From positions 682,001 through 746,000 of the forward strand of contig NZ_JAJJMN010000002.1 in the NCBI RefSeq assembly GCF_020905335.1: a stretch of DNA of 64,000 bases, written 5' to 3'. This DNA is from Flavobacterium lipolyticum. GTDB taxonomy: Bacteria; Bacteroidota; Bacteroidia; Flavobacteriales; Flavobacteriaceae. Below, in pieces: positions 1-64,000 of this stretch. A program made the position numbers and the translations under genes. Each line of letters opens with the position of its first letter. Within the stretch, counting starts at the first letter, position 1. A model generated the notes under the pieces. It saw only the letters and a list, made by a program, of their open reading frames with translations, was not told where the DNA came from and did not search any database.

Positions 1-243
1 GTAATTAGCCAGCCAAGAGGATTGGAAAACGATAAATTTATTGCTTCGTATGATCTTACATTCAATAATAAAGAAAAGTCAAATATTACTTTTGAGACAA
101 AAACGTTCTATATTTATAAGTACGGAAATAACTCCAATATTGAGAATATTATTTTTCTGGGGAAATTTGCAGAAGTAGGAGTAGGAGATATGTTACCGTT
201 GAACTATGGAATAAAAGATGACTTGCAAGAAGTTTTAAATTAA
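1..243 (+). CDS. C-terminal part of an unknown protein, cut by the window edge
   Basis: The reading frame is open from the first base of the window (gta att agc ...) to the taa at 241-243, so this is the last 80 codons of a gene that starts upstream. An internal ttg at base 22 is not a convincing start. The visible part is a mixed-charge, soluble-looking stretch with no motif I recognise. It is followed by a strong bidirectional hairpin terminator and converges on the OmpA-like gene. No function is assigned. Confidence 0.55.
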   Translation, partial: VISQPRGLENDKFIASYDLTFNNKEKSNITFETKTFYIYKYGNNSNIENIIFLGKFAEVGVGDMLPLNYGIKDDLQEVLN

Positions 244-386
244 CAACTTAAGATAGGATATTAGAAGTGATATTGATTCAAGAACCTTAGGTTTGTGATA
301 ATATCAATAAGTAGTTTTTTTGAAGATAGTATTAACAAACAAGGCCATTTGTAAAAAAAAACTTAAATGATATAATAATCTAAAAT

Positions 387-428
387 AATTAACTAACTTT
401 AGGTTTGTTAAAATTTAGTTAGTTAATT
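387..428. repeat. 12-bp inverted repeat in the spacer
   Basis: Arms at 387-398 (aattaactaact) and 417-428 are perfectly complementary, with an 18-nt AT-rich loop. It lies in the 302-bp gene-free stretch 244-545, which otherwise holds only the terminator at 488-513. No T-tract follows, so it is not a typical terminator; its role is unknown. Confidence 0.5.
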
Positions 429-487
429 TAAAGATAATGCTATTCTTGATTTATATTTAATTGGTTATTAAAAAATTAAGGATACAT

Positions 488-513
488 AAAAGCAGGTCAA
501 TTGACCTGCTTTT
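488..513. terminator. Bidirectional intrinsic terminator
   Basis: A perfect 26-bp palindrome (arms 488-500 and 501-513, core gcaggtcaa/ttgacctgc) flanked by A-runs on one side and T-runs on the other. It sits between the converging partial gene and the OmpA-like gene and can end transcripts from both. Confidence 0.85.
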
Positions 514-545
514 TCTGTTTTAATAAAGTATGTAAAACGAGATTC

Positions 546-1379
546 TTATTTCGCTTGTTTCTTCATTTCTTTTTCAATCATATCATAGAATTGATCGATT
601 TTTGGCATAACCACAATACGAGTTCTTCTATTACGGGCTTTGTTCTCAGCACTATCATTAGCTACTAATGGTACATAAGAACTTCTACCGGCAGCGATTA
701 ATTTAGCAGGGTTTACACCAAGTTCATTGCTTAATACACGAACGATTGAAGTAGAACGTTTAACACTTAAATCCCAGTTGTCTAAGATAATTCCATTACT
801 TTTGTAAGGAACGTCATCTGTGTGACCTTCAACCATACATTCAAAATCAGGTTTGTCGTTCACTACTTTAGCAACTTTAGCCAAAACAGATTTTGCTTTG
901 TCGCTCACGTCATAACTTCCACTTTTGAATAATAATTTATCAGCGATAGAAATAAATACAACTCCTTTTTCTACGTTGATTTCGATATCCGGATCATTGA
1001 TTCCAACAGCTCCTTTTAAGCTTGTAACTAAAGCTAAAGTCACACTGTCTTTCTTAGTTAATGCATCCTGAAGTCTAGATATTTTTAAATCTTTTTCTTT
1101 TAAACTTTCTAAAGATTTCTCAAGATTTTCAGCTCCTTTAGTAGTTAAAACAGTTAAGTCTTTAGAAGTACTGATTAAATCCTGATTGTGTTGTTTATAG
1201 CTTTCAGCAGTTGCTGCTAATCCTGCTTTTTCTTCCAAACAAGTATTTAATTTAACTGTGCAAGAGTTTAATAAATCTTGTATCTCTTTGTTCTTAGCTT
1301 CTAAAGCAGCATATTGCTTCTTCGATACACACGAAGTTAAGGCCATTAGTACTGATAGTGCGATAACTATTTTTCTCAT
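546..1379 (-). CDS. OmpA-family peptidoglycan-binding lipoprotein
   Basis: The 277-residue protein starts with a lipoprotein signal (ALTSC lipobox, Cys17). A long charged helical or coiled-coil region follows (about 20-115), and then an OmpA/MotB-like domain (about 140-262) carrying GHTDDVPY and the NKARNRRTRIVV signature that binds diaminopimelate of peptidoglycan. Family knowledge: such proteins tether the outer membrane to the cell wall; the coiled coil plus OmpA domain resembles MotB/Pal-like architecture. It stands alone between a terminator and a glycosyltransferase. A TAaaTTTG promoter element on the minus strand lies at 1409-1416. Specific role unknown; family call is secure. Confidence 0.88.
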   Translation of the reverse strand: MRKIVIALSVLMALTSCVSKKQYAALEAKNKEIQDLLNSCTVKLNTCLEEKAGLAATAESYKQHNQDLISTSKDLTVLTTKGAENLEKSLESLKEKDLKISRLQDALTKKDSVTLALVTSLKGAVGINDPDIEINVEKGVVFISIADKLLFKSGSYDVSDKAKSVLAKVAKVVNDKPDFECMVEGHTDDVPYKSNGIILDNWDLSVKRSTSIVRVLSNELGVNPAKLIAAGRSSYVPLVANDSAENKARNRRTRIVVMPKIDQFYDMIEKEMKKQAK

Positions 1380-1408
1380 AGGTATTATATTTAATTAAAC
1401 GTTGATTA

Positions 1409-1416
1409 CAAATTTA
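1409..1416 (-). promoter_or_regulatory. Bacteroidota -7 promoter element for the OmpA-like gene
   Basis: The plus strand reads caaattta, so the minus strand reads TAAATTTG, matching the TAnnTTTG consensus 30 bp upstream of the start. No clear -33 TTTG was found. It overlaps the end of the upstream glycosyltransferase gene. Confidence 0.4.
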
Positions 1417-2433
1417 GTTCTTAATATTTTGATTAATGTTAAAGATTTCTTTAAATACCTGTAATTTCTTTAGGTAATACAAGTAAACGATACTTTTAAC
1501 CATATAGTATTCTTGTATCTGGAAATCTTTACGCTTTTTAAGGTATTTTAAAGATATGCTATAAAAAGAGAAATGAGCTTTCAGGATAGCATAAGTATGG
1601 CTAACCTTTCCCTGAGTGAGGAAACGGATACCCGCTATTCCGTCTAAAACCATTCGGAAGAAAATCACAAAGAACAGTCTCTTTTTAGGTAAATTCTTAA
1701 CGAGCATCAATAATGAATTTCTAAAATTTAAGAAAGTCTTTCTTGGATTTCCTTGTTGCAAAGTCGCACCTCCAACATGATAAACAGTGGAACCGGATAC
1801 GTACTTAATCACGTGTCCTTCATTTGCAGCACGCCAGCACAAATCGATTTCTTCCTGATGAGCAAAAAAGGTCTCATCAAAACCACCTAATTCATGGTAT
1901 ACTTCACTTCTGATAAAAAAACAAGCCCCCGAAGCCCAAAACAATTCACAATTATCATCATACTGCCCATTATCTTTCTCTATCGTATCAAAAATACGGC
2001 CACGACAAAAAGGGAATCCATATTTATCAATGAAACCACCGGCCGCACCTGCATACTCAAAGTATTCCTTATTTTTATAATCGAGAATTTTTGGCTGAAT
2101 GATTGCGGTTAGTTTTTCATTCTCAAAAGTTTCAAGGATAGGAGTGAGCCAGTTCTCAGTAACTTCAATATCTGAATTTACCAAAGCATAAAATTCAGCA
2201 TCAATATTTTGCAAAGCATCATTGTAACCTTTAGCAAAGCCATGATTGCCTGTGTTTTGAACTATTTTTATGGAAGGAAAATTATTCTTAACAAAGTCTA
2301 TAGAATCATCCGTTGAAGCATTGTCAGCAACATAAATTTGAGCACCCTCAGAAAATCGGATAACAGAAGGTAAAAATTGTTCTAACAATTTTACGCCATT
2401 CCAGTTTAAAATTACAACAGCTATTTTATCCAA
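1414..2433 (-). CDS. Family 2 glycosyltransferase (rhamnosyltransferase-like)
   Basis: A 339-residue GT-A fold enzyme. The N-terminus VVILNWNG and the YVADNASTDDS segment are the nucleotide-sugar binding start. ALVNSDIEV supplies the metal-binding acidic motif. FFAHQEEIDLCWRA matches the ED-x-D-like catalytic region of the WbbL/RfbF-type subgroup. The C-terminal 80 residues are basic and hydrophobic and may associate with the membrane. The family transfers sugars to polysaccharides or glycoproteins at the inner membrane; the exact sugar cannot be told. It is followed on the same strand by the OmpA-like gene with only a short gap. Confidence 0.88.
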   Translation of the reverse strand: MDKIAVVILNWNGVKLLEQFLPSVIRFSEGAQIYVADNASTDDSIDFVKNNFPSIKIVQNTGNHGFAKGYNDALQNIDAEFYALVNSDIEVTENWLTPILETFENEKLTAIIQPKILDYKNKEYFEYAGAAGGFIDKYGFPFCRGRIFDTIEKDNGQYDDNCELFWASGACFFIRSEVYHELGGFDETFFAHQEEIDLCWRAANEGHVIKYVSGSTVYHVGGATLQQGNPRKTFLNFRNSLLMLVKNLPKKRLFFVIFFRMVLDGIAGIRFLTQGKVSHTYAILKAHFSFYSISLKYLKKRKDFQIQEYYMVKSIVYLYYLKKLQVFKEIFNINQNIKN

Positions 2434-2462
2434 AAGTAATTCTTATTTATTTTAATATTATT

Positions 2463-2909
2463 CTATTCTTTATAATCGGGCAAGCTTCTTAAAAACTGAT
2501 ATTTTTCATTCTCAAAATCCATCTGACAGTAAAAATGATTCAGTCCGTTTGTAACATTCAAAAACCGTGCCTGCATTGTCATGTTATAACGGGCAATCTG
2601 ATCAAAAGTTGCCTGAGAGATTTTAACTTCGGGGGCTTTGCATTCTACCAATATATGTATAGAGCCATCAGAATTGAAGACCACTACATCATACCTCTTC
2701 CTTAAACCATTGACAGTAAGAACTTTTTCAACGTTTATAAGTGATTTAGGGTACTTTTTCTCAATCATTAAAAACTGAACGACATGTTGACGAACCCATT
2801 CTTCTGGAGTAAGAATGATAAATTTTTTCCTGATTTCATCAAAAATAGACACTTTATTTTCGCTATTTTTGAATCGGAAAGTATAGGTTGGGAAATTAAG
2901 TTTAAGCAT
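2463..2909 (-). CDS. HsdR N-terminal-type PD-(D/E)xK nuclease-like protein
   Basis: A 148-residue protein resembling the stand-alone N-terminal domain of type I restriction enzyme R subunits. The core RYDVVVF...ILVECKAP gives the D...ExK arrangement of PD-(D/E)xK nucleases. No helicase domain and no HsdM or HsdS genes are nearby, so this is not a restriction system by itself. It is divergent from holA, 100 bp apart, a neighbourhood I believe recurs in Flavobacteria, which would suggest a housekeeping DNA role. That role is inference; family assignment is fairly secure. Confidence 0.75.
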   Translation of the reverse strand: MLKLNFPTYTFRFKNSENKVSIFDEIRKKFIILTPEEWVRQHVVQFLMIEKKYPKSLINVEKVLTVNGLRKRYDVVVFNSDGSIHILVECKAPEVKISQATFDQIARYNMTMQARFLNVTNGLNHFYCQMDFENEKYQFLRSLPDYKE

Positions 2910-2929
2910 AAAGCAAATATAATTTGAAA

Positions 2930-2990
2930 ATTAGTCAATTTGAAAATTAACCAATTATTTATTTTGAATTAAACTGAAGACTGATACCGC
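2930..2990. repeat. Short-period AT-rich repeat between divergent genes
   Basis: Words such as aatttgaaaatta recur with a 14-bp step (2929 and 2943 region), followed by 7-bp spaced actgaag/actgata units. It resembles the spacer repeats elsewhere in the window but is more degenerate. Confidence 0.35.
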
Positions 2991-3009
2991 ATACTGAAAA
3001 CTTAATTTA

Positions 3010-4014
3010 ATGGACGAAGTTGTAAAAATTGTTAATGACATAAAAGCCGGAAATATAAAACCGATCTATTTTTTAATGGGCGAAGAGCCTTATTATATTG
3101 ATAAATTATCGGAGTATATTGAACAGAATGTGCTTGCTGAGGAAGAAAAAGGATTCAATCAGACTGTTTTATACGGGAGAGATGTATCGGTTGAAGATAT
3201 TGTAGCAACGGCCAAGCGCTATCCTATGATGGCTGATCGTCAGGTTGTTATTGTAAAAGAAGCACAGGATTTATCGCGAACAATTGATAAAATAGAGTCT
3301 TATGTAGGCAATCCGATGGAGACAACGGTCTTGGTTTTTTGTTATAAATACAAAACGCTGGACAAACGTAAAAAAGTAACCAAATTACTGGCTCAGAAAG
3401 GAATTGTTTATGAAAGCAAAAAATTATACGAAAATCAGGTTGGTGACTGGATAAAACGTGTACTTGCCGGAAAGAAATATACAATTGACCCAAAAGCCAA
3501 TGCAATGCTGGTTGAATTTTTAGGTACCGATTTGAGTAAAATTAATAATGAATTAGAAAAATTGCAAATTATTCTACCACAGGGAACCGTTATTACGCCA
3601 CAACATATCGAGGAAAACATTGGTTTCAGCAAAGACTATAATGTTTTTGAATTGCGAAAAGCGATAGGCGAACGAAATCAGTTAAAGGCCTATAAGATTG
3701 CGGAGAATTTTGCCCATAATCCTAAAGAATATCCATTAGTAATGACGACAGGATTAGTATTCGGTTTCTTTGTTCAACTTTTAAAGTACCATGGACTTAA
3801 AGATAAAAATCCTAAAAATGTCGCAGCAGCCATTGGGGTCAATCCTTATTTTTTAAAGGAATACGATTTAGCAATAAAAAACTATCCGATGCGTAAAGTG
3901 AGCCAAATTGTAGGTGCACTGCGTGATGTTGACGTTAAAAGTAAAGGAGTAGGAGCCAATGCATTACCACAATCCGATTTATTAAAAGAAATGCTATATA
4001 AAATATTCAATTAA
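3010..4014 (+). CDS. holA: DNA polymerase III delta subunit
   Basis: A 334-residue protein with the HolA layout: an N-terminal domain starting DEVVKIVNDIKAGNIKPIYFLMGEEPYYIDKLSEYI, a central degenerate AAA+ region, and a C-terminal domain ending with helices such as SDLLKEMLYKIFN. HolA is the clamp-loader subunit that opens the beta clamp. The length fits the family. The ATG at 3010 fits the conserved beginning. A hairpin with a T-tract follows at 4102-4130. The gene stands alone and is divergent from the HsdR-N-like gene. Confidence 0.9.
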   Translation: MDEVVKIVNDIKAGNIKPIYFLMGEEPYYIDKLSEYIEQNVLAEEEKGFNQTVLYGRDVSVEDIVATAKRYPMMADRQVVIVKEAQDLSRTIDKIESYVGNPMETTVLVFCYKYKTLDKRKKVTKLLAQKGIVYESKKLYENQVGDWIKRVLAGKKYTIDPKANAMLVEFLGTDLSKINNELEKLQIILPQGTVITPQHIEENIGFSKDYNVFELRKAIGERNQLKAYKIAENFAHNPKEYPLVMTTGLVFGFFVQLLKYHGLKDKNPKNVAAAIGVNPYFLKEYDLAIKNYPMRKVSQIVGALRDVDVKSKGVGANALPQSDLLKEMLYKIFN

Positions 4015-4101
4015 ACAATTCAAAATTAGTTCATTAATAGTGTTTTTATGTGTAATGAACGTATCAATCTATCCTGATTTATTCGCTTGGAATTTTGTTT
4101 T

Positions 4102-4140
4102 TAAAATCGCAACTGACAGGGACGATTTTATTTTTTCTTT
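4102..4140 (+). terminator. Intrinsic terminator downstream of holA
   Basis: Arms taaaatcg (4102-4109) and cgatttta (4123-4130) form an 8-bp stem with a 13-nt loop, followed by a run of T. It lies in the 258-bp gap before the hybrid kinase; the rest of that gap shows nothing else I can name. Confidence 0.6.
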
Positions 4141-4272
4141 TACTACATACATAAAATGAGTACAGTTACAGGAACTATTTGTCATAATAGTAGTATATAA
4201 TTTATTAAAATTTTGGTAAAAACAATCTAAATTTACTATATTACCTCAATATAATTTATATAAAAAAATTCG

Positions 4273-6537
4273 GTGGCCCCATCTACTTTAAACTTACGCA
4301 TTTCAAGAATAAGGATTATTCTTGCACTATTGGTTTGTCTTTTAACTGGTTTTAAGAGTCATTCTCAGTCTCAAATTCTCTCGAAAAAAAAATCAGACAT
4401 TATTCTGTCAAAGATTGATAGTATAAAAAAGTTAATCCAAACAGAGAATGTCGAAAATCACCTTTTAGGACTTAAAATCTTAAATAAAACAAAAGCATAT
4501 CTAGAAAGAACAAAAGACACGGCAAGTCTTTTATTCTTTCACAGAGAGAGTATCAAACTAATTTCCTATTTACGAAGTTTTGGAACTCCAAATGCTTATC
4601 TTTTTGAAAATTTCCAAATCTTAAAAAAATACAATGATAAGCGGGAGTTAGCCTTATTACACGAAGCTCTTGGTGATTTGAGATATTATGAAGGCAGTAA
4701 GTTATTGTCGCATGAATATGATTTGAAAGCGCAAAGCTTAATAAAAAAATATGGCAACTATGAGGACAATATAAACATAAACTACAATCTCTCCGTTTAT
4801 TATAAAAACTCTAAAGACTACAAGAAATCTATTGATTTTGCGATGACCTCGCTTGAAAACATTAAGAAAAGCAACACATTCGAGAAGAACAATTTCAAGA
4901 TACCAAATTTATACCTCTTCATTTCTGAAGATTATTACCATTTAAAAGAAAATGACAGCGTATATAAATACCTGATACTTGCAGAAGAAACAAAAACGAA
5001 TACCACAGACGGAAGGTTTCCTTATGGAGCTAAGCTGAATGAATTAAAAGCAATGTATTATTACAATATAGGAGATCTGGAAACTGCGGCAAAGCTGTAC
5101 CAAACTTCAGTATCTGAATATGTTAAACTCAATCAGTTTAAAATGAGACTGGTTCAAAAATCAAACAAGCTAAACAGTACTTTAAAAATAAAAAGTATTG
5201 AGAATAAAGGAAAAATTAATGAAGCGAGACTTGAAAGCGTAAGTGAATCTTATAAAAATTATTTGTTGATTTTTGCCTTATTGATTGTTCTGATATTGAC
5301 AGTACTATTTATAATTCAATTTAGAGCCTATAAATATAAAATGAAGGTCAATTTAATCCTTCAGAAGAAAAACTTAGAGTTAAAAAAAATAAATAGAGAG
5401 TTAAATGAGGCATCAAAAATAAAAGATACTTTTCTTGATGTGGTAACGCATGAATTGAAAACTCCTTTAAATACAATTAAAGGAACAGCATATTTACTTA
5501 AAAATGAAAAATCGGAACTTCTAAAGGAAGATTATATTAAAAATTTAAATTTTTCCTCAGATTACCTGCTAGGTTTTATCAATAATATGGTAGATTTTAA
5601 AAATCTAAAACGTCACGATACTGTTAACTTAGACTACAAAGACATTAACCTGGAAATAATACTAAACTCCATCATTGAAATGTTTAGAATCAATAATCTG
5701 AACCAGAACAGGATCTTAATTGATTTTGATGATAAAATTTCACCTACTTTAAAATGTGATGAAATAAGATTTACTCAGGTAATTATGGAGTTGATGACGA
5801 ATGCCGCAAAATTTACTAAATATGGCGAAATAACTTTAAAAGCAGAATTAATTCATTCTGTTAACGGTGAGGAAAGTATTAAATTTGAAGTTTCTGACAC
5901 GGGAATTGGAATTTCAGAAGAGGTTCAATATAAAATATTTGAACCATTCATACAGGAATCGGCCGAGATTAATAGTAATTACGGCGGAAGCGGTCTGGGG
6001 TTGTCAATTATAAAAAGGACGTTAGAACTTTTTGGAAGTCAGATCAAAGTTAGATCTAAAAAAGATGAAGGAACTACTTTTTCGTTCGTAATCGATTTTG
6101 AAATTTCTAAAGAAACCAATGACGAAACTATTTTCAGTGATGCTGAAAGACAAAAAGAGCAACTTTCAAATATCGAGATTTTATTGGTTGAGGATAATAA
6201 AATGAATCAGCTGATCGCTAAGAAAATTTTAGTCAATAAAGGTTTTAAATGTGAAGTAGCTAATAATGGACTTGAAGCAGTTGAGAAAGTAAAAGCTAAA
6301 AATTATGCCATAATATTGATGGATATAATGATGCCTGTTATGGATGGTTTTGAAGCATCGGCAATTATTAGTAATTTAAAACCTGAAATACCAATCGTAG
6401 CTTTAACGGCCATTTGCGAAAATATCGGCAACGATGATTTTCAAAGGGCTAAAATTTTAGAAAAACTTGATAAGCCGGTAGATCCAGATATTTTGTACAA
6501 AACAATTTTAAAATATGTTGTACAAAAAACGCTTTAA
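4273..6537 (+). CDS. TPR-containing hybrid histidine kinase/response regulator
   Basis: A 754-residue sensor. It has an N-terminal signal segment (about 8-32), a helical TPR-like periplasmic region (about 40-310), a membrane segment (about 329-350) and a short coiled coil. A HisKA domain follows with VVTHELKTPLN, giving phospho-acceptor His393. The ATPase domain has NAAKFTKYG, SDTGIGI and GGSGLGLSI. A receiver domain (about 631-750) has phospho-acceptor Asp684 in LMDIMMP and the conserved Lys of LDKPV. No DNA-binding output domain is present, so the signal presumably passes on to another protein. The GTG start at 4273 is chosen because it precedes a clear signal peptide and no ATG fits. The ligand is unknown. 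Confidence 0.85.
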   Translation: MAPSTLNLRISRIRIILALLVCLLTGFKSHSQSQILSKKKSDIILSKIDSIKKLIQTENVENHLLGLKILNKTKAYLERTKDTASLLFFHRESIKLISYLRSFGTPNAYLFENFQILKKYNDKRELALLHEALGDLRYYEGSKLLSHEYDLKAQSLIKKYGNYEDNININYNLSVYYKNSKDYKKSIDFAMTSLENIKKSNTFEKNNFKIPNLYLFISEDYYHLKENDSVYKYLILAEETKTNTTDGRFPYGAKLNELKAMYYYNIGDLETAAKLYQTSVSEYVKLNQFKMRLVQKSNKLNSTLKIKSIENKGKINEARLESVSESYKNYLLIFALLIVLILTVLFIIQFRAYKYKMKVNLILQKKNLELKKINRELNEASKIKDTFLDVVTHELKTPLNTIKGTAYLLKNEKSELLKEDYIKNLNFSSDYLLGFINNMVDFKNLKRHDTVNLDYKDINLEIILNSIIEMFRINNLNQNRILIDFDDKISPTLKCDEIRFTQVIMELMTNAAKFTKYGEITLKAELIHSVNGEESIKFEVSDTGIGISEEVQYKIFEPFIQESAEINSNYGGSGLGLSIIKRTLELFGSQIKVRSKKDEGTTFSFVIDFEISKETNDETIFSDAERQKEQLSNIEILLVEDNKMNQLIAKKILVNKGFKCEVANNGLEAVEKVKAKNYAIILMDIMMPVMDGFEASAIISNLKPEIPIVALTAICENIGNDDFQRAKILEKLDKPVDPDILYKTILKYVVQKTL

Positions 6538-6606
6538 GATCTATGGAAATTCACGATATTTGCATCTCTAAAAAATTACTACTTTTAAAATACTAATAAC
6601 GCAATT

Positions 6607-6789
6607 ATGGGAATGAATAAAAATACCATCCTGGGATGGGCTACTTTTATAATGGTGCTTATGGGCTTGTTACTTATTGGTCTTGGCGCTTTCAGATACA
6701 GAGATGTTTCAGGCTGGGGATTTGCTGCAACCGGAGTTGGTTTTATTGCAAACGCCTGGGTTTTTAACGCTTTGAAAGGAAGGGTGTAA
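6607..6789 (+). CDS. Small two-span membrane protein (CAL67264-like)
   Basis: A 60-residue protein starting MGMNKNTILGWATF. Two hydrophobic spans lie at about 8-28 and 37-53, separated by a short RYRDVSGWG loop, and the tail is basic. I recall this as a small conserved membrane protein of Flavobacteria (CAL67264 family); its function is not known. The near-consensus GATATTTG at 6555-6562 could be its promoter element. It sits alone between the kinase and ettA. Confidence 0.65.
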   Translation: MGMNKNTILGWATFIMVLMGLLLIGLGAFRYRDVSGWGFAATGVGFIANAWVFNALKGRV

Positions 6790-7054
6790 GTTTGTTGTTA
6801 ATAGTTTGTTGTTAGGACTAGAATAAATCTGAAGATTTACATATTTGGTATAAAACCAGAACATAATGCTAATATGTTACGTTATTGATTCAATCAACAA
6901 CTTTAAAAACAAATGAAAGAGCTGCAATAGAAAAAAAATAAAATTAGGAGAATGATGAATTCTTTAAAGAACTGTAAAATCATAAGGAGTTAACTTTAAG
7001 TAATTCAATAATAAATAATAAACGAATAACTATAAACATAATAATAAACATAAT
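6790..7054. other. 265-bp spacer before ettA, no gene seen
   Basis: The left part has 7-bp spaced units (gtttgtt at 6791 and 6805). The right end before ettA has AT-rich 7-bp spaced words such as aataata and aacataa. No terminator or clear promoter was found. Confidence 0.3.
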
Positions 7055-8746
7055 ATGTCAGACGATAAGAAAGTAATTTTCTCAATGCAAAAATTGAGTA
7101 AAACCTATCAAGGAGCAGACAAGCCAGTTCTTAAAAATATTTACTTGAGTTTCTTCTATGGAGCGAAAATTGGTATTTTAGGACTTAATGGTTCCGGAAA
7201 ATCTTCACTTTTAAAAATTATTGCCGGAGTTGATAAAAACTATCAGGGTGATGTTGTTTTTCAACCGGGTTATACTGTTGGTTACTTAGAGCAAGAACCA
7301 ATACTTGATGACTCAAAAACAGTTATCGAAATTGTTCGCGAAGGAGCAGCTGAAACTATGGCAGTTTTAGAAGAGTACAATCAGATTAATGATTTGTTTG
7401 GTCTTCCTGAAAACTATGAAGATCAGGATAAAATGGACAAGTTAATGGATCGTCAGGCAGCTTTACAAGATAAAATTGATGCTCTTGGTGCGTGGGAAAT
7501 TGATACAAAGCTTGAAATTGCAATGGACGCCTTACGTACACCGGAAGGAGATACACCAATTAAAAACCTTTCAGGAGGAGAGCGCCGTCGTGTAGCACTA
7601 TGCCGTTTGTTATTGCAACAACCTGATGTGTTACTTTTAGATGAGCCTACCAACCACCTTGATGCTGAGAGTGTTCTTTGGTTAGAGCAACATTTAGCAC
7701 AATACTCAGGAACTGTAATTGCCGTAACGCACGATAGATACTTCTTAGACAATGTTGCGGGGTGGATTTTAGAATTAGACAGAGGCGAAGGTATTCCATG
7801 GAAAGGAAACTATTCTTCATGGTTGGATCAAAAATCAAACCGTATGGCTCAGGAAGAAAAAGTGGCTTCTAAAAGAAGAAAAACTTTAGAACGTGAGTTG
7901 GAGTGGGTTCGTCAGGGAGCAAAAGGTCGTCAAACGAAACAAAAAGCCCGTTTACAGAACTACGACAAATTATTGAATGAAGATCAAAAACAACTGGATG
8001 AAAATCTGGAAATCTATATCCCGAACGGTCCGCGTTTAGGAACCAATGTGATTGAAGCTAAAAATGTAGCAAAAGCTTTTGGGGATAAATTATTGTACGA
8101 TAATTTGAACTTTACTTTGCCACAGGCGGGAATTGTTGGAATTATTGGGCCAAACGGTGCCGGTAAGTCGACTATTTTCAAAATGATTATGGGAGAACAA
8201 CAAACTGATAGTGGAGAATTTTCAGTTGGTGAAACTGTAAAAATTGCTTACGTTGACCAGTCACATTCTAACATTGATCCAAACAAATCAATTTGGGAAA
8301 ATTTTGCTGACGGTCAGGAATTGGTAATGATGGGAGGTAAACAGGTAAACTCAAGAGCTTACTTGTCACGTTTCAATTTTGGAGGTGGTGAGCAAAACAA
8401 AAAAGTATCTATGTTATCCGGTGGAGAGCGTAACCGTTTGCACTTAGCGATGACATTGAAAGAAGAAGGAAACGTGCTTTTACTCGATGAGCCTACGAAT
8501 GACCTTGACGTAAATACACTTCGCGCACTTGAGGAAGGTTTAGAAAACTTCGCTGGTTGCGCTGTAATTATTTCTCACGACAGATGGTTCTTGGATAGAA
8601 TCTGTACGCACATTCTTGCTTTTGAGGGAGACTCTGAAGTTTATTTCTTTGAAGGAAGTTTCTCCGATTATGAAGAAAACAAAAAGAAACGTCTTGGTGG
8701 TGATTTAACTCCAAAACGTTTGAAATACAGAAAATTGATTAGATAA
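7055..8746 (+). CDS. ettA: Energy-dependent translational throttle protein EttA (ABC-F)
   Basis: A 563-residue soluble protein with two ABC cassettes and no membrane span. Walker A motifs are GLNGSGKS (43-50) and GPNGAGKS (365-372). Signatures are LSGGERRRVALCRLLL and LSGGERNRLHLAMTL. Walker B motifs are LLLDEPTNHLD and LLLDEPTNDLD. Between the cassettes lies the charged ABC-F linker rich in Lys and Arg. EttA binds the ribosomal E site and gates early elongation according to ADP/ATP ratio. Length is nearly that of the E. coli protein. A strong shared terminator follows. Confidence 0.93.
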   Translation: MSDDKKVIFSMQKLSKTYQGADKPVLKNIYLSFFYGAKIGILGLNGSGKSSLLKIIAGVDKNYQGDVVFQPGYTVGYLEQEPILDDSKTVIEIVREGAAETMAVLEEYNQINDLFGLPENYEDQDKMDKLMDRQAALQDKIDALGAWEIDTKLEIAMDALRTPEGDTPIKNLSGGERRRVALCRLLLQQPDVLLLDEPTNHLDAESVLWLEQHLAQYSGTVIAVTHDRYFLDNVAGWILELDRGEGIPWKGNYSSWLDQKSNRMAQEEKVASKRRKTLERELEWVRQGAKGRQTKQKARLQNYDKLLNEDQKQLDENLEIYIPNGPRLGTNVIEAKNVAKAFGDKLLYDNLNFTLPQAGIVGIIGPNGAGKSTIFKMIMGEQQTDSGEFSVGETVKIAYVDQSHSNIDPNKSIWENFADGQELVMMGGKQVNSRAYLSRFNFGGGEQNKKVSMLSGGERNRLHLAMTLKEEGNVLLLDEPTNDLDVNTLRALEEGLENFAGCAVIISHDRWFLDRICTHILAFEGDSEVYFFEGSFSDYEENKKKRLGGDLTPKRLKYRKLIR

Positions 8747-8771
8747 TATTCTAAGTAAATTTTAAAATAAA

Positions 8772-8816
8772 AAAAATCCCAAATTCTTATCCTATAGATT
8801 TGAATTTGGGATTTTT
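8772..8816. terminator. Bidirectional terminator between ettA and the lipoprotein gene
   Basis: A perfect 15-bp stem (8772-8786 and 8802-8816, core atcccaaattc) with a 15-nt loop, A-run on the left and T-run on the right. It lies between two converging genes and serves both strands. Confidence 0.88.
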
Positions 8817-8827
8817 ATTTTAAGCAG

Positions 8828-9826
8828 CTATTGAATTTGGGATTGGAAATTTGATATTTTTACAAAATAAGAACCTTCTTGTAAATATAAATCATCATTT
8901 TTTATCTCCATAAATCTTAAATATTTAAAATTAATAGAAGAATGCGTTTTGTATGCCCTAATTTTTAACTCATCCTTTTTATACAAATTTAAAGTATTGT
9001 TGTTAAAATTAAATTTAAAGATACCTTCCTGATCTACTAAAACATATAAATTATTCTGATTGTCAAAAGAAATATTCTTGAAACCTGAAAAAAAATAACT
9101 ACGGCTAGTAGCTAATGTAGTGACTTTCCATCCATTTACGGTGTTTTCGATTTTACGGATTGAATTTCCAAGGTAGTTATTGTCTCCTCTGTCTATTACA
9201 TATATTATATTATTCCTTATTATAATTTGGGATACGTCTTTAAAACTGGCATCTGCTCCAATACCATCTTTTACTTCATCTTTCCCGGAACCTGCAATCA
9301 GTGTTTCTTTGCTCAATAATGGATTTACTTCTTTTATCGTAAGTGAACCAGTATCAAAAACAATATAAGAATCGTTAGTATAATTACAAATCGCATTTAA
9401 AATGATAGGTTTAGAATTTGTAACTCCTAAAGGTTTCATTGTGTAATAACTAGCAACTGATTTGTAATTATTTGTAAAATTATAAATCATATTCCCTACT
9501 TCATGATCATTAGTTGTTATCAGAATTTCGTTTTTTTCATTCTTGGTCAATCTATTATAAAAAAAACGTAAGTCGTGAAAAGTTTTAAGTACAGCTACTT
9601 TACCATTTCTATCAATCGTGTATAAATTTGCCAGTACGGCTCCTCTTCCGGCAATATAAACTATGTTATTGTTATCGACAACGAAACCATCAATTTCAGT
9701 CGGAATTTCAGAATCTGTTATATAGTCCGCTATTAATTCTCCAGGAATGTTTTGATCATTTTCATTATTACTGCATGATGTTAACACTACTAATAAAATC
9801 ATTAAACGTATTATTTTTTCTTTCAT
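8828..9826 (-). CDS. Predicted lipoprotein with NHL/beta-propeller-like repeats
   Basis: A 332-residue protein with a lipoprotein signal (VVLTSC, Cys18). The remainder is made of repeating beta-strand blocks such as NNIVYIAGRG, NEILITTND, NIIYVIDRGD and NNLYVLVDQEG, the spacing expected of an NHL or similar propeller. Such domains bind ligands or proteins at the cell surface; nothing shows a substrate. The gene is convergent with ettA and divergent from nothing; the DCC-family gene lies just upstream on the same strand. Function unknown. Confidence 0.6.
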   Translation of the reverse strand: MKEKIIRLMILLVVLTSCSNNENDQNIPGELIADYITDSEIPTEIDGFVVDNNNIVYIAGRGAVLANLYTIDRNGKVAVLKTFHDLRFFYNRLTKNEKNEILITTNDHEVGNMIYNFTNNYKSVASYYTMKPLGVTNSKPIILNAICNYTNDSYIVFDTGSLTIKEVNPLLSKETLIAGSGKDEVKDGIGADASFKDVSQIIIRNNIIYVIDRGDNNYLGNSIRKIENTVNGWKVTTLATSRSYFFSGFKNISFDNQNNLYVLVDQEGIFKFNFNNNTLNLYKKDELKIRAYKTHSSINFKYLRFMEIKNDDLYLQEGSYFVKISNFQSQIQ

Positions 9827-9867
9827 TTGTTTAAACTATTTTTTAAGATGTAAGATGAGATTATTTT

Positions 9868-10281
9868 TTATAAAAACTTCGCTTTCAATTCCGGAGTAGG
9901 AATCATACAGCTTTCTTTTTTACCATACCAATTGTATCTGTTTTTAGCAACATAATCATAAATACGGTCGCTGATAAAAATGGGAATAATCCTAAAAATT
10001 TCTGAAAGCCTCCAAAGACCACCAAATTCTTTTGCAATAGCTATTACTGCTGAAGATTTATAAAAGTAAGCAGAGTCAGGATTCAATAATAAAATACTGT
10101 CCATTTTTGCAAAACTAATCCCCAACTGCTTACAAATCGAAATCCCTAATTCTGATTGCAAAGCTACAAATCTGAAAATGTCATTTTTGTCATGCTTGAT
10201 TATAAATTGTACGGCAGAGTTACAGAGATTGCAGATGCCATCAAAGAGAACTATTTTTTTATTTGCGGGTAAATCAATCAT
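9868..10281 (-). CDS. DCC-family thiol-disulfide oxidoreductase-like protein (YuxK/DUF393)
   Basis: A 137-residue protein with the family start VLFDGICNLCNSAVQFI, where Asp14 and the CxxC pair Cys17/Cys20 give the DxxCxxC pattern. A central segment RFVALQSELG and a C-terminal YDYVAKNRYNWYGKKESC are also usual for this group. Family members are predicted to have a thioredoxin-like fold, but substrates are unknown. It lies just upstream of the propeller-like lipoprotein on the same strand, with about 40 bp between. Confidence 0.8.
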   Translation of the reverse strand: MIDLPANKKIVLFDGICNLCNSAVQFIIKHDKNDIFRFVALQSELGISICKQLGISFAKMDSILLLNPDSAYFYKSSAVIAIAKEFGGLWRLSEIFRIIPIFISDRIYDYVAKNRYNWYGKKESCMIPTPELKAKFL

Positions 10282-10290
10282 TTTTTAAAC

Positions 10291-10368
10291 ATGTACTATT
10301 TTGAAGGAACAATTCCTTTATTTATTTTATCTATTGTTGTTTTGTTTTCAATAGCATTTAAAGATTAA
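10291..10368 (+). CDS. Possible 25-residue single-span membrane peptide
   Basis: The frame from ATG 10291 to TAA 10368 encodes MYYFEGTIPLFILSIVVLFS followed by IAFKD: a polar start, one 15-residue hydrophobic span and a short charged tail. There is no clear ribosome binding site and no known match, and AT-rich spacers can give such frames by chance. It is listed because the layout resembles real small membrane peptides. Low confidence. Confidence 0.2.
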   Translation: MYYFEGTIPLFILSIVVLFSIAFKD

Positions 10369-10400
10369 AAACGGCTTTGATAAAACATTTTTAAGAGGCT

Positions 10401-10466
10401 ATTAAAATAAAGTGATCTTCTTATTAATTTTTAAAGAATTAATGCTTTAAATCTCTTTATTTTAAT
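10401..10466. terminator. Inverted repeat, possible terminator downstream of mutS2
   Basis: Arms attaaaataaag (10401-10412) and its complement (10455-10466) are perfect over 12 bp, and the loop holds a further AT-rich complementary stretch. It lies just beyond the 3' end of mutS2 and may fold at the end of that transcript. Confidence 0.45.
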
Positions 10467-10492
10467 TTTTACCAAGAAAAACGCCAATTTTA

Positions 10493-12658
10493 CTACTTTT
10501 TTACTGCTTCAACCAACTCCAGCTCGTCTAAACTTACTTTCGAAGTGAAAATGCCATAATTTACCGTTGCTTTATTTTTTTCTATCGCGTCAATACTTCC
10601 AACAGATCTTCCGTCAAGCATTCTTACACGATCACCAACTTTTAGAATTGGTTTTGGTTTTTCGACTATAGGTTTAAGTTTCTTTTCTTTTTTCTCCTTT
10701 CGAATTTCTTCTACTTTAACAGTGATTTCGGCAATTACTTCTTTTTTCTTTTCAATTATTGCTTTCGTTTCTTTTGGAGTAACTTTTTTGCGTTTTGAAT
10801 TTTCAATCTCGACTATTTTCAAAAATTCACCAATAAGTTCCTTTTTGTTTTTATTGTTAAAGTATTTCTCTGAAATGTCTTCGATTTTCTGACCGATATA
10901 AATGGTTTTCTGATTACTATCGTACAGTTCCTGATAACTTTCCAGTTTTTGCTTGATCTTAACGTTGATGTTTTCCATCTTTTTGCTTTCTTCACGAGCC
11001 CTGGTTTCTTCCTCTTTCAGATTAAGAGAAGTTTTTTCAAGCTTAGAACGCTCCTTTTGAAGGGTTGCAATCGTTTTATCAAAACGTACTTTGCCCACTT
11101 CAATTTTCTTTTTTGCACGATTAATCAATCCAAAAGGAATTCCGTTTTTTAAAGCTACTTCAAAAGTAAATGAACTTCCGGCCTGACCTAAAGCCAGTTT
11201 GTACATAGGTTCTAAAGTTTTTTCATCAAACATCATGTTGGCATTGGTTGCGTATGGCAATTCATTAGCCAAAATCTTTAGATTGGAATAATGAGTGGTT
11301 ATAATCCCGAAAGCTTCACGATGATAAAATTCTTCCAGGAATATCTCTGCCAAAGCACCACCTAATTCCGGATCAGACCCTGTACCAAATTCATCAATTA
11401 AGAACATAGTCTTCTTGTTGCATTTTTTCAGGAAGTAGTTCATGTTCTTTAATCGGTAGCTATAGGTACTCAGGTGATTTTCAATAGATTGATTGTCTCC
11501 AATATCTGTTAAAATCCTGTCAAACAAAAAGGTTTCGCTTCGTTCGTGAACCGGAATAAGCATCCCGGATTGCAGCATTAATTGTAATAAACCTACCGTT
11601 TTTAGCGAAATTGTTTTACCACCTGCATTAGGTCCTGAAATCACAATGATACGATTATCCTGCTTTAGCTCAATGGTTTGCGGATGAGTAACTTCATTTT
11701 TCTGTTTGTTGTTCAGATATAAAATCGGATGATACGCTTCTCTAAAAAACAACCTTCTTTCTTCTGTAATAGTAGGCAAAATTCCGTTGATTCGATTTGC
11801 ATATTTTGCTTTTCCGGCTACAACATCAATATCACTCAAAAAATCCTGATATTCAATTAATAAAGGCAAGTACGGACGAATTGCATTTGATAATTGCTTC
11901 AAAATTCGGGTAATTTCTTCCTTCTCTTCGTATTCTAAATTGGCTAATTCTCTGGAGTATTTTAATGTAGCTTCAGGTTCGATATAAGCAATACTTCCGG
12001 TTTTCGAACTTCCTAAAATAGAGCCCTTCACTTTTCGTCGGTACATGGCTAAAACGGCCAAAACTCTTCGGTTTTGCACAAAACTTTCTTTGATATCATC
12101 AAGATAACCAAGGCTATTGTACTGTGTAAGAGCGACCCCGAAACTTTGATTTACTTTACCGCGAACCAGGTTCATACCCTGACGAATACTCAGTAAAGCC
12201 GGCGAAGCATTGTCTTTTATTTCACCATATTTGTCTACAATCGCATCAATAGTGGTCACAATATCTTTTGTGTATTCAACACGTGAAGCTCTCGCATTTA
12301 AATTTGGATAATAATCATCAAACTTTTTAAGGAAATTTAGTAAAAAGTTGGAAGTCGAAGAGAGTGTAGCAATTTTTCTAAAACTTCCCACTTCAAGAAA
12401 ACTATCTTCAATTGCCAAAAACTTAATCTCGTGAGTTATAGCGTCAAATCCGTGATTGGGAATGGCGTTATTATTTTGAAAAGAGGAAACATATTCTGAT
12501 GTTTGCATCAAAGCCTGCATCAAAGTTTCCTGATCTCTAAAAGGTGTTATTTGTAAAGCTTTTTCTTTTCCTATATCAGTATTACAGCCGGCTGAAATGG
12601 TTTCGAGTACCGTAGGAAATTGTAAATCTTGTAATGTTTTTTCGGTTATAGATATCAT
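10493..12658 (-). CDS. mutS2: MutS2-type endonuclease/ATPase lacking the Smr domain
   Basis: The start is set at the ATG at 12658 (MISITEKTLQDLQFPTV), because the nine codons before it have no family counterpart; this gives 721 residues. The MutS core and clamp helices (about 60-310) are followed by the ATPase domain with Walker A GPNAGGKT, LIDEFGTGSDP and ITTHYSNLK. A charged coiled coil and a KOW-like end (KVGDRVRMLDGRSVGSI) complete it. MutS2 proteins act in suppression of recombination or ribosome rescue. Many carry a C-terminal Smr nuclease domain; here the protein stops after the KOW-like segment and no Smr motif is visible. Confidence 0.88.
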   Translation of the reverse strand: MISITEKTLQDLQFPTVLETISAGCNTDIGKEKALQITPFRDQETLMQALMQTSEYVSSFQNNNAIPNHGFDAITHEIKFLAIEDSFLEVGSFRKIATLSSTSNFLLNFLKKFDDYYPNLNARASRVEYTKDIVTTIDAIVDKYGEIKDNASPALLSIRQGMNLVRGKVNQSFGVALTQYNSLGYLDDIKESFVQNRRVLAVLAMYRRKVKGSILGSSKTGSIAYIEPEATLKYSRELANLEYEEKEEITRILKQLSNAIRPYLPLLIEYQDFLSDIDVVAGKAKYANRINGILPTITEERRLFFREAYHPILYLNNKQKNEVTHPQTIELKQDNRIIVISGPNAGGKTISLKTVGLLQLMLQSGMLIPVHERSETFLFDRILTDIGDNQSIENHLSTYSYRLKNMNYFLKKCNKKTMFLIDEFGTGSDPELGGALAEIFLEEFYHREAFGIITTHYSNLKILANELPYATNANMMFDEKTLEPMYKLALGQAGSSFTFEVALKNGIPFGLINRAKKKIEVGKVRFDKTIATLQKERSKLEKTSLNLKEEETRAREESKKMENINVKIKQKLESYQELYDSNQKTIYIGQKIEDISEKYFNNKNKKELIGEFLKIVEIENSKRKKVTPKETKAIIEKKKEVIAEITVKVEEIRKEKKEKKLKPIVEKPKPILKVGDRVRMLDGRSVGSIDAIEKNKATVNYGIFTSKVSLDELELVEAVKK

Positions 12659-12682
12659 TATATATCGTAAGTTGTAAAGGTT

Positions 12683-12690
12683 CAAAGTTA
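12683..12690 (-). promoter_or_regulatory. -7 element for mutS2
   Basis: The plus strand reads caaagtta, i.e. TAACTTTG on the minus strand, matching TAnnTTTG and lying 25 bp upstream of the chosen ATG, which supports that start. The -33 box is not clear. Confidence 0.4.
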
Positions 12691-12768
12691 CAAAGTTTTG
12701 AAACGAAATAGCACTATTAATTAGTACTTTGAAGAAAACTTTGCTTAATTTGTGATAAAATTTAAAAA

Positions 12769-13440
12769 ATGGAAATCAATCTTTCTCCTGATTGGGAAAC
12801 GGTATTAAAAGATGAAAATCAAAAAACTTATTTTTCTGAGCTAATGAAAACTTTGGAAATTGAATATCAAACATATACTTGTTATCCACCTGCAGAATTG
12901 ATTTTCTCCGCTTTTAATACCTGTACTTTTCAAAACTTAAAAGTTGTCATCATAGGACAAGATCCTTATCATGGAGAAGGAGAGGCGAATGGATTGAGTT
13001 TTTCTGTAAATGATTCCGTTAAAATTCCACCGTCACTGCGAAATATTTACAGAGAACTAAATGACGATCTCGATTCGATCTTTATGCCAACTTCGGGCAA
13101 TCTTGAAAAGTGGGCAAAACAAGGTGTTTTACTCTTAAATGCATCCTTGACGGTTCGCAAAGACAGCCCAAATAGTCATAAACATTTGAAGTGGAATTTG
13201 TTTACAGACGCTGTAATTCAAGCCATTTCGGATCAAAAGGAGAATGTTGTTTTCCTGTTATGGGGAAGCTTTGCTCAGAAAAAAGGCGCTAAAATTGATC
13301 GTTCCAAACATTGCGTTTTAGAATCCGGACATCCTTCACCTATGAGTGCTAATCAGGGAAAATGGTTCGGAAACAAACATTTTAGCAAAACCAATGATTT
13401 TTTGAAATCCAAAGCAATCAAAGAAATCGACTGGCTGTAG
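12769..13440 (+). CDS. ung: Uracil-DNA glycosylase
   Basis: A 223-residue family 1 uracil-DNA glycosylase. The water-activating loop GQDPYHG contains the catalytic Asp65. The PPSLRNIYREL segment, LLLNASLTVR and the DNA-intercalation motif GHPSPMSANQG (catalytic His near residue 186) are all intact. It removes uracil from DNA in base excision repair. Length is normal. The gene is divergent from mutS2, giving two DNA-maintenance genes back to back. No terminator is clear downstream. Confidence 0.95.
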   Translation: MEINLSPDWETVLKDENQKTYFSELMKTLEIEYQTYTCYPPAELIFSAFNTCTFQNLKVVIIGQDPYHGEGEANGLSFSVNDSVKIPPSLRNIYRELNDDLDSIFMPTSGNLEKWAKQGVLLLNASLTVRKDSPNSHKHLKWNLFTDAVIQAISDQKENVVFLLWGSFAQKKGAKIDRSKHCVLESGHPSPMSANQGKWFGNKHFSKTNDFLKSKAIKEIDWL

Positions 13441-13509
13441 AAACGGATAACTAGTTAGAATCAGTTTTTAGCACAACAAAAATGTTGCTGATTACTACAA
13501 ATGACAGAC

Positions 13510-13896
13510 CTATTCTTTAGTGTCTTTTTTAATGATCTCTTCCAGAATAGCTTTGTTCTCGTAGTTGATTACCTTTAAAATAATCTCTTGATTTTTAGCT
13601 GTTTTACCTTCAATGATGTAAAGTTTTCCTTTACTTACAGGCACATTGCTTTTGTCAAAATCAACATCACCAAATGTCAGTGTACTTTTAATATCTGCGG
13701 TGTCAACCCATTTTTCATTTAAAGTCTGAATTGCTTTTTCGGAATACTGAAAAGGCTTAGTGCGTAAATTATTTAAAACTCTGGCATTTGGAAAGTAGTT
13801 GCAACGTGTATCTTTTCCACTGAACACAAGGGCTACAAAAAAGCATCCCATAACCAAACCAATCAAATAATATGCAAAACGATGTACGAACTTCAT
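13510..13896 (-). CDS. DUF4258-like single-span membrane-anchored protein
   Basis: The start is set at ATG 13896 (MKFVHRFAYYLIG) rather than the upstream TTG, giving 128 residues. A membrane segment lies at about 8-27, followed by RCNYFPNARVLNNLRTKPF, which I recall as typical of a Flavobacterial DUF4258 protein, and a small beta-rich domain. No enzymatic motif is visible. It sits 18 bp downstream of the alanine dehydrogenase-like gene on the same strand, but it has its own promoter-like element at 13912-13919. Confidence 0.6.
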   Translation of the reverse strand: MKFVHRFAYYLIGLVMGCFFVALVFSGKDTRCNYFPNARVLNNLRTKPFQYSEKAIQTLNEKWVDTADIKSTLTFGDVDFDKSNVPVSKGKLYIIEGKTAKNQEIILKVINYENKAILEEIIKKDTKE

Positions 13897-13911
13897 GAAA
13901 TATATTTTTTG

Positions 13912-13944
13912 CAAAGGTACACTAAAGTTCCCTTAAAATACAAG
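13912..13944 (-). promoter_or_regulatory. Promoter for the DUF4258-like gene
   Basis: The minus strand reads TACCTTTG at 13919-13912 (TAnnTTTG) and CTTG at 13944-13941, a near -33 box 21 bp away. It overlaps the 3' end of the upstream dehydrogenase-like gene. Confidence 0.4.
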
Positions 13945-15132
13945 TAAATTAATATCGTTGTCCGGCAAATCAAACCATTCCCCAATTGCTTTACTGGTCA
14001 GGATTCCGTGATACATGTAAATTCCATTTTTTAATCCTTTATTGCATCGTATAGCACTTTCCAAACCGCCGTCTTCCGCAATTTGAAGCAAATAAGGAGT
14101 AAGGATATTGCTTATGGATAATGAAGCTGTTTTAGAATATCTGGAAGGGATATTAGGCACACAATAGTGCAGCACATTGCTTTTTATAAAGGTTGGTTTT
14201 TCGTGAGTGGTAACTTCTGAAGTTTCAAAACAGCCTCCGGTGTCAATACTCACATCTACAATTACAGCACCTTTTTTCATGTGTTCGACCATTGTTTCCG
14301 TAACAATAATAGGACAACGCTCTTTACCGCGCATGGCACCAATTGCCACGTCACAACGTCTTAAAGCTTTTAGTAGTGCTTTTTGCTGAACAGTTGAAGT
14401 AAAAATACGTTGATTAAGACTGTTCTGTAAACGACGTAATTTAGTAATTGAATTGTCAAAAACTTTCACATTTGCCCCCAGTCCTATGGCCGTTTTTGCA
14501 GCAAACTCACCAACGGTTCCAGCACCCAGAATAACAACATCAGTAGGAGGGACTCCAGTGATATTACCAAACAAGAGACCTTTTCCAAACTCGTCCGTAA
14601 TCATTAATTCGGCTGCGATAAGAATAGAAGCTGTTCCTGCAATCTCACTTAGTGATTTCACAGCAGGATAGGAGCCATCTTCGTCTTTTATGTACTCAAA
14701 AGCCAGTGCCGTTATTTTTTTCTGTGCTAAAGCTTCAAAGTATGCCTTCTTCTTAGTTTTTAATTGAATGGCCGAAATTATGATAGTTTCCGGATTGATC
14801 ATTTCAATCTCGGCTGTTGTAGGAGGTTCTACCTTAAGAAGCATTGGACAGCCAAACACTTTCTTTGTATCATTTGTTACTTCAGCTCCTGCATCAGAGT
14901 ACTCTTTATCACTATAACTGGAGCTTTCTCCGGCTCCTGATTCAATCATTACCCTATGCCCCTCATAGGTCAACGCACTAACAGCATCCGGAGTCAGACA
15001 AATACGACGTTCCTGATAACTTGTTTCTTTAGGAATTCCTATAAAAAGCTCACTTTTGAATCGGCCAATTTCAAGTTTTTCTTCTTGTGGCAACAATTGC
15101 TGTTTCGTAAATGGGGTTAAGGTAATTGACAT
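13933..15132 (-). CDS. ald: Alanine dehydrogenase/transhydrogenase-alpha family protein
   Basis: A 399-residue protein aligned by eye with NAD-dependent alanine dehydrogenases: GIPKE at the N-terminal domain, LLKVEPPT with the substrate Lys100, Rossmann motif GAGTVGEFAA, and SIDTGGCFE with the catalytic Asp. It has about 28 extra residues at the N-terminus. The catalytic His of characterised enzymes (the His of the YLHLA motif) is replaced by Gln123 in SAIQLKTK. It may therefore be an alanine dehydrogenase with altered chemistry or a related oxidoreductase. Start and length fit the Bacteroidota subgroup. Same strand as GNAT, tsaE and porX upstream. Confidence 0.75.
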   Translation of the reverse strand: MSITLTPFTKQQLLPQEEKLEIGRFKSELFIGIPKETSYQERRICLTPDAVSALTYEGHRVMIESGAGESSSYSDKEYSDAGAEVTNDTKKVFGCPMLLKVEPPTTAEIEMINPETIIISAIQLKTKKKAYFEALAQKKITALAFEYIKDEDGSYPAVKSLSEIAGTASILIAAELMITDEFGKGLLFGNITGVPPTDVVILGAGTVGEFAAKTAIGLGANVKVFDNSITKLRRLQNSLNQRIFTSTVQQKALLKALRRCDVAIGAMRGKERCPIIVTETMVEHMKKGAVIVDVSIDTGGCFETSEVTTHEKPTFIKSNVLHYCVPNIPSRYSKTASLSISNILTPYLLQIAEDGGLESAIRCNKGLKNGIYMYHGILTSKAIGEWFDLPDNDINLLVF

Positions 15133-15215
15133 GGGTTGTGCAAAAAATTAAGAGTACAAATTACGTAAAAAGTTTTAAAATCAATGTAAAAATTCTGCTA
15201 ATAGTTGTTTAAGAA

Positions 15216-15689
15216 TTATAACAGAATTTTTTCCATTTTTATATCAGCTCTTTCGTAACTCACGTCACCCAAAGGAACTTCAGTAAAACCAAATTTCTCA
15301 TACAAATGAAGTGCAGGAAGCAGTATGCGATTGGAATACAAAAACAGCTTTTTAATATGGTTCTCTTTTGCAACAGTCATGCAATGTGTTAACAGTTTGT
15401 TTCCAACTCCAAGGCCTTGTGCTTGATCCGAAACAGCCATTTTACTCAATTCAAAGGTAATGTGATCAACTTTCATTAAGGAAACAGTTCCGATAATTTC
15501 ACCGTTATATCTGGCATAGAAGATTAATCCGCCTTTATCGATAATTTCTTCTTGTGGGTTAGAAAGTACCAACTCGTCTTTTTCTTCTACTTTAAAATAC
15601 TTTTTAAGCCATTCCAGATTTAGAATCTTAATGTGTTCTTTTAAATCAGTTGAAAAAGAGATAATTTCTACGGTATTTTGGGTATTCAT
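15216..15689 (-). CDS. GNAT-family N-acetyltransferase
   Basis: A 157-residue protein with the GNAT fold. Motif A is visible as SKMAVSDQAQGLGVGNKLL, the Q-x-x-G-x-G/A loop that binds acetyl-CoA pyrophosphate. It is preceded by the strand GEIIGTVSLMKV and followed by LHLYEKFGFTEV, the usual C-terminal motif B. It transfers an acyl group to an amine; the substrate cannot be told. It lies between the alanine dehydrogenase-like gene and tsaE on the same strand, with 51 bp to tsaE. Confidence 0.85.
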   Translation of the reverse strand: MNTQNTVEIISFSTDLKEHIKILNLEWLKKYFKVEEKDELVLSNPQEEIIDKGGLIFYARYNGEIIGTVSLMKVDHITFELSKMAVSDQAQGLGVGNKLLTHCMTVAKENHIKKLFLYSNRILLPALHLYEKFGFTEVPLGDVSYERADIKMEKILL

Positions 15690-15740
15690 TTTTATTTTCT
15701 TAGTGTCTTTATGTAGACCTTTCGCCTTTTGTTGAAAGTT

Positions 15741-16148
15741 TTAGGATAATTTTAATTCTCTTTTTCCATCTGCCAGCAGTTCAATTGTGATGGTTGAAGT
15801 TTCTTCCGGCAGTAAGCTTGCAATTTTCTCAGACCATTCAATAAAACACCAATTTCCGGAATACAAGTAATCGTCAACTCCCATGTCTAGTGCTTCCGTT
15901 TCTTTGTTTAATCTATAAAAATCAAAGTGGTAAACAATTTGATTGTTAGAAGTATAATATTCATTAACCAAAGAGAAGGTTGGACTACTGGTTGCATCCT
16001 GAACTCCCAGGTTTTTACACAATTGTTTGATTAAGGTAGTTTTTCCAACACCCATTTCTCCATTGAAAAGAATGATTTTTTTTGGATTTGCTGCTAAAAT
16101 TTGCGTGGCTACTTCTCTGATTTGATCTAATGAAAAAACGATGTTCAT
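15741..16148 (-). CDS. tsaE: tRNA threonylcarbamoyladenosine biosynthesis ATPase TsaE
   Basis: A 135-residue P-loop ATPase. GEMGVGKTTLIKQL is Walker A, SSPTFSLVNEY is the switch-like motif, and FYRLN plus FIEWSEK complete the TsaE pattern. TsaE works with TsaB and TsaD to make t6A37 on ANN-decoding tRNAs. Length is near the family norm. It is downstream of porX on the same strand; the spacer between them holds a perfect hairpin (16167-16215), so the two may be uncoupled or separately regulated. Confidence 0.92.
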   Translation of the reverse strand: MNIVFSLDQIREVATQILAANPKKIILFNGEMGVGKTTLIKQLCKNLGVQDATSSPTFSLVNEYYTSNNQIVYHFDFYRLNKETEALDMGVDDYLYSGNWCFIEWSEKIASLLPEETSTITIELLADGKRELKLS

Positions 16149-16166
16149 TTTTTGTTTGTTTTAATT

Positions 16167-16215
16167 AGTCTCAGTTTTCAGTCTCAGCTCTAAACTGAGA
16201 CTGAAAACTGAGACT
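16167..16215. repeat. Perfect 21-bp inverted repeat between porX and tsaE
   Basis: Arms 16167-16187 and 16195-16215 are fully complementary (core ctgagactgaaaactgag) with a 7-nt loop. The same word appears at 23311-23345 and in the tandem array at 45165-45307. It lacks a T-tract on either strand, so it is not an ordinary terminator. Confidence 0.8.
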
Positions 16216-16226
16216 GAGAACTTTTT

Positions 16227-17780
16227 CTATTTAGGGTTAAATACCAAAAACGGAATAATCATTTCTTCTAACGAAATCCCTCCGTGCTGGTAAGTGTTTT
16301 TATAATAACTCACATAGTGGTTGTAGTTGTTTACATAGGCTAAAAAGTAATCGTTTTTAGCAAAAATAAACGAACTACTCATGTTAATCGCTGGCAAACC
16401 AATGGCTTTAGGCTCTTTAACGACATACACATCTTTTTGTTCGTATGTTAAACTACGACCGGTTTTGTAGCGCAAATTTAAACTTGTATTTTTATCTCCA
16501 ACCACTTTCGACGGATTTTTTACATTAATAGTACCGTGATCTGTTGTCAAAATCAATTTAAAACCTAAAAGTTGTGCCTGTTGAATAATTTCGAGCAGTG
16601 GCGAGTTCTTAAACCAGCTTAAAGTGAGTGAGCGATAGGCTTTGTCATCTGAAGCCAGTTCTTTTACCACTTCCATTTCAGTTTTGGCGTGCGAAAGCAT
16701 GTCAACAAAATTATAAACTACAGTTACAAGATCATTTCCTTTTAAAGCTTTGAAATTTTCTGCCAATTTTTTTCCTCCTGCGTAATTGGTGATTTTGAAA
16801 TAATCTTCTTTAATATTTAAACCTAAGCGTTTTAATTGCGCTGATAGAAATTCGGCTTCAAAAAGGTTTTTTCCACCATCTTCAACATCGTTCTTCCAAT
16901 ATTGCGGAAACTGTTTTTCCATCTCTATCGGTAATAAACCTGAAAAGATTGCATTACGGGCATATTGTGTGGCGGTTGGAAGAATAGAAAAATAAGGAAC
17001 CTCTTTTTCCAGTTTATAATAATTAGAAACCACCGTTTCAAAAGATTTCCATTGATCATAACGCAGGTTGTCAATTACCACAAATAAAATAGGCTTATCC
17101 TTCTTTTTAAGCTCCGGAACTACTAATTCTTTGAATAAATTGTGCGATTGAACAGGCTTGTCCGCCTTTGGAGCAAACCAGTCTTCATAATTTCTCTCGA
17201 TATATTTTCCGAATTGCGAATTGGCTTCTACTTTCTGAGACTCCAGAATTTCTATCATTGCCTGATCGTTAATATTCTCCAGTTCCAACTCCCAAAAGAT
17301 TAATTTCTTGTAGAGTTCAATCCAATCTTCAAAAGAATTAACCATAGCCAATTCCATGGAGATTTTTCTAAACTCCTTTTGATAATCCAATGTCGTTTTT
17401 TCAGAAATTAATCTCGAATGATCTAGATTTTTCTTTAGACTTAACAGAATCTGATTCGGATTCACCGGTTTTATGAGATAATCGGCAATTTTGGAACCAA
17501 TAGCTTCTTCCATGATATACTCTTCCTCGCTTTTGGTAATCATAATCATCGGAATAGCTGATTTCTTCTCTTTCATTTCCGAAAGCGTTTCCAGACCACT
17601 CATTCCGGGCATATTTTCATCTAAAAAAACAATATCAAAATTATCTTCTTCAAATAGTGTAATCGCATCTAAACCATTGTTAGAGGTGGTTACAACGTAG
17701 TTTTTTTTCTCCAGAAATAATATATGTGGTTTTAAAAGATCGATTTCATCATCGACCCAAAGTATTTTTATCTTGTCCAT
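16227..17780 (-). CDS. porX: PorX, type IX secretion response regulator with PglZ-type domain
   Basis: A 517-residue protein: receiver domain (1-120) with the acidic pair in WVDDE, phospho-acceptor Asp54 in FLDENMP and the Lys of LIKPV; a helical linker (about 125-200); then a PglZ/alkaline phosphatase superfamily domain (FVVIDNLRYDQW, LTTDHGTINV, YQHGGISLEEMIIP). In Porphyromonas and Flavobacteria PorX pairs with the kinase PorY to control the type IX secretion system; the effector domain cleaves oligonucleotide-type phosphodiesters in published work. No porY is in this window. Divergent from the HD gene. Confidence 0.93.
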   Translation of the reverse strand: MDKIKILWVDDEIDLLKPHILFLEKKNYVVTTSNNGLDAITLFEEDNFDIVFLDENMPGMSGLETLSEMKEKKSAIPMIMITKSEEEYIMEEAIGSKIADYLIKPVNPNQILLSLKKNLDHSRLISEKTTLDYQKEFRKISMELAMVNSFEDWIELYKKLIFWELELENINDQAMIEILESQKVEANSQFGKYIERNYEDWFAPKADKPVQSHNLFKELVVPELKKKDKPILFVVIDNLRYDQWKSFETVVSNYYKLEKEVPYFSILPTATQYARNAIFSGLLPIEMEKQFPQYWKNDVEDGGKNLFEAEFLSAQLKRLGLNIKEDYFKITNYAGGKKLAENFKALKGNDLVTVVYNFVDMLSHAKTEMEVVKELASDDKAYRSLTLSWFKNSPLLEIIQQAQLLGFKLILTTDHGTINVKNPSKVVGDKNTSLNLRYKTGRSLTYEQKDVYVVKEPKAIGLPAINMSSSFIFAKNDYFLAYVNNYNHYVSYYKNTYQHGGISLEEMIIPFLVFNPK

Positions 17781-17972
17781 AAACGATTTTAATTTTTAAT
17801 GCAATTTATAAGTATAGAACTTAAAAAGTATTAAAAATAGTATAAAATTCAGAATTAAGAATGGTTAATTTTTCTAAAAATCTTTTCAATATAATATTAT
17901 CATATTGATTTTCAAAGGGAACCTTTGTTGATTTTTAAGTAAAAAACGCAAAGTTGTTTATGGTTAATTACT

Positions 17973-17980
17973 TATATTTG
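17973..17980 (+). promoter_or_regulatory. -7 element for the HD-domain gene
   Basis: TATATTTG fits TAnnTTTG. A TTG (17954-17956) lies 16 bp upstream where the -33 TTTG is expected. The translation start GTG is at 18003, leaving a short leader. Confidence 0.5.
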
Positions 17981-18002
17981 TTCACCTAAAAATAACCAAA
18001 TA

Positions 18003-19232
18003 GTGACTCATATCAATAAGTTAAAAATATTCAATGATCCCATTTATGGGTTTATCTCCATACCGAACGAACTTATTTACGATTTAATTCAGCACCCTTA
18101 TTTTCAGCGTTTACGCCGTATTTCGCAAATGGGTCTGTCGTATTTGGTTTATCCCGGAGCAAATCATACGCGTTTTCATCATGCCTTAGGCTGTATGCAC
18201 TTAATGCAAAAATCAGTAGATACACTTCGTTTTAAAGGAGTTGCAATTTCGACTGAAGAAGAGAATGCGTTATATATAGCCATTTTACTACACGATATAG
18301 GTCACGGACCTTTTTCGCATGCCATGGAAAAGAGTATCGTAGAAGATGTGCATCATGAGGCCATTTCATTGTTGTTTATGAACAGGCTCAACGAAGAGTT
18401 TGAAGGAAAACTAAGTCTGGCTATTCAGGTTTTTAAAGGCGATTACCACCGAAAATTCATGTTACAACTGATCTCAAGTCAGCTCGACATGGACCGAATG
18501 GATTATTTAAAAAGAGACAGTTTTTATACTGGTGTAGCCGAGGGAAATGTAAATTCTGAGCGTTTGATTCAGATGATGAATGTAGTTGACGGTACTTTGG
18601 TAATTGAAGAAAAAGGAATTTATTCTGTGGAAAAGTTTCTGCTTTCAAGAAGATTGATGTATTGGCAGGCTTATTTGCATAAAACAAGTCTCGTGGCAGA
18701 ATTAATTTTGATGAAGGTACTAAAAAGAGCTAAAGAACTTACTCTAAAAGGCATTATTCTGCCGTGCAGTGAGCCGCTTTTGTATTTCATGAAGAACAGA
18801 GTCACTCTGGAGGATTTTGATGCTGAAAAATTAGACCTATTTTCTCAACTGGATGATTTTGATATTATTAGCGCTTTAAAAGCTTGGCAAAAGCACAATG
18901 ATTTTATACTTTCTACTTTAAGTAAAATGCTTATTAATAGAGATTTACTTAAAATTAAGCTTACCGCAGAAAAAATACCTGTCGAAGAATTACAATCGCT
19001 GAAGGAAGAATTTGCTAACGAACACCATATTACACAATTAGAAGCCGGTTATTTTATTTTTGGTGGAAAAATTAAAAATCAAGCTTATAGCAAAGAAGCT
19101 GAACCCATACGAATTTTGAAAAAAGACAAAACAATTGAAGATGTTGTAGAAGCATCTGACCAATTGAATTTGAGGTCATTATCTAAATTGGTAACAAAAT
19201 ATTACATCTGTTTCCCAAAACAACTTATCTAA
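18003..19232 (+). CDS. HD-domain phosphohydrolase (dGTPase/SAMHD1-like)
   Basis: A 409-residue protein with the metal-binding HD core: HPYFQRLRRISQMG, the His of TRFHHALGCMHL, then LLHDIGHGPFSHAME (HD pair), and a downstream Asp in LDMDRMDYLKRDS. These match the dNTP triphosphohydrolase-like branch that also includes SAMHD1. It may hydrolyse dNTPs or related nucleotides; the activity is not proven. The start is GTG at 18003, preceded by a good promoter element. It sits just upstream of lpxD (39 bp), as is usual in Flavobacteria to my memory. Confidence 0.87.
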   Translation: MTHINKLKIFNDPIYGFISIPNELIYDLIQHPYFQRLRRISQMGLSYLVYPGANHTRFHHALGCMHLMQKSVDTLRFKGVAISTEEENALYIAILLHDIGHGPFSHAMEKSIVEDVHHEAISLLFMNRLNEEFEGKLSLAIQVFKGDYHRKFMLQLISSQLDMDRMDYLKRDSFYTGVAEGNVNSERLIQMMNVVDGTLVIEEKGIYSVEKFLLSRRLMYWQAYLHKTSLVAELILMKVLKRAKELTLKGIILPCSEPLLYFMKNRVTLEDFDAEKLDLFSQLDDFDIISALKAWQKHNDFILSTLSKMLINRDLLKIKLTAEKIPVEELQSLKEEFANEHHITQLEAGYFIFGGKIKNQAYSKEAEPIRILKKDKTIEDVVEASDQLNLRSLSKLVTKYYICFPKQLI

Positions 19233-19258
19233 AATTAACATTTAAAATCTATTTTTTA

Positions 19259-19266
19259 TATTTTTG
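19259..19266 (+). promoter_or_regulatory. -7-like element touching the lpxD start
   Basis: TATTTTTG matches TAnnTTTG but ends only five bases before the ATG at 19272, and no -33 TTTG or Shine-Dalgarno is visible. If used, the lpxD transcript would be almost leaderless. It could be chance in AT-rich DNA. Confidence 0.25.
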
Positions 19267-19271
19267 TCGCA

Positions 19272-20315
19272 ATGAAATTTACAGCAGAACAAATAGCGGG
19301 AATTTTAGAAGGAGAAGTTGTTGGGAATCCCAATGTAGAAGTTTCTCGGTTATCTAAAATAGAAGAAGGTGAGGAGGGATCGCTTACTTTTTTGGCCAAT
19401 CCAAAATATATCAATCATATATATACCACAAAAGCATCTGTAACAATTGTTAATGATAGCTTTATTCCGGAACAGGAAATCACTACAACTTTAATAAAAG
19501 TGGAAGACGCTTATGCTTCTTTCTCTAAACTTCTACAGTTTTACAATCAGGTTAAATTAAACAAAAATGGTATAGAAGCACAGTCTTTTATAACAGAAGG
19601 AACTAAATATGGAGAGAATTTATATTTAGGAAGCTTTAGTTACATTGGACAAAACGTGGTTCTGGGCGACAATGTAAAAATTTATCCGAACAGTTTTATT
19701 GGAGATAATGTTGTTATTGGTGATAATGTGTATATTTTTGCAGGCGCTAAAATTTATTCCGAAACTATAATTGGTAACAATTGCACTATTCATTCCGGAA
19801 CTATTATTGGTGCGGATGGTTTTGGTTTTGTACCAAATGACGAAGGAGTATACAGTAAGGTACCACAAATTGGTAACGTTATTATTGAAGACAATGTTGA
19901 TATTGGTGCTAACACTACCATTGACAGAGCAACTCTTGGTTCAACTATTATCCGACAAGGAGTTAAATTAGACAATCAGATTCAGATTGCGCACAATGTT
20001 GAAATTGGCAAAAATACTGTAATTGCAGCGCAATCAGGTGTGGCCGGTTCAACTAAAATTGGCGAGAACTGTATGATTGGCGGACAAGTAGGTATCGCAG
20101 GACACTTGACTATAGGTAACAATGTCAGATTGCAGGCTCAATCAGGAGTAGCAAGAAATATTAAAGATGATGAAATTCTACAAGGGACACCGTCTCTTGG
20201 TTATACTGATTTTAACAAATCGTATGTTCATTTCAAGAATCTGCCTAAAATAGTTTCCGAAGTAGAAGAATTAAAAAAACAAATAATAAACCCAAAAAAT
20301 GGAAATAATGGTTAA
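19272..20315 (+). CDS. lpxD: UDP-3-O-(3-hydroxyacyl)glucosamine N-acyltransferase
   Basis: A 347-residue enzyme with the LpxD uridine-binding N-terminal domain (about 1-100), then a left-handed parallel beta-helix of hexapeptide repeats ([26 protein letters not shown] ...) and a C-terminal helix. The catalytic His is present in [11 protein letters not shown]. It adds the second acyl chain in lipid A synthesis. It overlaps the start of lpxC/fabZ by 17 bp, which implies translational coupling. Confidence 0.93.
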
Positions 20316-21696
20316 ACAGAAGACCATCAAAAATGAAATTTCACTAACAGGCGTTGGATTACACACTGGGAAAGAAGTTACAATGACTTTTAAACCAGCT
20401 CCAATAAATAATGGTTTCACTTTTGTAAGAGTAGATTTGCAAGGTCAGCCGGTCATTGAGGCTGATGCTAACTATGTTGTTAATACGCAAAGAGGTACTA
20501 ATTTAGAAAAACTTGGCGTAAAAATTCAAACTCCTGAACATGTTTTGGCGGCATTAGTTGGATGTGATCTTGACAATGTTATTATAGAATTAGATGCTTC
20601 AGAACTTCCTATCATGGATGGTTCTTCAAAATATTTTGTGGAAGCAATTGAAAAAGCTGAAATAGAAGAGCAAGACGCTAAACGTAACGTTTATGTAGTA
20701 AAAGAAGTAATATCATTTACAGACGAAACGACCGGAAGCGAGATCTTGGTTATGCCTAGCGACGATTATCAGGTGACTACAATGGTAGATTTTGGGACTA
20801 AAGTTTTAGGGACCCAGAATGCTACTATGAAAAGTATAGCTGATTTTAAAAATGAAATTGCAAGTTCAAGAACTTTTAGTTTCTTACACGAATTAGAGTC
20901 ATTACTAGAGCACGGTTTAATTAAAGGTGGTGATTTAAATAATGCAATCGTATATGTAGACAAAGAAATTTCGGAATCTACTATGGCGAATTTAAAGAAA
21001 GCTTTCGGGAAAGATGAAATTTCGGTAAAACCAAATGGTGTTCTTGATAATCTTACTTTACACTATCCAAACGAAGCAGCAAGACATAAGCTTCTTGATG
21101 TAATTGGAGATTTATCTCTTATCGGAGTTCGTATACAAGGAAAAATTATCGCCAACAAACCAGGGCATTTTGTAAATACACAGTTTGCTAAAAAGTTAGC
21201 TAAAATTATCAAGATTGAGCAAAGAAATCATGTACCTGTTTATGATTTAAATCAGGAACCTTTGATGGATATTCATAAAATCATGGCGATGCTTCCTCAC
21301 AGACCTCCATTCTTGTTGATTGACAGAATTATCGAGATGTCTGATCGTCACGTGGTTGGTTTGAAGAATGTAACCATGAACGAAAATTTCTTTGTTGGAC
21401 ATTTCCCAGAAGCACCGGTTATGCCGGGGGTATTAATTGTGGAAGCAATGGCACAAACGGGTGGAATTTTGGTTTTAAGCACAGTTCCGGATCCCGAAAA
21501 TTATTTGACTTACTTTATGAAAATTGATAATGTCAAATTCAAACACAAAGTATTGCCAGGTGATACCTTAATTTTCAAATGCGAATTGATTTCTCCAATC
21601 AGAAGAGGGATCTGTCATATGCAGGCAAATGCTTACGCAAATGGGAAATTAGTGACCGAGGCAGAATTAATGGCTCAAATTGCGAGAAAACAATAA
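20299..21696 (+). CDS. lpxC/fabZ: Fused LpxC deacetylase / FabZ dehydratase
   Basis: A 465-residue fusion. The LpxC part (about 1-310) begins [20 protein letters not shown] and has the zinc and catalytic residues in TPEHVLAAL and [10 protein letters not shown]. The FabZ part (about 320-465) has [13 protein letters not shown] and [20 protein letters not shown] with the catalytic His and Glu. LpxC commits UDP-acyl-GlcNAc to lipid A; FabZ dehydrates 3-hydroxyacyl-ACP, competing for the same hydroxyacyl pool. The fusion is a Bacteroidota hallmark. The start may be 20299 or the ATG at 20308; both lie inside lpxD. Confidence 0.93.
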
Positions 21697-21769
21697 TAAT
21701 TAATCAATTTTATTGTTTAGGTTTGTTGCCCAAATTAGACTATTTTAATTTAAAATATAAAAAATACAT

Positions 21770-22555
21770 ATGAATCAACCATTAGCATATGTTCATCCTG
21801 GCGCTAAAATCGCTAAAAATGTTGTAATTGAACCTTTTACAACAATTCACAATAATGTTATTATTGGTGATGGTACTTGGATTGGTTCAAATGTGACGAT
21901 CATGGAAGGTGCCCGCATTGGTAAAAATTGCAATATTTTTCCGGGAGCGGTTATTTCTGCGGTACCACAAGATTTGAAGTTCGGCGGAGAAGATTCTCTA
22001 GCTATTATTGGAGATAACTGTACAATTAGAGAATGTGTTACGATCAACAGAGGTACAGTGGCCTCCGGACAAACTATTCTTGGAAACAATTGTTTAGTTA
22101 TGGCTTACGCTCACATTGCACACGATTGCGAAATTGGCAATAATGCCATCATTGTAAACGGTGTTGCACTTGCAGGTCACGTAGTTGTTGGAAACCACGC
22201 TGTAATTGGTGGTTTAGCAGCGATTCATCAGTTTATTCATATCGGAGATCATGCTATGATTTCGGGTGGATCATTGGTTAGAAAAGACGTTCCTCCTTAT
22301 ACAAAAGCAGCAAAAGAACCTTTGTCGTATGTAGGGATTAATTCAGTAGGTTTAAGAAGAAGAGGTTTCAGTACTGAGAAAATCAGAGAAATTCAGGAAA
22401 TCTATAGAATTTTATACCAAAAGAATTACAACACGACGCAGGCTTTAAGTATTATTGAAGCTGAAATGGAAGCAACTCCTGAAAGAGATGAAATTCTGGA
22501 TTTTATCCGAAATTCATCTAGAGGAATCATGAAAGGATATTCCGGAAACTATTAA
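21770..22555 (+). CDS. lpxA: UDP-N-acetylglucosamine O-acyltransferase
   Basis: A 261-residue protein made of hexapeptide repeats (left-handed beta-helix, about 1-190) with a helical C-terminus. The catalytic His lies in NCLVMAYAHIAHDCEIG. The motif GGLAAIHQFIHIGDHAMISGGS and the RRRGFSTEKI segment are typical LpxA. It makes the first O-acylation of UDP-GlcNAc in lipid A synthesis. It follows lpxC/fabZ by 73 bp; length is the family norm. Confidence 0.94.
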   Translation: MNQPLAYVHPGAKIAKNVVIEPFTTIHNNVIIGDGTWIGSNVTIMEGARIGKNCNIFPGAVISAVPQDLKFGGEDSLAIIGDNCTIRECVTINRGTVASGQTILGNNCLVMAYAHIAHDCEIGNNAIIVNGVALAGHVVVGNHAVIGGLAAIHQFIHIGDHAMISGGSLVRKDVPPYTKAAKEPLSYVGINSVGLRRRGFSTEKIREIQEIYRILYQKNYNTTQALSIIEAEMEATPERDEILDFIRNSSRGIMKGYSGNY

Positions 22556-22556
22556 T

Positions 22557-22690
22557 TTTAGAGTTTAGATTTCTGATTTTAGATTTCTAAGTTGAAAAAA
22601 TTGAAAATTGAAAATTAAAAATATTAATATAAAAATGAAGATTTATTCTATAGCTGGAATCTAAAATCTACATTCTAAAATCAAAAATAA
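22557..22690. repeat. 7-bp-period repeat with complementary arms between lpxA and efp
   Basis: Left units tttagag, tttagat, ttctgat, tttagat run 22557-22591; right units aatctaa, aatctac, attctaa, aatcaaa run 22658-22685 and are the complement. The right arm ends next to the efp start. Same words occur in the his spacers at 55628 and 57416. Confidence 0.7.
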
Positions 22691-22694
22691 AAAA

Positions 22695-23261
22695 ATGGCA
22701 TCTACATCAGATATTAGAAACGGATTGTGTATTAAATTCAACCACGATATTTTTAAAATTGTTGAATTTCTTCACGTAAAACCTGGAAAAGGACCTGCTT
22801 TCGTAAGAACAAAATTAAGAAGTTTAACATCAGGGAAAGTATTGGATAATACATTTTCTGCTGGACATAAAATTGATGTTATTCGTGTAGAAACGCATAA
22901 CTACCAGTTTTTATATGCTGAAGGTGATGAGTTTCATTTTATGAACACAGAATCTTTCGAGCAAATCTCTCTAAATAAAAACATTTTAGATGCTCCGGGA
23001 TTATTGAAAGAAGGAACAAGTGTAATGGTTCAGGTAAATACTGAAACTGACTTGCCTTTATCAGTAGATATGCCATCTTCTGTAATTCTTGAAGTTACTT
23101 ATGCTGAGCCGGGAGTAAAAGGAAATACAGCTACAAATGCTACAAAAAACGCGACAGTAGAAACTGGAGCGTCTGTAAACGTTCCTTTGTTCATCAACGA
23201 AGGTGATAAAATTAAAATTGATACAGCTTCAGGTTCTTACATGGAGCGTGTAAAGGAGTAG
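22695..23261 (+). CDS. efp: Elongation factor P
   Basis: A 188-residue protein with the three-domain EF-P layout: KOW-like N-terminal domain with HVKPGKGPAFVRTKLR, in which the Lys of the PGKGPA loop is the modification site; a middle OB domain (FHFMNTESFEQI); and a C-terminal OB domain ending GASVNVPLFINEGDKIKIDT. It relieves ribosome stalling at proline runs. Length and all signatures are normal. It sits inside the lipid A cluster between lpxA and the second LpxD-like gene. Confidence 0.96.
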   Translation: MASTSDIRNGLCIKFNHDIFKIVEFLHVKPGKGPAFVRTKLRSLTSGKVLDNTFSAGHKIDVIRVETHNYQFLYAEGDEFHFMNTESFEQISLNKNILDAPGLLKEGTSVMVQVNTETDLPLSVDMPSSVILEVTYAEPGVKGNTATNATKNATVETGASVNVPLFINEGDKIKIDTASGSYMERVKE

Positions 23262-23270
23262 TTTTTATGA

Positions 23271-23347
23271 GTTTTCAGTTTTCAGTCGCAGTTATCAGTT
23301 TGTTAATGCAGATTGAAAACTGAGACTGAAAACTGAGACTGAAAACT
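23271..23347. repeat. Imperfect inverted repeat between efp and the LpxD-like gene
   Basis: Left arm starts gttttcagttttcag at 23271; right arm (23311-23346) repeats ctgagactgaaaa with a 13-bp step and is its imperfect complement. The right arm ends 11 bp before the next start codon. Confidence 0.65.
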
Positions 23348-23357
23348 AAATAAATAT

Positions 23358-24287
23358 ATGAAATTTCCAAAGAGTCATTCTTTACAAGAAATTGCAAATT
23401 TGCTTGACTGCGAATTTATTGGTGACCAAAACTTTCCTGTTTTAGGCATGAACGAGATACATGTCGTTGAAGCCGGAGATATTGTTTTTGTTGACCATCC
23501 TAAATATTATGACAAAGCTTTACAATCGGCGGCTACTATAGTTTTGATTAACAAAAAAGTAGATTGTCCTGAAGGTAAAGCCCTTCTAATTTCTGATGAT
23601 CCTTTCAGAGATTTTAATATCTTAACCAAACACTTCAGACCATTTCAAGGCACCAATGTGTCGATTGCACTCTCTGCAACTATCGGAGAAGGTACTGTAA
23701 TTCAGCCCAACTGTTTTATCGGAAACAATGTTACCATTGGTAAAAACTGTCTGATTCACCCCAATGTCACTATTTACGATCATACCGTAATTGGCGACAA
23801 CGTAATGATTCATGCCGGAACTATTTTAGGAGCCGATGCTTTTTATTACAAAAAACGTCCTGAGGGGTTCGATCAGTTAATTTCCGGAGGAAGAGTAGTT
23901 ATCGAAGACAATGTCGGCATAGGAGCGCTGTGTACAATTGACAAAGGTGTTACTGGTGATACCACTATTGGTGAAGGTACAAAATTGGACAATCAGGTAC
24001 ATGTTGGACATGATACTGTAATTGGTAAAAAATGTTTAATTGCTTCACAAACTGGTATTGCCGGATGTGTAATAATTGAAGATGAAGTTACCATTTGGGG
24101 ACAGGTAGGAACAACCAGTGGCATTACAATAGGAGCAAAGGCTGTTATTATGGGACAAACAGGAGTTACCAAATCAGTTGAAGGAGGAAAGTCTTATTTC
24201 GGAACCCCAATCGAAGAATCGAGAGAAAAGTTAAAACAAATGGCCAATATCAAAAAGATTCCTGAAATTCTAAATAAATTGAAGTAA
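23358..24287 (+). CDS. Second LpxD-like N-acyltransferase
   Basis: A 309-residue LpxD homologue, about 40 residues shorter than the lpxD gene 4 kb upstream. It keeps the N-terminal domain ([16 protein letters not shown]), hexapeptide repeats and the catalytic His ([12 protein letters not shown]). The C-terminal helix is short. It may acylate another UDP-sugar or use another acyl chain; annotated generally as UDP-3-O-(3-hydroxymyristoyl)glucosamine N-acyltransferase. Next gene starts 2 bp after its stop, so they are probably one operon. Confidence 0.82.
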
Positions 24288-24289
24288 TT

Positions 24290-24652
24290 ATGTCTATAAA
24301 AGAATTTGTTCAAAAATTTTACAAGTCAGATGCCTTAATTGATAGCGAAATCATGAAAGCTTACTTACATCCCGAAGTAAAGTTAGACTGGAACAGCACT
24401 AAAGGACTAATCGAAATGGATTACGATTCTATGATGGCTATGGCAAATGAGCTTAGTCGAGCTTATGTTCGTTCGAAGGTTAGAATTAGCCATATCATTG
24501 CCGAAGAAGACTTAGTTTCAATACGATATTCTCACTTTGTAAAAACGATTGAGAACCCTAGAGAAGAGATGTTATTAGCTCATTTTGCCACAATTTGGCA
24601 AATAAAAGATGATAAATTATATCGCGGTTATCAAATGAGTCAATTTTCTTAA
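24290..24652 (+). CDS. NTF2-like (SnoaL-type) protein
   Basis: A 120-residue protein of the cone-shaped NTF2 superfamily: an N-terminal helix FVQKFYKSDALIDSEIMKAYLHPEVKLDWNS followed by curved beta strands such as VSIRYSHFVKTIE and ATIWQIKDDKLYRGYQMSQ. The pocket could bind a small ligand or the domain may form dimers. No catalytic residues can be assigned. It starts 2 bp after the LpxD-like gene and is likely cotranscribed with it. Confidence 0.72.
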   Translation: MSIKEFVQKFYKSDALIDSEIMKAYLHPEVKLDWNSTKGLIEMDYDSMMAMANELSRAYVRSKVRISHIIAEEDLVSIRYSHFVKTIENPREEMLLAHFATIWQIKDDKLYRGYQMSQFS

Positions 24653-24693
24653 TTTTTTTAAAGACAAAAAGGTTAAAATACGTTACAAAACCT

Positions 24694-24701
24694 TACTTTT
24701 G
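24694..24701 (+). promoter_or_regulatory. -7 promoter element for sucD
   Basis: TACTTTTG matches TAnnTTTG and lies 36 bp upstream of the sucD start. The -33 box is not clear. It suggests sucD has its own promoter apart from the lipid A genes. Confidence 0.5.
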
Positions 24702-24736
24702 CATCACAATTTTAAAAACTACATAAAATATATATC

Positions 24737-25609
24737 ATGAGTGTTTTAGTTAATAAAGATTCCAAAATAATTGTTCAAGGATTTACAGGTAGCGAAGGAA
24801 CTTTCCACGCTTCTCAAATGATTGAGTACGGTACAAATGTTGTTGGTGGTGTAACTCCGGGTAAAGGAGGAACAAGCCATTTAGACCGTCCGGTTTTTAA
24901 CACAGTAAAAGATGCTGTAGAACAAGCCGGAGCGGATACATCTATCATTTTTGTTCCGCCAGCTTTTGCTGCTGATGCAATTATGGAAGCTGCTGACGCT
25001 GGAATTAAAGTAATTATTGCTATTACTGAAGGAATTCCTGTAGCAGATATGATTAAAGCTAACAACTATGTTAAAGAAAGAAATTCAAGATTAATCGGAC
25101 CAAACTGTCCTGGTGTAATTACTCCGGGTGAAGCTAAAGTTGGTATTATGCCAGGTTTTGTTTTCAAAAAAGGAACAGTTGGTATCGTTTCTAAATCAGG
25201 AACTTTAACTTACGAAGCTGCTGATCAGGTTGTAAAACAAGGTTTAGGAATTACTACTGCTATTGGTATTGGTGGAGATCCAATTATTGGAACTACAACT
25301 AAAGAAGCAGTTGAATTATTAATGAACGACCCAGAAACTGAAATCATCATTATGATTGGTGAAATTGGAGGTCAATTAGAAGCTGATGCTGCTAAATGGG
25401 TAAGAGCTGATGGTAACCGTAAACCAGTTGTTGGTTTTATTGCGGGAGAAACTGCTCCAGCAGGTAGAACAATGGGTCACGCAGGTGCTATTGTTGGTGG
25501 TTCTGATGATACTGCTGCTGCTAAAAAACAAATCATGAGAGACAACGGAATTCACGTTGTTGATTCGCCAGCTGAAATTGGTAAAAAAGTAAAAGAAGTA
25601 CTTGGATAA
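24737..25609 (+). CDS. sucD: Succinyl-CoA synthetase alpha subunit
   Basis: A 290-residue protein with CoA-binding Rossmann motif [12 protein letters not shown] at the N-terminus, [24 protein letters not shown] and the phospho-His loop GHAGAIVGG. It forms succinyl-CoA synthetase with SucC, making ATP or GTP in the TCA cycle. sucC is not in the window. Length is normal. Codon use is biased as expected of a highly expressed gene. A strong terminator follows. Confidence 0.96.
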
Positions 25610-25636
25610 TTCCGGGTATTTAAAATAATAAATTCC

Positions 25637-25669
25637 AAAAAAGTCTCAATATTCTGTTGAGACTTTTTT
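25637..25669. terminator. Terminator after sucD
   Basis: Perfect 13-bp stem (25637-25649 with 25657-25669; core agtctcaa), 7-nt loop, T-run on the right and A-run on the left. Confidence 0.88.
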
Positions 25670-25702
25670 ACATTTAAAGTCCTGAGGGATAAATCAAAAA
25701 AA

Positions 25703-25735
25703 CTTAGTATCTAAGTATCTCAGCATCTTAGAAAC
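25703..25735. repeat. 7-bp-period repeat before the next gene
   Basis: Units such as cttagta, tctaagt and atctcag repeat with a 7-bp step and are partly self-complementary, ending 15 bp before the start of the following gene. Confidence 0.45.
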
Positions 25736-25749
25736 TTAAAAATAAAAAT

Positions 25750-26178
25750 ATGTACAAAGAATTAGAAAAATTTAAAGTAAACAGCAGCTTTACTTTTACA
25801 ATTGAAGACAGTTTAGAACAAGTTTGTAACGCTCCTGAAGGAGGTGCTGGTGTTTTTGTAGTTTATGCAGTTGAAGGAAATACAAAAGAATTGATCATGG
25901 TAGGATCTACCGGAACTGTTCAGAATGATGGTACTTTGAAAAGCAAAAACGGCGGATTGTACGATAAAATTGTAAACGGGCATCAATTTGCCAAAACAGG
26001 AAGAAAATACTCTTGGCCGGCTCAAATGAAATTAGAAAATATTACTGCTCTTGAAGTAGTTTGGTTCGAAACTTTCAATGCAGATTCAAAAGGAATTCCA
26101 ACTACAGTAGAAGGACAGGTTTTGCAAAATTTCTTAGATGAAAATGCAAAATTGCCAAGATGGAATGTAGCTTTCTAG
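25750..26178 (+). CDS. Conserved hypothetical protein, possibly GIY-YIG-like
   Basis: A 142-residue soluble protein. The segment VFVVYAVEGNTKELIMVGS followed by TG, then a helix GGLYDKIVNGHQF and a late Glu in PTTVEGQVLQNFLDE faintly recall the GIY-YIG nuclease order (strand, strand, GxT, Arg/His helix, Glu). However the canonical GIY and YIG tripeptides are absent, so I do not call it a nuclease. It stands alone between two terminators. Function unknown. Confidence 0.5.
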   Translation: MYKELEKFKVNSSFTFTIEDSLEQVCNAPEGGAGVFVVYAVEGNTKELIMVGSTGTVQNDGTLKSKNGGLYDKIVNGHQFAKTGRKYSWPAQMKLENITALEVVWFETFNADSKGIPTTVEGQVLQNFLDENAKLPRWNVAF

Positions 26179-26203
26179 AAGAAACTTCAATATAAAATTG
26201 TCG

Positions 26204-26240
26204 AAAGCCTTGCTAAATATTTTAGTGAGGCTTTTTTTAA
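26204..26240 (+). terminator. Terminator after the GIY-YIG-like gene
   Basis: Arms 26204-26217 and 26221-26234 (aaagcc.../...ggcttt, two imperfect pairs, 3-nt loop) followed by a T-run. Confidence 0.75.
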
Positions 26241-26294
26241 TAAATTCGTTGCAAGAAGAACATTTGGATTTCTTGCAAACCTTTTTGATTAGTT

Positions 26295-26506
26295 GGGCTG
26301 TAAGCCCTAAAGCACAAACATAGTGCAACGCACTATGACTAAATCAATGGAGCACATTGCCCTGAAGGGGCAAGAGCATGCTTAGGCCATAATTATAAAT
26401 GCGTTTTTGTTTGAGATTCGGCTTTCGCCCTTTCAGGGCTTGAAAAAAAATGTTTTACCATGCAATAGTGCTTTGCACTATTCTATTGCTATGGCTCTTT
26501 CAGAGC
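26295..26506. repeat. Block of six REP-like mini-hairpins
   Basis: Short perfect stems, mostly with 3-nt loops: gggct-gta-agccc (26295-26307), catagtgc-aac-gcactatg (26319-26337), ttgccc-tgaag-gggcaa (26357-26373), gccct-ttc-agggc (26427-26439), aatagtgc-ttt-gcactatt (26464-26482) and gctct-ttc-agagc (26494-26506). The loops of the last three are complementary in type to the first three, so the block reads as two triplets in opposite orientation. It fills the spacer between the small conserved gene and the broken regulator. Confidence 0.75.
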
Positions 26507-26553
26507 AAGTCTTTAAAACTATGCTTGTGTACTCAATATAGGTTTATAAATGA

Positions 26554-26974
26554 TTATTTGCTGATAAATTTTTCAAACCTTGACATCATTTCATCTTTCT
26601 CTTTCAACATACGCTCGTATAACGCCATTTTTTCGTCATATAATTGAACAATTTTATCAATAGCATTGAAAGAGGGTTGATAGCTAAATCCAGAAGCGTC
26701 AGCATTATCTTTAAAATCTTGGAATGAATAAGTATTTGCTATAACATTTATTGCTTGTTCTTCATCAAAGTTCTGAAAAGCTTCAACAGGAATCTTTAGT
26801 AGTGCAGAAATTTGTTTCAACAAACTATCTTCAATCACTTCTTTCTGCTCCAGCATAGAGATTTTCTTCTGATTCCATTCTTCTCCCAGATCATACACTA
26901 ATGCTTCCTACTTTATGTTAAGCATTTCTCTAAAAAAGTTTTACGTTTCTTCCCTGATGTATTTTCTGTTCCAT
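26554..26974 (-). pseudogene. Broken XRE/HTH-type transcriptional regulator
   Basis: Read from ATG 26974 the minus strand gives MEQKIHQGRNVKLF and then stops. With one T removed from a six-T run (A-run at 26932-26937 on the plus strand), the frame continues REMLNIK, a TAG (26908-26910), then EALVYDLGEEWNQKKISML and onwards to 26554. The joined product is a 139-residue helix-turn-helix protein of a type common in Bacteroidota, with TAG where the family would have Gln (CAG). Two lesions, a +1 frameshift and an amber codon, disable the DNA-binding half. The intact-looking 114-codon frame is only the C-terminal part. Confidence 0.78.
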
Positions 26975-27546
26975 AACAATTATCAATTTTCTAAAGACTC
27001 AAAGATAAGGTCTTGGCTAAGTTTCAAGGATAAAAAAACATCCCGTAAAACATCCCTTTTGTCAGATATTATAGTCAAATTTCAAATAGATTATCCTTTT
27101 GAAAAAATAGAGCTTCGCTTAAGATTCTTTTTGTTAATCTCCAGTTTATTTTTTTATCATATTTCAATTCGCAATTTAAATTTAACAATAAAGACCTCTT
27201 TTTCAAGTAAAGCCAAAATTGTAACAATGTAACAAATTAAAATAAAGCGGAAACTGTTATTAAAGATAATGTTAAAAAATAACAATAAAACTATGGTGAT
27301 AAAATCTGACATTTAGAAAAAATAAAGCAATACTTTTAATTTTATTTTTCAGTGCTAAACCCCGTGTTTTCAGTAAAAAGTGTATTTATTGGTACGTAAA
27401 TTCCTCTCTTTTTTTATTTTCGAAAATTTGTTTTATATATATGCTTTTATATATTTATCGCACAGATATAAAGAATATTGTTAACAAATCTTATTCTTTG
27501 TGTTAAAAACAAGTGCTTATTTTCAAGAATTCTATTGCAATTTTAT
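26975..27546. other. 570-bp gene-free stretch before the sigma factor
   Basis: No coding frame with a credible start, no tRNA-like fold and no strong hairpin was found. The 105-codon frame on the plus strand at 26915-27232 partly overlaps the pseudogene and has low-complexity, unrecognisable content. The region presumably contains the promoter of the sigma factor gene, but no TAnnTTTG match stands out. Confidence 0.4.
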
Positions 27547-28158
27547 ATGAATACCAAAACTCTACAATTCAAAACTTCTGACGATCTTACGCTTTGGACT
27601 AACTTGAAAAATGGAGATGAAAAATCATTCTCTCTGTTGTTTGAAAAATACTATGGTGATTTGGTAAACTACGGAAATTCGCTTTCTCCAAATGCTGAAA
27701 AGGTACAAGATTGTGTTCAGGATGTTTTTACGGATATTTGGGTTTACAAAAACGGGCTTCAAAGTTCAGTTGTAGTAAAAGCCTATTTATTGTCGAGTGT
27801 GCGCAAGCGTATTGCACGTTTGTACGAACGCGATCATATTTTCCGCAAGTCAGCAAGCACAGATTCCATTGCTTTTCTTTTAGAATTCTCGGTAGAACAC
27901 GATCTCATGGATGACGATTATGCTACAAAAGAAAAAGTAGTTCATTTGAACAAATTATTAAACAATTTACCGGCAAGACAAAAAGAGGCCCTGTATTTAA
28001 GATACCATCAAGGCTTAACAGTTGATCAGATTGCCGATATGCTAGAGGTAAATTATCAATCAGCAAGTAACTTACTACACCGCGGTTTACTTACTCTTCG
28101 CAAAGAATGGAAGGGTAGTGTTTCGTTAATTCTTCTTCTTTCTTCAGCTACTTTTTAA
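27547..28158 (+). CDS. ECF (FecI-like) RNA polymerase sigma factor
   Basis: The start is set at ATG 27547 (MNTKTLQFKTSDDLTLW), giving 203 residues, because the upstream 23 codons are not family-like. Region 2 is SLLFEKYYGDLVNYGNSL with VQDCVQDVFTDIWVYK; region 4 is LPARQKEALYLRYHQGLTVD with QIADMLEVNYQSASNLLHRG as its recognition helix-turn-helix. There is no extra domain. It is followed by a FecR anti-sigma and a SusC receptor with an STN domain, so it probably directs transcription of the susC operon when released by FecR. Confidence 0.9.
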   Translation: MNTKTLQFKTSDDLTLWTNLKNGDEKSFSLLFEKYYGDLVNYGNSLSPNAEKVQDCVQDVFTDIWVYKNGLQSSVVVKAYLLSSVRKRIARLYERDHIFRKSASTDSIAFLLEFSVEHDLMDDDYATKEKVVHLNKLLNNLPARQKEALYLRYHQGLTVDQIADMLEVNYQSASNLLHRGLLTLRKEWKGSVSLILLLSSATF

Positions 28159-28248
28159 TTTTATTTATACAGAATTAAAAAAAAATCATAATTTGGTGAG
28201 TATATAATAAGAAAGCCGTCCTCTATGTTTTTGTAACCCTATTTCTAG

Positions 28249-29364
28249 ATGCAAAAACGTAATAAATATACCGAAATTGAAGATTTCTTATCTGATGAAT
28301 CATTCCAGTCCTGGATCTTATCCAAAATAGACAATGATGGTTGGGAAGAATGGACTTTAGAGAGTCGTCAGCGTGCTAAGCTGGTAGAAGACGCGAGATT
28401 ATTGTTGTTGGCCATGAAAGTACCGGATCAGCCTATATCTCCTGTAGATCTACATCATGCTTTGCAGGCCACCTGGATTAAAATCGAAGAGAAAGAGAAT
28501 CAGAACAATTCAACCCCAAGTTCCAAGATAAAATTTCTTAAGAAATATTTTCTTAGTGGTATTGCCGCTGCTTTAATTCTTGGTTTAGGATCAATTTGGT
28601 TATATAACAACCAAATAGTCACCGTTGGCAGAGAAGTAACCTACAATGAGTTGATTAGTGAAAACAACGAGGGATTGGTAGAACAAACTAATAATTCAGA
28701 CAAAGCTCAAATTATTACTTTATCTGATGGTAGTTCGGTTTTATTACAGCCTAATAGTAAACTTAGTTACCCTAAGATCTTTACCGGAAATGAAAGAAAG
28801 GTGTACTTATCTGGCGAAGGTTTCTTTGAAATTAGTAAAAATCCTAAAAAGCCTTTCTTTGTTTACGCAAATGAAATTGTTACAAAGGTAGTCGGAACTA
28901 GTTTTAGAGTCAAGGCCTATTCTGATCAACCTGATGTTGAAGTTTTGGTTCGCACCGGTAAAGTAAGGGTAAAATCAAACGACCTGGTTGCAAAGTCAGA
29001 TGATCATGAAGTTGTTTTGTTACCAAATCAGGCGTTACGTTTTCAACGTAAAGATTTAAGTTTTAATAAAATTACAAATATCACTCAGGATATAGTCCTT
29101 ACCCGTAGTGTCGGAAATATTGAGCAGCTCAGCTTTGAATTTACCGATATTCCGGTATCACAAATTTTTGAAACGATAGAGCAGGCCTACCTTGTAGACA
29201 TTGATTACCCCAAAAATAAACTCAAAGACTGTCATCTTACCACTTCACTTAGTGATCAGCCTTTGATGGAAAAATTAAAAATTGTCTGTAACAGCATTGG
29301 CAATAAGACCACATTTGAAATGAATGGAAATCAGATTGTTATAATATCTGATGGATGTAACTAA
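28249..29364 (+). CDS. FecR-family anti-sigma factor
   Basis: A 371-residue inner-membrane protein: cytoplasmic N-terminus (1-100) that would bind the sigma factor, one membrane span (about 101-119, FLSGIAAALILGLGSIWLY), then a periplasmic FecR domain (ITLSDGSSVLLQPNSKLSYP, VYLSGEGFFEISKNPKKPFFV, VVGTSFRVKAY) and a C-terminal DUF4974-like domain (IEQLSFEFTDIPVSQIFETI). It transmits the receptor's signal across the inner membrane. It starts 90 bp after the sigma gene and is followed by the receptor it likely reads. Confidence 0.92.
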   Translation: MQKRNKYTEIEDFLSDESFQSWILSKIDNDGWEEWTLESRQRAKLVEDARLLLLAMKVPDQPISPVDLHHALQATWIKIEEKENQNNSTPSSKIKFLKKYFLSGIAAALILGLGSIWLYNNQIVTVGREVTYNELISENNEGLVEQTNNSDKAQIITLSDGSSVLLQPNSKLSYPKIFTGNERKVYLSGEGFFEISKNPKKPFFVYANEIVTKVVGTSFRVKAYSDQPDVEVLVRTGKVRVKSNDLVAKSDDHEVVLLPNQALRFQRKDLSFNKITNITQDIVLTRSVGNIEQLSFEFTDIPVSQIFETIEQAYLVDIDYPKNKLKDCHLTTSLSDQPLMEKLKIVCNSIGNKTTFEMNGNQIVIISDGCN

Positions 29365-29515
29365 TCACATTTTACAACTGTAATTGTAAAGTTGAGTTTT
29401 AAAATTTAAAGAATCGAAAAATAACCAAAACAAGAAAATTAAAGCGCCTATGTAAAAGAAAATGCATAAAAAAAGTGCCGAAATGCTGTAACATTATCGA
29501 CACTTAAATGAATCA

Positions 29516-29539
29516 AATTACTCTCTGTAAAGAGTAATT
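29516..29539. other. Hairpin in the leader of the susC gene
   Basis: Arms aattactct (29516-29524) and agagtaatt (29531-29539) form a 9-bp stem with a 6-nt loop, 55 bp upstream of the susC start in a 230-bp spacer. No T-run follows. It could be a regulatory mRNA structure or an operator dyad. Confidence 0.4.
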
Positions 29540-29594
29540 GAGGATGTTTCTTAAAATACACTCGAATCAGTATTAATCAAAACAAACCAAAATT

Positions 29595-32500
29595 ATGAAA
29601 AAACCAGTTGTTAAACAACGATTACTCCATCGAATCATGAAAATAACACTATTTCAGTTTGTTCTGGCACTTGTGTTTTCAAGTGTTGCCATGGCAAATG
29701 ATGTAAATGGACAAAAAAAGTTAGATACTAAAGTTACAATTAATATTACAAATTTAACTTTAGACAATACATTGTCTAAATTACAAAAGTCTGCAAACGT
29801 AAAATTTTCTTACAATTCAAGATTGCCACAACTGAATCAGAAAGTTAGCATAGATGCTAACGATGAAACATTGTCGAGTATTTTGAATCGAATTTTATTG
29901 CCATTTAATATCACTTATACCGAAGTAAGCAATCAGATTATTTTGCAAAAAAGTGCTTTGTCAGATCCTTTTACAGGTGTTGAATCAAATAATTCTTTGT
30001 TTGAGAGCTTAACAGCCGCGGGGCCAATTATTAAGGGTACAGTTACAGATGTTAGTGGTAGTCCGCTACCTGGAGCTACTGTATTGGCTAAAGGAACTAA
30101 AATCGCAGTACTAACAGACTTTGATGGTAAATTTTCTATCGAAATGCCAACAAACAGCGACAGGCTTGTGATCTCTTATGTTGGAATGGAGACTAAAGAA
30201 ATCGGGATAACCAATACAAATCCGGTTGTGGTTTTAAATGAAGCAGGGCAAAATCTAAAAGAAGTTGTAGTTACTACAGGTTACGAAAAAACTTCAAAAA
30301 GAACTTTTACAGGAGCAATCAGTAAAATTTCCGGCAGTGAATTAAAAGTCGATGGTGTTGTAGATGTAAGCAGAATGATTGAAGGTAAAGCTGCCGGTGT
30401 TACTGTACAAAACGTTACAGGATCTTTTGGTTCGACACCAAAAATTACTGTTCGTGGATCTTCTTCTATTTTCGGAGATACAAAACCTTTATGGGTTATT
30501 GACGGGGTTGTTCAAGAAGATATTATCAACGTATCATTTGCTGATTTAGCTTCCGGAAATTCAGCAACATTATTAAGCTCTGCTGTAGCGGGTTTGAATG
30601 CTAATGATATTCAAAGTATTGAAATTCTTAAAGATGCTTCGGCCACTTCAATCTATGGTTCAAGATCTTTAAATGGGGTAGTAGTTGTAACTACTAAACA
30701 AGGACGTAGAGACTCTCCTCTAAAAGTAACTTATTCTGTTGAAAATACAGTGAGAACTGTACCAAGTTATACTCAGTATGATATTTTAAATTCTCAGGAA
30801 TCAATGAGTATTTTTCAAGAGATGAGAACAAAAGGTTACCTTAATCAAAGTTCGTCTATTACTGCAAGATTTAGTGGTGTTTATGGTATTTTGGCTAAAG
30901 AAGTTAATCGTTATAATGAATCTAACGGTCAGTATGGCGTTAGAAATGAGCAGCCATACATCAATGAGTTTTTGCAAAAATATGAATTAGCAAGTACAGA
31001 CTGGTTTAAAGTTTTATTTAGACCCTCTATCACGCAGAATCACTCCTTAAGTTTTTCAGGTGGTGGAAAAAATAATACCTTTTATGGTTCTCTAGGATAC
31101 TACACAGATCCGGGATGGACTTTGGCTGATAATGTAAAACAGTTATCATCAAACTTAAAAGGAACATTCTTTATTAACGACAGATTAAATATTACTTTAT
31201 CAACACTTGCTTCTATACGTGATCAGGAAGCACCAGGTACATATGAAAGTAAAAATGATGCTGTGTTTGGTAAAATAACCAGAGATTTTGATATTAACCC
31301 ATTTAATTATGTATTAAGTACAAGCAGAACGCTTAGACCTTATGATGAAAATGGTAATTACGAATACTACCAAAACAACTGGGCTCCTATGAACATCTTA
31401 AAGGAGTTGAAAAATAATACTATGGGGATAAAAGTAAACGATATTCGTTTTCAAGCTGACATAGATTATAAAATAAATAAAAATTTGACCTATAACTTTA
31501 CGGGGTCTGCGCGTTATGCCAATACATCAAGAGAGCATAAAATTTACGAAGATTCGAATGTAGTAGGGGCATATAATGCAGGTGTTGGTGCGACTCTAAA
31601 TACTCAAATCCAAAAGGATAATGTGTTCTTGTACCAAAATCCAAATGATTTAACAGCACCAAAAATATCTGTATTGCCAAATGGTGGATTTTTAAGAAAA
31701 TACACCAACGATATGACTTCTTATAATGTTAGAAATAGTATTACCTACAGAAACACCTTGAATGACAAACATGAATTAGAAGGTTTCTTTGGTACAGAGT
31801 TTAGATCAGTAGACAGAAATAATGACAATTTTACTGCTGCAGGAATTCAATACGAAAAAGGACTTAGTGCTTTTATTGACCCTAAATTAATTGAAAAGTT
31901 AGTAAACGAAGGAAACTCTTACTACGATTTTGGAGCTGAAAGAGAGCGAACAGTTGGTTTCTTTGGAAAAGTAGGATATACTTACGATCGTCGTTATACA
32001 GGATCTATTACGGGTCGTTATGACGGGTCTAACAGACAAGGAGATACAGGATCATCAAGATGGCTTCCTACCTACACCTTAAGTGGTAAATGGAATATTA
32101 AAGAAGAAAATTTCATGAAGAATGTTGAATCTGTTAACACTTTAGCGCTTAGAGCCTCATACGGTTTAACAGCAACAGCAGGTCCTGCTACAAATTCATT
32201 GGCTATTTACAAAAGTTTTATCACAAACCGTTTTAATACCGGAGACAGAGAAAATGCTATAAACATTGCGGATTTACAGAATGCAGATTTGACATGGGAA
32301 AAACAATTCGAAACCAATATTGGTTTAGATCTTGGATTGTTCAGAAACAGAGTACAAGTAACTACAGATGTTTACAGACGTAAAGCATTTGATCTTATTG
32401 ATTATGTAATTACTTCCGGTGTTGGAGGACAATCTGTTAAGCAGGGTAACAATGCCGATATGGAGACTAAAGGTATCGAGTTTGGTTTTACTACTCAGAA

Positions 32501-33314
32501 TATTGCTGCTAAAGATTTTAAATGGTCTACCACATTAAATTTTTCTGTTTATGACCAAAAAATTACAAAATTAGCCAACAGACCAGCAGTATTTGATTTG
32601 ATAGCTTCAAATGGAGGTAACACAGTAGGTCATCCTAGAAACTCCCTTTATTCTTATCAGTTTACAGGTCTGAATCCTGAAGGATTACCAACTTTTAAAT
32701 TACAGGATGGTGCTGAAAATAATATTACAGAAGCTAATTTTCAGGACACTAACAATGTAATGAAATATTTAAAATACGAAGGATCTGTTGAGCCAAATAA
32801 ATCTATTGGTCTTGCCAATACGTTTACTTACAAAAACTGGTCATTATATGTTTTCATCGTAGGATCAGGAGGAAATAAAATCAGATTGAATCCCGTGTAT
32901 AATAATGTTTACACAGATCAGACTGTTTTCACAAAAGAATTTGCTAACAGATGGATCAATCCAGGAGACGAAAACTTCACCAATGTACCAGTTATTGCAG
33001 ATCGATTGTTGAATAGAAATTATGGTGAGAACGACTTACAGATTGCCTACAATACTTATAATTTTTCTGATGTTAGAATTGCAAGCGGTGATTTTGTAAG
33101 GTTAAAGAATATTTCTCTTGGCTGGGAATTTCCAAGTGATTTTAAGAGAAAGTTAGGCGTTAGCAGCTTTACTCTTAAAGGATCCGCAGTTAATCCATGG
33201 TTGATTTACTCCGATAAAAAATTAAACGGACAAGATCCTGAATTCCGTAATACCGGAGGGGTAGCTTTCCCTATTACAGCCCAATATACTTTTGCAATAA
33301 ATATTTCATTCTAA
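29595..33314 (+). CDS. SusC/RagA TonB-dependent receptor with STN signalling domain
   Basis: A 1239-residue outer-membrane receptor. It has a signal peptide (about 15-35), an STN domain (47-118) that contacts FecR, a carboxypeptidase-regulatory-like domain (145-216, GTVTDVSGSPLPGATVLAKG), a plug domain (about 225-370; SAVAGLNANDIQSIEILKDA, ATSIYGSRSLNGVVVVTTK) and a 22-strand-type barrel to the C-terminal Phe of FAINISF. It imports a substrate with TonB energy and signals its presence through FecR to the sigma factor. It is followed by its SusD partner 15 bp later. Substrate unknown. Confidence 0.93.
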   Translation: MKKPVVKQRLLHRIMKITLFQFVLALVFSSVAMANDVNGQKKLDTKVTINITNLTLDNTLSKLQKSANVKFSYNSRLPQLNQKVSIDANDETLSSILNRILLPFNITYTEVSNQIILQKSALSDPFTGVESNNSLFESLTAAGPIIKGTVTDVSGSPLPGATVLAKGTKIAVLTDFDGKFSIEMPTNSDRLVISYVGMETKEIGITNTNPVVVLNEAGQNLKEVVVTTGYEKTSKRTFTGAISKISGSELKVDGVVDVSRMIEGKAAGVTVQNVTGSFGSTPKITVRGSSSIFGDTKPLWVIDGVVQEDIINVSFADLASGNSATLLSSAVAGLNANDIQSIEILKDASATSIYGSRSLNGVVVVTTKQGRRDSPLKVTYSVENTVRTVPSYTQYDILNSQESMSIFQEMRTKGYLNQSSSITARFSGVYGILAKEVNRYNESNGQYGVRNEQPYINEFLQKYELASTDWFKVLFRPSITQNHSLSFSGGGKNNTFYGSLGYYTDPGWTLADNVKQLSSNLKGTFFINDRLNITLSTLASIRDQEAPGTYESKNDAVFGKITRDFDINPFNYVLSTSRTLRPYDENGNYEYYQNNWAPMNILKELKNNTMGIKVNDIRFQADIDYKINKNLTYNFTGSARYANTSREHKIYEDSNVVGAYNAGVGATLNTQIQKDNVFLYQNPNDLTAPKISVLPNGGFLRKYTNDMTSYNVRNSITYRNTLNDKHELEGFFGTEFRSVDRNNDNFTAAGIQYEKGLSAFIDPKLIEKLVNEGNSYYDFGAERERTVGFFGKVGYTYDRRYTGSITGRYDGSNRQGDTGSSRWLPTYTLSGKWNIKEENFMKNVESVNTLALRASYGLTATAGPATNSLAIYKSFITNRFNTGDRENAINIADLQNADLTWEKQFETNIGLDLGLFRNRVQVTTDVYRRKAFDLIDYVITSGVGGQSVKQGNNADMETKGIEFGFTTQNIAAKDFKWSTTLNFSVYDQKITKLANRPAVFDLIASNGGNTVGHPRNSLYSYQFTGLNPEGLPTFKLQDGAENNITEANFQDTNNVMKYLKYEGSVEPNKSIGLANTFTYKNWSLYVFIVGSGGNKIRLNPVYNNVYTDQTVFTKEFANRWINPGDENFTNVPVIADRLLNRNYGENDLQIAYNTYNFSDVRIASGDFVRLKNISLGWEFPSDFKRKLGVSSFTLKGSAVNPWLIYSDKKLNGQDPEFRNTGGVAFPITAQYTFAINISF

Positions 33315-33328
33315 TACTAAAATTGATT

Positions 33329-34816
33329 ATGAAAAATATAAAAATAACACTATCACTAGTATTGCTGATTGGTTTTAGCAGTTGTGATGATTTCCTTTCA
33401 GAAGTACCAGATAACAGAACACAGATAGATACGCCTGAGAAAATATCCGAATTATTAGTTACAGCCTATCCTAACGCTTCCTATTTTGCACTTGCAGAAG
33501 CTATGTCTGATAATGTTTTTGACTCAGAGTTAAAACAGGCTGCGAATGTAAACAATGATAACAGCTATAATTGGGAAATGCAAAATCAGATCGGAACAGA
33601 TACTGAAAATGGATTTTGGATCGGATCGTACGAAGCTATCGCGGCTGCCAATCAGGCATTGGATGCCATTGAAAAATTAGGCAGTCCAACAAGTTTAAAT
33701 CCACAAAAAGGGGAGGCTTTGATTGCGAGAGCCTATTCTCATTTTATGTTGGTTTCATTATGGGCGAATCGTTACAATCCTGCAACAGCCGGATCAGATT
33801 TAGGAGTTCCGTATATTACAAAACCGGAAACAGCCTTATTGGTACAATACAAACGTAATACAGTAAAAGAAGTTTTCGATTTTGTAGAACAGGACATTAT
33901 AGAAGGTTTAAAATATGTAACGAATGATTATAAAGAACCTAAGTTTCACTTTAACAGGGATGCTGCCAGAGCCTTGGCATGTCGTTTTTACTTAATAAAA
34001 GGGGATTGGGACAAAGTTCTTGAATTTTCTGAAGGACTTGGTTCTAAACCAACTAAAATTAGAAGTTATCTTGCATTTAATGCTGTTCCTTTCTCTCAAA
34101 TGCCTTTAGAATACTCTAAAGCAGAGCAAGAAACCAATCTCTTAATTGCTTATCCTAACTCAATTGCAAACAGAGCAGGTGCTTACCGATTTGCTCTTGC
34201 AGGAAATAAGTCAGATGAAATATTAGGAAATCAAACCAATATGTGGGGTAAACCAAATTTAATTAAAGCTCAGGGTCAATATTACAGCGGAGTACTGGTT
34301 GTGGTTCCTAAACTTTACGAATATTTTAAAGTTACAAACCTAACATCTGGTATTGGAGAGCCTTATACTGCTACCGTTTTACTTAGCAATGACGAGTTGT
34401 ATCTGAACAGAATTGAAGCATTAGTCATGAAGAATAGGATGGCAGAAGCTAATATTGAATTAGGATACTTTTTAGGAACCAGAACATCAGGATACAATGC
34501 TGCAACAGATCTATTCAATGAATCAGTAGTACAGGCTAAATATCCGGTAATCTCAAATGAGTTTACTCCGTTCTATACCTTAAGCCCACTTCAGGCTTCC
34601 TATATAAAAGCATTAGCAGAGGCAAGAAGAAAAGATTTTTTACGTGAAGGACTTAGATGGTTTGATATCAAACGTTTTAATCTGGTTGTAACTCATAATA
34701 CACTTGAGTTTGGTAAAGTAATTCGAAAAAACGTCTTAGAGAAAGACGACAAACGAAGAGCATTACAAATTCCGCTTAGAGCTTCAGATAATGGTATTGA
34801 AAAAAATCCTAGATAA
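33329..34816 (+). CDS. RagB/SusD-family surface nutrient-binding lipoprotein
   Basis: The start is set at ATG 33329 (MKNIKITLSLVLLIG), giving 495 residues with lipobox Cys19 in GFSSCDDFL. SusD N-terminal helix-rich part (PEKISELLVTAYPNASYF), the QALDAIEKLGS segment, KGEALIARAYSHFMLV with TPR-like helices, and the C-terminal ARRKDFLREGLRWFDIKRF signature are all present. It forms the lid over the SusC channel and captures the substrate. Ends KNPR. It lies 15 bp after susC and 20 bp before the metallohydrolase gene, a single operon. Confidence 0.93.
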   Translation: MKNIKITLSLVLLIGFSSCDDFLSEVPDNRTQIDTPEKISELLVTAYPNASYFALAEAMSDNVFDSELKQAANVNNDNSYNWEMQNQIGTDTENGFWIGSYEAIAAANQALDAIEKLGSPTSLNPQKGEALIARAYSHFMLVSLWANRYNPATAGSDLGVPYITKPETALLVQYKRNTVKEVFDFVEQDIIEGLKYVTNDYKEPKFHFNRDAARALACRFYLIKGDWDKVLEFSEGLGSKPTKIRSYLAFNAVPFSQMPLEYSKAEQETNLLIAYPNSIANRAGAYRFALAGNKSDEILGNQTNMWGKPNLIKAQGQYYSGVLVVVPKLYEYFKVTNLTSGIGEPYTATVLLSNDELYLNRIEALVMKNRMAEANIELGYFLGTRTSGYNAATDLFNESVVQAKYPVISNEFTPFYTLSPLQASYIKALAEARRKDFLREGLRWFDIKRFNLVVTHNTLEFGKVIRKNVLEKDDKRRALQIPLRASDNGIEKNPR

Positions 34817-34835
34817 TTTTTAATTAAAGTATAGT

Positions 34836-35693
34836 ATGAAAATAGTAAAAACATATAAAATAGCACTAATGGCAGGGGTCTTACTTCTTGCATCCTGTGC
34901 TCATGAAGTGCAGCCAAAAGAAAGTCAATTTGATTTTTCAGCACTGTCAAAAACAGATTTAGATAAATGGATTGGGACCACTTTCTTAAACCCTTATAAT
35001 ATAAATGTATATTATGAGTGGAATCAAAATTTAGTTGATAATACTAAATATCTATTCCCACCACAGGTAGATAAAGTTCAGCCGGCAATGGAAGTGGTAA
35101 AGAAAATCTGGGTGGACAGTTACACCAAGATTGGCGGAGTGAATTTTGTAAAGAAAATTGCTCCTAGAGAATTTGTACTTGTTGGAGGTGTTAATTTAAA
35201 CACTAACGGAACAGTAACTTTGGGATTAGCAGAAGCCGGTCAAAGAGTTACGCTATTTGAGGTAGATAAACTTAATAAGAAAAACAGAGCTAATGTTACA
35301 CAGTTTATTCACACCATTCAGCATGAATATGTGCATATTTTAAACCAGACTAAGCCATTTGACGAGCAGGCCTGGTCAAAGTTAACTCCGGTAGGTTATA
35401 CTTCTACATGGTATACAGAGGCCCTTTCAACTTCAAGATCATTAGGTTTTATAACCAGTTATGCAAGATTAAACATTTATGAAGATTTTGCCGAAACTGC
35501 CGCTACAATTTTAACCAGTTCAAAAGCAGAATACGATGCCATTTTGGCGGGTGTTACAGATGCTACTGCTAAAGCAAATATTAAAGCAAAAGAGGCATTG
35601 GTTGTAAAGTATTATAAGGATTCTTTTAATATAGATTTCTATGCCTTAAGAGATGAAGCTCAAAAAAACACTGATGTTGTAGTTAATAACTAA
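34836..35693 (+). CDS. Import-associated HExxH zinc metallohydrolase lipoprotein
   Basis: A 285-residue lipoprotein (signal peptide, Cys21 in LLASCAHEV). The zincin motif HEYVH sits at 163-167, preceded by the helix FIHTIQ; a downstream acidic segment NIYEDFAETAATIL could supply a third ligand. I recall this as the family named substrate import-associated zinc metallohydrolase lipoprotein, found next to SusC/SusD pairs. It is predicted to cut or process the imported substrate at the cell surface; peptide cleavage is likely but unproved. It is third in the operon, 20 bp after SusD. Confidence 0.82.
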   Translation: MKIVKTYKIALMAGVLLLASCAHEVQPKESQFDFSALSKTDLDKWIGTTFLNPYNINVYYEWNQNLVDNTKYLFPPQVDKVQPAMEVVKKIWVDSYTKIGGVNFVKKIAPREFVLVGGVNLNTNGTVTLGLAEAGQRVTLFEVDKLNKKNRANVTQFIHTIQHEYVHILNQTKPFDEQAWSKLTPVGYTSTWYTEALSTSRSLGFITSYARLNIYEDFAETAATILTSSKAEYDAILAGVTDATAKANIKAKEALVVKYYKDSFNIDFYALRDEAQKNTDVVVNN

Positions 35694-35721
35694 GGACAAT
35701 AAATTTTATAAAAATCATATT

Positions 35722-37065
35722 ATGAAAGCAAAAAATATATATAAGTATTTAGCGATTTCTTTTATAGCTTTATTACTGGGGTCTTGTACAAGCACAGAAG
35801 TAGACGCTAAATTTGATAAAAATGCTACAGAAAGATTAAGTTCCCGTCAAAAAGAGCTGAACGATGTTTTACTTTCATCTTCAGAAGGATGGAAAGCAGT
35901 TTATTATACAGACAGCACACAATTAGGGGGGTGGACACATTTATTTAAATTTCTTCCAGAAGGAAAAGTAGATATGGCCTCCGATTTTAATAGCCTGACA
36001 GGAACTTACAAAAGTCAGTACGAAATTCAGGTCGGTAGCACTGTAAGTTTAGTTTTTACAACCGAAAACAGAATACATCTTTTGTCCGATGCAAATAATT
36101 CTCCAACAGCGGCACTTTTAGCCAAAGGATATTTAGGAGATTTTCAATTCTTTTATTATGGACAAAAAAATGGAGACATTATTTTTAGAACCAATAGAAA
36201 CGGACACGAAGTTCGTTTTGTAAAAGCGACAGCAAAAGATTGGACAGATTTAGCTAAAAACACGCCAATAATAAATGCCATAACAGGAGATGAAGTAAGT
36301 CCGCTTTATAGATTATTACAGATTAATGACGGATCTACAATTCAAAACTATGATTTTGATTATAATACAGCTGCGCGTTTTGGAGTGGCAACATCTTTAT
36401 TGACAGGATCAAATGACGTTCAGAATTTAGCTTTGGCTTTTACACCAACGGGAGCTACAGTAAAACCGGCACTTACAGTAAAAGGTCAAAAACTAACTAA
36501 TTTTGTGTATGATACCGCTACTAATAATTTTGTTGCAACAGGAACTGGAGGAGTAAGTGCAACTCTTAAATTTAGCAATGTCCCACCAAGGTTAACAGAT
36601 GATTATAAGATACTGCTTCCGGGGAAGATTTCTGCCAGATTGGGATACTTTGTTGATGATTATACAGAGGATGCATCAACAAACTCACAATTGTTTATAA
36701 ATGAGTTAGCAAAAATTAACGCAAGCTTACCTAAAGGTGTAACCATAGCATCCGTTCAGCTTTACTTGAATCACTCGCTTGGAAATTTCATTTATTATAC
36801 GTTCGCAGGTGGTCAGCCTGCAATTTTTCACTACATAGATGTTGTGGAAGACGCACCAAACCAAAAGATCATTCTAAAACATAAGTCTTGGAATGGAAAC
36901 ACAACTGCTGCAGCTCCAGCATTCTTGGCTAGTTTTGATAAAAATCTTGTCAATACCACTGGTGTTTTTGTCAAAAAAGAAAACTTCAAGTTAGGATATA
37001 CCAATACAGTTTATACGTTTACTAGTGCGTCAAGTTCATTTAGAATGACAACCTGGCTGCTTTAA
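35722..37065 (+). CDS. DUF4302-like lipoprotein of the SusC/SusD operon
   Basis: A 447-residue lipoprotein (Cys22 in LLLGSCTSTEV). Its N-terminal part, TERLSSRQKELNDVLLSSSEGWKAVYYTD, and the following beta-rich blocks (HLFKFLPEGKVDMASDFNSL) match what I recall of DUF4302, a domain that co-occurs with SusC/SusD and the zinc lipoprotein above. The remainder is beta-rich without catalytic motifs, so it is probably a surface-exposed binding protein. It is the last gene of the operon, 28 bp after the previous one, and a weak hairpin plus T-rich region follows. Confidence 0.7.
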   Translation: MKAKNIYKYLAISFIALLLGSCTSTEVDAKFDKNATERLSSRQKELNDVLLSSSEGWKAVYYTDSTQLGGWTHLFKFLPEGKVDMASDFNSLTGTYKSQYEIQVGSTVSLVFTTENRIHLLSDANNSPTAALLAKGYLGDFQFFYYGQKNGDIIFRTNRNGHEVRFVKATAKDWTDLAKNTPIINAITGDEVSPLYRLLQINDGSTIQNYDFDYNTAARFGVATSLLTGSNDVQNLALAFTPTGATVKPALTVKGQKLTNFVYDTATNNFVATGTGGVSATLKFSNVPPRLTDDYKILLPGKISARLGYFVDDYTEDASTNSQLFINELAKINASLPKGVTIASVQLYLNHSLGNFIYYTFAGGQPAIFHYIDVVEDAPNQKIILKHKSWNGNTTAAAPAFLASFDKNLVNTTGVFVKKENFKLGYTNTVYTFTSASSSFRMTTWLL

Positions 37066-37082
37066 GTCGAACCTAAAAAAAT

Positions 37083-37140
37083 GCATTGTAGTCTTTTAGA
37101 AAGAGCAGCTACAAACTACAATGCGTTTTGTCTTTATTTT
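37083..37140 (+). terminator. Hairpin with T-rich tail at the end of the SusC operon
   Basis: Arms gcattgtag (37083-37091) and ctacaatgc (37116-37124), 24-nt loop, followed by a T-rich stretch. A long loop makes this a modest terminator. Confidence 0.5.
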
Positions 37141-37164
37141 ATTTTATTTTTATTTTGAGTTGAG

Positions 37165-37187
37165 GCAGCCCTAACGGGCTGCTTTTT
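37165..37187 (+). terminator. GC-rich hairpin with T-run
   Basis: Stem gcagccc/gggctgc (37165-37171 with 37176-37182), loop taac, then ttttt. It serves as a second terminator and resembles the REP-like stems of the two repeat blocks. Confidence 0.7.
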
Positions 37188-37323
37188 AAGTGAGAAATCA
37201 GAACAACTCGTTTTACTTGATTTAGAAACCAAACTAATATGTAATTTAAGAATATCTTTAGGTCTGAAACTCAACGGACAAAAAATGATTGAGATAATCA
37301 ACTGTTAAATAACCAATTTTATG

Positions 37324-37524
37324 ATGTTAAAAACTATTTTAAATTTCTCAGGAGTTGAAGTACTAGGCAAAGAAGAACTAAAAAGAGTAAACGGAAGCGG
37401 TGGAGTAAGATGTACTATTCCATGGACACCTTTTCCTTATAACGGACCATGTATTATGCTCCCTCCTGAACAACCGGTAGAACCAATATGCAGAGCAACA
37501 ATAGATGGCGTGATTTGTGAGTAG
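37324..37524 (+). CDS. Small cysteine-containing peptide with double-glycine-type leader
   Basis: The frame from the second ATG (37324) encodes 66 residues: MLKTILNFSGVEVLGKEELK, then RVNGSGG, then a 39-residue tail with four Cys (VRCTIPW..., GPCIMLP, EPICRAT, VICE) and many Pro. The leader resembles the bacteriocin-type signal I know from many small Flavobacterium proteins (helical, LxxExxK, ending at Gly-Gly). It would be cut after the Gly-Gly pair and exported. No peptidase-transporter or modification enzyme is next to it. Function (antimicrobial, signal or adhesion) unknown. Confidence 0.65.
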   Translation: MLKTILNFSGVEVLGKEELKRVNGSGGVRCTIPWTPFPYNGPCIMLPPEQPVEPICRATIDGVICE

Positions 37525-37737
37525 TTTTTAAGATGTGTCGTCTTTAAAAAATGATATTCAACCCATACTAATAATTGAATAAATGGCTTTTAAGACAAAA
37601 CACCTAACTAAAAGCAGTCTCTTTCTTTGCGTTAATTATTAATTTTCAGATGTTAACACCATTGATTACACTGCATTTCTTTTGAAAACTAAGAGAGATA
37701 AATCTTCACTTGTTAGTCCATTTTTTTATAGATTAAG

Positions 37738-37768
37738 AAAAACCGTTTCATAATTTGAAACGGTTTTT
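37738..37768. terminator. Bidirectional terminator
   Basis: Perfect 13-bp stem (37738-37750 and 37756-37768; core ccgtttca), 5-nt loop, A-run and T-run on the two sides. Confidence 0.85.
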
Positions 37769-37844
37769 TTATGATTATTAGTAAAGAATCATTCTTAATC
37801 CTAAATTATGCCGTGACTTAATTTTTTTAAAAAGGGAATTATCA

Positions 37845-37852
37845 TATATTTG
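37845..37852 (+). promoter_or_regulatory. -7 promoter element for fabG
   Basis: TATATTTG, an exact TAnnTTTG match, 92 bp upstream of the fabG ATG. The -33 box is not clear. Confidence 0.5.
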
Positions 37853-37943
37853 ACAAGTCATTCACAGCACTGTTTTTTACTCTTTTTTCAAGAGAAAGTA
37901 AATAGCTCATTAGCTGGAAATAATATTAACATTAATTTTGAAT

Positions 37944-38690
37944 ATGAAATTACTAGAAGGAAAAGTTGCCATTATTACGGGCGCTAGTCGTGGAATTGGA
38001 AGAGGAATTGCTGAAGTTTTTGCTAAACATGGCGCAAACGTTGCTTTTACATACAGCTCATCTGTAGCTTCTGCAGAAGCTTTAGAAGCTGAATTGAACG
38101 GTTTAGGAATTAAAGCAAAAGGATACCAATCAAATGCTGCCGATTTTAATGAAGCACAAACTTTTGTTGATGCAGTTTTAGCTGATTTCGGAACCGTAGA
38201 TATCTTAATTAACAATGCCGGAATTACAAAAGACAACCTGTTAATGCGTATGTCTGAAGCAGATTTTGATCAGGTTATTGATGTAAACCTGAAATCTGTC
38301 TTTAATATGACAAAAGCAATTCAAAAAACCTTTTTGAAACAACGTTCAGGATCCATCATAAATATCAGCTCAGTAGTAGGAGTTTCAGGAAACGCAGGGC
38401 AAACTAACTATGCCGCTTCAAAAGCGGGTGCTATTGGTTTTACTAAATCTGTAGCATTAGAGTTAGGTTCCCGTAACATTCGTTGCAATGCAATCGCGCC
38501 AGGTTTCATTGAAACGGAGATGACTGCAAAATTAAACGAAGATGTGGTAAAAGGATGGAGAGAAGGAATTCCATTAAAAAGAGGAGGAAGCGCAGAAGAT
38601 GTTGCTAACGCTTGTCTTTTCTTAGCTTCAGACTTAAGTGCGTATGTCACAGGACAAGTACTTAATGTTTGTGGAGGAATGCTTACCTAA
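37944..38690 (+). CDS. fabG: 3-oxoacyl-[acyl-carrier-protein] reductase
   Basis: The start is set at ATG 37944 (MKLLEGKVAIITGASRG), giving 248 residues. TGASRGIGRGIAE is the NADPH-binding turn, NNAG follows the Rossmann core, and the catalytic Ser-Tyr-Lys is in INISSVVGVSG and TNYAASKAG. The C-terminal end IAPGFIETEMT and GGSAEDVANACLFLASDLS are typical. It reduces beta-ketoacyl-ACP in fatty acid synthesis. Followed, after a repeat-filled spacer, by the VWA-like gene. Confidence 0.92.
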   Translation: MKLLEGKVAIITGASRGIGRGIAEVFAKHGANVAFTYSSSVASAEALEAELNGLGIKAKGYQSNAADFNEAQTFVDAVLADFGTVDILINNAGITKDNLLMRMSEADFDQVIDVNLKSVFNMTKAIQKTFLKQRSGSIINISSVVGVSGNAGQTNYAASKAGAIGFTKSVALELGSRNIRCNAIAPGFIETEMTAKLNEDVVKGWREGIPLKRGGSAEDVANACLFLASDLSAYVTGQVLNVCGGMLT

Positions 38691-38693
38691 TAA

Positions 38694-38773
38694 GTTGATT
38701 GTTGATGGTTTGTTGTTTATTGTTCTGCAGCCATAAACTATAAACAAAAAACTCTAAACCATAAACAAAATAA
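38694..38773. repeat. 7-bp-period repeat with complementary arms
   Basis: Left units gttgatt, gttgatg, gtttgtt, gtttatt, gttctgc (38694-38728); right units cataaac, tataaac, aaaaaac, tctaaac, cataaac (38732-38766) are their complement. The right arm ends about 10 bp before the next start codon. Confidence 0.75.
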
Positions 38774-38776
38774 TAT

Positions 38777-40804
38777 ATGACTACAAACACGATTCTATTA
38801 ATATTACTTTCTTTAGTAATCGCAGTTGGTTTGTCGTATTTTCAATATTTTTTTAAAGCCAAAAACAAATCCAATGTGATTTGTTTTTTGGCTTTTTTAC
38901 GTTTTTTAGCCATTTTTGGATTATTGCTTCTACTAATAAATCCAATAATGACCAAAAATGCACTGGAAGTTATCAAAACTCCGCTTGCAATTGCTGTAGA
39001 CAATTCAAGTTCTATTACCGCTTTAAATTCAAATAAAAAAGTAATAGAATTGCATCAAAAATTGATGTCGAATCCTGCTCTTCGGGATAAATTCGAAATT
39101 CAGTCCTACCAGTTTGATGCCGATTTTAAACCTTCGGAGAAGTTTGATTTCAAAGGAAAACAAACCAATCTTGACGAAGTTGCCAAAAACCTAAAAAGCA
39201 TCAATAAAAACCTGATTTTTCCAACTGTAATTATAACTGACGGAAATCAGACTACAGGAAACGATTATGTCTATCGTTTTGATCCTGTCAATAAAGTTTA
39301 TCCCTTGGTTGTGGGAGATACAACCACTTTTTTAGATCTTAAAATCAATCAGCTTAACGTAAACAAATACGCTTTTCACAAGAATAAATTTCCGGTAGAA
39401 GTATTTCTTCAATACGCTGGAGACAAAGCCACGAATGCTGATTTTACAATATCACAAGGAGGGAAGGTCGTTGCCAAAGAAAAAGTTTCTTTTTCTCCCT
39501 CTAAAAAAACAGCAACCTTAAACTTGCTTTTACCAGCAGATAAAGTAGGCCTACAAATTTTTAAGGCAGCAGTTTCTTCCAATATCAAAGAGAAAAACAG
39601 CTACAATAATATCAAAAATTTTGCTGTCGAAATCATTGATCAAAAGTCAACGGTTGCAATCGTTTCTGCCATAAATCATCCCGATATTGCAGCCTTAAAA
39701 CGTTCGATTGAAACCAATGCCCAGCGTAAAGTGATTCTGGTTAAGCCAAACGATATCAATCAGCTACAAGAAGCTTCTGTTTTGGTTTTATACCAGCCAA
39801 CGACAGCATTCAAGGCCATTTTCGATAACAATAAGCTTGCCGGAGTAAATACTTTTATCATAACGGGCAACAACACTGACTTTAATTATTTGAATCAGCA
39901 GCAAAAAAATCTGGTCTTTAAAATGAGTGGTCAGAGAGAAGATTATCTGGCAGAATTTGAATCGCAGTTTAATCTGTTTGCTGTAGACAATATAGGTTTT
40001 GAAAATTTTCCGCCACTGCAAAATTTATTCGGAACGGTGACAACGAATGGAAATGTATCAGTACTGCTTTCTTCAAAAATAAGAAATGTTTCGACAAATG
40101 CACCATTACTGGCCTTTACAGAGAGTCAGGCAAAAAGAACTGCTTTTCTTTTAGGAGAAAACAGCTGGAAATGGCGTCTACAAAGCCATATTGACAATCA
40201 GTCTTTTGAGAAGTATGACGTTTTTATTGATAAGGTTATTCAGTATCTGGCTTCAACTACTTCCAAAAAATCTTTGGTAGTTACACACGAAAGCTTCTAC
40301 AATTCCGGTGAAGCTATTGTGATCAATGCGCAGTACTTTAATAAAAACTATGAGTTTGATGAAAAAGCAAGACTTACGATTACCGTAACAAATGCAGCAA
40401 CCAAACAGGTAAAAAACTACGACTTGCTAAAAGGAAACAACTCTTTTTCCGTAAACCTGGATGGACTTTCAACTGGAAAATATAACTTTACCGTAAAAGA
40501 ATTAAACACCAATACTTCTTATTCAGGTCACTTTGAAATTTTAGATTTTGATATCGAAAAACAGTTTGTAAATCCGGATGTTCAGAAATTAAAGCAATTA
40601 GCCTTACAAACCAACGGAAAAGCTTTCTTTGAAAATCAATCAGATGATTTAATTCAACAGCTTTTAGAGAACAAAGAATACAAATCGATCGAAAAAAATA
40701 TTTCCACCAAAACACCTTTAATTGATTGGGTTTGGCTGTTGATTTTAATTGCTTTGGTATTGACTGCAGAATGGTTTATCAGGAAATACAACGGGTTGCT
40801 TTAA
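38777..40804 (+). CDS. VWA-like membrane protein, function unknown
   Basis: A 675-residue protein with two membrane spans at the N-terminus (about 5-23 and 33-55), a periplasmic body and a last span at about 648-668. The segment LAIAVDNSSSITAL looks like a VWA metal-ion site (DxSxS), and TVIITDGNQTTGNDY supports a Rossmann-like domain. The later part is beta-rich. The layout recalls BatA-type VWA proteins. It could sense or assemble envelope components; no partner is obvious. Ends RKYNGLL with the tail inside. Confidence 0.65.
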   Translation: MTTNTILLILLSLVIAVGLSYFQYFFKAKNKSNVICFLAFLRFLAIFGLLLLLINPIMTKNALEVIKTPLAIAVDNSSSITALNSNKKVIELHQKLMSNPALRDKFEIQSYQFDADFKPSEKFDFKGKQTNLDEVAKNLKSINKNLIFPTVIITDGNQTTGNDYVYRFDPVNKVYPLVVGDTTTFLDLKINQLNVNKYAFHKNKFPVEVFLQYAGDKATNADFTISQGGKVVAKEKVSFSPSKKTATLNLLLPADKVGLQIFKAAVSSNIKEKNSYNNIKNFAVEIIDQKSTVAIVSAINHPDIAALKRSIETNAQRKVILVKPNDINQLQEASVLVLYQPTTAFKAIFDNNKLAGVNTFIITGNNTDFNYLNQQQKNLVFKMSGQREDYLAEFESQFNLFAVDNIGFENFPPLQNLFGTVTTNGNVSVLLSSKIRNVSTNAPLLAFTESQAKRTAFLLGENSWKWRLQSHIDNQSFEKYDVFIDKVIQYLASTTSKKSLVVTHESFYNSGEAIVINAQYFNKNYEFDEKARLTITVTNAATKQVKNYDLLKGNNSFSVNLDGLSTGKYNFTVKELNTNTSYSGHFEILDFDIEKQFVNPDVQKLKQLALQTNGKAFFENQSDDLIQQLLENKEYKSIEKNISTKTPLIDWVWLLILIALVLTAEWFIRKYNGLL

Positions 40805-40837
40805 CCAATCATTTAAAAGCCATAGGTAAACCGTAAA

Positions 40838-40858
40838 ACTTGAAACTTGAAACTTGAA
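40838..40858. repeat. Three exact 7-bp units before the LysR gene
   Basis: acttgaa repeats three times (40838-40858). The remainder of the 79-bp spacer is AT-rich with looser 7-bp spacing. Confidence 0.6.
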
Positions 40859-40883
40859 ACAGAATAACTAAAAACTAAAGCAA

Positions 40884-41780
40884 ATGGATTTCAGGCTAAA
40901 AGTATTCTACACCGTTGCACTCCGTCTTAACTTTACCAAAGCGGCAACTGAATTATATATTTCACAGCCAGCGGTTTCCAAACACATCCAGGAACTTGAA
41001 GAAGCTTATAAAATCAAGCTTTTCGAACGAAACGGTTCCAAAATTGCTTTAACTCCGGCAGGAGAAATTCTGCTCAAACACACCAAAAACATCTTTGAAA
41101 TCTATCGTGAAATAGACTTCGAAATGAGCAGTTTTATTAACGATCGTCAAGGATTACTGAGGCTGGGAGCGAGTACAACCATTTCTCAGTACATTATTTC
41201 ACCGGTATTAGCACGTTTTCATCAAAAACAAAAAGACATCAAAGTCAATTTGCTCAACGGAAATACAGAACAAATTGAGAATGCCTTAATCCATAAAGAA
41301 ATCGAAATTGGAATTGTCGAAGGACAATCCAAAAATCAATCAATAAAATACACTCCGTTTTTAAAAGACGAACTGGTACTGGTGTGCAATACCAAAAATC
41401 CGCTGATCAAACAAAATGAAATTTCATTAGAAGATCTGAAATCGATGAAATTTATCACCCGTGAGCGTGGATCTGGAACACTTGAAGTTATAGAATACTC
41501 TTTGAAACAAGTTGGGATAAAAATAAGTGATCTGCAAATCGAAATGCAGTTAGGAAGTACCGAAAGCATCAAATCATATCTCCTAAATTCGGATTGCCTG
41601 GCTTTTATGTCCATTCACGCAGTAGGTAAGGAACTTAAAAACAATGAATTAATGATACTTGATATCGCTAACTTATCTGTTGAACGCTACTTCTACATCA
41701 TTACTTTACTGGGTAAACCAAATGCATTAACCGAGCTTTTTATCCAAAATTTGTCTTCTTATTATAACTTAGAGTTATAG
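40884..41780 (+). CDS. LysR-type transcriptional regulator (CysB/YeiE-like)
   Basis: A 298-residue regulator: winged helix-turn-helix at 1-60 (RLNFTKAATELYISQPAVSK, HIQELEEAYKIKLFERNG) and an effector domain (about 90-290) of the periplasmic-binding type (LRLGASTTISQYIISPVL). It lies directly upstream of a YeiH-type exporter, and a palindromic T-N11-A site lies between them (41781-41801). The likely target is the exporter gene; the effector is not known. The family relation to sulphur-related regulators is a weak inference from the neighbour. Confidence 0.87.
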   Translation: MDFRLKVFYTVALRLNFTKAATELYISQPAVSKHIQELEEAYKIKLFERNGSKIALTPAGEILLKHTKNIFEIYREIDFEMSSFINDRQGLLRLGASTTISQYIISPVLARFHQKQKDIKVNLLNGNTEQIENALIHKEIEIGIVEGQSKNQSIKYTPFLKDELVLVCNTKNPLIKQNEISLEDLKSMKFITRERGSGTLEVIEYSLKQVGIKISDLQIEMQLGSTESIKSYLLNSDCLAFMSIHAVGKELKNNELMILDIANLSVERYFYIITLLGKPNALTELFIQNLSSYYNLEL

Positions 41781-41801
41781 CCAATCGCGTTTTACGATTG
41801 G
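41781..41801. promoter_or_regulatory. Candidate LysR operator (T-N11-A palindrome)
   Basis: The 21-bp site has perfect arms ccaatcg/cgattgg around a 7-nt centre; the T at 41785 and the A at 41797 enclose eleven bases, the LysR-box pattern. It starts on the base after the regulator's stop codon and lies 54 bp before the probable exporter start, where an activator site would be. Confidence 0.55.
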
Positions 41802-41854
41802 TAATATTGATACAAACGACGGACCTTTGTAGAAGAAATATCAAATTACTTATT

Positions 41855-42820
41855 TTGAAAACGAAACAACAAACATCGGTACATTTTTTTGAAATTAATC
41901 CCTACCTGCAACAGGCAATTTTTGCTTTTATCATTGTTCTATGCTTATTTTCAATCATTTCACCTCCAATTGCTTTATTATTAGGGGTAATTCTGGTAAA
42001 TGTCTTTGGAAATCCATTTGAAAAGTTCAATGCAGTAGCGATTACTTTTTTACTTCAATTTTCAGTGGTAGGTTTAGGCTTCGGAATGAATGCGACCGCA
42101 GCGCTCTCTGCCGGAAAAGAAGGATTCTTACTTACTATATTATCCATTTTCAGCACTTTAATTTTGGGAACTTTCTTAGGGAAATGGTTAAAAACCGAGA
42201 AAAAAACCTCTCATTTAATTTCTTGTGGAACAGCTATTTGCGGAGGAAGCGCCATTGCGGCCATTGCACCAGTAATTAAATCTAATGAAAATCAGACCTC
42301 AATCGCTCTGGGGGTTATTTTTATTCTGAACTCCGTAGCATTGTTTGTTTTCCCCTTTATCGGACATCAACTCGACTTGTCACAAAAAGACTTTGGATTA
42401 TGGTGTGCCATAGCCATTCACGACACGAGTTCTGTCGTAGGAGCAGCCAATAAATATGGTACAGAAGCACTACAGATTGCAACTACGGTGAAATTAGCCA
42501 GAGCCTTATGGATCATACCGATCTCTCTCTTAACTGCTCTGCTTTTTAAGAATAAAAACTCTAAAATCAAGATTCCGTATTTCATAGGTTTATTCATTCT
42601 CGCCATGCTTTTCAATACTTATGTACCTCAAACGGCTGTCCTGGCACCACCTATTGTTTCGATTGCCAAAATCGGTCTTACGATAACTTTATTCCTGATA
42701 GGAGCTACATTAAGTATCAATACTTTAAAATCAGTTGGAATTAAACCTTTACTACAAGGAGTTGTTCTTTGGATATTTATTGCGGTTCTGGGGCTTGTAT
42801 CGATACTATTTTTCCACTAA
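41855..42820 (+). CDS. YeiH-family putative sulphate/sulphite exporter
   Basis: Start set at TTG 41855 (MKTKQQTSVHFFEINPYLQ), giving 321 residues; an earlier TTG at 41798 overlaps the candidate operator and is less likely. It has nine to ten hydrophobic spans (e.g. QAIFAFIIVLCLFSIISPP, GIKPLLQGVVLWIFIAVLG) with the family motifs FGMNATAALSAGKEG and CGTAICGGSAIAAIAPV. Family members are predicted inner-membrane exporters of sulphur oxyanions. It is likely controlled by the LysR gene just upstream. Confidence 0.82.
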   Translation: MKTKQQTSVHFFEINPYLQQAIFAFIIVLCLFSIISPPIALLLGVILVNVFGNPFEKFNAVAITFLLQFSVVGLGFGMNATAALSAGKEGFLLTILSIFSTLILGTFLGKWLKTEKKTSHLISCGTAICGGSAIAAIAPVIKSNENQTSIALGVIFILNSVALFVFPFIGHQLDLSQKDFGLWCAIAIHDTSSVVGAANKYGTEALQIATTVKLARALWIIPISLLTALLFKNKNSKIKIPYFIGLFILAMLFNTYVPQTAVLAPPIVSIAKIGLTITLFLIGATLSINTLKSVGIKPLLQGVVLWIFIAVLGLVSILFFH

Positions 42821-42830
42821 AAAGAAATAG

Positions 42831-43784
42831 CTATTTCACATTCAAGAATTTAACAACAGGCTTATCCATCAGCTTATACTGTTTTCCTTTAAACGAATAA
42901 CGTCTTTCGATCTCGAAATTAAACTTCTTTTTAGTTTTGGCCATTGCAGCAATTTCATCGGGTAAAACGACTTCAAATTCATCATTAGCCTGAGCAGCTT
43001 TACTAAAGGAACCGTTTGTTTTAACGATAATATCCTTAAAGTGTTTTTTCTTTGTATCCTTTACGACCGTATAAGAACCGGACCATTCTACGCTCGCCAC
43101 ATTGGTGAGTTTATAATTGTAAGACTCTAAAATAGGCTGATACCTTCCGTCAAATCCGGCAATCAGATAGAGAATCCCCTCAAATGGACCGCCCGCACCA
43201 CCATTTACATGGGTGAGTGTAAAGGCGAACTGATCTTCTCCAATTTCTATCAATTTTGGAGAAGGTGCCTGAGAAAATGAACCAAACGCCGCTACAGCAG
43301 GCTGAAAAGACCTCATTTGCCATATCTTATCATTTTTTGCAAACTTAGCAACGCCAACAAGTCCACCAGAAAATCGCCCAGTCTGCAGCCCGTCTTCGTC
43401 GTAAAAAGAATGGTTAAAAAGCAGCAATTTAAACTGATTCCCTTTGGAATCTGTATAATCAAGAGTACCCAAAACCCTGGTGGCAACGCCATTTTCATAA
43501 GGAAACAACTGATCGCCTTCGACACCATTGACATCAATATAGGCGGTAGGTTTGCATTTGCTGCATTTCCAACTTATAAAAGTATTATGGTCGGAGAGAT
43601 TGTATATTTTACCCGGAAACAATTGCTGCATCGTTTTCACCGAATTGAACGGATCCGCGACCTGTAATGTTCTTTTGGTATTCAGAATCGTATCTTGAAC
43701 ATTCTTCAATTCGACAATATCTTCTTGTGCAAAACTGCTGGAAGTGTAGAGCAGGAAAAGAATTCCTATAGAAATCAGGCGCAT
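42831..43784 (-). CDS. Secreted protein of unknown function
   Basis: A 317-residue protein with a signal peptide (SIGILFLLYTSSSFAQ). The body is beta-rich. A CxxC pair occurs in SWKCSKCKPT near residue 56; no domain is recognised. It may be exported to the periplasm or, in this phylum, further by the type IX system; no clear C-terminal secretion signal is visible. It is convergent with the exporter gene, only 10 bp apart, and divergent from the nuclease/phospholipase-like gene. Confidence 0.5.
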   Translation of the reverse strand: MRLISIGILFLLYTSSSFAQEDIVELKNVQDTILNTKRTLQVADPFNSVKTMQQLFPGKIYNLSDHNTFISWKCSKCKPTAYIDVNGVEGDQLFPYENGVATRVLGTLDYTDSKGNQFKLLLFNHSFYDEDGLQTGRFSGGLVGVAKFAKNDKIWQMRSFQPAVAAFGSFSQAPSPKLIEIGEDQFAFTLTHVNGGAGGPFEGILYLIAGFDGRYQPILESYNYKLTNVASVEWSGSYTVVKDTKKKHFKDIIVKTNGSFSKAAQANDEFEVVLPDEIAAMAKTKKKFNFEIERRYSFKGKQYKLMDKPVVKFLNVK

Positions 43785-43904
43785 ATTTTTAGATTTAGAT
43801 AAAAAGTAACGAATTTACGAAGAAACTTTTAATTTGAATTTCAATTACTTCGGATTCAAAAAAAAATAAATGAAGCTAATTTTGCAATCTTTACGATTAT
43901 TCAC

Positions 43905-43934
43905 TTTGAAATGTACATAAATAAAATAAATTTG
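43905..43934 (+). promoter_or_regulatory. Promoter of the S1/P1-like gene
   Basis: TTTG (-33 box, 43905-43908) and TAAATTTG (-7 box, 43927-43934), 18 bp apart, with the start codon 20 bp downstream. This is the clearest complete Bacteroidota promoter in the window. Confidence 0.7.
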
Positions 43935-43954
43935 CACCTCTAACAAAAATAAAA

Positions 43955-44953
43955 ATGAAAAACTTAAAAATGAAACCAAGACTAATTGCATTATTCGCAT
44001 TAGCAATTGGTTTTTTGACATTATCCTGGGGGATGGTGGGTCACGAACGTATTAATAAAGCCGCAGTTATGGCTTTGCCACACCCGCTTCAGGTATTCTT
44101 CTATAATCATATAGATTTTATTACACAGGAAGCCTCTGTACCGGACATTCGAAAATATGCCTTAAATTATAAAGACGAAAATCCTAGACATTATTTTGAC
44201 ATGGAGAGTTTTGGTAACCCAGCAGATTTCCCACAGACTTTAGAAGCAGCAAAGCAAAAGTACGATGCCAAATTCTTAAACGAGAACGGAATCCTGCCTT
44301 GGTATATCGAAGAGATGATGGTAAAACTAACAAAAGCTTTTAAAGAGAAGAACAGAGCTGAAATCTTGTTTTTAGCAGCAGATTTAGGTCATTACGTTGG
44401 TGATGCACACATGCCATTGCATACTTCTTCAAATCATGACGGACAATTAAGCGATCAAAAGGGAATTCATTCACTTTGGGAAAGCAGACTTCCTGAATTA
44501 TTTGTTAAAAACTACAGACTAAACGTTCCGCAAGCACAGTACTATGAGGATGTTCACAAAGCAACTTGGGATATGATTAATGATACTCACAGTTTAGTTC
44601 AGCCTTTGCTGGATGTGGATAAAAAGCTAAGAACAACAACTCCGGAAAATGAGACTTTTAAATTGGATGCTGAAGGGAAAGTACTAAAGAGCAAATACAA
44701 CACAGCTGTTTTCTCTGACGAATATGCTAAAAAACTGCACAAAGAATTAAACGGAATGGTGGAGAATCAAATGAAGAAAGCCATTGCAGCAACAGCAAGC
44801 TTCTGGTATACAGCATGGGTAAATGCAGGAAAACCTGATTTAAGTGATTTAGATGCATTTGAGCTGACACAAAGAAACAATCAAGCTTTAAAAGATGACG
44901 CCAGATTATTTCAACAAGGAAACTTATTTGGAATGAAAAATCAGAATGATTAA
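43955..44953 (+). CDS. Secreted S1/P1 nuclease or zinc phospholipase C family protein
   Basis: A 332-residue protein with a signal peptide (ALFALAIGFLTLSWG). The mature start WGMVGHERINKAA supplies Trp and His ligands of the trinuclear zinc site, and DLGHYVGDAHMPLHTSSNHDG supplies further His and Asp ligands (the HxxxDxxxPxH pattern). S1/P1 nucleases and zinc phospholipases C share this fold, so the substrate is uncertain (nucleotides or phospholipids). It has its own good promoter and is followed by a strong bidirectional terminator. Confidence 0.82.
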   Translation: MKNLKMKPRLIALFALAIGFLTLSWGMVGHERINKAAVMALPHPLQVFFYNHIDFITQEASVPDIRKYALNYKDENPRHYFDMESFGNPADFPQTLEAAKQKYDAKFLNENGILPWYIEEMMVKLTKAFKEKNRAEILFLAADLGHYVGDAHMPLHTSSNHDGQLSDQKGIHSLWESRLPELFVKNYRLNVPQAQYYEDVHKATWDMINDTHSLVQPLLDVDKKLRTTTPENETFKLDAEGKVLKSKYNTAVFSDEYAKKLHKELNGMVENQMKKAIAATASFWYTAWVNAGKPDLSDLDAFELTQRNNQALKDDARLFQQGNLFGMKNQND

Positions 44954-45032
44954 ATTAGTTTACAGTCTCAGTATTCAGTAGCAGTCATCGTCTTTGAACT
45001 GCGTTTAGTTTACAGATTGCAACTAATTTATT

Positions 45033-45082
45033 AAAATAAAAATAGCCTCAAATTCTAATGAACTTGAGGCTATTTTTATTTT
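45033..45082. terminator. Strong bidirectional terminator
   Basis: Perfect 19-bp stem (45033-45051 and 45064-45082; core tagcctcaa), 12-nt loop, with A- and T-runs inside the stem. It lies in the 362-bp stretch 44954-45315, which otherwise holds the repeat array and degenerate cagtctcag words. Confidence 0.9.
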
Positions 45083-45164
45083 AGTCTTTGTTATATAGTT
45101 TTTCCCAAAGACTTCATTTACGATCAATACCGCAACAGTAAGTAATATTCAAACTGAGACCGCG

Positions 45165-45307
45165 ACTGAATACCGCGACTGAGTACTGAGACTGAGTACT
45201 GAGACTGAATACTGAGACTGAATACTGAGACTGAATACTGAGACTGAATACTGAGACTGAATACTGAGACTGAATACTGAGACTGAATACTGAGACTGAA
45301 TACTGAG
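45165..45307. repeat. 13-bp tandem repeat array (11 units)
   Basis: Eleven head-to-tail units of 13 bp; units 4-11 are identical (actgaatactgag) and units 1-3 differ by one to three bases. A partial twelfth unit precedes the stop codon of the LTA-synthase-like gene on the opposite strand. The exact copies indicate recent expansion, and copy number is likely to vary between strains. There are no spacers, so it is not CRISPR. Confidence 0.92.
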
Positions 45308-45315
45308 ACTGAAAA

Positions 45316-47406
45316 CTAACGCTGATACTTCTTCTCTTTAAGCATATAGGAAGCTGTTTGATAAAAAGAAATGGTTTCTTTTACCAGATCAGCTCTCTCT
45401 GTTTTCATCGGAGTTTCGTTGTAATCAATCTGAAATTCAGGAGCAATACCCGGTTTCGGATTAATTTGCACATTAAACTGTTTTACCTGCTGCTTAGGCG
45501 ACAAAATCGTCAAAACATTGTCTTTTAGTAGTCCCATGTCCTGATAAGTAGCGATAAAAGCTCTTGGTTTATAATCCGGTTCTAAAACGTCCTGACCGAA
45601 AAACTTACTTTCGTAATTAAAATTTAATAATCCAAAGAGCGTTGGCATAACATCTATTTGCGACATTAACTGATTGTATTTTTGAGGTTTTCCATTCGGA
45701 TCATAAATAAACCCCGGAATTCTATACTTATCTAAAGGAAGCTCAGTTTTTCCTGCACTTGAGGCACAGTGGTCGGCTACAATAACAAAAATGGTATTCT
45801 TAAACCAAGATTGTTTGCTTGCCATTGCAAAAAATCTTTTCAACGAATAATCTGTATATTTTACACCACCTTCACGAGATTTTGCATCACCCGGAATATC
45901 AATTTTATTATTTGGATACGTAAAAGGTCTGTGGTTACTCACCGTCATAATATGATTAAAGAAAGGCTTGTTTTCCTTTTTCTCAGCATTCATAACCTTT
46001 ATCGCTTTATGGTACATATCTTCATCACAAACACCCCAAACATTGGAGAAAGTAATTTCTTCAGGTGCAAAACTTGACTTGTCTACAATTTCATAACCAT
46101 TTCCGGAAAAGAAATCCTGCATATTATCAAAGAAAGCATCTCCGCCATACAAATATTTCACCTTATATCCTTTTTGCTTAAAAACAGCTCCGGTAGAAAA
46201 TTTGTTCTTATTATCTTCTCTTTTCACAACACTTTCACCGGCAGTTGGAGGCAAGCATAAAGTAACCGCTTCCAGTCCGCGAACTGTTCTGTTTCCGGTA
46301 GCATACAAATTGGTAAAAAGAAGACTCTTTTGAGCCAAACTATCTAAAAAAGGAGTAATATTTTCCTCATTTCCATACATCTTCATAAAATCGGCACTAT
46401 AACTTTCAATAGTAATCAGAACCACATTTTTATGATTTTCAAGCGAATCTCCGGTGATAGTTCTTTTAGTACTGTTTCCTTTAATAGTAGCGAACTGTTG
46501 TTTTAGTATCGCAAAAGCCTCTTCATTAGGTAACGTTTTATAAAAATCAAAGTAATCAAGCTTACTGTTCACAAATGCTAAGTAAAATTTATAGATACCG
46601 TTAGCCTGTAATTCGTTAACAAAAACATTCTTTGAATTTTCCGTTTTTGCCAGCGTTGGAATCGCAATTAGTGAAACAGCAAATGCTCCAAGATAGATAG
46701 CCGTAATTTTTAGTTTCTCACTTATAGTCGGAATATGGTCAATATAGTTTCTGGACTTTTTAACAATAAAGTAAGTCACAATTCCAGTCACTAAAAATAA
46801 AGCCGAGAACAAAGGAATAACGGGATAGGACTCCATAATATTTCCAATAACCTCAGTAGTGTAAATCAAATAATTTACCGCAATAAAATTATACTTCACA
46901 CCAAACTCATTCCAAAAGAAATATTCACTTAAACCATTTTGCAGAATTAGTAAAACATACAGGAACATTACAAATGCAAACAACCAATATCTGATTTTAT
47001 CTCTTAACTTAGGAAGAAACAACAAAAGTGCAAAGAGAGCCATCTTAATTCCGATAAAAATCATAACAATCATTGGCAAAGCACCTCCATACTCGTCAAA
47101 GACACTTTTTCCGGAAGCTGCATAGATAAAAAGAACTGCAAAAATCCCAAGAATTATATAACCGGAAGGTTTATTATACTTAGAATTGGATATGAAAATT
47201 AGATAAAGCCATAAAAAAACACTTGCCACAACAAAAACAAAAAAATCAGAAATAAGCCCCAGGACAAAGATTTTTAAGCTTTGAATAATGGTAAATGAAC
47301 TTTGTGTTATAGGATGAAAAAACAAAACAATTCTTAACAGAAAACTAACGATAAAATAAAATATCGCCAGATTGTAAATTGGGGAAAACTTTTTTGAAAG
47401 GGACAT
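45316..47406 (-). CDS. LTA-synthase-family sulfatase-fold membrane protein
   Basis: A 696-residue protein: five to six membrane spans in the first 250 residues, then a sulfatase/alkaline-phosphatase fold domain (about 330-640) with VVLITIESYSADF (metal Glu), the nucleophile Thr in GNRTVRGLEAV, and VADHCASSAG (metal Asp-His). The family transfers phosphoglycerol or phosphoethanolamine to lipids or glycans; in Gram-negative organisms it probably decorates lipid A or periplasmic glucans. It ends against the 13-bp repeat array. A TAttTTTG element lies upstream at 47477-47484. Confidence 0.85.
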   Translation of the reverse strand: MSLSKKFSPIYNLAIFYFIVSFLLRIVLFFHPITQSSFTIIQSLKIFVLGLISDFFVFVVASVFLWLYLIFISNSKYNKPSGYIILGIFAVLFIYAASGKSVFDEYGGALPMIVMIFIGIKMALFALLLFLPKLRDKIRYWLFAFVMFLYVLLILQNGLSEYFFWNEFGVKYNFIAVNYLIYTTEVIGNIMESYPVIPLFSALFLVTGIVTYFIVKKSRNYIDHIPTISEKLKITAIYLGAFAVSLIAIPTLAKTENSKNVFVNELQANGIYKFYLAFVNSKLDYFDFYKTLPNEEAFAILKQQFATIKGNSTKRTITGDSLENHKNVVLITIESYSADFMKMYGNEENITPFLDSLAQKSLLFTNLYATGNRTVRGLEAVTLCLPPTAGESVVKREDNKNKFSTGAVFKQKGYKVKYLYGGDAFFDNMQDFFSGNGYEIVDKSSFAPEEITFSNVWGVCDEDMYHKAIKVMNAEKKENKPFFNHIMTVSNHRPFTYPNNKIDIPGDAKSREGGVKYTDYSLKRFFAMASKQSWFKNTIFVIVADHCASSAGKTELPLDKYRIPGFIYDPNGKPQKYNQLMSQIDVMPTLFGLLNFNYESKFFGQDVLEPDYKPRAFIATYQDMGLLKDNVLTILSPKQQVKQFNVQINPKPGIAPEFQIDYNETPMKTERADLVKETISFYQTASYMLKEKKYQR

Positions 47407-47476
47407 TAATAGCTTTTTAAGTTCAGAAATTATTAATTTAAAAGAGTTATTCGTTTGCTTAATATTGTAAAATTAG

Positions 47477-47484
47477 CAAAAATA
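47477..47484 (-). promoter_or_regulatory. -7 element for the LTA-synthase-like gene
   Basis: Plus strand caaaaata, i.e. TATTTTTG on the minus strand, 71 bp upstream of the start codon. The -33 box is not clear. Confidence 0.4.
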
Positions 47485-47626
47485 ACATACTTTTTTTAAG
47501 AATAAACAACGAGTAGTCTCTTTTATAGTCAAATATGAGAATAGTACCTATTTTGACTTCTGTTTCAAGCAAAAATAATCCCATTAAATTAATTCAGAAT
47601 AAAGTTATGCTTTTGCCTTTCTTAGT

Positions 47627-47648
47627 GTTAACTTAAGGTTTACTTAAG
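47627..47648 (+). promoter_or_regulatory. Candidate OmpR/PhoB-type operator: two 11-bp direct repeats
   Basis: gttaacttaag (47627-47637) is followed at once by gtttacttaag (47638-47648), identical in 10 of 11 positions. An 11-bp direct repeat places two protein monomers on the same face of the helix, the usual arrangement for OmpR-family regulators. It lies 57 bp upstream of the -7 element of the response regulator gene, suggesting autoregulation. Confidence 0.55.
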
Positions 47649-47704
47649 CAGGTTAATTTTCGGCTATTCTAATGGTATTAAATCCTTTCTGACCTCAAAA
47701 GTCT

Positions 47705-47712
47705 TATCTTTG
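47705..47712 (+). promoter_or_regulatory. -7 element for the two-component operon
   Basis: TATCTTTG, an exact TAnnTTTG match, 41 bp upstream of the response regulator start. Confidence 0.5.
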
Positions 47713-47753
47713 AAGGTAGATAATTACAGTTCAACTAAAATTACACTATTAAA

Positions 47754-48419
47754 ATGCACATTCTAATCGTTGAAGATGAGTTAGGTATTGTTCAGTTTTT
47801 GCAACAAGGTCTGCAGGAAGAAGGATACCAGATTACGACAGCCAATGATGGCTCTAAAGCTTTTGAGCTGATTCACAGCCAACACTTTGATTTGATTTTA
47901 TTAGACTGGATGCTTCCTAAAATTAACGGATTAGATTTGTGCAGAGCCATTAGAGTTAAAGATCAGAAAACCCCAATTATCTTTTTGACCGCTAAAGATA
48001 CTGTACAGGAAACAATAGAAGGCCTAAAAGCAGGAGCAAATGACTACATTAAAAAACCTTTTAGCTTTGAGGAATTGGTGGAACGCATCAAAATACACTT
48101 TAGAAATCAAAAAGGATCAGAAGATTTGACTTTGGGAACTATCAAAATAGATTTGTTAAAGCATACTGTTCTAAAAAACAATGACGAAGTTGCACTGACC
48201 CAAAGAGAATTCGAACTCTTAAAATATCTTATTCAGAACAAGGGAAAAGTCTGCACACGAAATCAAATATTAAAAGATGTTTGGGAAATAAACTTCGAAT
48301 ACGACACTGGTGTAATCGATGTTTTTATGAATGCCATCAGAAAAAAACTCAATTTAAAAATTGAAGAAGATTATATTAAAACGATACGCGGTATCGGATA
48401 TATTGCAAACGATTTATAA
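47754..48419 (+). CDS. OmpR-family response regulator
   Basis: A 221-residue protein: receiver domain (1-115) with the acidic pair in VEDE (Glu7, Asp8), phospho-acceptor Asp51 in LLDWMLP, and Lys of IKKPF; and a winged-helix DNA-binding domain (about 130-220) with LTQREFELLKYLIQNKGKV and TIRGIGYIA. It is immediately followed (TAA then ATG) by its sensor kinase. Controlled genes are unknown. Confidence 0.93.
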   Translation: MHILIVEDELGIVQFLQQGLQEEGYQITTANDGSKAFELIHSQHFDLILLDWMLPKINGLDLCRAIRVKDQKTPIIFLTAKDTVQETIEGLKAGANDYIKKPFSFEELVERIKIHFRNQKGSEDLTLGTIKIDLLKHTVLKNNDEVALTQREFELLKYLIQNKGKVCTRNQILKDVWEINFEYDTGVIDVFMNAIRKKLNLKIEEDYIKTIRGIGYIANDL

Positions 48420-49820
48420 ATGACACAACTTTCTTTTAAAAACAGAATTGCTTTAAATTATATCATTACAACGGGATTATTAATTTTAGCCGTTTTCTCC
48501 GTCATTTATTCTATTGTAAAACATACGGTTTACAGTCATATCGATGAAAAAATAAAAGTTGAAATTCAAAATCACCTCCAGGAAATTAAAGAGGTTAAGG
48601 GAAAGGTAATTTTAATTGATGAAGAAGAATGGAACGAAAGAGAGCACAACACGGTAGATGTAAATCCGGTTTTTGTAGAGTTCCTTGATCTGAATAAAAA
48701 AATCATTGAAAAAGCGCCGAATCTAAAAACCCAAACTCTTACCTTTAATGATTCTGTTGAAGATTTTGAACTCTTTGACACTAAAATGGGAGACCATGCG
48801 ATCCGACAAATTCAGGTTCCGCTTCATCTTAAGGAAAAGAAAATTGGATATGTGATTGTTGCCATGTCCCTGGCCGATTCTAAAATGGTATTGAACAACC
48901 TGTTTGATATCATGTCACTTTCTTTTTTAGGGATTTTGATCCTGTTATTTTTCATTGCCAGATTCTTTGCGGGACGAAGTATAAAACCCATCAATGAAAT
49001 CATTAATACCTCAAAAATCATCACCAAAGACAATTTAAAGGCACGTATCGCATTGCCGAGAACTAAGGATGAATTGTACACGCTCTCGAAAACGATAAAC
49101 AATCTTTTAAACCGAATTGAACATGCAATTGAACGCGAAAAAGAGTTTACCTCTGATGCTTCTCATGAACTAAGAACGCCTCTTACTGTTATTAAAGGAA
49201 CACTTGAAGTGTTAATTCGTAAACCTCGAGACAATAAGGAATACGAAGATAAAATAAACTATTGCATAAAAGAAGTCGACCATCTGAATATGCTTGTAGA
49301 TCAACTGTTGTTGATGGCTCGTTTTGAAAATCAGAAGAAAAATATTAATACCGAATCTGTTTATCTAAATGCGATAATTTTAGACGTTTTCAGATTAAAC
49401 TCCGAAAGAATTAACAATCAGCAGATCAAAATTAAATTTGATACTCGTCAGGATTACTATATTGAGTCGGATAATTTTTTAGTCATTACCATACTTAGAA
49501 ATATAATTTCCAATGCTATTAAATATTCGCACAGTGGAGGAGAGGTAACTGTTCTGCTCTCCGAAGAAAATGAAAAGACAATCTGCAGAATTTCGGATAA
49601 CGGTATTGGTATTGCAAAGCAAGATTTAGACGCTATTTTTAGTCCCTTCTTCAGATCCAATTCTACAGAACATCCGGAAATTAAAGGAACCGGATTAGGG
49701 CTTTCCATCGTAAAAAGGGTAACTGAATTACTTCATATCAAGTTTAAAATGGAAAGCGAAATAGGGGTCGGTACTACCGTAATTTTATACTTTGATCAAA
49801 ATAAAAAAGCACTATTGTAG
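48420..49820 (+). CDS. Sensor histidine kinase, partner of the OmpR-type regulator
   Basis: A 466-residue membrane kinase: two spans (about 10-31 and 161-181) framing a periplasmic sensor of about 130 residues, a HAMP linker (RSIKPINEIINTSKI), HisKA with SDASHELRTPLTVIKG (phospho His249), and an ATPase domain with NAIKYSHSGG, SDNGIGIAKQD and GTGLGLSIVK. Start codon directly abuts the regulator's stop codon. Typical of cation, peptide or envelope-stress sensing CusS/QseC-like kinases; the signal is unknown. Confidence 0.92.
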   Translation: MTQLSFKNRIALNYIITTGLLILAVFSVIYSIVKHTVYSHIDEKIKVEIQNHLQEIKEVKGKVILIDEEEWNEREHNTVDVNPVFVEFLDLNKKIIEKAPNLKTQTLTFNDSVEDFELFDTKMGDHAIRQIQVPLHLKEKKIGYVIVAMSLADSKMVLNNLFDIMSLSFLGILILLFFIARFFAGRSIKPINEIINTSKIITKDNLKARIALPRTKDELYTLSKTINNLLNRIEHAIEREKEFTSDASHELRTPLTVIKGTLEVLIRKPRDNKEYEDKINYCIKEVDHLNMLVDQLLLMARFENQKKNINTESVYLNAIILDVFRLNSERINNQQIKIKFDTRQDYYIESDNFLVITILRNIISNAIKYSHSGGEVTVLLSEENEKTICRISDNGIGIAKQDLDAIFSPFFRSNSTEHPEIKGTGLGLSIVKRVTELLHIKFKMESEIGVGTTVILYFDQNKKALL

Positions 49821-49917
49821 ATTCTGAAAGACCTGTAAAACCAAGCCTTGAAAGATTTTTTAACAATAAAATACCGTTAAGTTAAAATAAAAAATGCTTT
49901 TTTATGAAAATAACTAC

Positions 49918-49925
49918 TATATTTG
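49918..49925 (+). promoter_or_regulatory. -7 promoter element of the his operon
   Basis: TATATTTG, an exact TAnnTTTG match, 35 bp upstream of the leader peptide start. The -33 region is T-rich but has no clean TTTG. Confidence 0.6.
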
Positions 49926-49960
49926 CAACCGAATCAAAGAATTAAAAAATAAAACAAGAC

Positions 49961-50020
49961 ATGATTTCTAATCAATTACATCATCATCATTTTCATTATT
50001 GCTCTCAGGCGATGTGTTAA
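49961..50020 (+). CDS. hisL: Histidine operon leader peptide
   Basis: A 19-codon frame encodes MISNQLHHHHFHYCSQAMC: five His codons in a row of six (49979-49996), then a stop at 50018-50020. A strong terminator follows at 50048-50080, and hisG starts at 50130. A His-rich leader just before a terminator and the his genes is the hallmark of attenuation by ribosome stalling when charged tRNA-His is scarce. The name hisL is by analogy of position and composition. Confidence 0.85.
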   Translation: MISNQLHHHHFHYCSQAMC

Positions 50021-50080
50021 TGGTATGCGTGTAAATCATCATATTTTAAAACCCGTTTGAGTACATCAAACGGGTTTTTT
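50005..50080 (+). promoter_or_regulatory. his attenuator: terminator and competing antiterminator
   Basis: Terminator: 13-bp stem 50048-50060 with 50066-50078 (core aaacccgtttga), 5-nt loop, T-run. Competing pairing found by hand: 50005-50020, the end of the leader frame, can pair with 50046-50060, the left arm of the terminator, using two G-U pairs and a small internal loop. A ribosome stalled at the His codons leaves 50005-50020 free so the antiterminator forms; one that reaches the stop codon covers it and the terminator forms. The mechanism is inferred; the terminator is plain. Confidence 0.7.
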
Positions 50081-50129
50081 TATACCACTTCTTTGTACTC
50101 AGACTATTTAATACTAAAAAACTAAAAAA

Positions 50130-50987
50130 ATGAGTACATTAAAAATTGCAATTCAAAAATCAGGTCGATTAAACGAAGACAGCATTCAAATTCTTAAAGA
50201 TTGTGGTATTTCAATCAACAACGGAAACGATCAGCTTAAAGCCGAAGCTTCCAACTTTCCTTTAGAAGTTTTATACCTTCGAAACTCAGACATACCGCAG
50301 TATTTAATTGATGGAGTGGTAGATCTAGCTATCGTTGGTGATAATTTACTTGTGGAGAAAGGCCGACAAATCGAAGTAATTCAAAAACTGGGTTTTTCTA
50401 AGTGCAAAGTTTCTGTTGCAGTTCCCAAAACCTTTGAATACAATTCGATACAGGATTTATCAGGTTTGCGTGTTGCAACCTCATATCCTAATACCGTAAA
50501 TGAGTATTTTAATTCTTTTGGACTGACAGTCGATATTCACCAAATTTCGGGCTCAGTAGAAATTGCTCCTAATATCGGACTTGCAGATGCCATTGTTGAT
50601 ATTGTTTCAAGCGGAAGCACCTTATTCAAAAACAATTTAAAAGAGGTTGAAGTAATTCTTAAAAGTGAAGCTGTTCTCGCTGTTTCACCAAAAGTATCAC
50701 CCGAAATTCAAAAACACATTGATACTTTAAAATTCAGAATCCAGTCCGTTTTAAGAGCTAGAAACTCCAAATACATCCTAATGAACGTACCTAACGATAA
50801 AATCGAAGCAATTGGAAAAATTCTGCCGGTGCTTCGAAGCCTTACCGTTTTGCCGCTTGCACAGGAAGGATGGAGCAGCGTTCACTCGGTAATTGATAAA
50901 GACACCTTTTGGGATGTAATTGACCAATTAAAAGAGGAAGGAGCAGAAGGAATCTTAGTGTGTCCAATTGAGAAAATGGTTCTTTAA
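50130..50987 (+). CDS. hisG: ATP phosphoribosyltransferase (long form)
   Basis: A 285-residue enzyme of the long HisG type. The catalytic part (1-205) has KIAIQKSGRLNEDS, DLAIVGDNLLVE and the PRPP-loop-like IVDIVSSGSTLFKNN. The C-terminal ACT-like domain (about 210-285) has VLPLAQEGWSSVHSVI, and ends GILVCPIEKMVL; it is the histidine feedback site, so HisZ is not needed. It makes phosphoribosyl-ATP, the first step. First gene of the operon after the attenuator. Confidence 0.95.
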   Translation: MSTLKIAIQKSGRLNEDSIQILKDCGISINNGNDQLKAEASNFPLEVLYLRNSDIPQYLIDGVVDLAIVGDNLLVEKGRQIEVIQKLGFSKCKVSVAVPKTFEYNSIQDLSGLRVATSYPNTVNEYFNSFGLTVDIHQISGSVEIAPNIGLADAIVDIVSSGSTLFKNNLKEVEVILKSEAVLAVSPKVSPEIQKHIDTLKFRIQSVLRARNSKYILMNVPNDKIEAIGKILPVLRSLTVLPLAQEGWSSVHSVIDKDTFWDVIDQLKEEGAEGILVCPIEKMVL

Positions 50988-51000
50988 ATGCACTTCGTGC

Positions 51001-51091
51001 GCTGTAAGCAATAAGCTTTAAGCTATATGCTGACAGATTAAAGAAAAAACAAAACTGCTTATAGCCTAAAGCTTAAAGCCTAAAGCATAAA
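51001..51091. repeat. 7-bp-period hairpin spacer, hisG-hisD
   Basis: Left units gctgtaa, gcaataa, gctttaa, gctatat (51001-51028); right units gcttata, gcctaaa, gcttaaa, gcctaaa, gcataaa (51057-51091) are complementary in type. The right arm ends 4 bp before the hisD start. Confidence 0.8.
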
Positions 51092-51095
51092 AAAA

Positions 51096-52388
51096 ATGAA
51101 TAAAATAAACAATCCGAAACTAGATACCTGGTCAGAAATACTAAAACGACCAACTAAAACGATCGATGATATTGAAGTTACAGTAAAGGAAATCTTTAAA
51201 GAAGTACAGAAAAAAGGGGATGAAGCTGTTGCTAAATACACTTCAATTTTTGACGGAATTGCTCTGGAAAACTATGAAGTTTCATCTGAAGAGATTCAGG
51301 AAGCCAATAGTAGCATTTCAGAGGAACTAAAAGCGGCTATTCTGTTAGCAAAAGAAAACATATATAAATTTCACAGCGCTCAAAAAACAGATAAGATCTC
51401 GATTGAAACGACTGAGGGAGTCAACTGCTGGCAGGAAAAGAGACCTATTCAAAAAATTGGCTTATACATTCCGGGAGGAACAGCACCTTTGTTTTCAACT
51501 GTTCTAATGTTGGCTGTTCCTGCCGGAATTGCAGGCTGTAAAGAAATAGTACTATGTTCTCCGCCTGATAAATCCGGGAAAATAAACCCTGCAATTCTAT
51601 ATGCAGCTACTTTATGCGGTGTAACCAAAATCTTAAAAGTGGGAGGGATTCAGGCCATTGCCGGAATGACATTCGGAACAAAGTCAATCCCTAAAGTATA
51701 TAAAATTTTTGGACCTGGAAATCAATTTGTAACTGTAGCAAAACAGTTGGCAACTCAATTTGGAGTAGCCATCGATATGCCTGCCGGACCTTCAGAATTG
51801 CTGGTCGTAGCTGATGACACCGCTGTACCAGCATTTGTTGCCTCCGATTTACTGTCTCAGGCAGAACACGGAACAGACAGTCAGGTAATTTTGGTTTCGA
51901 CTTCTAAAAGATTAATTCAAGCCGTTGAAAAGGAGATCCAGATTCAAATTGAAGAACTTCCCCGAAAAGCAATTGCCAAGAAAGCCATTGAAAACTCAAA
52001 ACTAATTTATGTAGAAAACGATCAAATCGCTTTAGATTTAATTAACGAGTATGGACCGGAACATTTTATAATTTGCTCACAATATGATGATTTCTACTGT
52101 AACGGAATTATCAACGCAGGTTCTGTGTTTATAGGCAATTACACCCCTGAAAGTGCAGGAGACTACGCGTCAGGAACCAATCATACTTTACCAACAAACG
52201 GCTATGCTAAAAATTACAGCGGCGTAAACCTGGACAGTTTTGTTAAATCAATGACCTTCCAGAAAATATCTAAGGAAGGCATTCAGAAAATTGGCAGCGC
52301 CATTGAAATTATGGCTGAAGCTGAAGGATTACAAGCTCACAAGAATGCAGTGACATTGCGATTAAAGAGTTTGAAGGAAAGAGGATAG
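51096..52388 (+). CDS. hisD: Histidinol dehydrogenase
   Basis: A 430-residue enzyme with the family landmarks: GLYIPGGTAPLFSTVLMLAV, IQAIAGMTFGT, KIFGPGNQFVTVAKQ, DMPAGPSELLVVAD, the zinc and catalytic segment SQAEHGTDSQV, YGPEHF with catalytic Glu-His, and SGTNHTLPTNGYAK. It oxidises histidinol to histidine in two NAD-dependent steps with zinc. Length is normal. Confidence 0.96.
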   Translation: MNKINNPKLDTWSEILKRPTKTIDDIEVTVKEIFKEVQKKGDEAVAKYTSIFDGIALENYEVSSEEIQEANSSISEELKAAILLAKENIYKFHSAQKTDKISIETTEGVNCWQEKRPIQKIGLYIPGGTAPLFSTVLMLAVPAGIAGCKEIVLCSPPDKSGKINPAILYAATLCGVTKILKVGGIQAIAGMTFGTKSIPKVYKIFGPGNQFVTVAKQLATQFGVAIDMPAGPSELLVVADDTAVPAFVASDLLSQAEHGTDSQVILVSTSKRLIQAVEKEIQIQIEELPRKAIAKKAIENSKLIYVENDQIALDLINEYGPEHFIICSQYDDFYCNGIINAGSVFIGNYTPESAGDYASGTNHTLPTNGYAKNYSGVNLDSFVKSMTFQKISKEGIQKIGSAIEIMAEAEGLQAHKNAVTLRLKSLKERG

Positions 52389-52520
52389 AGGCAAGAGTCA
52401 GGAATATAGAAGCAAGAATATAGAGCAAAGACTATAGAACATAGAAGTAAAGGATATGGTATTGACTGACCAGATAAAAAGTCTACTATCTTGCCTCTTG
52501 GCTCTATTATCTATTCTCTA
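52385..52520. repeat. 7-bp-period hairpin spacer, hisD-hisC
   Basis: Left words of the type atagaag and caagaat keep strict 7-bp phase from 52385 to 52454; right words (ctctatt, atctatt) at 52480-52520 form an imperfect complement. The right arm ends about 18 bp before hisC. Confidence 0.65.
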
Positions 52521-52537
52521 AAGAAAAAACAAAAAAA

Positions 52538-53584
52538 ATGAAATTCGATATAAACACGATAACAAGAGAGAATGTAAAATCTTTGAAACCTTATTCTTCA
52601 GCACGTGATGAGTTTGAAGACTTTGATACTGCCGACATGATTTTTTTGGATGCGAATGAAAATCCGTTTCAGACTGGAGTAAATCGTTACCCTGATCCAC
52701 AACAACTTTCGGTCAAAGCCATTTTAGCGAAGAATAATAAGGTAAAAGCAAACCAGATTTTATTAGGAAACGGAAGTGATGAAGTTCTCGATTTACTATT
52801 CAGAGCGTTCTGCGAACCTAAAACAGACAATATCATTTCGCTTCCGCCAACTTATGGGATGTACAGCGTTTTGGCAGATATTAATGCCGTCGAGAACAGA
52901 GAAGTTTTACTTTCAACTGATTTTCAGCCACAAGTAGATCAAATCTTAGATGCTGTTGACGATTCGACCAAAATTATCTTTTTATGCTCTCCAAACAATC
53001 CTACGGGAAATTCATTTTCAGACGAGAGCGTTGTAAAACTACTTCAAAACTTTAAGGGTTTAGTTGTGATTGATGAGGCTTATATAGACTTTTCAAAAAA
53101 GGAAAGCTGGTTGACGGAGATAGACGAATATCCAAATTTAATCATCACGCAAACCCTTTCAAAAGCCTACGGACTAGCAGGAATCCGTTTAGGAATTTGT
53201 TATGCTTCCGAAGCTGTGATTTCGGTTCTCAACAAAATAAAACCTCCTTATAACGTAAACGAATTAACCCAGCAGAGAGCTATAAATCGTTTGAATGATC
53301 CTGAAAGGATACAGAATGAAATAGCTTCAATTATCGAACAAAGAGAAGAACTAATTAAAGTTTTACTTGAGGTTGATTTTGTAGAAAAAGTATATCCAAC
53401 AGAAGCTAATTTTGTTTTGGTAAAAGTAGACGATGCCAATAAAAGATACAATCAATTAATTAAAAAAGGAATTGTAATCCGAAACAGAACCAATCAGCCT
53501 TTATGTGAAAACTGCCTTCGTTTGACGATTGGGATTCCGGAAGAAAATGCTGTTTTGATTAAAGAATTGAAATTATTGAAATAA
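52538..53584 (+). CDS. hisC: Histidinol-phosphate aminotransferase
   Basis: A 348-residue fold-type I aminotransferase: DANENPFQTGVNRYPDPQ, LGNGSDEVLDLLFRAF, CSPNNPTGNSFS, VIDEAYIDFS, and the pyridoxal-phosphate Lys in TLSKAYGLAGIRLG (SKAYG). C-terminal RLTIGIPEENAVL is typical HisC. It transfers an amino group from glutamate to imidazole acetol phosphate. Length normal; third in the operon. Confidence 0.96.
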   Translation: MKFDINTITRENVKSLKPYSSARDEFEDFDTADMIFLDANENPFQTGVNRYPDPQQLSVKAILAKNNKVKANQILLGNGSDEVLDLLFRAFCEPKTDNIISLPPTYGMYSVLADINAVENREVLLSTDFQPQVDQILDAVDDSTKIIFLCSPNNPTGNSFSDESVVKLLQNFKGLVVIDEAYIDFSKKESWLTEIDEYPNLIITQTLSKAYGLAGIRLGICYASEAVISVLNKIKPPYNVNELTQQRAINRLNDPERIQNEIASIIEQREELIKVLLEVDFVEKVYPTEANFVLVKVDDANKRYNQLIKKGIVIRNRTNQPLCENCLRLTIGIPEENAVLIKELKLLK

Positions 53585-53634
53585 AACTTAACCGCAAAGC
53601 TCGCAAAGAATTACGCGAAGTACGCAAAGTTTTC

Positions 53635-53786
53635 TTGCCACAGATTATATAGATTAAAAGAATTTTTATTTTGCCACAAATTTCTCGAATTTTCACTAAT
53701 TCAATTCGTTTTAATTCGTGAATTCGTGGCGAAAAATTAAACACAAGGAATAAAAAAATCATTATAATCTATATAATCTGTGGCAA
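53635..53786. repeat. Long nested inverted repeat, hisC-hisB
   Basis: Outer arms 53635-53656 and 53765-53786 are perfectly complementary over 22 bp (core gccacagattatatagat). Inside them a second pair (gccacaaattt ... and ...aattcgtggc, 53692-53730) repeats the same opening word in the opposite direction. Upstream, 53592-53629 has looser cgcaaag repeats. Confidence 0.85.
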
Positions 53787-53802
53787 AACAAAAATATAAA
53801 CT

Positions 53803-54939
53803 ATGAAAAAAGTACTTTTTATCGATCGTGACGGAACGATTGTTTTAGAACCTGAAAATTACCAATTAGACGCTTTGGAGAAAGTAGAATTTTATCCAAA
53901 AGCTTTTCAATACTTAGCTAAAATTGCCAACGAATTAGATTACGAATTGGTAATGGTTACCAATCAGGACGGTCTGGGAACGGATAGTTTTCCGGAAGAA
54001 ACGTTTTGGCCAACACAAAATTTTATCTTAAAAGCTTTTGAGAATGAAGGAATTAAATTTGATGCAATTTTCATCGACAGATCTTTTCCGGAAGATAATG
54101 CCCCAACAAGAAAGCCAAGAACCGGGATGCTGACACAATACATCGATAACCCGGAATATGATTTAGAAAATTCTTTTGTTTTAGGAGATCGTTTGACGGA
54201 TGTTGAATTAGCTAAAAATCTGGGAGCGAAGGCTATTTTTATTAATGATAATGATGGAATCGGGAGCAATGAAATTTCATCCAAGCGTGAAGAATTAGAC
54301 CAAACGATTGTGCTTCAGACAATGAGTTGGAAAACCATCTATGAGTTTTTAAAATTAGAAGCACGTTCAGCCTCAATTACACGTAAAACGAATGAAACAG
54401 ACATTTTTGTTAATTTGAATCTGGATGGAACGGGAAAAAGTAAAATCGAAACCGGAATTGCATTTTTTGACCATATGTTAGATCAAATTTCCCGCCACGG
54501 TCAAATGGATTTAGAAATATTGGTTAAAGGTGATCTGGAAGTAGATGAACACCACACCATTGAAGATACGGCAATTGCTTTGGGAGAAGTTTTCGCCAAA
54601 GCATTAGGAAACAAACTGGGAATCGAACGTTATGGCTTTTGTTTGCCTATGGACGATTGCCTGGCACAGGTCGCAATCGACTTTGGCGGAAGAAACTGGC
54701 TGGTTTGGGAAACCGAATTCAAACGCGAAATGGTGGGTAAAATGCCAACAGAAATGTTTTTTCACTTCTTTAAATCATTCTCAGATGGTGCAAAAGCAAA
54801 CATCAACATCAAAGCTGAAGGAACGAATGAGCATCACAAAATCGAGGCAATTTTTAAAGCTTTCGCAAAAGCGATAAAAGTGGCAGTGAAAAGAGATACG
54901 GAGAAAATGATTTTACCTTCAACAAAAGGAATGTTGTAA
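53803..54939 (+). CDS. hisB: Bifunctional histidinol-phosphatase / imidazoleglycerol-phosphate dehydratase
   Basis: A 378-residue fusion. The HAD phosphatase half (1-175) begins [13 protein letters not shown] with catalytic Asp8 and Asp10 and has [17 protein letters not shown]. The IGPD half (about 184-378) has [13 protein letters not shown] and [18 protein letters not shown] with the manganese-binding His and Glu residues, and ends STKGML. It carries out steps 7 and 9 of histidine synthesis; the fusion is usual in Bacteroidota and enterics. Confidence 0.96.
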
Positions 54940-54942
54940 ATC

Positions 54943-55005
54943 GCTATAAGCTATAAGCAATAGGCAATAAGCCTAAAGCTTAAGGCTTAAAGCATAAAGC
55001 TTTTA
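54943..55005. repeat. Nine uninterrupted 7-bp units filling the hisB-hisH spacer
   Basis: Nine consecutive heptamers starting gc run from 54943 to 55005, for example gctataa (twice), gcaataa, gcctaaa and gcttaaa. They fill 63 of the 69 bases between the two genes. Inner units are self-complementary, so the whole spacer can fold. Confidence 0.9.
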
Positions 55006-55008
55006 TTA

Positions 55009-55602
55009 ATGAAAATAGTAATCATAAACTACGGTGCAGGAAATATTCAAAGCATCATGTTTGCAGTGGAAAGACTCGGTTTTAAAGCGGTTTTGAGCAA
55101 TGACCCTGATGAAATTCAAAAGGCCGACAAAGTAATTTTTCCGGGAGTAGGTGAAGCAAGTTCGGCAATGACTAAACTGAAAGAAAGCGGTTTGGATCGT
55201 TTGATACCGAACTTAAAACAGCCTGTTTTAGGAATCTGCCTCGGAATGCAATTAATGTGTAATGCTACGGAAGAAGGAAATACTCAAGGTTTAGGAATTT
55301 TTAACGTAGACGTCATAAAATTTTCGTCTAATGTAAAAGTACCACAAATGGGATGGAATCAGATTTATAATCTAAAATCTGATCTGTTTAAAGACATTGC
55401 CGAGAATGAATTTATGTATTTGGTACACAGCTTTTATGCCCCAAATTGCCAATATATGATCGCAACAACAAACTATGATACAGAGTACGCGTCGGCATTA
55501 CAAAAAGATAATTTTTATGGAACGCAATTTCACCCCGAAAAGAGTGGTGATGTTGGGGAGAAAATTCTTGAGAACTTTCTTAAACTAAGTAACAAAGAAT
55601 AA
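55009..55602 (+). CDS. hisH: Imidazole glycerol phosphate synthase, glutaminase subunit
   Basis: A 197-residue class I glutamine amidotransferase: IINYGAGNIQSI, FPGVGEASSAM, the nucleophile Cys in LGICLGMQLMC, and the His-Glu pair in GTQFHPEKSGD. It supplies ammonia to HisF. Length normal. Confidence 0.96.
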   Translation: MKIVIINYGAGNIQSIMFAVERLGFKAVLSNDPDEIQKADKVIFPGVGEASSAMTKLKESGLDRLIPNLKQPVLGICLGMQLMCNATEEGNTQGLGIFNVDVIKFSSNVKVPQMGWNQIYNLKSDLFKDIAENEFMYLVHSFYAPNCQYMIATTNYDTEYASALQKDNFYGTQFHPEKSGDVGEKILENFLKLSNKE

Positions 55603-55627
55603 AATCCAAATTCCAACAACGTAAGAA

Positions 55628-55662
55628 AATCTAAAATCTAAAATCAGAACTCTAAAATTTAG
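55628..55662. repeat. 7-bp-period repeat, hisH-hisA
   Basis: Units aatctaa (twice), aatcaga, actctaa, aatttag run without interruption from 55628 to 55662, ending 4 bp before hisA. Confidence 0.8.
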
Positions 55663-55666
55663 AAAA

Positions 55667-56410
55667 ATGAGAATAATACCCGCCATAGATATTATCGACG
55701 GAAAATGTGTTCGCTTATCGAAAGGCGATTACGACACTAAAATAATTTACAATGAAAATCCTATCGAAGTTGCCAAATCATTTGAAGCTCATGGAATCGA
55801 ATACCTGCATTTAGTAGATTTAGACGGTGCAAAGTCAAATAAAATTGTCAATTACAAAATCTTAGAGCAAATTGCGACACAAACCAGCTTACGAATTGAT
55901 TTTGGAGGCGGTTTAAAATCAGATGAAGATTTAAGAATTGCTTTTGAAAGTGGGGCAAACCAAATTACAGGCGGAAGTATTGCTGTAAAAAATAAAGAAA
56001 TATTCCAAAAATGGATCTCTCAATATGGTTCTGAGAAAATTATACTGGGCGCTGACGCCAAAGACGAAAAAATTGCCGTTTCGGGCTGGTTAGAAAATTC
56101 AGACGAAGATTTGATTCCGTTCATTCAGGAGTATCAAAGCAAAGGAATTCAATACGTTATTTGTACCGATATCGCCAAAGACGGAATGTTAGAAGGCCCA
56201 AGTTTTGATTTGTACGGCAAAATTTTAAAAAACTGTAATGTCAAATCGAGCGAAGTCGAAATTAAATTGATCGCATCAGGCGGAATTTCAACATTCGATG
56301 AATTGCCTAAACTAGCCGAACTGGGCTGTGAAGGAACAATCATTGGAAAAGCAATCTACGAAGGGCGCATTAGCTTAAAACAATTAGAGAATTTTATAAT
56401 TAGAAAATGA
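55667..56410 (+). CDS. hisA: ProFAR isomerase
   Basis: A 247-residue beta-alpha barrel: [20 protein letters not shown] with the catalytic Asp8, [38 protein letters not shown] with the second catalytic Asp, and [15 protein letters not shown] for the phosphate. It isomerises ProFAR to PRFAR. Length normal. Confidence 0.96.
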
Positions 56411-56525
56411 GATAATTGGAAAATGAGAAAATTAGATAATTTGATAATTCAAAAACAATCGTAAAAAAGAAATTATCTAATTGACTAATTATCACATTTA
56501 CCAATTCCCTAATTAACACATTAAA
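56411..56525. repeat. Inverted AT-rich repeat, hisA-hisF
   Basis: Arms 56430-56441 (aattagataatt) and 56471-56482 are perfectly complementary over 12 bp; surrounding words gataatt and ctaatta repeat with rough 7-bp spacing. It fills the whole 118-bp spacer. Confidence 0.65.
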
Positions 56526-56528
56526 GAA

Positions 56529-57284
56529 ATGTTAGCAAAAAGAATCATACCCTGTTTGGATATAAAAAATGGGAGAACCGTAAAAGGGGTTAATTTCGTT
56601 GATCTTCGTGATGCAGGGGATCCTGTTGAGTTGGCAGAACTGTATTCAGCAGAAGGTGCCGATGAACTGGTTTTTCTGGATATTTCAGCCACTGAAGAAC
56701 GCCGTAAAACGCTTGTTACTATGGTTCGAAATGTCGCAGAGAAGATCAATATTCCATTTACCGTCGGAGGTGGAATTTCAAGCGTTGAAGATGTTGAAAT
56801 TTTACTGAACAACGGCGCAGATAAAGTTTCGATCAATTCCTCGGCAGTCAAGAATCCACAGTTAATTAATGAATTGGCTCAGAAATTTGGAAGTCAGTGC
56901 GTGGTCGTCGCTATCGATGCCAAACAAATTAACGGGCTATGGATCGTACATTTGGTAGGAGGAAAAGTACCAACCGAACTCAACTTATTCGATTGGGCAG
57001 TTGAAGTGGCAAAACGTGGTGCAGGAGAGATATTATTTACTTCGATGGACAATGACGGTACTAAAAACGGATTTGCGAATGAGGCACTCGCTAAACTTTC
57101 AGCACTCGTTAATATTCCGATAATTGCCTCGGGTGGCGCAGGAAACATTCAGCATTTTGTCGATTCATTTAAGAAAGGCAAAGCCGATGCAGCCTTAGCC
57201 GCAAGTGTTTTTCACTTTAAAGAGATTGAGATTAAGACTTTGAAGCAAGAGCTTAGGAATAATGGTGTTGAAGTCAGAGTTTAG
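56529..57284 (+). CDS. hisF: Imidazole glycerol phosphate synthase, cyclase subunit
   Basis: A 251-residue beta-alpha barrel: [20 protein letters not shown] with catalytic Asp11, [49 protein letters not shown] with the second catalytic Asp, and IIASGGAGN. It closes the imidazole ring using ammonia from HisH. Length normal. Confidence 0.97.
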
Positions 57285-57450
57285 AGCACAGAGAATAGAA
57301 AATAGAACAAAGAGAATAGACTAAAGAAAAAAAAGATTCTGGTAATCTACAATCTGAACTCTAAAGTCTAGAATAAAAAGGGCAGGATATAATTAAAAAA
57401 CCAAAAGAATTCAGCAATCTAAAATCTGAACTCTAAAATCTAAAATAACT
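57285..57450. repeat. 7-bp-period hairpin spacer, hisF-hisIE
   Basis: Six units such as agaatag, aaaatag, aacaaag run 57285-57326. Two blocks of aatctaa/aatctga/actctaa type units follow at 57344-57371 and 57416-57450, the last ending on the base before the hisIE start codon. Confidence 0.8.
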
Positions 57451-58047
57451 ATGAACGTAGATATTAAAAGTGCACACGGATTAATTCCGGCAATCATTCA
57501 GGATGCAGAAACCAGGAATGTACTGATGCTGGGATATATGAACGAAGAATCACTTCAAAAAACAATAGAAACACAAAAAGTAACCTTTTTCAGCCGATCC
57601 AAACAAAGACTTTGGACTAAAGGTGAGGAAAGCGGTAACTTTTTAAATCTGGTAAGCATTAAAAATGACTGCGATGGAGATACACTTTTAATCCAGGCAA
57701 ACCCTGTAGGACCAACCTGTCACACAGGAGCAGACACCTGCTGGCAGGAAGAAAACAAAGAAAACTACAGTTTCATTTCTACCTTAGAAAGTACTATCAA
57801 GACCCGAAGGGAAAATGCTGATTCAGAAAAAAGTTATGTCGCTTCACTATTCGAAAAAGGAATTAACAAAATAGCCCAAAAAGTCGGTGAAGAGGCCGTT
57901 GAAGTCGTTATTGAAGCTAAAGACAATAACGATGATTTATTTCTTAGCGAAAGCGCCGATTTACTTTTTCACTACCTTATCTTATTACAAGCCAAAGGCT
58001 ATCAGCTTAATGATGTTGTTGATGTTCTGAAAAAGCGTCAGAAGTAA
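57451..58047 (+). CDS. hisIE: Bifunctional PRA-CH / PRA-PH (cyclohydrolase and pyrophosphatase)
   Basis: A 198-residue fusion. The HisI half (1-105) has LMLGYMNEESL, FFSRSKQRLWTKGEESGN and the zinc and metal ligands of CDGDTLLIQ and GPTCHTGADTCW. The HisE half (about 110-198) is helical, with KVGEEAVEVVIEA and SADLLFHYLILL. It performs steps 2 and 3 of the pathway and is the last gene of the operon. A heptamer array follows. Confidence 0.96.
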   Translation: MNVDIKSAHGLIPAIIQDAETRNVLMLGYMNEESLQKTIETQKVTFFSRSKQRLWTKGEESGNFLNLVSIKNDCDGDTLLIQANPVGPTCHTGADTCWQEENKENYSFISTLESTIKTRRENADSEKSYVASLFEKGINKIAQKVGEEAVEVVIEAKDNNDDLFLSESADLLFHYLILLQAKGYQLNDVVDVLKKRQK

Positions 58048-58055
58048 AAAGTTTA

Positions 58056-58159
58056 GTTTCAGGTTTCAAGTTTCAAGTTTCAGGTTTCAAGTTTCAGGTT
58101 TCAAGTTTCAGGTTTCAAGTTTCAAGTTGTGTGAGGTAACCTGAAACCTGAAACCCGAA
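58056..58159. repeat. Ten-unit 7-bp tandem array with complementary arm after hisIE
   Basis: Ten consecutive heptamers gtttcag or gtttcaa (58056-58125), then after a 12-base loop the complement acctgaaacctgaaacc (58139-58155 region). The array can fold as a hairpin and may act as the end of the his transcript, although there is no T-run. Confidence 0.9.
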
Positions 58160-58228
58160 ATTTACTCTCCAAACTTCGACTTCATTTAGTACACCAAAAA
58201 ATACTATTTAGTAGAAAATAATACTTTT

Positions 58229-58849
58229 ATGAAACTATTTATTGGCCTACTTTTACTTTTAATACCAACATTAAATTATGGTTACAAGAAAAATGAACTA
58301 CCATATCCAATTGCTATATTAAAAGCAGATCTAATTGTAGACGGAACTATTACCAAAGTTTCTAAAAATGAATATGAATTTGCGATAACACAATTTGTAA
58401 AAGGTAAATCAGATTCGAAAATCAAGGTTTCTATATGGAAAGAATGGTTATGTGATCCCAGAATTAAAGAATTAAAAACTGGTCAGAGATTAATTTTATT
58501 GTTAGAAAAAACAACTCACAACAATTTTGCTACAATTAACAACAGTACTGGTGAATTGTATATAGATAATAATAGTTTTATAAATATATTTCTTCCGAAA
58601 GACTTCTCGACTCCAGAGATTTTTAAGAAAGGCATTTTAATGTTTATAGAAACTTATAAATTTTATGGCGATTCAAATGACAAGTTTTTTCAAAATGTAT
58701 ATTTTGAATGTAATAAATCTATTTTTGAAATTTATCTCATGAAACAAAATAATAGTACCTTTAATTTCCTAGTGAATTATACTAATTATTTTAAAATAAA
58801 GGAAATACACCCAGTCTTCCAAATCAAGAATTTACAAATATTTGGTTAA
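58229..58849 (+). CDS. Secreted protein of unknown function
   Basis: A 206-residue protein with a signal peptide (FIGLLLLLIPTLNYG). The N-terminal half is a small beta-barrel-like domain (ADLIVDGTITKVSKNEYEFA, QFVKGKSDSKIKVSIWKEW, GQRLILLLEK), a pattern seen in many small exported proteins. The C-terminal half is rich in Phe, Tyr and Asn. AT content is higher than in the his genes, suggesting a faster-evolving accessory gene. No function. Confidence 0.5.
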   Translation: MKLFIGLLLLLIPTLNYGYKKNELPYPIAILKADLIVDGTITKVSKNEYEFAITQFVKGKSDSKIKVSIWKEWLCDPRIKELKTGQRLILLLEKTTHNNFATINNSTGELYIDNNSFINIFLPKDFSTPEIFKKGILMFIETYKFYGDSNDKFFQNVYFECNKSIFEIYLMKQNNSTFNFLVNYTNYFKIKEIHPVFQIKNLQIFG

Positions 58850-58901
58850 ACAAAATTATCCATGAACTGATAATGTCAGTATTTTTTAGTTTCAATGAAA
58901 A

Positions 58902-59011
58902 GTCCCAACGGGACGAAATATTTCTAAAAAAACTATCGCCTCTCACGAGAGCCCCAGCGGGGCGGCATGTATATTACCTGTAGATCATCAAATATAGCGC
59001 TCCGATGGAGC
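58902..59011. repeat. Three evenly spaced REP-like hairpins
   Basis: gtccc-aac-gggac (58902-58914), gcccc-agc-ggggc (58951-58963) and gctcc-gat-ggagc (58999-59011): 5-bp stems, 3-nt loops, centres 48-49 bp apart. A fourth stem (ctctc/gagag, 58940-58951) abuts the second. They fill the 237-bp spacer between the secreted protein and the CBM9-like gene. Confidence 0.8.
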
Positions 59012-59086
59012 TTTCTCAAAAATGTATTTAATTTTTAACTATAATTATTTCATTCCTGGCAGAATTAAAATGAATTGAAAATCCCT

Positions 59087-59794
59087 CTATTCAGTAAACT
59101 CAAAAACAGCAAACTCCTGTGGTTGATGAAAACCAAATCTAGAACTTTTATAAGCTTGTAAAGCAAGATATTCAGTGGTATTACCGTAATCAATTCTAAA
59201 AGCATTTCCTCGCCACTTAGTTCCCGCTTTTGGTGTTGAAAAACTACCGTTTTTAATCGTATTCAGGCTTGAGAAAGGAATTTTAATTTCGGTATTGAAT
59301 CCTTCGTTCGTTATTTTGCTTTGTGTTTCCAATCCCAAAACATCAAACGCTATACTCATGTTCCATCCGCCACAAGCTGGTGAGATACACTTTAACAATA
59401 AATCATAATAAGAAGAGTAGGCATTGACCCCAATTTCGAGATAATTTTCCCCATTACCGTCTGGATCTATAAAAATTTCAACTAAATCATCAGTGTTAAA
59501 AATTTCAGTGTCTTTTTGCTGTGCCTTACCCATAATTTTAGAATCAATCGAACGATAGGCGATATACAGATTATCATTGTCCCATGCAAAAGAAACATAC
59601 GTATCCTGAGTCGCCTTTTTTCCGGAATCATGAACCACAAAAGGCCCAAGAAAAGAAGTCTTCCAATCTGATAAATTGCCATCAATAGTAACTTTTTGAA
59701 TAGTTCTTGGAATAAGAATATTTTGCGAATAAGTTGTGATCGAGCACATCAAACAAAGCAGGATAGTAATTTTAAGATTTCTCATAAATAACAT
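59087..59794 (-). CDS. Secreted CBM9-like (DOMON-type) carbohydrate-binding protein
   Basis: A 235-residue protein with a signal peptide (ITILLCLMCSITTYSQ); the start could be 59794 or the ATG at 59785, which gives a cleaner signal. The mature protein begins with the family 9 motif VTIDGNLSDWK, then WDNDNLYIAYRSID, DDLVEIFIDPDGNGENYLEIGVNA and KWRGNAFRIDYG. No catalytic domain is attached. Family 9 modules bind sugars or cellulose-like ligands. Divergent from the M1 peptidase gene. Confidence 0.75.
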   Translation of the reverse strand: MLFMRNLKITILLCLMCSITTYSQNILIPRTIQKVTIDGNLSDWKTSFLGPFVVHDSGKKATQDTYVSFAWDNDNLYIAYRSIDSKIMGKAQQKDTEIFNTDDLVEIFIDPDGNGENYLEIGVNAYSSYYDLLLKCISPACGGWNMSIAFDVLGLETQSKITNEGFNTEIKIPFSSLNTIKNGSFSTPKAGTKWRGNAFRIDYGNTTEYLALQAYKSSRFGFHQPQEFAVFEFTE

Positions 59795-59964
59795 ATATGA
59801 ATTTGATAAGCTAAAATACAGAAGAATAAACGAATTTTAACATTAATTTTTAGAATCCTCACTATAAAATCAGTCAAAACTTGATTCGAATGTTTACATT
59901 TGTTGAAGTGTAAACGGCTCAAAAAGCCTTCTTAATTTCGACTAAAAGAAAATATCTGCTTCAT

Positions 59965-61620
59965 ATGAAAAAATACTTAGGTGGCGTCTGTATCGCCTTT
60001 CTATTTGGCTTTACTGCCAATGCACAAGGACTTTTGAATAAGTCAGAAACTACTTTTACACATCAGGACACTTTACGCGGAAGCATTACAAAAGAAAGAG
60101 CCTGGTGGGATTTAAAATACTATCATCTTGATGTAAAAGTGAGCCCAAAAGAGAGAACAATTTCAGGTTCGAATACAATCCGTTATACTGTTTTAACCCC
60201 ATACGACAAGATGCAGATTGATTTGCAGGAACCTATGCAAATTACGAAAGTAACACAGGGGGGAAAAGAATTACAGTTTAAGAGAGATGGAAATGCCTTT
60301 TTTATTACGCTGACTGAAAAGCAAAAAATAGGTGATACCAAAGAAGTGGTAGTGAGTTTTACCGGAAAACCAAGAGAAGCCGTTAAGGCACCCTGGGACG
60401 GTGGAATCAGCTGGAAAAAGGACAAAAACGGTAAAGATTTTATCGCTTCATCCTGTCAGGGACTGGGAGCAAGTGTATGGTGGCCGAACAAAGATCATAT
60501 GTACGATGAAGTCGAGAACATGATGATCAGCGTAAACGTTCCCGGAGATCTTACCGATGTTTCAAATGGAAGATTAAAAAGCGTTAAAAAGGAAAAGGAT
60601 GGAACTAAAACCTTCAACTGGTATGTTTCAAATCCCATCAACAACTATGGTGTAAACATCAATATTGGGGATTATGTTAATTTCTCAGAAGTATACAAAG
60701 GCGAAAAAGGAGATTTAGATTGTAACTATTATGTTTTAAGAGACAATCTTGCTTTGGCAAAAGAACAGTTCAAAGATGTACCGAAAATGCTAAAAGCTTT
60801 TGAAAACTGGTTTGGACCTTATCCATTTTATGAAGACAGTTACAAGCTGGTTGAAGTACCTTATCTGGGAATGGAACACCAAAGTAGTGTGACTTACGGG
60901 AATGGCTATAAAAATGGTTATTTAGGACGTGATTTAAGCGGAACAGGCTGGGGATTAAAATTTGATTTTATCATCATCCATGAATCTGGTCACGAATGGT
61001 TTGCCAACAATATCACGTACAAGGACATTGCCGATATGTGGATCCATGAAAGTTTTACTAATTATTCAGAAAGTCTTTTCCTGGAGTATTACTACGGAAA
61101 AGATGCTGCTGCAGAGTACGTAATTGGATGCCGTAAAGGGATTCAGAACGATAAACCTATCATTGGTAATTATGACGTAAACAACGAGGGGTCAGGCGAT
61201 ATGTATCCAAAAGGAGCTAACATGCTGCACATGATGCGTCAGATCATAAATGATGATGCCAAATGGAAATCGATTTTAAGAGGTTTAAATAAGACTTTTT
61301 ATCACCAAACTGTGACAAGCAAGCAAATCGAGGATTACATCAACACACAATCCGGAATTAATTTTAATAGAGTATATGCTCAATATTTGACCACAACAAA
61401 GATCCCGGTTTTTGAGTATATGTTTAAAAACGGAACTTTCGGTTACCACTGGACCAATTGTGTCTCTAAATTTGACATGCCCGTGAGAGTAAAATTAAAC
61501 GGAGTTGAAACATGGTTAAAACCAACAACCGAATGGCAATCAGAAAAAACTACTGATGAATCACGTAAAGTAGAAGTAGATAAAGATTTTTATGTAACGA
61601 CTTCTAATATTATAGAATAA
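59965..61620 (+). CDS. Secreted M1-family metallopeptidase
   Basis: A 551-residue peptidase with a signal peptide (GVCIAFLFGFTANAQG). The N-terminal beta domain holds YYHLDVKVSPKERTISGSN. The catalytic domain has the exopeptidase-like motif LGMEHQSSVTYGNG (GMEHQ in place of GAMEN) and zinc site HESGHEWFANN (His339, His343) with Glu362 in WIHESF. It lacks the long C-terminal helical domain of aminopeptidase N. It cleaves peptides in the periplasm or outside. A strong terminator follows. Confidence 0.9.
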   Translation: MKKYLGGVCIAFLFGFTANAQGLLNKSETTFTHQDTLRGSITKERAWWDLKYYHLDVKVSPKERTISGSNTIRYTVLTPYDKMQIDLQEPMQITKVTQGGKELQFKRDGNAFFITLTEKQKIGDTKEVVVSFTGKPREAVKAPWDGGISWKKDKNGKDFIASSCQGLGASVWWPNKDHMYDEVENMMISVNVPGDLTDVSNGRLKSVKKEKDGTKTFNWYVSNPINNYGVNINIGDYVNFSEVYKGEKGDLDCNYYVLRDNLALAKEQFKDVPKMLKAFENWFGPYPFYEDSYKLVEVPYLGMEHQSSVTYGNGYKNGYLGRDLSGTGWGLKFDFIIIHESGHEWFANNITYKDIADMWIHESFTNYSESLFLEYYYGKDAAAEYVIGCRKGIQNDKPIIGNYDVNNEGSGDMYPKGANMLHMMRQIINDDAKWKSILRGLNKTFYHQTVTSKQIEDYINTQSGINFNRVYAQYLTTTKIPVFEYMFKNGTFGYHWTNCVSKFDMPVRVKLNGVETWLKPTTEWQSEKTTDESRKVEVDKDFYVTTSNIIE

Positions 61621-61941
61621 AGCACCTAAATGGGAATCGCTATTTGCGGACGCATTCAGAAGTAAATCGATTTTAACAAAAATTAAACAAAAGGGCCTGT
61701 TTTGAAAATCAAAATTGGCCCTTTTGTTTTGGAGTTATTTTTCTTTTAGAATGGGATTTTGACACCGCACAAAACACACCTGCCTCTAAGCCTCTGAATA
61801 AAATTTTAAAAGAAAACCCCATTTGACTCTTTTGAGGTATTTTAAGGGTTTGTTTCTTCTAAATATAACACCCGTTTTATTAAAAAAAGATTTTATTCTA
61901 TTCTGACTGTGCTTAAATTTATAACTTAAATACAAATGAAT
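61621..61941. other. 320-bp spacer after the M1 peptidase
   Basis: Apart from the terminator at 61687-61730 it is AT-rich with no frame or hairpin worth naming. Confidence 0.4.
61687..61730. terminator. Terminator after the M1 peptidase
   Basis: Perfect 11-bp stem acaaaagggcc (61687-61697) with 61717-61727, 19-nt loop, followed by T-rich DNA; usable on both strands. Confidence 0.8.
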
Positions 61942-62814
61942 TTAGTTTTGAGAATCAGTATTCCTTCTTCTATTTACTATATAACCAAACAGAGCAGCTG
62001 TAAAAAACATGATAAGACTATATACAGCGGCTGGTATACTCATGACACTATTCCCAATTACATTTAATGCAATAAAAATAGCCAGTGTGCCATTATGAAT
62101 TCCTATTTCCATCCCAATAGCAATTGATTGTTTCTTATTGATACTTAACAACAACGGAGTATAATATCCAATTACCATACTTATTATATTAAACACCAAG
62201 CAAGCTAATCCTACTTGTTGAAAATAGCCCAGGAATTGATCCTTTTCCTTGATAATAGCCCCAATGATAATAAGCACTAGAAAAACAGCTGACATTGCTT
62301 TTACGGGTTTCTCCATTCTTCTTGAATTTTTTGGACAACGATAATTAATAAGCATTCCAATAGCAACCGGAACAAGTACAATTATAAATATCTCAACTAT
62401 TTTTTTAAATTGCATGGGGATAACCTGCTCGTCAATCATAAAAACATCAATCGCTTTATTGACTATAAAAGGAAGCGTAAATAATGTCAGTACACTATTT
62501 ACTGCTGTCAGTGAAATATTTAAAGCCACATCACCTTTTGCTAAATGACTGTAAAGATTAGCTGTTGCACCACCGGGAGATGCAGCTAATAGTATCAGAC
62601 CAACGGCAAGTTCAGGACTAAGATTAAACGATATACTAACACAAAAACAAATAATGGGCAAAAGTATCATCTGACACAATAAACCTACAAGAATTGCTTT
62701 TGGGTAATAAATTACGTTTTTAAAATCATCCATTTTTAAATTTAGTCCTAAGCCTAACATGATAATACCAAGAGCAACAGGAAGCAACTGGGTTAACAAA
62801 GAATTTTGTTCCAT
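61942..62814 (-). CDS. Bile acid:sodium symporter (BASS) family transporter
   Basis: A 290-residue inner-membrane protein with nine to ten spans. The family motif LLAASPGGATANLYSHLAKGD and the later IAIGMEIGIHNGTLAIFIALN (crossover motifs) are clear. It is a sodium-coupled symporter of organic anions such as bile acids, pantothenate or keto acids; the substrate cannot be told. It stands alone, with a 276-bp gene-free stretch upstream. Confidence 0.85.
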   Translation of the reverse strand: MEQNSLLTQLLPVALGIIMLGLGLNLKMDDFKNVIYYPKAILVGLLCQMILLPIICFCVSISFNLSPELAVGLILLAASPGGATANLYSHLAKGDVALNISLTAVNSVLTLFTLPFIVNKAIDVFMIDEQVIPMQFKKIVEIFIIVLVPVAIGMLINYRCPKNSRRMEKPVKAMSAVFLVLIIIGAIIKEKDQFLGYFQQVGLACLVFNIISMVIGYYTPLLLSINKKQSIAIGMEIGIHNGTLAIFIALNVIGNSVMSIPAAVYSLIMFFTAALFGYIVNRRRNTDSQN

Positions 62815-63090
62815 AATTAAATTAATTAAAATTGTATGCTTTTACTAGTTTTAAAACATTAAAAACTAATTAAACATACTGATTCTCAATTAAAATTTTT
62901 CAGTAGAATTTCTATATGGTATCTATGATATAATATGCGGTCATTAATAAGTCATAATTGGCATAACTAATTTAAATTGCCAGTTACAAATAAAAAGTAA
63001 ACATAGAAAATGAGAAGTTTGGATTTTTGATGGAACTCCAACTAAACAAATCAATAATGCCGCAACTTGAATAAATTAGAAAGAACACTA
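62815..63090. other. Spacer between two minus-strand genes
   Basis: A 276-bp AT-rich stretch with no frame, repeat or clear promoter that I could recognise. Confidence 0.3.
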
Positions 63091-64000
63091 TTATCGACTG
63101 TTTAATTTCGCCTTCTCTTTAATAATGTCGGCGATCTTCCTGTTGTCAATTTTACTTTCCAGCCATGAAATAATATCAAGGTATAAAAAGGCTCTTTTCT
63201 CATACGTATTTTTCTCCAATTCGATAAAACGAGTCCTCATCTTGATAAACTCCTTTTTTATATCGGCAGGGTAGAAGTTATTCAGATTTTTCATGAACTT
63301 GATAATCTCTTTCTGAACCTCATGTAAATCATTCATTTTCAAGAGAAACTTATACGTGTTCTTCAAATGATTTTCCAGATAATAATCCTTACCCAATTCG
63401 TAATGCGCAATCAAGGATAAAAGTCTGGCAAAGCACATTAAATCTTCACGCATCGACAGATTTTTATTGTTGATGATTTTATCCAAATAATTAATCGATT
63501 CATTGTACTTTTCAGTACCAAAATAAATAGAGGCAATTTTATAGTAAAACAACATCTCATGATGCTCATCAAGATGTTCGCTGTGAAGTTTTATCTTTTG
63601 CAGAATCTCCGGAATTAGATATTCACTTTCAGCAAAAGTTCCTTCCAGTATGTGAAGGTTCAACTTATTATTATAAACGTACAGAAAAGAAAGCGACGCA
63701 ATATTATCATTTACCGGAAACCTTGGATCAGCAATGGTTTCTTCTAAAAGCGTCAGATATTTTTTGAAATTCGACTTGTATTTCAACATATACAGCGACT
63801 CTAGAAAATAATGATTCCCTTTTAAGAAAAAGACAGGATTCAAATAAATCATATTAGGATTGTCATAAAACAATCTTACCCATTTGTAGGCATATTTATA
63901 ACTCGCTAAGAAGTCCTGAACCAGAAAACTACGCCAAAGATTAGCATTGTAAAACCAATACTTTTCCCTAAAACCAAACTTACTTTCGTCCAGCTTTGAA
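63091..64000 (-). CDS. TPR-like helical protein, N-terminus outside the window
   Basis: The minus-strand frame is open through the right edge: before the TTG at 63873 it continues upstream through codons for SKLDESKFGFREKYWFYNAN and beyond, so that TTG is not the start. The visible 302 residues are helical with TPR-like spacing (FYYKIASIYFGTEKYNESIN). No enzyme motif. It is likely a protein-interaction scaffold; function unknown. Confidence 0.6.
   Translation of the reverse strand, partial: SKLDESKFGFREKYWFYNANLWRSFLVQDFLASYKYAYKWVRLFYDNPNMIYLNPVFFLKGNHYFLESLYMLKYKSNFKKYLTLLEETIADPRFPVNDNIASLSFLYVYNNKLNLHILEGTFAESEYLIPEILQKIKLHSEHLDEHHEMLFYYKIASIYFGTEKYNESINYLDKIINNKNLSMREDLMCFARLLSLIAHYELGKDYYLENHLKNTYKFLLKMNDLHEVQKEIIKFMKNLNNFYPADIKKEFIKMRTRFIELEKNTYEKRAFLYLDIISWLESKIDNRKIADIIKEKAKLNSR

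Follow-up and report, generated by a model that had tools for sequence, protein, structure and literature searches.

Introduction

Heptameric STRR repeats of heterocystous cyanobacteria consist of 7-bp tandem units of a small number of exact words and are not known to have an inverted architecture. The Flavobacterium spacers considered here are likewise made of 7-bp tandem units.

Direct repeats of the heptamer TAACTGA occur in marine Beggiatoaceae, Cyanobacteria, and five Bacteroidetes, and were proposed to be protein-binding sites (MacGregor 2015, PMC4679880). Between two Cyanothece strains the copies differ in steps of 7 nt, further heptamer repeats stand beside TAACTGA in Gramella, Aequorivita, and Elizabethkingia, and the system is presented as one exact word, nearly always in direct repeats and with no predicted structure. 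The Flavobacterium arrays are similarly intergenic tandem heptamers, often beside start codons, but differ in their many degenerate words, inverted pairs, and gap-specific word sets. A tandem of the exact word, TAACTGATAACTGA, was found in none of the 285 fetched loci and not in the window, i.e., the whole 64-kb stretch of DNA analyzed.

REP and BIME elements with their RAYT transposases, the subject of PMC2817692 and PMC3116915, share with the heptamer spacers an intergenic location, palindromic form, and many copies. Unlike them, the spacers have arms that are arrays of variable unit number, word sets tied to the gap, and no RAYT linkage of common heptamer words in the flanks of 10 places examined. 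The G-quadruplex-forming repeat of Xanthomonas and Nostoc (PMC4692102) is G-rich, whereas the Flavobacterium words are AT-rich. Intrinsic terminators also place an inverted repeat 3' of a stop codon, but the periodic hairpins have no G.U excess, and those of the his genes sit inside an operon. No earlier description of the Flavobacterium heptamer lexicon was found in the literature searched, which yielded the TAACTGA study, a paper that cites it, and the G-quadruplex repeat. The heptameric gaps, many in Flavobacterium and most of those in the his operon, look like swappable DNA spacers, not working RNA hairpins; our main reading, with a probability of about 0.5, is that they are heptamer spacer alleles at the DNA level, which lengthen through slippage of units and are exchanged as entire spacers.

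Repeat Architecture of the his Spacers

The original prediction held that every his spacer in the window is built of 7-bp words and can fold into a hairpin. Against 1000 dinucleotide shuffles per gap, a 7-bp period was significant in six of the eight spacers (p<=0.004) and an inverted repeat also in six, the two coinciding only in hisG-hisD, hisD-hisC, hisB-hisH, and the region 3' of hisIE.

50988..51095, + strand, hisG-hisD spacer: inverted arrays of the AAGCYTA/GCTTTAR word; arms 51001-51030 / 51057-51086 (24/30 Watson-Crick); lag-7 p 0.000, hairpin p 0.000
52389..52537, + strand, hisD-hisC spacer: AGAATAG/AAGCAAG word 3' of the stop codon, its complement 5' of the start codon; best ungapped stem 52415-52431 / 52496-52512; lag-7 p 0.000, hairpin p 0.017
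53585..53802, + strand, hisC-hisB spacer: nested inverted repeats with CACAGATTA and CACGAATT words, weak period 9; arms 53630-53672 / 53749-53791 (36/43 Watson-Crick); lag-7 p 0.907, lag-9 p 0.026, hairpin p 0.000
54940..55008, + strand, hisB-hisH spacer: AAGCYTA-word array filling nearly the entire gap; arms 54943-54965 / 54971-54993; lag-7 p 0.000, hairpin p 0.015
55603..55666, + strand, hisH-hisA spacer: AAATCTA array in one orientation, 5' of the start codon; lag-7 p 0.000, hairpin p 0.073 (not significant)
56411..56528, + strand, hisA-hisF spacer: inverted arrays of an 8-mer (AATTAGAT); arms 56414-56449 / 56471-56506; lag-8 p 0.000, lag-7 p 0.827, hairpin p 0.000
57285..57450, + strand, hisF-hisIE spacer: AGAATAG array 3' of the stop codon, then two AAATCTR arrays; lag-7 p 0.004, hairpin p 0.578 (not significant)
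58048..58228, + strand, hisIE 3' region: about 10 GTTTCAR units, then CCTGAAA units; arms 58075-58100 / 58138-58163; lag-7 p 0.000, hairpin p 0.000; 10.6 copies of AGTTTCA by Tandem Repeats Finder

The exceptions to the 7-bp period are hisA-hisF (p 0.83), with a period of 8, and hisC-hisB (p 0.91), with a weak period of 9; hisH-hisA and hisF-hisIE lack a significant inverted repeat. The inverted repeats of 12 and 22 bp predicted for hisA-hisF and hisC-hisB are present but longer, reaching 36 bp (30 Watson-Crick) and 43 bp (36 Watson-Crick) when mismatches are allowed. The right arm, expected within about 20 bp of the next start codon, stops 9 to 25 bp short of it in all significant hairpins but one, that 3' of hisIE, where it ends 65 bp upstream. 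The repeat coordinates given earlier lie no more than a few bp from those of Tandem Repeats Finder and the shuffle analysis. The word differs from spacer to spacer only in part, as hisG-hisD and hisB-hisH have one in common and hisH-hisA and hisF-hisIE another (by eye).

The same architecture was found elsewhere in the window, in which Rfam gave no match above the gathering score; these places are listed here together with a convergent gap of 13-mer units (44954..45315):

16149..16226, - strand: inverted ACTGAGA/ACTGAAA arrays
22556..22694, + strand: inverted AAATCTA arrays
23262..23357, + strand: inverted ACTGAAA/ACTGAGA arrays
38691..38776, + strand: GTTTATTGTT / ATAAACC word arrays
44954..45315, no strand assigned, convergent gap: 11.8 copies of the 13-mer GACTGAATACTGA (6+7), complementary units upstream

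Occurrence of Heptamer Spacers

Gene boundaries were taken from our own ORF calling, not from annotation. An excess of lag 7 was also observed beyond the his spacers: in 1.86 Mb from four Flavobacterium genomes, with shared orthologous gaps checked in the phase test only, 83 of 663 co-directional gaps were positive, compared with 13, 25, 49, 25, 13, and 16 gaps at lags 5, 6, 8, 9, 10, and 11. Among 57 hisF loci (54 titled Flavobacterium), lag 7 was detected in 190 of 568 co-directional gaps; in this and the other named-locus counts, gaps that are orthologous between related species are not independent. Here lags 4-6 and 10-13 gave 6 to 11 gaps, lag 8 gave 59, and lag 9 gave 17. Gaps with a heptamer period are also present in other Bacteroidota. 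Heptamer spacers are not special to the his operon, and one rule, a 7-bp period with a small list of words, covers an eighth to a third of the sampled Flavobacterium co-directional gaps. The prediction of a constant architecture with a changing word holds in broad terms, across the genus and outside it, with two of the eight his spacers departing from it in lacking a hairpin and two in lacking the 7-bp period.

Lag-7 arrays lie at a median of 8 nt from the stop codon and 7 nt from the next start. None of the 70 divergent gaps of the named loci had lag 7, but in the four-genome set 11 of 134 did, no different from co-directional gaps (p 0.19), and an absence of lag 7 from promoter gaps was dropped as a feature.

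Word Lexicon and Gap Specificity

By our own word patterns and mismatch rule, the words of 89 gaps fall into 16 clusters, with 35-36 expected by chance. The view that this is not one mobile repeat was right, except that the words form a recurring lexicon and are not private to each spacer. Each his gap draws on its own set of 2 to 9 alternative words (Cramer V 0.76, 234/300 spacers labeled). Spacers with the same word were more alike at the same gap than at another in all five testable words, in two of them by only 0.05, and their likeness between species at one gap was 56-92%. In this genome, word sharing was slightly more frequent between adjacent gaps (14.7%) than between distant ones (9-14%). 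For a given word the two arms keep one order, and 87 of 103 arms in clusters with at least two members have the majority orientation.

When spacer words of orthologous gaps were compared, even sister species carried different words at certain gaps. The word at a gap changes repeatedly on the species tree: the minimum number of changes was 22 for hisB-hisH (47 species), 17 for hisA-hisF (44), and 13 for hisG-hisD (36), against 26.8, 19.2, and 15.7 with shuffled labels. The hisB-hisH count falls below every one of the 100 shuffles, of which the lowest is 23, so word and phylogeny are not independent.

Tests of RNA Pairing

In an RNA stem under selection, as in intrinsic terminators, G.U is tolerated more than A.C. 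Paired columns of 147 periodic hairpins held 95 G.U and 120 A.C, whereas terminator-like controls held 20 and 6. The four-genome set gave 43 vs 51 for periodic hairpins, 62 vs 31 for non-periodic ones (p 0.005 against periodic), and 77 vs 44 for terminators; the contrast was weak for non-periodic hairpins of the named loci (29 vs 24), and periodic hairpins of this genome had 13 vs 43. Sense RNA folded less stably than antisense in 142 of the 226 periodic gaps without a tie (p 6e-5), opposite to terminators, where sense was stronger in 68 of 103 (p 0.001); the four genomes showed a trend only (51/83, p 0.09).

Functional mRNA hairpins would keep neighboring genes insulated, shield 3' ends, or link the translation of consecutive genes, in that a ribosome finishing one gene would occupy the left arm and thereby release the right arm together with the following start codon. 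Such roles accord with the short distances of lag-7 arrays from stop and start codons, with the frequency of hairpins in lag-7 gaps (44/83, vs 147/580 of other gaps), and with their distribution in the four-genome set, where they are frequent in co-directional (191/663) and convergent (94/135) gaps and rare in divergent ones (10/134). The hisB-hisH spacers of 16 his operons, taken alone, even show more G.U than A.C (16 vs 6). Nevertheless, the overall pairing counts, the sense-antisense comparison, and the two his spacers without a hairpin make this explanation improbable: selection on an RNA hairpin was not supported, there being no G.U excess and no better folding of sense than of antisense, and the same goes for the insulating, stabilizing, or translational roles suggested originally. 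These tests lend no support to an mRNA-hairpin function of the spacers.

Hairpin-templated slippage had also been suggested. Gain and loss of 7-bp units does occur (see below), but the order of units in one arm mostly fails to mirror that in the other. In 77 stems the Watson-Crick fraction was 0.81, compared with 0.74 after permuting unit order (median p 0.33), a difference to which the choice of the best register is expected to contribute. Arm agreement is mostly at the level of the word, and unit-by-unit templating was not supported, as permutation costs little complementarity. Repeated copying of one arm onto the other by hairpin-templated correction would account for the same word in both arms and for the slight advantage of the observed order, but this small cost, together with a unit lost from one arm and not the other at a locus of the sister pair (A 6627), renders it very unlikely.

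Sequence Change in the Arrays

As in variable-number tandem repeats, arrays of close relatives differ by unit-length indels. In the sister pair, exactly 7-bp indels make up 5 of 15 in arrays vs 5 of 210 in other intergenic DNA, and the indel rate is higher in convergent intergenic DNA (23.3 per kb) than in arrays (19.8). Array substitution in this pair is 5.8%, about half the silent rate of 10.9%. Given this and the 56-92% likeness noted above, the arrays are under some constraint that the spacer account does not name.

Transitions constitute 49-56% of mismatches among heptamers of a single arm (four settings), with reference values of 29% for random pairs and 62% for sister-species substitutions; the mismatches of adjacent heptamer units resemble those left by ordinary mutation once a unit has been duplicated. 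The single-arm value was used in place of the whole-segment share (0.32-0.36), which is misleading because both arms are mixed in it. Octamer arrays, with only 14-23% transitions, do not fit duplication and mutation.

In the reading as DNA-level spacer alleles, a spacer is a short array of degenerate heptamers or, more rarely, octamers, and commonly two opposite arrays of one word. An array may start and grow through slipped-strand unit duplication, then be copied in inverted orientation by a template switch at the fork or at a hairpin, after which each arm would drift separately. Whole spacers, from stop to start, could be replaced by other alleles via recombination or re-insertion, sometimes bringing a gene along, while mild purifying pressure would retain the spacer and a G-poor word orientation 5' of start codons. 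No inverted-copy event was observed directly, and no recombination tracts were found, same-word and different-word pairs differing by <=0.02 in every flanking bin. Should spacers prove to be exchangeable alleles, operons would evolve in part through spacer replacement, and the recurrence of heptamers in unrelated bacteria would become testable by strain comparison.

Phase Relative to Start Codons

When 88 leaders are pooled, they show a phase lock to the ATG, with A at -6, -13, and -20. With one representative per cluster, the lock holds for octamers (15 leaders, 0/2000 random phases) and is not significant for heptamers (25 leaders, p 0.13), nor is it in the four-genome set (30 arrays, p 0.24; 15 clusters, p 0.12); the heptamer phase lock, striking when pooled, was accordingly abandoned. 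These data bear on the arrays as binding sites for a protein, on DNA or on unpaired leader RNA. The position of arrays next to start codons, their substitution at about half the silent rate, the pooled phase, and the octamer lock all suit such sites, but we think them quite unlikely, as clustered heptamers lose the lock and the many unrelated words per gap fit no single binder.

Inserted Genes and Possible Mobile Elements

Two arrays of one word flank 11 of 19 genes inserted in his operons, vs 18 of 247 core genes. A tentative extension of the reading, which we hold to be rather doubtful, is that spacers are interchangeable cassettes: each gap would have old word alleles exchanged stop-to-start between species, and same-word arrays would be seams of gene insertion or loss that leave the operon unbroken. 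None of the genes inserted at hisC-hisB (6) and hisG-hisD (1) had three shared 9-mers. In the sister pair, 5 of 11 inserted segments away from tRNA genes reach three shared 9-mers (windows <=300 nt, partly coding), and by eye none is bounded by a same-word array pair.

The spacers could instead be dispersed mobile palindromes of the REP or MITE type, with every word a family of its own mobilized by a transposase. The shared lexicon, the single arm order per word, and whole elements that one sister species has and the other lacks are as this would predict. However, target duplication is not clear by eye, unit number and loops vary among copies (by eye), and the gap-specific word sets are unlike free transposition. 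Visual inspection of the 450-nt flanks of 10 Y1_Tnp places (6 in this genome, 4 in relatives) showed none with a run of commoner heptamer words; most had other palindromes or nothing alike, and one (L118) had a short GCAAAG run. These flanks do not support a RAYT/REP origin of the heptamer arrays, and mobile palindromes in general are an unlikely source. Separately, two tRNA-flanked inserted segments of the sister pair share tandem tRNA sequence.

Distribution of the heptamer periodicity

The heptamer spacer pattern is real and widespread. Its spacers are best read as heptamer alleles acting at the DNA level, which change by slippage and by the turnover of entire spacers. The check in other Flavobacterium genomes proposed with the original prediction bore it out: a significant segment with a 7-bp repeat period (lag 7) was found in 190 of the 568 co-directional gaps from 57 loci fetched around hisF (54 titled Flavobacterium), compared with 6 to 11 gaps at each of lags 4-6 and 10-13, 59 at lag 8, and 17 at lag 9, these loci being largely orthologous to one another. 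Convergent and divergent gaps of the same loci gave 12/70 and 0/70. The proportion of co-directional gaps with lag 7 was 35/207 in a second group of loci, mostly from other Flavobacteriaceae, and 14/113 in loci of other Bacteroidota. In stretches from a set of four Flavobacterium genomes (1.86 Mb in all), lag 7 was detected in 83/663 co-directional, 16/135 convergent, and 11/134 divergent gaps; lags 5, 6, 8, 9, 10, and 11 accounted for 13, 25, 49, 25, 13, and 16 of the co-directional ones. E. coli (250 kb) showed lag 7 in 3/70 co-directional gaps, matching its other lags (1 to 5).

Direct repeats of a single heptamer, TAACTGA, are described by MacGregor (2015; PMC4679880) for genomes including five Bacteroidetes, with long arrays, other heptamers nearby, and 7-nt indels between Cyanothece strains; a Thiomargarita paper also cites this heptamer (PMC4853749). 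The terms "heptam" and "hairpin" do not occur in the main text of an F. psychrophilum transcriptome paper (PMC9723704), and no account of a Flavobacterium heptamer lexicon was found in the literature searched, whose coverage mostly leaves out subscription journals.

Spacers of the his operon

The operon, with gene names as in the original prediction and carried to relatives by tblastn, lies as follows.

50130-58047: hisG-hisD-hisC-hisB-hisH-hisA-hisF-hisIE

Each gap was compared with 1000 dinucleotide shuffles. A 7-bp period, proposed for every spacer, held in six of the eight, the other two being A-F (period 8) and C-B (weak period 9); a significant inverted repeat was present in six of eight, H-A and F-IE lacking one. 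Since 6/8 compares with 83/663 co-directional gaps of the four-genome set, the operon is locally rich in lag 7. Rfam gave no matches within the window. By HisF, the closest named relative among the matches listed is F. tructae (97%).

A short ORF, MISNQLHHHHFHYCSQAMC (49961-50020), followed by a terminator-like hairpin (about 50049-50082) and then hisG, looks like a putative histidine attenuator leader peptide. A 13-bp tandem repeat of GACTGAATACTGA (11.8 copies, 96% matches) occupies 45164-45317, within a convergent gap.

Word lexicon and inserted genes

Clustering the longest arms of 89 gaps gave 16 word clusters, versus 35-36 for random heptamers clustered equally loosely. Clusters AAATCTA, AAACCTG, and AAATTCC occur in all four genomes and AAAGCCT in three. 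Arm order is constant for each word in the hisF loci, none showing both orders; the reverse copy comes first for AAACYTG (21/21) and TCTATTC (12/12), and the window's genome has the same fixed order (10 gaps). Among clusters of at least two members from the four-genome set, the majority orientation is found in 87 of 103 arms, for small clusters partly by construction. Complementarity between arms is mostly word-level: permuting the units of one arm lowered the Watson-Crick fraction of 77 stems from 0.81 to 0.74, part of this drop being an expected effect of selecting the best register.

Gaps on the two sides of extra genes within his operons share at least three non-simple 9-mers in 11/19 cases, compared with 18/247 for core his genes and 88/750 for non-adjacent gap pairs. 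This sharing was seen for 5/5 extra genes in A-F and 6/7 in B-H, and for 0/6 in C-B and 0/1 in G-D. The 11 insertions with such sharing belong, by eye, to about five gene families, and flanking gaps have a common word for every gene listed except that of L123.

Extra genes between arrays (individual fetched loci)
A-F gap: L125, L127, L171, L175, L177
B-H gap: L122, L123, L125, L133, L138, L167

Alternative words at orthologous gaps

Among 300 his spacers 40-260 bp long, 234 could be given a listed word, and which word is present is strongly tied to the gap (Cramer V 0.76). With gaps labelled "other" removed, labels from hand-written patterns, and a tree of four his proteins, at least 22 word changes were counted for B-H (47 species; 26.8 for shuffled labels), at least 17 for A-F (44 species; 19.2), and at least 13 for G-D (36 species; 15.7). 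The B-H count is below all 100 shuffles, thus the words carry a weak phylogenetic signal. Between species, the same word is more similar at the same gap than at different gaps; AAGCYTA similarity is 0.89 in B-H, 0.72 in G-D, and 0.50 between gaps, and for AAATCTR and TCTATTC the difference is just 0.05. At third codon positions flanking the gaps, same-word and different-word pairs were at most 0.02 apart. At the B-H gap of L150, L151, L154, L156, and L177, all from AT-rich genomes, the alternative spacer is an inverted pair that is GC-rich, ccccctaacccccgaaggggg / ctcccccttcgggggct or something very similar.

Tests for RNA hairpins

As far as tested, the heptamer spacers are not an RNA device. 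If the sense hairpin were important, G.U pairs should be tolerated above A.C. Terminator-like stems showed this excess (20 vs 6 in the hisF loci, 77 vs 44 in the four-genome set), as did non-periodic co-directional hairpins of the four-genome set (62 vs 31), more weakly in other sets (29 vs 24, 30 vs 25). Periodic hairpins had no G.U excess in the hisF loci (95 vs 120), the four-genome set (43 vs 51), or the window's genome (13 vs 43), which speaks against the mRNA role originally suggested. In 135 his spacers of 21 genomes the counts were 76 vs 106, with single gaps deviating (B-H, 16 vs 6).

Folding energies gave the stronger fold to the sense strand in 84 periodic gaps and to the antisense in 142 (p 6e-5; hairpin subset 58 vs 82, p 0.03), compared with 68 vs 35 for terminators (p 0.001). 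The four-genome set showed only a trend for periodic gaps (32 vs 51, p 0.09; hairpin subset 28 vs 40, p 0.36) and no difference for non-periodic hairpins (45 vs 44). In F. johnsoniae, according to PMC6847099, mRNA structure and an A at -3 tune translation initiation, a rule that fits G-poor words ahead of starts and speaks against hairpins there.

Sequence turnover in arrays

Two sister species, A and B, were aligned over 178 kb (94.6% identity). Arrays had 19.8 indels per kb, 5/15 of exactly 7 bp, compared with 8.7 per kb (2/101) in non-array co-directional gaps and 23.3 per kb (1/65) in convergent gaps; all non-array intergenic DNA had 5/210. The substitution level of arrays (5.8%) lay above that of other co-directional gaps (4.2%) and below those of convergent gaps (10.5%) and third codon positions (10.9%). 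At some gaps the sisters have unrelated words, and some elements occur in one sister only. Transitions make up 49-56% of single-arm heptamer mismatches, closer to mutation (62%) than to random (29%), and 14-23% in octamer arrays, which do not match this pattern.

Small palindromes (cccgatagctatcggga and similar) are inserted into heptamer arrays in spacers of L027, L131, and L036. A dispersed element, bounded by acacatagaaacatag and with an interior that is shared in part, was found at A 54350-54600 and B 60788-61096; at the former site one sister has the element and the other does not. Y1_Tnp/RAYT-like genes of the window's genome, in L068 (around 12480-13079) and L118, have their own palindromes alongside.
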